A stretch of DNA of 16,295 nucleotides from an uncultured Intrasporangium sp. (GTDB lineage: Bacteria > Actinomycetota > Actinomycetes > Actinomycetales > Dermatophilaceae), in contig CALMNV010000089.1 in NCBI GenBank assembly GCA_937873285.1, forward strand, positions 1 to 16,295, read 5' to 3'. Shown one piece after another: positions 1 to 16,295 of this stretch (position 1 is its first letter; each line of letters starts with the position of its first letter). The notes below the pieces were generated by a model, which ran no database searches, had not been told where the DNA came from, and saw only the letters and a program-made list of their open reading frames with translations. Both the position numbers and the translations under genes were made by a program.

Positions 1-663
1 GGCTGGCCCGGTCTGCACCGTGCGTCGGGTGAGGTGCTCGTCGGCCTCCAGTCGGGCAGTGCGAGCGGCGACCCGAGCCGTGACCTGGCCTCGGCCCTCC
101 TGCTCACGCTCGCCGCACCCGACGGCGCCCCCGTCGAGACGCTGCCGGCGAGCACCGAGGAGACCCCCCGGCTGCAGGACGTGCTCGACACCTCCGCGTC
201 CCTCGACGTCCAGGTGCACGAGGGCTTCGACTTCTGGGTCGGGGACGCCGACCTCGACGCCGAGGGCAGGCAGTCCCTCGAGCAGGCCAATGCCTCCGCC
301 ATCCCCACCTCCAAGCTGGCCAGCGCACCGTCGTGCTACTGGTGCCGCATCGGGGAGCGGGCCTACGTGCGCTGGGTGCTGCCGTATGCCGAGGACGTCT
401 CCACCGACGCCCTCGCCCGCCTCCACGCGGCCCGGACGGGCACGGTGGGTGACGCGGGGCGCCTGCTCGGCTGCTTCCGATCCAGTGGGCTGCTCATCCC
501 CGTGTGGGAGGTCGACCCGGGCGCCGAGCCGGGAGCGTTCGAGGCCGACGTCGCTGCGCTGGCCGAGCGGATCGCGGCGGCGGCGGAGCGCACCGACCCG
601 CTGACCTCCGCCGAGCGTGGGGCCCGGGCCGGGCTGACCAACCGTCAGGTCACGCTGCGCTGA
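1..663 (+). CDS. DUF5926 family protein, C-terminal part (5' end outside window)
   Basis: The frame is open from base 1 to a TGA at 661-663, so the start lies upstream. The visible 220 residues match, from memory, the C-terminal two thirds of the actinobacterial DUF5926 family: an ASGEVLVGLQ segment, a GFDFWV segment, ANASAIPTSKLA, a YWC and YVRWVLPY pair, ALARLHAAR, and the very conserved tail GLTNRQVTL. Family members usually begin with a SEC-C type zinc motif (CPCGSG), which would lie outside this window. There is no signal peptide or membrane segment in the visible part. The biochemical function is unknown. In other actinobacteria this gene sits near pheA, as it does here. Family assignment is confident; function cannot be inferred. 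Confidence 0.85.
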   Translation, partial: GWPGLHRASGEVLVGLQSGSASGDPSRDLASALLLTLAAPDGAPVETLPASTEETPRLQDVLDTSASLDVQVHEGFDFWVGDADLDAEGRQSLEQANASAIPTSKLASAPSCYWCRIGERAYVRWVLPYAEDVSTDALARLHAARTGTVGDAGRLLGCFRSSGLLIPVWEVDPGAEPGAFEADVAALAERIAAAAERTDPLTSAERGARAGLTNRQVTLR

Positions 664-793
664 CGCTGCCGGGCCGAGAGCCCGCCAAGGGGCATCCCTG
701 CGCCCTGAGAGGGGGGCGAGCTCGCCCTGAAAGGTGCGTGTGAGTGGGGCGCCGGAGGTTCGCGGCCGTCGCCCTGCGGGTAGGACCCCGGGC
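664..793 (+). promoter_or_regulatory. DUF5926-catalase spacer with CGCCCTGA direct repeats and a GC palindrome
   Basis: This 130-bp spacer holds CGCCCTGA at 701-708 and again at 723-730, so the copies start exactly 22 bp apart (about two helical turns). Between and overlapping them is a perfect 14-bp palindrome, GGGCGAG at 714-720 joined to CTCGCCC at 721-727. A weak five-pair hairpin (670-674 with 680-684) directly follows the DUF5926 stop and could be a poor terminator. I see no convincing -10 or -35. The repeats could be a regulator site for the catalase gene, but they could also be chance in GC-rich DNA. Confidence 0.25.
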
Positions 794-3130
794 ATGCCCG
801 AGCCTCAGCAGCCAGCGAACAGCCCCGTGAACAAGGCCGCGGCGGCGGCCGCGTCCGTGACCCAGAAGGCCAGAGACAAGGCGGCAGACGTCGTCAAGGG
901 CGTCCAGGACGCCCTGGCCGGCGTGCGCATCCCGGGTGCCCCGGGCAGCGCTCCCGCGCCGGTCGACGAGCCCACCGAGCCTCGCGAGCCGCTCGCGCCC
1001 AAGCCGGACCAGTCCCCGGCGGCGCCGTTCTCGCCGACCGGCAAGGAGCTCCCCGTGCCGCCGGACGCGCGGGCCCAGGCCGGCGCCTTCCTGACGACGT
1101 CGCAGGGCGCCCGGCTGCACGACACCGACCACTCGCTCAAGGCGGGGAAGCGCGGCCCGACGCTCCTGCAGGACCACCACCTGCGCGAGAAGATCATGCA
1201 CTTCGACCACGAGCGGATCCCGGAGCGCGTCGTTCACGCGCGAGGAGCCGGGGCGCACGGGGTCTTCCGCTCCTACGGCACCGCGGCCAGCGTCACGAGG
1301 GCCGCCTTCCTCGCCGAGGGGGTGCAGACGCCCGTCTTCGTCCGCTTCTCCACCGTGGTCGGCTCGCGGGGCTCGGCGGACACGGTGCGCGACACCCGCG
1401 GGTTCGCCACGAAGTTCTACACCGCGGAGGGCACCTTCGACCTCGTCGGCAACAACATCCCCGTCTTCTTCATCCAGGACGCCATCAAGTTCCCCGACAT
1501 CGTCCACGCCGCCAAGCCGCACCCCGACCGGGAGATCCCCCAGGCCCAGAGCGCCCATGACACGTTCTGGGACTTCGTCTCGCTGCACACCGAGGCCCAG
1601 CACCACGTCATGTGGCAGATGTCCGACCGGGCCATCCCCCGCTCGTTCCGGACGATGGAGGGATTCGGGGTGCACACCTTCCGCCTCGTCGCCGCCGACG
1701 GGGGCACCACCCTCGTGAAGTTCCACTGGAAGCCACGGCTCGGCGTGCACTCCCTGGTGTGGGAGGAGGCCCAGCTCGCCGCCGGCGCCGACCCCGACTT
1801 CCACCGGCGCGACCTCGCCGACGCCATCGAGGCGGGTGCCCACCCCCAGTGGGAGCTCGGCATCCAGACCTTCCCCGACACCCCCGACCAGACCTTCGAG
1901 GGCATCGACCTGCTCGACCCGACCAAGCTCGTGCCGGAGGAGCTGGCACCCGTGCAGCCCATCGGCCTGCTCACCCTCGACGCTAACCCGACGAACTTCT
2001 TCGCCGAGACCGAGCAGGTGGCCTTCCACGTGGGCCATCTCGTGCCCGGTATCGACGTCACCGACGACCCGCTGCTGCAGGGCCGGCTCTTCTCCTACCT
2101 CGACACCCAGCTGAGCCGCCTCGGTGGCCCCAACTTCGGGCAGCTGCCGATCAACCGCCCGCACGCCCCGGTCAACGACATGCTGCGGGACGGCATGCAC
2201 CAGAGCGCCGACCACGCCGGGGTCGCCCCCTACAGGCCGAACTCCCTCGACGGCGGCTGCCCCTTCACCGCCGGCGCCGACCTCGGCGCCCTCGTCGAGG
2301 TGCCGCAGCCGGTGTCAGGCAGCAAGGTGCGCGCTGCGCCGGCCTCGTTCGACGACCACCTGAGCCAGGCGCGGATGTTCTGGCTCAGCATGTCGGCCAT
2401 CGAGCGCGACCACATCGCGCAGGCGTTCACCTTCGAGCTGGGCAAGTGCTACGAGCAGGGCATCAAGGAGCGCCAGCTGCGGATCCTCGCCGACATCGAC
2501 GAGGCCCTGTGCGCACAGGTGGCCACCGGGCTCGGGCTGCCTGCGCCGGAGCCCACCCAGCCCGTCGGCCCGGTCACGCCGAGCCCGACGCTCTCCCAGC
2601 TGGGGCGCCAGTGGCCCGTCGACGGCCGGGTGGTGGGCATCGTCGCGGACGAGGGCAGCGACCTCGCGGGCGTGCGCCGGGTGCGCGAGGCCCTCGACGC
2701 CGCCGGCATCCTCCCGCTCGTCGTCGCACCTCACGGCGGGATGCTCGAGGACGGGACCGGCGCCCCGGTGCCGGTGCAGCGCAGCTTCCTCACCGCGCGC
2801 TCCGTGGAGTTCGACGCCATCCTCGTCGCCGGGTCCCCGGCGCCCGCCTCCGACGCCACGCCGTCGACGGACGCCAAGGCCGCGCAGCCGCAGGACCTGC
2901 CCAGCGCCGTCGACCCCCGGGTCACGCTGATGCTGGGCGAGGCCTACCGGCACGCCAAGGTGCTCGGTGGCTGGGGCGACGCGGCGGTCGCCTTCACCGC
3001 GGCCGGGTGCGCCGACGGGCTGGGGGTCGTGCTCGGCGCGGACGCCGACCAGGTGCTGGCCGAGGTGCAGGAGCTGCTCGGGCTGCACCGCGTCTGGGAC
3101 CGGTTCAGCTCGCCGCAGGGGCTCGGCTGA
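794..3130 (+). CDS. katE: Large-subunit monofunctional catalase (HPII/KatE type) with C-terminal DJ-1/PfpI-like domain
   Basis: This is a heme catalase that converts hydrogen peroxide to water and oxygen. With the ATG at 794 it has 778 residues, close to E. coli HPII (753), the mark of the clade 2 large-subunit enzymes. The distal heme histidine is H148 in RVVHARG, the distal asparagine N221 in [17 protein letters not shown], and the proximal tyrosine Y435 in RLFSYLDTQ. Their spacing (73 and 287) equals that of H128, N201 and Y415 in HPII. From about residue 610 to the end lies a flavodoxin-like DJ-1/PfpI fold; the usual nucleophile-elbow cysteine is absent (KVLGGWGDA), as expected for a structural domain. 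Residues 1-60 form an Ala/Lys-rich helix then a Pro-rich linker. ATG 794 is preceded by AGGA (782-785). GTG starts at 734 and 740 would add about 20 residues and are less likely. Confidence 0.95.
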
Positions 3131-3229
3131 CGTCCGGGGCGACAGGGGTCGGCGCGCCGTGGGGCGCGCCGAGCAGCGCCTCAGCGTGCCGGCGGGCTCC
3201 CGGGCCGGACGCCGCCGCACGCTGAGGGC

Positions 3230-3235
3230 TACCCT
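3230..3235 (+). promoter_or_regulatory. Candidate leaderless -10 element (TACCCT) for the DUF4446-pheA unit
   Basis: TACCCT fits the actinobacterial TANNNT -10 pattern. It ends eight bases before the GTG at 3244, so transcription could start at the start codon itself, giving a leaderless mRNA. No clear -35 is visible, which is common for such promoters. The alternative is a GAGGG ribosome site (3224-3228) serving a TTG start at 3235. Confidence 0.35.
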
Positions 3236-3243
3236 TGCCCCTC

Positions 3244-3741
3244 GTGAGCGACACGACCTCGGCCGGCCCTGCGGTCGCCGTCGCGCTCGGAGCGGCGGTC
3301 GTCGCCCTCGTCGCCCTAATCCTCGCGCTGACCGCCCAGCGGCGGCTCGCGGCGGTGCGCCGGGACTTCCGGGTGCTGCACGGGGACGGTGCGACGGACA
3401 TCGCCCGGCTCGCCGCAGCCCAGACCTCCCGCCTCGATCGGCTCGGCGCCGACGTCGCGCAGCTGCGCTCCCAGCTGGCCGGCACGCAGGAGGACGTGCG
3501 GCAGAGCCTGCGCAACGTCGCCGTGGTGCGCTACGACGCGTTCGGTGACATGGGCGGCCGACTGTCGTTCTCCGCAGCGGTCGTCGACGACCACGGCGAC
3601 GGCCTCGTGCTCTCCGCCATCCACGCCCGCAGCGAGTCACGCACGTACGCCAAGGGAGTGGTGGGCGGTCGCTCCAGCATCCCGCTGACCCCCGAGGAGC
3701 AGCAGGCGCTGGCCGCCGCGCAGCGGGAGGACCCCGCATGA
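3244..3741 (+). CDS. DUF4446 family membrane-anchored protein
   Basis: This protein has 165 residues from GTG 3244 (168 from TTG 3235). After about eight polar residues comes a single hydrophobic helix (VAVALGAAVVALVALILAL), then a basic stretch, a predicted coiled coil (residues about 35-90, with LAAAQTSRLDRLGADVAQLR), and a compact C-terminal domain. That domain has the family hallmarks VVRYDAFGDMGG, SFSAAVVDDHGDG, and LSAIHARSESRTYAK. It is therefore probably anchored in the cytoplasmic membrane with one N-terminal helix. The function of DUF4446 is unknown. The stop overlaps the ATG of pheA in an ATGA, so the two are co-translated; the same pairing is common in actinobacteria. The choice between GTG and TTG is open, since GAGGG (3224-3228) is well placed only for the TTG. 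Confidence 0.88.
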   Translation: MSDTTSAGPAVAVALGAAVVALVALILALTAQRRLAAVRRDFRVLHGDGATDIARLAAAQTSRLDRLGADVAQLRSQLAGTQEDVRQSLRNVAVVRYDAFGDMGGRLSFSAAVVDDHGDGLVLSAIHARSESRTYAKGVVGGRSSIPLTPEEQQALAAAQREDPA

Positions 3742-4685
3742 CCCCGGCCCGCCCGCTGGAGCACCTGCGCCGCTTCGGCTACCTGGGCCCACGGGGAACC
3801 TTCACCCAGATGGCGCTCGAGGCGTGGACCGGGGCGGCTGGGAGCGAGCAGCTGCCCTACGGCTCCGTCGACGCCGCGCTCGACGCCCTCCGTGGCGGCG
3901 CCGTCGACGCCGCGATGGTGCCCATCGAGAACTCGGTGGAGGGAGGGGTGTCCGCCACCCTCGACGCGCTCGCCACCGGGGAGCCGCTCGTCGTGGTGGG
4001 CGAGGTGCTCGTGCCGATCACGTTCGTGCTGTGCGCTCGGCCCGGCACGTCACTGGGCGCGGTCCGCGCCGTGGGGACCCACTCGCATGCCTGGGCCCAG
4101 GTGCGCAGGTGGGTGGGGGCCCACCTTCCGGCCGCGGCATACGTGCCCACCCTGTCCACGGCCGCGGCAGCGGCAGCGCTCGCCGGGGACGGTGAGGTCG
4201 TCTTCGACGCCGCCGTGTGTGCGCCGGGTGCCGCGACCGGCTCGGGGCTCGAGGTGCTGGCTCGCGACATCGGCGACAGCTCCGGCGCGGTGACCCGCTT
4301 CGTCCTCGTGGCGCGGCCCGGCACGCTGCCGGCTCCCACCGGTGCCGACAAGACCACCGTGGTGCTCTACCAACAGGAGGACCACCCCGGAGGCCTGCTT
4401 GAGCTGCTCGAGCAGTTCGCGAGCCGGGGGGTCAACCTCACGCGGCTCGAGTCGCGACCCGTCGGCGGGCAGATGGGGCGCTACTGCTTCTCGATCGACC
4501 TCGAGGGGCACGTCAACGACGCGCGGGTGGGCGAGACGCTCATGGGGCTGAAGCGGGTCTGCGCCGATGTGCGCTTCCTCGGCTCCTATGCCCGGGCGGA
4601 CGGTGTGCCGGCGGTCGCCCGGCAGGGGACGACCGACGCGGACTTCGAGGCGGCCGCCGCCTGGTTGGCGCGGCTGCGGGCATGA
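3738..4685 (+). CDS. pheA: Prephenate dehydratase
   Basis: It converts prephenate to phenylpyruvate, the committed step of phenylalanine synthesis, in the cytoplasm. The 315-residue length matches the stand-alone actinobacterial enzyme, without a fused chorismate mutase. The N-terminal catalytic domain shows YLGPRGTFTQMAL near residue 14, VPIENSVEGGV, the THSHAWAQ segment, and the TRF motif at T186-R187-F188, which is essential for catalysis in the family. An ACT regulatory domain follows (about 197-280), with GGLLELLEQF in place of the usual GALV segment and an intact ESRP motif, so feedback control by phenylalanine is expected. It overlaps the DUF4446 stop by four bases and is followed by two strong inverted repeats, so it is probably the last gene of its unit. 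Confidence 0.96.
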   Translation: MTPARPLEHLRRFGYLGPRGTFTQMALEAWTGAAGSEQLPYGSVDAALDALRGGAVDAAMVPIENSVEGGVSATLDALATGEPLVVVGEVLVPITFVLCARPGTSLGAVRAVGTHSHAWAQVRRWVGAHLPAAAYVPTLSTAAAAAALAGDGEVVFDAAVCAPGAATGSGLEVLARDIGDSSGAVTRFVLVARPGTLPAPTGADKTTVVLYQQEDHPGGLLELLEQFASRGVNLTRLESRPVGGQMGRYCFSIDLEGHVNDARVGETLMGLKRVCADVRFLGSYARADGVPAVARQGTTDADFEAAAAWLARLRA

Positions 4686-4710
4686 CCCGCCCGGGGCAGC
4701 CGGCTCGAGG

Positions 4711-4736
4711 GGCGCCGGCGGCCCCCCGCCGGCGCC
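4711..4736 (+). terminator. GC-rich stem-loop after pheA (first of two)
   Basis: A perfect 11-bp inverted repeat (4711-4721 against 4726-4736) with a four-C loop starts 25 bases after the pheA stop. No T-run follows, which is normal for actinobacterial terminators. It probably ends or shields the catalase/DUF4446/pheA mRNA. Confidence 0.6.
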
Positions 4737-4780
4737 CTCGGGTCGCGGGCCGAGCCCCTGACCACGCCGCGACCGAGTGC

Positions 4781-4830
4781 CGGTCCCGGGCCCCGCCGCC
4801 CCCACGCGGCGCTCGACGGGCCCGGGACCG
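4781..4830 (+). terminator. Long composite stem-loop after pheA (second of two)
   Basis: A perfect 13-bp inverted repeat (4781-4793 with 4818-4830) encloses a second six-pair stem (4794-4799 with 4806-4811, loop 4800-4805). A six-base bulge (4812-4817) lies on the 3' side. The two stems would stack into one 19-pair hairpin. No T-run follows. It lies about 45 bases beyond the first hairpin and probably acts as a back-up terminator or 3' end stabiliser. Confidence 0.6.
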
Positions 4831-5015
4831 CCGTGCCCCGGTAATGCAGAGACGGGCAGGACGCGCCTGATACATCTGGAGCAGAATCTTCCTCGCGGTG
4901 CCCGTCTGCGGCGCGATGAGGTATCACCGGGCCTTGCCGGACGCACTTGGTTGCACCAGCATGCGAGGCACGGGCCTGTCGAGCCCGCGCACCTAAGGAC
5001 GCCAGGAGGAACGTG
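4831..5015 (+). promoter_or_regulatory. Leader region of the protease/sigma/CHAT operon
   Basis: This rest of the pheA-protease gap has no gene. It must carry the operon's promoter, but I find no confident -35/-10 pair; the AT-richest stretch is around 4868-4890 (TGATACAT then GAATCTT). GACGGGCA (4851-4858) and TGCCCGTC (4899-4906) are complementary and could fold back over a 40-base loop. A strong ribosome site, GGAGGA at 5005-5010, sits five bases before ATG 5016 and fixes that start over the longer readings at 4947 or 5013. A sigma-autoregulated ECF promoter might be expected here, but no clear one is seen. Confidence 0.4.
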
Positions 5016-6575
5016 ATGCCCGTGACACCGTCCAGGCAGGTGCCCGACGACGGCCGGTCGCTGGCGCTGCGCGCCAGCCTGCTCCACCCGTCCGTCTCCC
5101 CGCGGCTGCCAGGAGGCGAGGAGCCGACCCCGACGCTCTACGTGCGCAACCGGCTGCTGGTCTCCGGCGCCCCGGTCGGCGGCGATGTCGAGGCCCAGCT
5201 CGACCCGCTCCGGGCCGCTCTCGCCGAGCTGGGGCTGCAGGCGCGCGTGCCCGCGGACGTGGCCCGCCGCAGGGAGCGGCTCTCCCGCGGCGGGCGCCGA
5301 CTGCAGGAGCTGCTCGATGCCGTCTCGGCCTACCCGGTCGTCCTCGAAGCCGTGGGAGACGGGCCGGCGCCGCCGCCGGACGCGTGGGTCGTGCTCCAGC
5401 GCCTTCGCATCACGGCCCCCGAGGTGGCCGCCACCCTCTCCCTCGACCACATCGTGCGCTCCGCCGACGGCTACTGGGGCGGCGTCGACGGCTACTGGGG
5501 TGGCGTCGACGGCTTCTGGGGTGGCGTCGGCGCGCGGTGGGACGGGACGGGCCCGCGCGGCATGGCGGAGTACGGCACGCCCGGACGAGGCGGTCGTATG
5601 CCGGTCACGCTGGGCCTGCCCGACCCGTCGACCCGCGCCCGCGTCCTTGCGCGCCACCCGGTCGTGGCGCTGCCGGACACCGGCATCGGTCGCCACCCGT
5701 GGTTCGACGACCACCCTCGGGTGCTGCGCGACGTCGCCTACGCCGGGCAGCTGATCGGCGGTCCCGACGCCGACCTCGCCGGCACCCGTCCAGACGCCCT
5801 GACCGGTCAGGTGGGTCGCGACGTCGGGCACGGGACCTTCGTCGCCGGCCTCGTGCGGCAGGGGTGTCCCGAGGCCAGCCTCCTGACCGTTCCCGTCCTC
5901 ACCGGCACCGGGGTGGCCGAGGAGGCCGACGTCCTCGACGCGTTGACCGCGCTGCTGCTGCGGCACGTCGAGGGTCAGCAGGCCGCCGACCCCGCCGGTC
6001 GCGACCAGGTCATCGACGTGCTCTCGCTGTCGATCGGCTACTACCCCGAGTCGGTGGCCGACGTGCCGACGAGCCCGCTCGCGCGGCTGCTGCGCCGCTT
6101 CGGCGAGGAGGGGGTGCTCGTCGTGGCTGCCGTGGGCAACGACGCCACGCCCGCGCCGTTCGTGCCGGCTGCGCTCGCGGGCCGGACCGGGCGGGACGCG
6201 CTGCCCGTGGTCGGGGTCGGCGCGCTCAACCCCGACGGGTCCACGGTCGCGCTCTTCTGCAACGCCGGCCCCCATGTCAGCACGCACCGCCCCGGGGTGG
6301 CCATCGTCAGCACGGTGCCGACCGCCGACGCCGGCCTGCAGCCGTCGACCGTGGCCGGGCTCGACGACGGGCTGCGGCGCACGACGCTGGACCCGGACAA
6401 CTACGCGGGCGGATTCGCGATCTGGAGCGGCACCTCGTTCGCCGCGCCGGTGCTCGCCGCGGAGCTGGCCGCTCGCCTCGCCGAGGCGGACGACCTCGAG
6501 GACGTCAGCGCGCAGGCCATGCGGGCGCGTGGCTGGGACGCGCTGCGCGCCTGCGTCGGCTGGAGCCCGGCATGA
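5016..6575 (+). CDS. Subtilisin-like (S8) serine protease, first gene of the sigma/CHAT operon
   Basis: A 519-residue peptidase with the whole catalytic triad: Asp221 in VVALPDTGIG, His272 in DVGHGTFVAG, and Ser474 in SGTSFAAPVLA. It has no N-terminal signal peptide, membrane helix or sorting signal, so it appears cytoplasmic, unlike most subtilases. Residues about 1-150 form a separate N-terminal domain (YVRNRLLVSG, LDPLRAALAELG) that may be propeptide-like. Residues 151-171 are three tandem DG(Y/F)WGGV heptads linking it to the protease domain. The start at ATG 5016 is set by GGAGGA five bases upstream. The stop overlaps the sigma-factor ATG in an ATGA, so both are co-translated. Substrate unknown; the neighbouring regulator and CHAT protein are natural candidates (inference). 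Confidence 0.93.
   Translation: MPVTPSRQVPDDGRSLALRASLLHPSVSPRLPGGEEPTPTLYVRNRLLVSGAPVGGDVEAQLDPLRAALAELGLQARVPADVARRRERLSRGGRRLQELLDAVSAYPVVLEAVGDGPAPPPDAWVVLQRLRITAPEVAATLSLDHIVRSADGYWGGVDGYWGGVDGFWGGVGARWDGTGPRGMAEYGTPGRGGRMPVTLGLPDPSTRARVLARHPVVALPDTGIGRHPWFDDHPRVLRDVAYAGQLIGGPDADLAGTRPDALTGQVGRDVGHGTFVAGLVRQGCPEASLLTVPVLTGTGVAEEADVLDALTALLLRHVEGQQAADPAGRDQVIDVLSLSIGYYPESVADVPTSPLARLLRRFGEEGVLVVAAVGNDATPAPFVPAALAGRTGRDALPVVGVGALNPDGSTVALFCNAGPHVSTHRPGVAIVSTVPTADAGLQPSTVAGLDDGLRRTTLDPDNYAGGFAIWSGTSFAAPVLAAELAARLAEADDLEDVSAQAMRARGWDALRACVGWSPA
5466..5528 (+). repeat. Three tandem 21-bp repeats encoding DG(Y/F)WGGV heptads
   Basis: Three in-frame copies lie at 5466-5486, 5487-5507 and 5508-5528, encoding DGYWGGV, DGYWGGV and DGFWGGV (protease residues 151-171). 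Copies differ by single silent or conservative changes, such as GGC against GGT, and TAC against TTC. The aromatic, Gly-rich heptads sit between the N-terminal domain and the catalytic domain, where a linker, activation site or docking surface would lie. Confidence 0.95.
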
Positions 6576-7159
6576 CCGCCGGGCCCGCGCCCACGGCTCG
6601 CGAGGGGCTCGGTGCGCGCGCCGGGCAGGTCTTCCTCGCCTACCGAGCGGGGGAGAGGGAGCGGCTGCGCGACCTCGTGCAGCTGCTCACGCCGGTGCTC
6701 TGGCACACCGCCCGTGCCCAGGGCGCCGACGCGGCCACGTGCGAGGACGCCGTGCAGACCGCCTGGCTGCAGCTCGTCGAGCATGCCGAGCGGATCTCCG
6801 AGCCGATGGCGGTCCTCGGCTGGCTCGTCACCGTGGTCAAGCGCGAGGTCTGGCGCCTGTCGCGGGGGGCGCGTCGCGACGTGGACCTCGAGGAGCTGCC
6901 GGAGCGTCCCGCCGTGGCCGCGGACCCCGAGACGGTGTCCATCCTCGGCGAGCGCCAGCGGGTCCTGTGGTCTCACTTCGCCACCCTGCCGGTGCGCTGC
7001 CAGGAGCTGCTGCGCGTCATCGCCTTCGCCGACCGCCCCGACTACGCGGCCATCGCGGCCTCGCTCGGGATGCCGGTCGGCAGCATCGGCCCGACCCGGG
7101 GCCGGTGCCTGGGCAAGCTGAGGAGCGCCCTCGGCGCCGACCCCCGATGGGTGGGATGA
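6572..7159 (+). CDS. ECF-type RNA polymerase sigma-70 family factor
   Basis: A 195-residue sigma factor starting at ATG 6572, which overlaps the protease stop (ATGA). Only regions 2 and 4 are present, as in extracytoplasmic-function sigma factors. Region 2 covers about residues 25-90, with CEDAVQTAWLQLVEHAERI and LGWLVTVVKREVWRLSRG, the core-binding and -10 recognition part. Region 4 covers about 130-190, with LPVRCQELLRVIAF and a helix-turn-helix in DYAAIAASLGMPVGSIGPTR, expected to read the -35. The acidic linker (VDLEELPERP) is typical. No zinc-binding anti-sigma protein with a membrane helix follows, which is unusual. The next small gene occupies the anti-sigma position. The longer in-frame reading from 5384 is an artefact, since it runs through the protease in another frame. 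Confidence 0.93.
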   Translation: MTAGPAPTAREGLGARAGQVFLAYRAGERERLRDLVQLLTPVLWHTARAQGADAATCEDAVQTAWLQLVEHAERISEPMAVLGWLVTVVKREVWRLSRGARRDVDLEELPERPAVAADPETVSILGERQRVLWSHFATLPVRCQELLRVIAFADRPDYAAIAASLGMPVGSIGPTRGRCLGKLRSALGADPRWVG

Positions 7160-7165
7160 GCTGTG

Positions 7166-7648
7166 ATGTCAGATCAGTTCCTGGACGAGCAGGACGAGCA
7201 GACCATGGCGCAGCTGCGGGAGCTGCATGCCCGGGTTGACCCGGTGCCGGCCGGCCTGGTGGAGCGCATCGAGTTCGCGCTGACCGTCCAGGCCCTGCAC
7301 GCCGAGGTCGCCGAGCTCATGGACGACGAGCTGCTCGCCACCCGAGCCGGCCCCGTGCAACCGGGAGAGGTGACCCGCACCGAGTCGGTGACCTTCCAGG
7401 CGGCCTCGCTCAGCCTCATGGTCTCGCTCGGCCCTGGCTCGGACGACGACGTCGTGCGCGTCGACGGCTGGGTCACGCGGGCGGAAGCACAGGTCGACGC
7501 GGTGACCTCCGCCGGGACCCGGTCCGCGACGTGCGACGAGCACGGCCGGTTCGTCCTGCACGACCTCCCCCGCGGGCGCACCTGCTTCGTCGTGCGGGTC
7601 GGCGGCACCGGCGTGCGACCGGTCATCACCCCGACGATCGAGCTGTGA
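7166..7648 (+). CDS. Small protein with helical N-terminus and carboxypeptidase-regulatory-like beta domain; candidate sigma regulator
   Basis: A 160-residue soluble protein with no signal peptide or membrane helix. ATG 7166 begins six bases after the sigma stop; a GTG at 7163 would add one residue. Residues 1-55 are acidic and helical (DEQDEQTMAQLRELHARVDP, then LVERIEFALTVQALHAEVAEL). Residues about 90-160 look like a beta-sandwich of the carboxypeptidase-regulatory/transthyretin-like type: VRVDGWVT, a CDEHGRFVLHDLPRG turn, then VVRVGGTGV and TPTIEL. The gene sits where an ECF anti-sigma factor normally lies, and its helical N-terminus could contact the sigma factor (inference). It lacks the HxxxCxxC zinc motif of common anti-sigma proteins. 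Alternatively it is a scaffold or a substrate for one of the two proteases. I do not recognise a named family for the whole protein. Confidence 0.85.
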   Translation: MSDQFLDEQDEQTMAQLRELHARVDPVPAGLVERIEFALTVQALHAEVAELMDDELLATRAGPVQPGEVTRTESVTFQAASLSLMVSLGPGSDDDVVRVDGWVTRAEAQVDAVTSAGTRSATCDEHGRFVLHDLPRGRTCFVVRVGGTGVRPVITPTIEL

Positions 7649-7649
7649 G

Positions 7650-7664
7650 GCCGGCCCGGCCGGC
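7650..7664 (+). other. Small GC hairpin just before the CHAT gene ribosome site
   Basis: GCCGGC at 7650-7655 and 7659-7664 are complementary and could form a six-pair hairpin with a three-base loop, right after the stop at 7648. The ribosome site AGGA (7669-7672) and GTG 7678 follow within 14 bases. It may insulate or tune translation of the CHAT gene; it may also be incidental. Confidence 0.3.
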
Positions 7665-7677
7665 TCGCAGGATGTAG

Positions 7678-10311
7678 GTGAGCGCGGCCATCGACGCCCT
7701 CGAGCACGTGCGGGCCCTGCGCGAGCGGGCGGCCGCGGATAACCTGGCCGGCCGACCGCTGGACGCCGCCGGTGCGCTGGAGACCGCCCTCGCCGAGCTC
7801 GACCGGATCCAGACGCGCGGCCGGGCGGGCGGCTCGCCCCCCGATCCGGCCGAGCTCGTCCGGGACCGGGCCAAGACGATGGTCACCTATGGGCTGACCG
7901 ACTTCCTCCTCGCCGGCCTTCCCGCCGCGCTGGAGCGGCTCGGTGTCGCCGAACGCCTCGCGGGCGAGCTCGCGGATGCCGGCCTGCTGGCGCGGGTGCG
8001 GTTCCAACGGGCCTCCATCCACGGGCGCGCCGGGGATCTCGCGGCGGCGTGGCGGGACTTCGACGGCGTCCTTGAGCACCTGGACGCCTTCACCGACAGG
8101 GAGCAGTGCTCCGTGCTGCTCGCCCGCGGCATGCTGGCCGTCAAGCAGGCGCGGCCCAGGGAGGCGGTCGACGCCTTCGCCAGGGCCGCCGCGCTCGCCG
8201 AGCGGCTGGGCTTCCTCGAGCAGGAGGTCATGGCCCGGCACAACCAGGGGTATGCCGCCCACCTCCTCGGCGACGTGCCGCGGGCTCTGGCGCTCATGGG
8301 CGCCGCAGCCGAGCGGGGCGGGTCGGTGGCCGTGGCGACGATGCGCCTCGACCGGGCTGCCGCCCTGCTCGAGGCGGGACTGGCCCGGGAGGCGGTCGAG
8401 GTGCTGGTGGCCGGGCGCGCCGAGCTGCCCGACGAGGGCAGTGACCTCGCCCGCGGCGAGTTCCACCTCGACCTGGCCAAAGCGGACCGGATCCTCGGCC
8501 GGCCGGCCCGGGCGAGCGCGAACGCGCAGGAGGCGGCAGCCGCCTACGGCCGGGTCGGGGCGACGGCATGGGCGGCGCGAGCCAGGCTCGTGGCGCTGCA
8601 GGCCCGGCTCGACGAGCTGCGGACGCCTTCCCGACCGCCCGGCAGTCCGCGACGGCGGTCGCCCACCGACGAGTCGGTGGCCCGCAGCGTCACCGACGCC
8701 TGCGACCGGGTCGCCGCAACCGCCGGTCACGTCGGCGATGCCGGACTCGCCGACACCGCACGGGTGACCGCCGCCGAGGCCGAGCTCCTCGCCGGGGACC
8801 ACGAGGCGGCCGACCGGCGGCTGGGGGACCGGCCGCGCCGGGCCCCCGGCTCCCTGTCCGAGCAGCTGGCCGCCGCCGCGGTGACCGCCTCGGTGCACGC
8901 CGCCTGCGGCCGCCCGGCAGCCGCGCGTCGCGTGCTGGCGGCCGCGGCGCGGCGGCTCGCTGCCGGTCAGAGCGGAAGCGCCAGCCTGGACGTGCGCACC
9001 GCCCGAGCGGTGCACGGCATACGGCTGGCCGACCTCGACCTCGACCTCGCGCTGGGGCACGGCAGCGGTGCGGTGCTCGCCGCCCTGGAGCGCTGGCGCG
9101 CCGCCACCGACCGGCTGCCGCGCCTCGGCCGCCCCGAGGACGAGCTGCTCGCCGCGCTGACGGACGAGCTGCGGGCCGTCCATGCGCAGCTTCGCGCCGG
9201 GGGCGCGGAGGGCCGGTTGCCGGAGCTGCAGGCTCGCGCCCGGCGCCTCGAGCGAGCGGTCCGCGCCCGCGACTGGACCCTGGCCACCGTCCATGCGGGG
9301 CCGGCTCGGCAGGCTCCCCGACTGCACGAGGCCCGTGCCGCACTCGCGGCGGCGGACCGGGACCTGCTGTGGTTCTTCTCCGCTCGCGGCCGGCTCTGCG
9401 GGGTCGGCGTGCAGGCCGGGCGGGCACGCGTGCGCGACCTGCTCGACCTCGACCGTGCGGCGGAGCTGGCCCAGCGGGTCCGGGCCGACCTCCGGGTGGC
9501 CGCGAGCCGTCGGCTGGGCCCCCTCGGCGAGGCGGTCTGGGGCTCGTTGCACGCGGCGGCGGCGGAGCTCGACCCGGCGCTGCTGCGGCCGTGGGGCGAG
9601 CGAGCGCCGGGCCTCGTCGTCGTCGCCTGCTCCGAGCTGGCGGCCCTGCCGTGGGCCCTGCTGCCCTCGCTCCGGGACCGGCCGGTGACGGTGGCGCGGT
9701 CGCTGTCCGGCTTCGCGGCAGGAGCGGGCGGCGGCTCGCCCGTCGCGTCCGTGCACGTCTCCGTCGGGCCCGGCGTGGAGCGGGCTGGCGCCGAGGGGCA
9801 GGCCGTGGCCGCGGCGTGGTCCGGGCCAGGGGGGCCGGCTGCCGGCGTCGAGCTCGCCGCACCTTCGTCGCGGGCCCGGCTGCTCGCCGCGCTCGGAGCC
9901 GCCGACGTGGTGCACGTGGCCGCGCACGGGGTGCACGAGCCGCAGTCGCCGCTGTTCTCCTCGGTCAGCCTCGACGACGGCCCGCTCTTCGCCCACGAGG
10001 TCCAGCCGCACGGCGTCGCGGCCTCGCACATCGTGCTCTCGGCATGCGACGTCGGCACCCCGGCCGTCCGGCCCGGGGAGGAGGCCCTGGGGCTGGCGGC
10101 CTCGCTGCTCGCCCTCGGCGCGGCGTCGGCGGTGGCGGCCGTGGCACCGGTCCCCGACGACGTGGCCGCGGAGGCGATGGTCCGACACCATCTCGCCCTG
10201 GCCGCCGGGCTGCCCAGCGACGAGGCGCTCGTGACGGCGCTGGGCGGCTGCGACCCCGTCGCCCGGGCGTTCGTCAACCTGGGCACGACGTGGCGGCCGC
10301 CGGCCCCCTGA
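7678..10311 (+). CDS. Helical-repeat (TPR-like) protein with C-terminal CHAT caspase-like protease domain
   Basis: An 877-residue protein from GTG 7678, preceded by AGGA at 7669-7672. Residues 1-310 are helical pairs rich in Ala, Leu and Arg that read as TPR-like repeats (for example RARVRFQRASIHGRAGDLAA and RHNQGYAAHLLGDVPRALAL). A Pro/Arg/Ser linker (about 313-335) separates a second helical block (335-545). The CHAT domain runs from about 550 to 870: DRDLLWFFSARGRLCGVGV opens it, His750 lies in VHVAAHGVHEP, and Cys790 in HIVLSACDVG. This is the caspase-type His/Cys dyad, so an active cysteine protease is likely. The TPR part would sense a partner and control the protease, as in other TPR-CHAT proteins. 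It is the last gene of the operon. Its target is unknown; the sigma-linked 160-residue protein is my first candidate (inference). Confidence 0.92.
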   Translation: MSAAIDALEHVRALRERAAADNLAGRPLDAAGALETALAELDRIQTRGRAGGSPPDPAELVRDRAKTMVTYGLTDFLLAGLPAALERLGVAERLAGELADAGLLARVRFQRASIHGRAGDLAAAWRDFDGVLEHLDAFTDREQCSVLLARGMLAVKQARPREAVDAFARAAALAERLGFLEQEVMARHNQGYAAHLLGDVPRALALMGAAAERGGSVAVATMRLDRAAALLEAGLAREAVEVLVAGRAELPDEGSDLARGEFHLDLAKADRILGRPARASANAQEAAAAYGRVGATAWAARARLVALQARLDELRTPSRPPGSPRRRSPTDESVARSVTDACDRVAATAGHVGDAGLADTARVTAAEAELLAGDHEAADRRLGDRPRRAPGSLSEQLAAAAVTASVHAACGRPAAARRVLAAAARRLAAGQSGSASLDVRTARAVHGIRLADLDLDLALGHGSGAVLAALERWRAATDRLPRLGRPEDELLAALTDELRAVHAQLRAGGAEGRLPELQARARRLERAVRARDWTLATVHAGPARQAPRLHEARAALAAADRDLLWFFSARGRLCGVGVQAGRARVRDLLDLDRAAELAQRVRADLRVAASRRLGPLGEAVWGSLHAAAAELDPALLRPWGERAPGLVVVACSELAALPWALLPSLRDRPVTVARSLSGFAAGAGGGSPVASVHVSVGPGVERAGAEGQAVAAAWSGPGGPAAGVELAAPSSRARLLAALGAADVVHVAAHGVHEPQSPLFSSVSLDDGPLFAHEVQPHGVAASHIVLSACDVGTPAVRPGEEALGLAASLLALGAASAVAAVAPVPDDVAAEAMVRHHLALAAGLPSDEALVTALGGCDPVARAFVNLGTTWRPPAP

Positions 10312-10318
10312 CGGCGCC

Positions 10319-10337
10319 CCGCGGTGTGCCGCCGCGG
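10319..10337. terminator. Possible shared terminator between convergent CHAT and mmsB genes
   Basis: CCGCGG at 10319-10324 and 10332-10337 can pair over a seven-base loop, in the 30-bp gap between two stop codons facing each other. The stem would form on either strand. It is short and has no T-run, so this is tentative. Confidence 0.35.
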
Positions 10338-10341
10338 CCGC

Positions 10342-11582
10342 TCAGGCCCCGGCGACCTTGCGCTTGTTGAGCAGGTCGAAGGCCACCGCGGCGAGCAGGA
10401 CCAGACCCTTGATCGCCTGCTGCCACGCCGGGTTGACCGACATGATCGACAGGCCCATGTTGAGCACTCCCATGATGAGCGCCCCGACGATGGCTCCGGA
10501 GACCTTGCCGACGCCGCCGCTGACCGCGGTGCCGCCGATGAAGGCCGCGGCGATCGCGTCGAGCTCGTAGTTGACACCGGCGGAGGCGATGCCGGCCCCG
10601 GCGCGCGAGGTGGTGACGACGGCCGCGATGGCAGCGAGCAGGCCCATGTTGACGAAGATCCGGAAGTTGACCCTGCGCACGTTGACGCCCGAAAGGACCG
10701 CGGCGTGGACGTTGCCGCCGATGGCGTAGATGTGCCGACCGAAGACGGTCCGGTTCATCAGGAAGGCGTAGGCGAGGATGAGCACGGCGACGATGACGAG
10801 GACGTACGGCATACCGATCGCGCTCGCCGCGAGCACCCAGGTGAAGAAGGCGATGAGCAGCCCGATGACGACGAGCTTGGCGAGGAAGGCGCCGCGCGGC
10901 TCCACCATGAGGTCGTGCGCCCGCAGGGTGCGCCGGGTGCGCAGTTGGCCCGCGACGAAGGCCGCGATGGCGAGAGCCCCGATGACGAGCGTGAAGACGT
11001 CGAGGACGCCGGCATAGCCGAGCAGGCCGAGCAGGCCGCCGTTGGAGATCGCGACGAACCCAGAGGGCAGGCCGGCGATCGTCTCTCCGACGATGATGAT
11101 GGCGAGCCCGCGGAAGACGAGCATGCCGGCGAGGGTGACGATGAAGGCGGGCACGCCGACGTAGGCCACCCAGAAGCCCTGCCAGGCGCCGACGGCCACG
11201 CCGACGGCGAGGCCGAGGATCACCGCGAGCAGCCACGGCAGGTTCCAGTTGACCATCGCGATGGCGAGGACGCCGCCGATGAAGGCGACGATCGAGCCCA
11301 CCGACAGGTCGATGTGCCCGGCGACGATGACCATGACCATGCCGATGGCGAGGATCATGACGTAGGCATTCTGCTGGATGAGGCTCGCGACGTTGTCCGG
11401 CTGCAGCAGCTTGCCGCCTGTGAGCACCTGGAAGAGCAGCACGATGATGATGAGTGCGCCGAGGATGCCGTACTCGCGCAGGTTGGTCCGCTTGGCGACG
11501 TCCTCGGTGGCCCGCGGTGTCTGGGCCGTCTCCAGGCCGGGTTGGGTGTCGAGGCCGGTCCCGCCGGCAGGCACGGGCTCGC

Positions 11583-11586
<4 letters not shown>
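10342..11586 (-). CDS. mmsB: Sugar ABC transporter permease, MmsB/XylH type
   Basis: A 414-residue membrane permease of the ribose/xylose (CUT2) importer class, forming the channel for the sugar delivered by the binding lipoprotein. It has about ten hydrophobic helices, the first at about residues 38-55 ([16 protein letters not shown]). Typical family segments are [19 protein letters not shown] near residue 110 and [20 protein letters not shown] near the C-terminus, the latter in the loop that touches the ATPase. The length over 400 and the extra central segment ([20 protein letters not shown]) match the GguB/MmsB and XylH subgroup rather than the shorter RbsC. Its ATG overlaps the stop of mmsA (ATGA), so the two are translationally coupled. 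The name mmsB follows the multiple-monosaccharide family; xylH would be equally fair given the neighbours. Confidence 0.93.
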
Positions 11587-13142
<1,556 letters not shown>

Positions 13143-13182
13143 CGAAGACCGCTCCTCGCTCCATCGCGCGTTGGGTGCTGCT

Positions 13183-13210
13183 GGGGGCGGCCCGGGGCCG
13201 GGCCGCTCCC
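13183..13210 (-). ncRNA. Stem-loop between binding-protein and ATPase genes (mRNA stabiliser or attenuator)
   Basis: Starting two bases after the binding-protein stop codon on the minus strand, 13199-13210 pairs with 13183-13194 over a four-base loop. The stem has 12 pairs, including one G-U. This is the usual site of the hairpin that protects the binding-protein mRNA, or partly stops transcription, so that the binding protein is made in excess of the membrane subunits. No T-run follows it. It is an RNA structure within the operon, not a separate RNA gene. Confidence 0.65.
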
Positions 13211-13211
13211 G

Positions 13212-14336
13212 TCACATGCCGAGGTCGCTCGCCTTGTAGAAGCCGGAGTCGATCAGCTTGCTCTTGATGTCGTCCTTGGTCACGACGACGGGGGGAAGCA
13301 GGTAGGTCGGCACGACCTTGATCCCGTTGTTGTAGCTCTTCTCGTCGTTGACGTCCACCTTCTGGCCCTTGACGATCTGGTCGACCATCTTGGAGACCTG
13401 GTCACCGAGCGTGCGGGTGTCCTTCCACACGGTCATCGACTGCTTGCCGGCGATGATGTTGAGGACGTTCGCCTTGTCGGCGTCCTGGCCGGTGAGCACC
13501 GGGTAGCCAGGCCCCGGCTTGTAGCCCGCGCCTTCGAGGGCCTGGGCGATGCCGAGGGCCAGCGAGTCGTTGGGGGACAGCACGACGTTGACCTTCTTGC
13601 CGCCGGTGTAGAAGGAGTTGAGGCGGTTCTGCATCTCCGACTGCGCGGTGTCCGAACCCCAGCCCTGGATGCCGATCTTGGTCCAGTCGGCGTTGGAGGC
13701 CGGCGACTTGCCGGACGGCACGGTGAGCTCGCCGGACTTCACGAGCGGCAGCAGCACGTCCCACGCGCCGGAGAAGAAGAACTTGGCGTTGTTGTCGTCG
13801 GGGGAGCCGGCGAAGGGCTCGAGGTTGGCCGGCTTCGGCAGCCCTGACAGCTTGGACTTGATGTACTCGCCCTGCAGCTGGCCGACCTTGTAGTTGTCGA
13901 AGGTCGCGTAGTAGTCGACGTTCTCCGTGCCGTTGATGAGGCGGTCGTAGGCGACGACCTTGATCCCCTTGCTCTTCGCCGTGGCGAGGACCGGTGCGAG
14001 CGCCGTGCCGTTGATGGCGGCGATGACGAGCACCTTGGGGTTCTGGTTGACCATGTTCTGGATCTGGGTGATCTGCTGGTCGACCTTGTTGTCCGCGTAC
14101 TGCAGCGTCGTCTCGTAGCCGGCCTTCTTCAGCAGGCCGTCGAGGTAGGAGCCGTCCTTGTTCCATCGTTCGAGGCTCTTGGTCGGCATGGCGATGCCGA
14201 TGAGCGAGCCGGAGGCGCCGGTGGCCGCGCCGCCGGCGGCGGGGGCCGCCTCGCGGCTGGAGCTGCAGGCGGCGGTGGTGGCGAGCAGGGCGACGGCCCC
14301 GACGCCGGCGAGGACGGTCGTGACTCCACGGTTCAT
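13212..14336 (-). CDS. chvE: Sugar-binding lipoprotein of ABC importer, ChvE/XylF-like
   Basis: A 374-residue periplasmic-binding-type lipoprotein that captures the sugar outside the membrane. The N-terminus is a lipoprotein signal: positive start, hydrophobic stretch (VLAGVGAVALLATTAAC), lipid-carrying Cys24, then a Ser/Ala/Gly-rich linker to about residue 45. The mature part follows the ChvE/XylF pattern: IGIAMPTKSLERWNKDG, QITQIQNMVNQNPKVLVIAA, VVAYDRLINGTENVDYYATF, GSPDDNNAKFFF, VLTGQDADKANV, and near the end YNNGIKVVPTYLLPPVVV. The ending DSGFYKASDL recalls XylF, whereas the middle is closer to ChvE. ChvE-type proteins bind several pentoses and hexoses; the xylA/ROK neighbours favour xylose. 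ATG 14336 has AGGAGGG a few bases upstream on the minus strand. Confidence 0.94.
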   Translation of the reverse strand: MNRGVTTVLAGVGAVALLATTAACSSSREAAPAAGGAATGASGSLIGIAMPTKSLERWNKDGSYLDGLLKKAGYETTLQYADNKVDQQITQIQNMVNQNPKVLVIAAINGTALAPVLATAKSKGIKVVAYDRLINGTENVDYYATFDNYKVGQLQGEYIKSKLSGLPKPANLEPFAGSPDDNNAKFFFSGAWDVLLPLVKSGELTVPSGKSPASNADWTKIGIQGWGSDTAQSEMQNRLNSFYTGGKKVNVVLSPNDSLALGIAQALEGAGYKPGPGYPVLTGQDADKANVLNIIAGKQSMTVWKDTRTLGDQVSKMVDQIVKGQKVDVNDEKSYNNGIKVVPTYLLPPVVVTKDDIKSKLIDSGFYKASDLGM

Positions 14337-14411
14337 GAGGGGTCCCTCCTGTCGCGTCGAACCCGCGCGACATCGAGCGCGCCGGACGACGGAGCTCCGC
14401 CACCGGCCAGG

Positions 14412-14455
14412 TTTGTTGTCCGGGTGAACATATTGCCCGGGCGCTGCCGTGACAA
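14412..14455 (-). promoter_or_regulatory. Promoter and ROK-type operator of the sugar transporter operon
   Basis: Read on the minus strand: -35 TTGTCA (14455-14450), a 17-bp spacer, then -10 TATGTT (14432-14427). The transcript would start near 14420, giving a leader of about 84 bases before ATG 14336. The element TATGTTCA, six bases, CAACAAA (14432-14412) begins at the -10 and covers the predicted start point. Its core is an inverted repeat TGTT, nine bases, AACA. The same element with the same promoter geometry sits before xylA (18 of 21 bases identical), so a repressor there would block both promoters. Confidence 0.75.
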
Positions 14456-14506
14456 GGCACCTTTACCAAATTGAGGCCTGCTGGCGATGTCCCCGTGCCG
14501 TCCGCC

Positions 14507-15787
14507 TCAGGAGGCCGGGACCCAGTCGGCGGGGTCCGACAGCACTCGGTCGAGCACCTGCAGGCTCGCCCCCACCAGCGCCGCGTCGCCCCCCTCGATG
14601 GCCGTCTCGACCCGCACGTCGCCCCACCTGGCGGCGAGCACCCGCCGGCGCACCTGCGTCTCGATGCCCGCACGGAGCTGCTCGTGGAGCGCCGCGTAGA
14701 TGCCGCCGAGGACGACCTGCTCGACCCCGACCACGTTCATCGCCGTGGCGATGGCCATGCCGAGCGCGCAGGAGGCGGAGTCGAGTGACTGCAGGGCCGG
14801 CTCCTCGCCCCCGCGAGCCGCGGCGAGGAGCCGGTCGATCGGCTCGCAGACGTCGAGGCCGGCCGCGAGCAGCAGGGCGTCCTTGCCCGCGTACTGCTCC
14901 AGGCAGCCGGTCGCACCGCAGCGGCAGCGGGGGCCGTCCGGGTCGATGACGGTGTGTCCGATCTCCCCGGACCAGCCGTGCTGCCCGCCTGCCAGCTCGC
15001 CGTCCACCACGATGGCCCCACCGATGCCCACCCCGCCGGCGAGATAGAGGAACGACTGGGCGGCGTGTCCGCCGACGCGGGAGGAGGCCCGGGCGCGGAC
15101 CTCCGCGCGTGCCGCAAGGTCGGCGTCGTTGCCGAGCTCGACGGGGACGAGGTCGAAGGGCTGATGGGACTGCAGCAGCGCGACGAGCGGCACTCCCTCC
15201 CAGCCGAGGTTGGGAGCGAGCAACACCAGGCCGTCGTTGCGCTGCATCATTCCCGGCACGGAGACGCACGCGCCCGCGACGAGGATGCCCTCGGCGTCGA
15301 GCCGGGCCACCGCCGGGGTCGCCAGCCGGACGAGCCGCCGGACCGCCTCGGCCGGGTCGCAGCCGCGGAAGTTGCCCTCGGCGTCGAGCTGGAAGATCGA
15401 GCTGCCGGCGAGGTCGGTGGCCCCGACCGAGATCCGGTCGACCTGGATCTCGAGGCCCAGCCCGACGACGGCGCGCTGCGCCGGGGCGAGCAGCATGCCC
15501 GGGCGCCCGGCCCGGTCGACCGTCTCGGGCTCGAGCTCGGCGACGAGCTGCCCGCGCAGCAGCCGGTCCACCAGGTCCGAGACGGTGGCCCGGGTGAGCC
15601 CCACCGAGCTGGCGATGCGGGCCCGGGTGGTCGGCGTCGGCGCGTCGACGATGTGCCGAAGCACGAGGGAGAGGTTGTGCTCGCGCAGGGAGGACTGCCG
15701 GGCGGCGCGAGGATCGGCCCGGCCGCGGTGCGGCCGTGGACCGATCGCGGGCCGGCGTCCGGGCGCCTCCTGCGGCGAGGCCTTCAC
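14507..15787 (-). CDS. xylR: ROK-family transcriptional regulator, XylR-like repressor
   Basis: A 426-residue regulator. The first 35 residues are a basic, unstructured extension. A winged helix-turn-helix follows (about 40-100), with RARIASSVGLTRATVSDLVD as the recognition helix region. The ROK sugar-binding fold makes up the rest: ELGNDADLAARAE, YLAGGVGIGGAIV, and the zinc site built by GEIGH and C288-R-C290-G-A-T-G-C295-LE. No full sugar-kinase activity is expected for this repressor branch. Position between the importer operon and divergent xylA, plus the shared operator, fits a repressor released by xylose; the ligand is inferred. The GTG start at 15787 has AAGAGG directly abutting it, too close for normal ribosome binding, so a leaderless start is more likely. 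The next gene on this strand, the binding protein, has its own promoter. Confidence 0.88.
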   Translation of the reverse strand: MKASPQEAPGRRPAIGPRPHRGRADPRAARQSSLREHNLSLVLRHIVDAPTPTTRARIASSVGLTRATVSDLVDRLLRGQLVAELEPETVDRAGRPGMLLAPAQRAVVGLGLEIQVDRISVGATDLAGSSIFQLDAEGNFRGCDPAEAVRRLVRLATPAVARLDAEGILVAGACVSVPGMMQRNDGLVLLAPNLGWEGVPLVALLQSHQPFDLVPVELGNDADLAARAEVRARASSRVGGHAAQSFLYLAGGVGIGGAIVVDGELAGGQHGWSGEIGHTVIDPDGPRCRCGATGCLEQYAGKDALLLAAGLDVCEPIDRLLAAARGGEEPALQSLDSASCALGMAIATAMNVVGVEQVVLGGIYAALHEQLRAGIETQVRRRVLAARWGDVRVETAIEGGDAALVGASLQVLDRVLSDPADWVPAS

Positions 15788-15790
15788 CTC

Positions 15791-15834
15791 TTGACCGTAC
15801 CGCGAGCGCTGCTTATGTTCATCCAGTCAACAAA
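15791..15834 (+). promoter_or_regulatory. xylA promoter with overlapping ROK-type operator
   Basis: The -35 TTGACC (15791-15796), 17-bp spacer and -10 TATGTT (15814-15819) form a near-consensus promoter, with transcription expected near 15826. The operator-like element (15814-15834) is TATGTTCA, six bases, CAACAAA, with inverted core TGTT, nine bases, AACA (15816-15832). It covers the -10 and start point, so a bound repressor would block RNA polymerase. A ribosome site GAGGAG (15853-15858) precedes ATG 15864. Confidence 0.78.
15794..15799 (-). promoter_or_regulatory. Candidate leaderless -10 (TACGGT) of the ROK regulator gene
   Basis: On the minus strand TACGGT fits TANNNT and ends six bases before the GTG at 15787, the usual distance for a leaderless transcript. 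It overlaps the xylA -35 (15791-15796) on the other strand, so the two divergent promoters would compete for the same DNA. No good -35 is seen. Confidence 0.4.
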
Positions 15835-15863
15835 TAGATGACCGATCTGCCCGAGGAGCGACC

Positions 15864-16295
15864 ATGGCGCGTCAGCCCACCCGCGACGACAAGTTCAGCT
15901 TCGGTCTCTGGACGGTGGGCTGGGAGGCGCGAGACCAGTTCGGCGACGCGACCCGACCGCGCCTCGACCCGGTCGAGGCCGTGCACCGCCTCGCCGAGCT
16001 CGGCGCCTACGGGGTCACCTTCCACGACGACGACATCGTGCCCTTCGGCTCCAGCGCCGGCGAGCGAGACGAGATCCTCCGGCGCTTCCGGGCCGCCCTC
16101 GACGAGACGGGCCTCGTCGTGCCGATGGTCACGACCAACACCTTCACCCACCCGGTCTTCAAGGACGGCGCCTTCACCTCCAACGACCGCCAGGTGCGCC
16201 GCTACGGCCTGCGCAAGGTGATCCGCAACGTCGACCTCGCCGCGGAGCTGGGAGCCGAGACCTTCGTCATGTGGGGCGGGCGGGAGGGGGCCGAG
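15864..16295 (+). CDS. xylA: Xylose isomerase, N-terminal part (3' end outside window)
   Basis: The frame is open from ATG 15864 to the window end (144 residues of an expected 390 or so). It converts D-xylose to D-xylulose (and glucose to fructose) in the cytoplasm, using two divalent metal ions. The sequence is of the short, Streptomyces/Actinoplanes type: [10 protein letters not shown] near residue 11, [15 protein letters not shown] with catalytic His54 and Asp57, and [20 protein letters not shown] with the substrate-pocket Phe. The segment ending [15 protein letters not shown] leads into the metal-ligand region. GAGGAG lies five bases before the ATG. It is divergent from the ROK gene and shares its operator type with the transporter. 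Xylulokinase, the next step, is not in the window. Confidence 0.96.

Follow-up and report, generated by a model that had tools for sequence, protein, structure and literature searches.

A widespread actinobacterial operon of two proteases, an ECF-type sigma factor and a small partner protein: a possible protease-gated sigma switch

Why are two different proteases encoded in one operon together with a sigma factor and a small protein? This question is raised by a contig of an uncultured Intrasporangium sp. (GCA_937873285.1, CALMNV010000089.1, positions 1 to 16,295; this whole stretch of 16,295 nucleotides is called the window in the following). The original prediction, made from the letters alone, had described four adjacent genes on one strand, had placed the small protein in the position of an anti-sigma factor and had proposed a CRISPR-independent relative of Craspase with a possible conflict role. 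We followed up these points by analysing the occurrence of the four genes in other genomes, the architecture of their products and the DNA in front of them.

Layout and conservation of the four genes

The compact operon is located on the forward strand and consists of an S8 subtilase (S8, 5016..6575; assigned by Pfam, alignment and structure model), an ECF-type sigma factor of 195 amino acids (SIG, 6572..7159; Pfam, NCBIfam and structure overlay), a small protein of 160 amino acids (SML, 7166..7648; alignment and model) and a TPR-CHAT caspase-like protease of 877 amino acids (CHAT, 7678..10311). The predicted 4-base overlap and the subsequent gaps of 6 and 29 bases proved to be exact. The eight neighbours, analysed via Pfam (four) and NCBIfam (four), comprise a catalase, a DUF4446 gene, a prephenate dehydratase, three sugar ABC transporter genes, a ROK-type regulator and one gene without a match. 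With best 19-residue Kyte-Doolittle means of 1.26 (S8), 0.89 (SIG) and 1.04 (SML), neither a signal peptide nor a membrane span is suggested for these three proteins, as had been expected, and the one hydrophobic segment of CHAT (2.07, residues 804-822) lies within the CHAT domain.

At the order level a CHAT match was obtained in 36 of 149 genomes. An alignment search with SML gave matches in 102 of 394 genomes of the class, about a quarter, and in 50 of 396 genomes of the phylum, where some matches were weak. The stretches compared with each other numbered 143, namely the window, its relatives from Intrasporangium oryzae (L002) and a Propionibacteriaceae MAG (L003), 40 stretches picked by CHAT and 100 picked by SML; since each was picked by one of these two genes, neither the CHAT nor the SML count is unbiased. 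SIG was located directly upstream of SML in 127 of 130 SML genes (E ≤ 1e-4), and within 6 kb S8 was found for 88, CHAT for 103 and both proteases for 85 of them, the places in genomes G249 and G216 and the second place in G479 lying outside the fetched stretches. The small protein is thus indeed a near-obligate neighbour of the sigma factor. The genes were arranged as SIG-SML-S8-CHAT (24), as S8-SIG-SML-CHAT like in the window (20), as S8-SIG-SML with a divergent CHAT (23), as SIG-SML-CHAT (16) or as SIG-SML alone (24). Outside the class, SIG was directly upstream in 18 of 21 further loci. In four loci (L117, L143, L144 and L239) S8 directly precedes SML and no SIG was detectable. One of them, L239 in genome G834, has the order S8-SML-CHAT and a peptide repeat unit of its own in S8 (four copies of HPLYDG); G834 and G602, both outside the class, gave three SML matches each, those of G834 all on one contig.

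Where SIG-SML had no CHAT within 6 kb (24 genomes), a search of the remaining genome unveiled a strong CHAT match elsewhere in 23 (best E ≤ 3e-87; split in two in G220 and G453), the sole CHAT-negative genome being 75% complete. For comparison, a full-length CHAT was found in none of 31 genomes listed without SML, four of which belong to genus g83, where many other members have SML. The best match among the 40 genomes searched for this purpose was partial (1e-18), and nine of the 40 (G136, G002, G003, G007, G009, G014, G019, G020 and G022), chosen as CHAT-match-negative with their SML status unseen, were left out of the count. The co-occurrence of SML and CHAT (23/24 versus 0/31) corresponds to a Fisher p of 1.3e-14, uncorrected for relatedness. 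In all eight fetched stretches around a CHAT in trans, S8 adjoins it, and consequently SIG-SML and S8-CHAT appear as two modules that travel together. As the four-gene block recurs across the class, it is not a product of chance, and the data support the view that the four genes form a conserved functional unit. This four-gene set is widespread in actinobacteria and unnamed; a literature search, in which the papers found were not gone through in full text, yielded articles on CRISPR, on the EACC2 systems and on phage shock proteins, and no recognised description of the set. The separation into two modules had gone unseen in the original prediction, as had the repeat array and the pro-subtilisin architecture of S8 and the promoter-like dyad that are described below.

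The sigma factor, its small neighbour and a promoter-like dyad

SIG matches Sigma70_r2 (3e-8; PF04542 with 33.9 bits at a cut-off of 24) and TIGR02937 (54 bits at a cut-off of 42.9), and its residues 14-190 are covered by ECF structures, so that both region 2 and the ECF-type architecture are present. The SIG gene of locus L084 gives matches in two frames, which looks like a frameshift, next to an intact S8 array. SML is composed of two N-terminal helices, a disordered linker and a beta-sandwich domain, and is proposed here as a partner and inhibitor of the sigma factor. By Pfam only a sub-threshold CarboxypepD_reg match was obtained, which recurs at E ≤ 0.1 in 19 of 21 SML relatives; no anti-sigma family, whether zinc-type RsiW/RseA-like or other, was among the Pfam matches of the 21 members at E ≤ 0.1. 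The helical N-terminus carries a DPVP motif and the linker a conserved Arg, and within the window's clade the beta domain has a terminal TP motif. For the linker comparison 111 of the 130 SML sequences were used. The Arg was recognised by a regular expression in 103 of 106, and upon direct reading the three exceptions as well as five sequences without the DP motif were found to carry it, too. In the window this residue is Arg60 (codon 7343..7345, forward strand), a candidate cleavage site. The presence of the Arg in loci without a CHAT close by weakens the idea of a site for CHAT only, though CHAT is encoded in trans in such cases.

Since SIG and SML lie in one frame, parted by a TGA, they were modelled as a single chain, which resulted in a pLDDT of 89.5 and a pTM of 0.71, with a linker of about 55 and two N-terminal SML helices of 82-95. 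Among the matches listed by Foldseek, the sigma part of this model overlays the SigW/RsiW, CnrH/CnrY and RpoE/NepR complexes over both domains at 3.9-5.1 Å, whereas polymerase-bound sigma factors overlay it over both domains only at 26-28 Å. In the model the sigma factor would adopt the closed arrangement of CnrH/CnrY and RpoE/NepR, together with the two SML helices; the free ECF sigma factor 7qh5 fits as well (5.1 Å), and the anti-sigma complexes 1or7, 4nqw, 6dxo, 6in7 and 8z6g align over one sigma domain only. In view of these latter matches the overlay is consistent with, and not proof of, a held sigma factor, and for a contact between SIG and SML it is indirect evidence.

The pattern GTATCA...CTC was counted by spacer length over all 143 stretches, giving 112 copies at 16 bases and 21 at 17 bases, with no other spacer between 8 and 26 bases exceeding 23 copies. 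In 58 of 126 cases the dyad (spacer 15-17) was present in the 450 bases before the operon leader, compared to 49 of 2860 stretches drawn at random from these loci, which suggests autoregulation of the operon via a GTATCA-N16-CTC promoter-like dyad. In the window itself the operon strand carries the relaxed form GTATCA-N16-GCAC only (4921..4946, forward strand), starting 95 bases upstream of the S8 start, as a possible operon promoter; the strict copy (GTATCA-N16-CTC, 4849..4873, reverse strand) is directed away from the operon, with no clear gene behind it. Loci L066 and L068 have GTATCA-N15-GCAC, and oppositely oriented dyads are also located before L003, L034, L035, L037, L038 and L040. SIG starts mostly 33-35 bases from the start of the motif. 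Where a frame continued upstream, the script chose the first start codon more than 25 bases away, so that leaderless transcripts are only suggested by this distance.

A dyad common to the SIG and the S8/CHAT promoters was looked for in family f38 and not found. In the window's own genome, which is 58% complete, the dyad occurs 6 times versus 4 for the control, and a stricter pattern gave 42 matches versus 21 for the control in 12 other genomes; with 36 site stretches unscored, we make no claim of a wider SIG regulon. Near the block a regulator family with the dyad was observed in nine loci (L130, L135, L136, L137, L141, L142, L151, L152 and L154), with LuxR and AAA domains in the two members tested via Pfam and with the motif 33 bases before the script-picked start codon in 6 of 9. 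Furthermore, the gene L035:13885-14817 (HopA1 domain by Pfam) and the matching gene of L038, both divergent from S8, have GTATCA-N16-CTC in front.

The two proteases and the repeat array

Both proteases carry intact active sites, as the original prediction had stated. S8 matches Peptidase_S8 (1e-18), and its catalytic triad D221/H272/S474 is invariant in an alignment of 59 rows, taken from the 70 of 94 S8 hits that remained once length, E-value or similarity had been applied as filters. All three triad motifs were recognised by a motif search in 82 of the 94 hits; the 12 hits without one of them all belong to the more distant part of the set. The structure model resembles a pro-subtilisin, in which a prodomain (about residues 44-150) would be docked on the catalytic domain (about residues 200-517), arranged as in pro-subtilisin E (3whi) and pro-Tk-subtilisin (2e1p) among the Foldseek matches listed. 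With triad and docked propeptide domain, S8 models as a cytosolic subtilase zymogen. It differs from these pro-subtilisins by the lack of a signal-peptide-like segment and by a tandem peptide array at the pro/mature junction, DGYWGGV DGYWGGV DGFWGGV (residues 151-171; 5466..5528, forward strand), which lies beside and within a stretch predicted to be disordered (residues 152-180).

A survey of 37 S8 proteins (E < 1e-100, one without the D motif) revealed 27 different units among 30 proteins with an array, while 6 of 36 proteins had no detectable array. The synonymous codons of adjacent units agree in 380 of 638 cases (0.596), compared to 0.622 predicted from codon usage. This count covers 27 of the 30 arrays (L061, L074 and L087 are outside it) and stretches chosen for perfect peptide repetition. 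Since the unit codons differ, in sum, as much as codon usage predicts, recent duplication by DNA slippage as the source of the perfect repeats does not account for most arrays; the codons are more alike than expected in the arrays of L003, L083, L078, L088 and the window. A 4-residue word common to the repeat unit and SIG, SML or CHAT of the same locus was absent in 30 of 30 cases, and an APFTRG array searched in three genomes matched only S8, if the reverse strand at that place and matches of E 0.11 or worse are disregarded. The unit therefore does not copy a substrate motif of these proteins.

CHAT of the window gave a CHAT domain match of 1.5e-21, with H750 and C790 as the dyad. The His and the Cys are kept in all 100 relatives long enough to be judged, out of 120 hits. 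A TPR match was not obtained for the window's own CHAT (Pfam, E ≤ 1); in relatives TPR_12 was found above its cut-off in L037, L003 and L136, and not in L057, so that a TPR-CHAT protease with a His/Cys dyad is present with the TPR part recognised in relatives only. It is this N-terminal part that, in relatives, diverges with the S8 repeat unit. For example, L066 and L068 differ by 2% in the catalytic part of S8 and by 4% in CHAT outside residues 1-200, compared to 28% within CHAT residues 1-200, and all five of their repeat units are changed, and changed alike. In L084 and L087, which share one repeat unit, the differences in CHAT are spread evenly. Over 29 loci (406 pairs, of which 4 same-unit pairs from two clades; L075, whose CHAT ends at the contig end, was excluded) the partial correlation of unit and TPR distance given the other distances was 0.29, reached in 0 of 2000 permutations, and without L066/L068 it was 0.273, again in 0 of 2000. 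The next-best values were those of SIG (0.134, 76/2000) and of mid-CHAT (0.110, 146/2000). Among close pairs the TPR/catalytic divergence ratio ranged from 0.72 to 1.10 with the same unit (n = 4) and from 1.09 to 7.7 with different units (n = 11).

A retest within one genus, for which L078, L075 and L046 were joined by 12 new loci (91 usable pairs, L257 of the new loci having been dropped for lack of a CHAT match), did not reveal an excess of TPR divergence where units differ: the mean ratio was 0.98 for 43 different-unit pairs and 1.11 for 48 same-unit pairs, the units differing by Ser/Thr only. As the unit remained stable in this sample while the proteins diverged, the array is lineage-specific and not hypervariable. 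Divergence of the repeat unit thus appears to follow that of the CHAT TPR part in a partial manner, with Ser/Thr exchanges in one genus as the exception. Because it is the TPR part and not the catalytic part of CHAT that tracks the array, we take the array as a probable docking site, not a cut site.

A possible switch, its alternatives and known relatives

Computation has established that the genes are linked and inherited together, and has yielded the promoter-like dyad, the S8 model with its zymogen character and the peptide array with its partial co-divergence from the TPR part. Inhibition of the sigma factor, binding of the array by the TPR part, the order of a cascade, cleavage of SML and a cue are inferred. 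Tentatively, and with a confidence that stays somewhat short of even, we propose a cytoplasmic ECF sigma switch that is gated by proteases and regulates its own expression. In the resting state SML would hold SIG via its two N-terminal helices, and S8 would be a zymogen with the propeptide domain on its active site, while the TPR part of CHAT would dock on the peptide repeats at the pro/mature junction. A cue would then activate CHAT, and CHAT would free S8, or the reverse, by which the propeptide is removed. One or both proteases would cut SML in the disordered linker, possibly at Arg60, and the freed SIG might transcribe the operon that encodes it, starting at GTATCA-N16-CTC promoters, as well as neighbouring regulators in some genera. 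Several of the above observations speak against this switch: the Ser/Thr exchanges of one genus, the small number of same-unit pairs (4 of 406), the four loci without SIG, the fit of the free sigma factor 7qh5 and the one-domain alignments of several anti-sigma complexes, the linker Arg retained in loci far from CHAT, and, for the promoter, the 6 versus 4 copies in the window's genome, the merely relaxed copy on the operon strand and the missing common dyad in family f38. Rather more doubtful is the extended version of this switch, a two-protease cascade with a lineage-specific peptide code, in which the CHAT TPR part would read a multi-copy pro-subtilisin peptide, array and reader would co-evolve like lock and key, and the cascade would free an ECF sigma factor by cutting a soluble partner, common across Actinomycetia and CRISPR-free.

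Instead of inhibiting the sigma factor, SML might serve the S8-CHAT pair as a scaffold or a substrate, and SIG, controlled otherwise, would merely switch the operon on. We consider this unlikely: S8-SML, in part with CHAT, does occur without SIG in the four loci mentioned above, and none of 21 SML members matches an anti-sigma family, yet SML stands directly behind SIG in 127 of 130 cases, SIG-SML is kept together where S8-CHAT is elsewhere, and three of the four genomes with a SIG-less locus have more SML copies, those fetched from G213 (L133) and G402 (L161) lying behind SIG, and two more being present in G834. It is also somewhat unlikely that S8 and not CHAT cuts SML, CHAT being only an activator or sensor of S8, or S8 restraining CHAT via the array. 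The proximity of S8 to SML in 88 of 130 cases, the zymogen-like model and the four loci with SML directly behind S8 would fit this; the 16 loci of the type SIG-SML-CHAT, which have no S8 match within 6 kb by the model used, and the co-inheritance of SML and CHAT speak against it.

The array, in turn, might be no more than a spacer of flexible sequence, and the CHAT TPR part might just evolve fast, with the co-divergence as a coincidence or a result of shared relaxed constraint. Disorder predicted for the array residues, the absence of a detectable array in 6 of 36 S8 proteins and the Ser/Thr changes of one genus, which show no co-divergence, agree with a spacer. Against a spacer speak the units that are identical in amino acids while their synonymous codons agree no more than codon usage predicts, the same-unit (0.72-1.10, 4 pairs) and different-unit ratios (1.09-7.7, 11 pairs) of close pairs, and the like change of all five L066/L068 units. 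We place this possibility on the unlikely side. Quite improbable appears a cell-death or anti-phage effector, in which activated S8 and CHAT would digest cell proteins and SIG would boost their expression. CHAT proteases are known in conflict systems, and two proteases behind a promoter-like dyad that suggests autoregulation would suit such a role. PADLOC gave weak matches for S8 (subtilase) and CHAT, the best on the operon being the subtilase with 5e-5 and 20.8 bits. Against an effector stand the single SML place per genome in most genomes searched, the flanking gene families, which recur mainly within related groups, and the plasmid records, where one 11.85-Mb record was found for SML and none for CHAT. 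Among phage records searched with SML only one unverified, bacterial-looking scaffold was obtained. Neither a strong PADLOC match of S8 or CHAT nor a mobile or defence-island context was found in the flanks of relatives or in these plasmid and phage records; genomic location gives no support to a defence role, and a setting of defence islands or conflict found no support either. The scaffold in question (L215, MT838002.1, 1-7478), an unverified 'Bacteriophage sp.' from human faeces with 74% GC, carries S8 (partial), SIG, SML and CHAT in the order of the window and appears to be bacterial DNA wrongly labelled as phage.

Returning to the protease-gated switch, the nearest known systems in action are Craspase and CalpL/CalpT/CalpS. 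In the consulted parts of the respective papers, the type III-E CRISPR system CASP (Cas7-11, the TPR-CHAT protease Csx29, Csx30 and CASP-sigma) is described with Csx30 binding and inhibiting an ECF sigma factor and being cut by Csx29 (PMC10028731), and the type III CRISPR system CalpL/CalpT/CalpS with a protease that cuts an anti-sigma factor holding an ECF sigma factor (PMC11417357). With respect to the presumed kinship to Craspase, the TPR-CHAT His/Cys dyad is present; as no Cas gene, including a cas7-11 beside the TPR-CHAT gene, was named by Pfam/NCBIfam among the eight window neighbours, membership is not claimed. In contrast to Craspase, the operon encodes another protease, which is of the subtilisin type and bears a repeat array, the beta domain of SML is CarboxypepD_reg-like, and the window's CHAT finds of the TPR-CHAT structures only chain 7zoq_A, with E 0.61. 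CalpL is a Lon-SAVED protease activated by cA4 in the part of PMC11417357 consulted, whereas the four proteins of the operon gave no Lon or SAVED match in Pfam. From the RseA/DegS and RsiW-type anti-sigma cascades, which are named in the consulted part of PMC10028731, the operon differs by an SML without a visible membrane span and an S8 without a signal-peptide-like segment. A looser parallel is provided by the EACC2-caspase systems, in which, in the part of PMC8195603 consulted, a caspase-fold protease adjoins an ECF sigma factor and a TPR protein and a coupling of proteolysis and transcription is proposed; EACC2, TRADD-N and DUF1822 are absent from the Pfam matches of the four proteins, and S8 is not mentioned for EACC2 in that part of the paper.

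About a quarter of the sampled genomes of the class carry SML, nearly always behind SIG, and where looked at, these genomes mostly contain CHAT and S8 as well. If the proposed mechanism were true, these bacteria would possess a cytosolic protease cascade that governs transcription outside CRISPR, and the family would provide a natural series of matched peptide-reader pairs, by which protease docking and zymogen activation would become directly testable.
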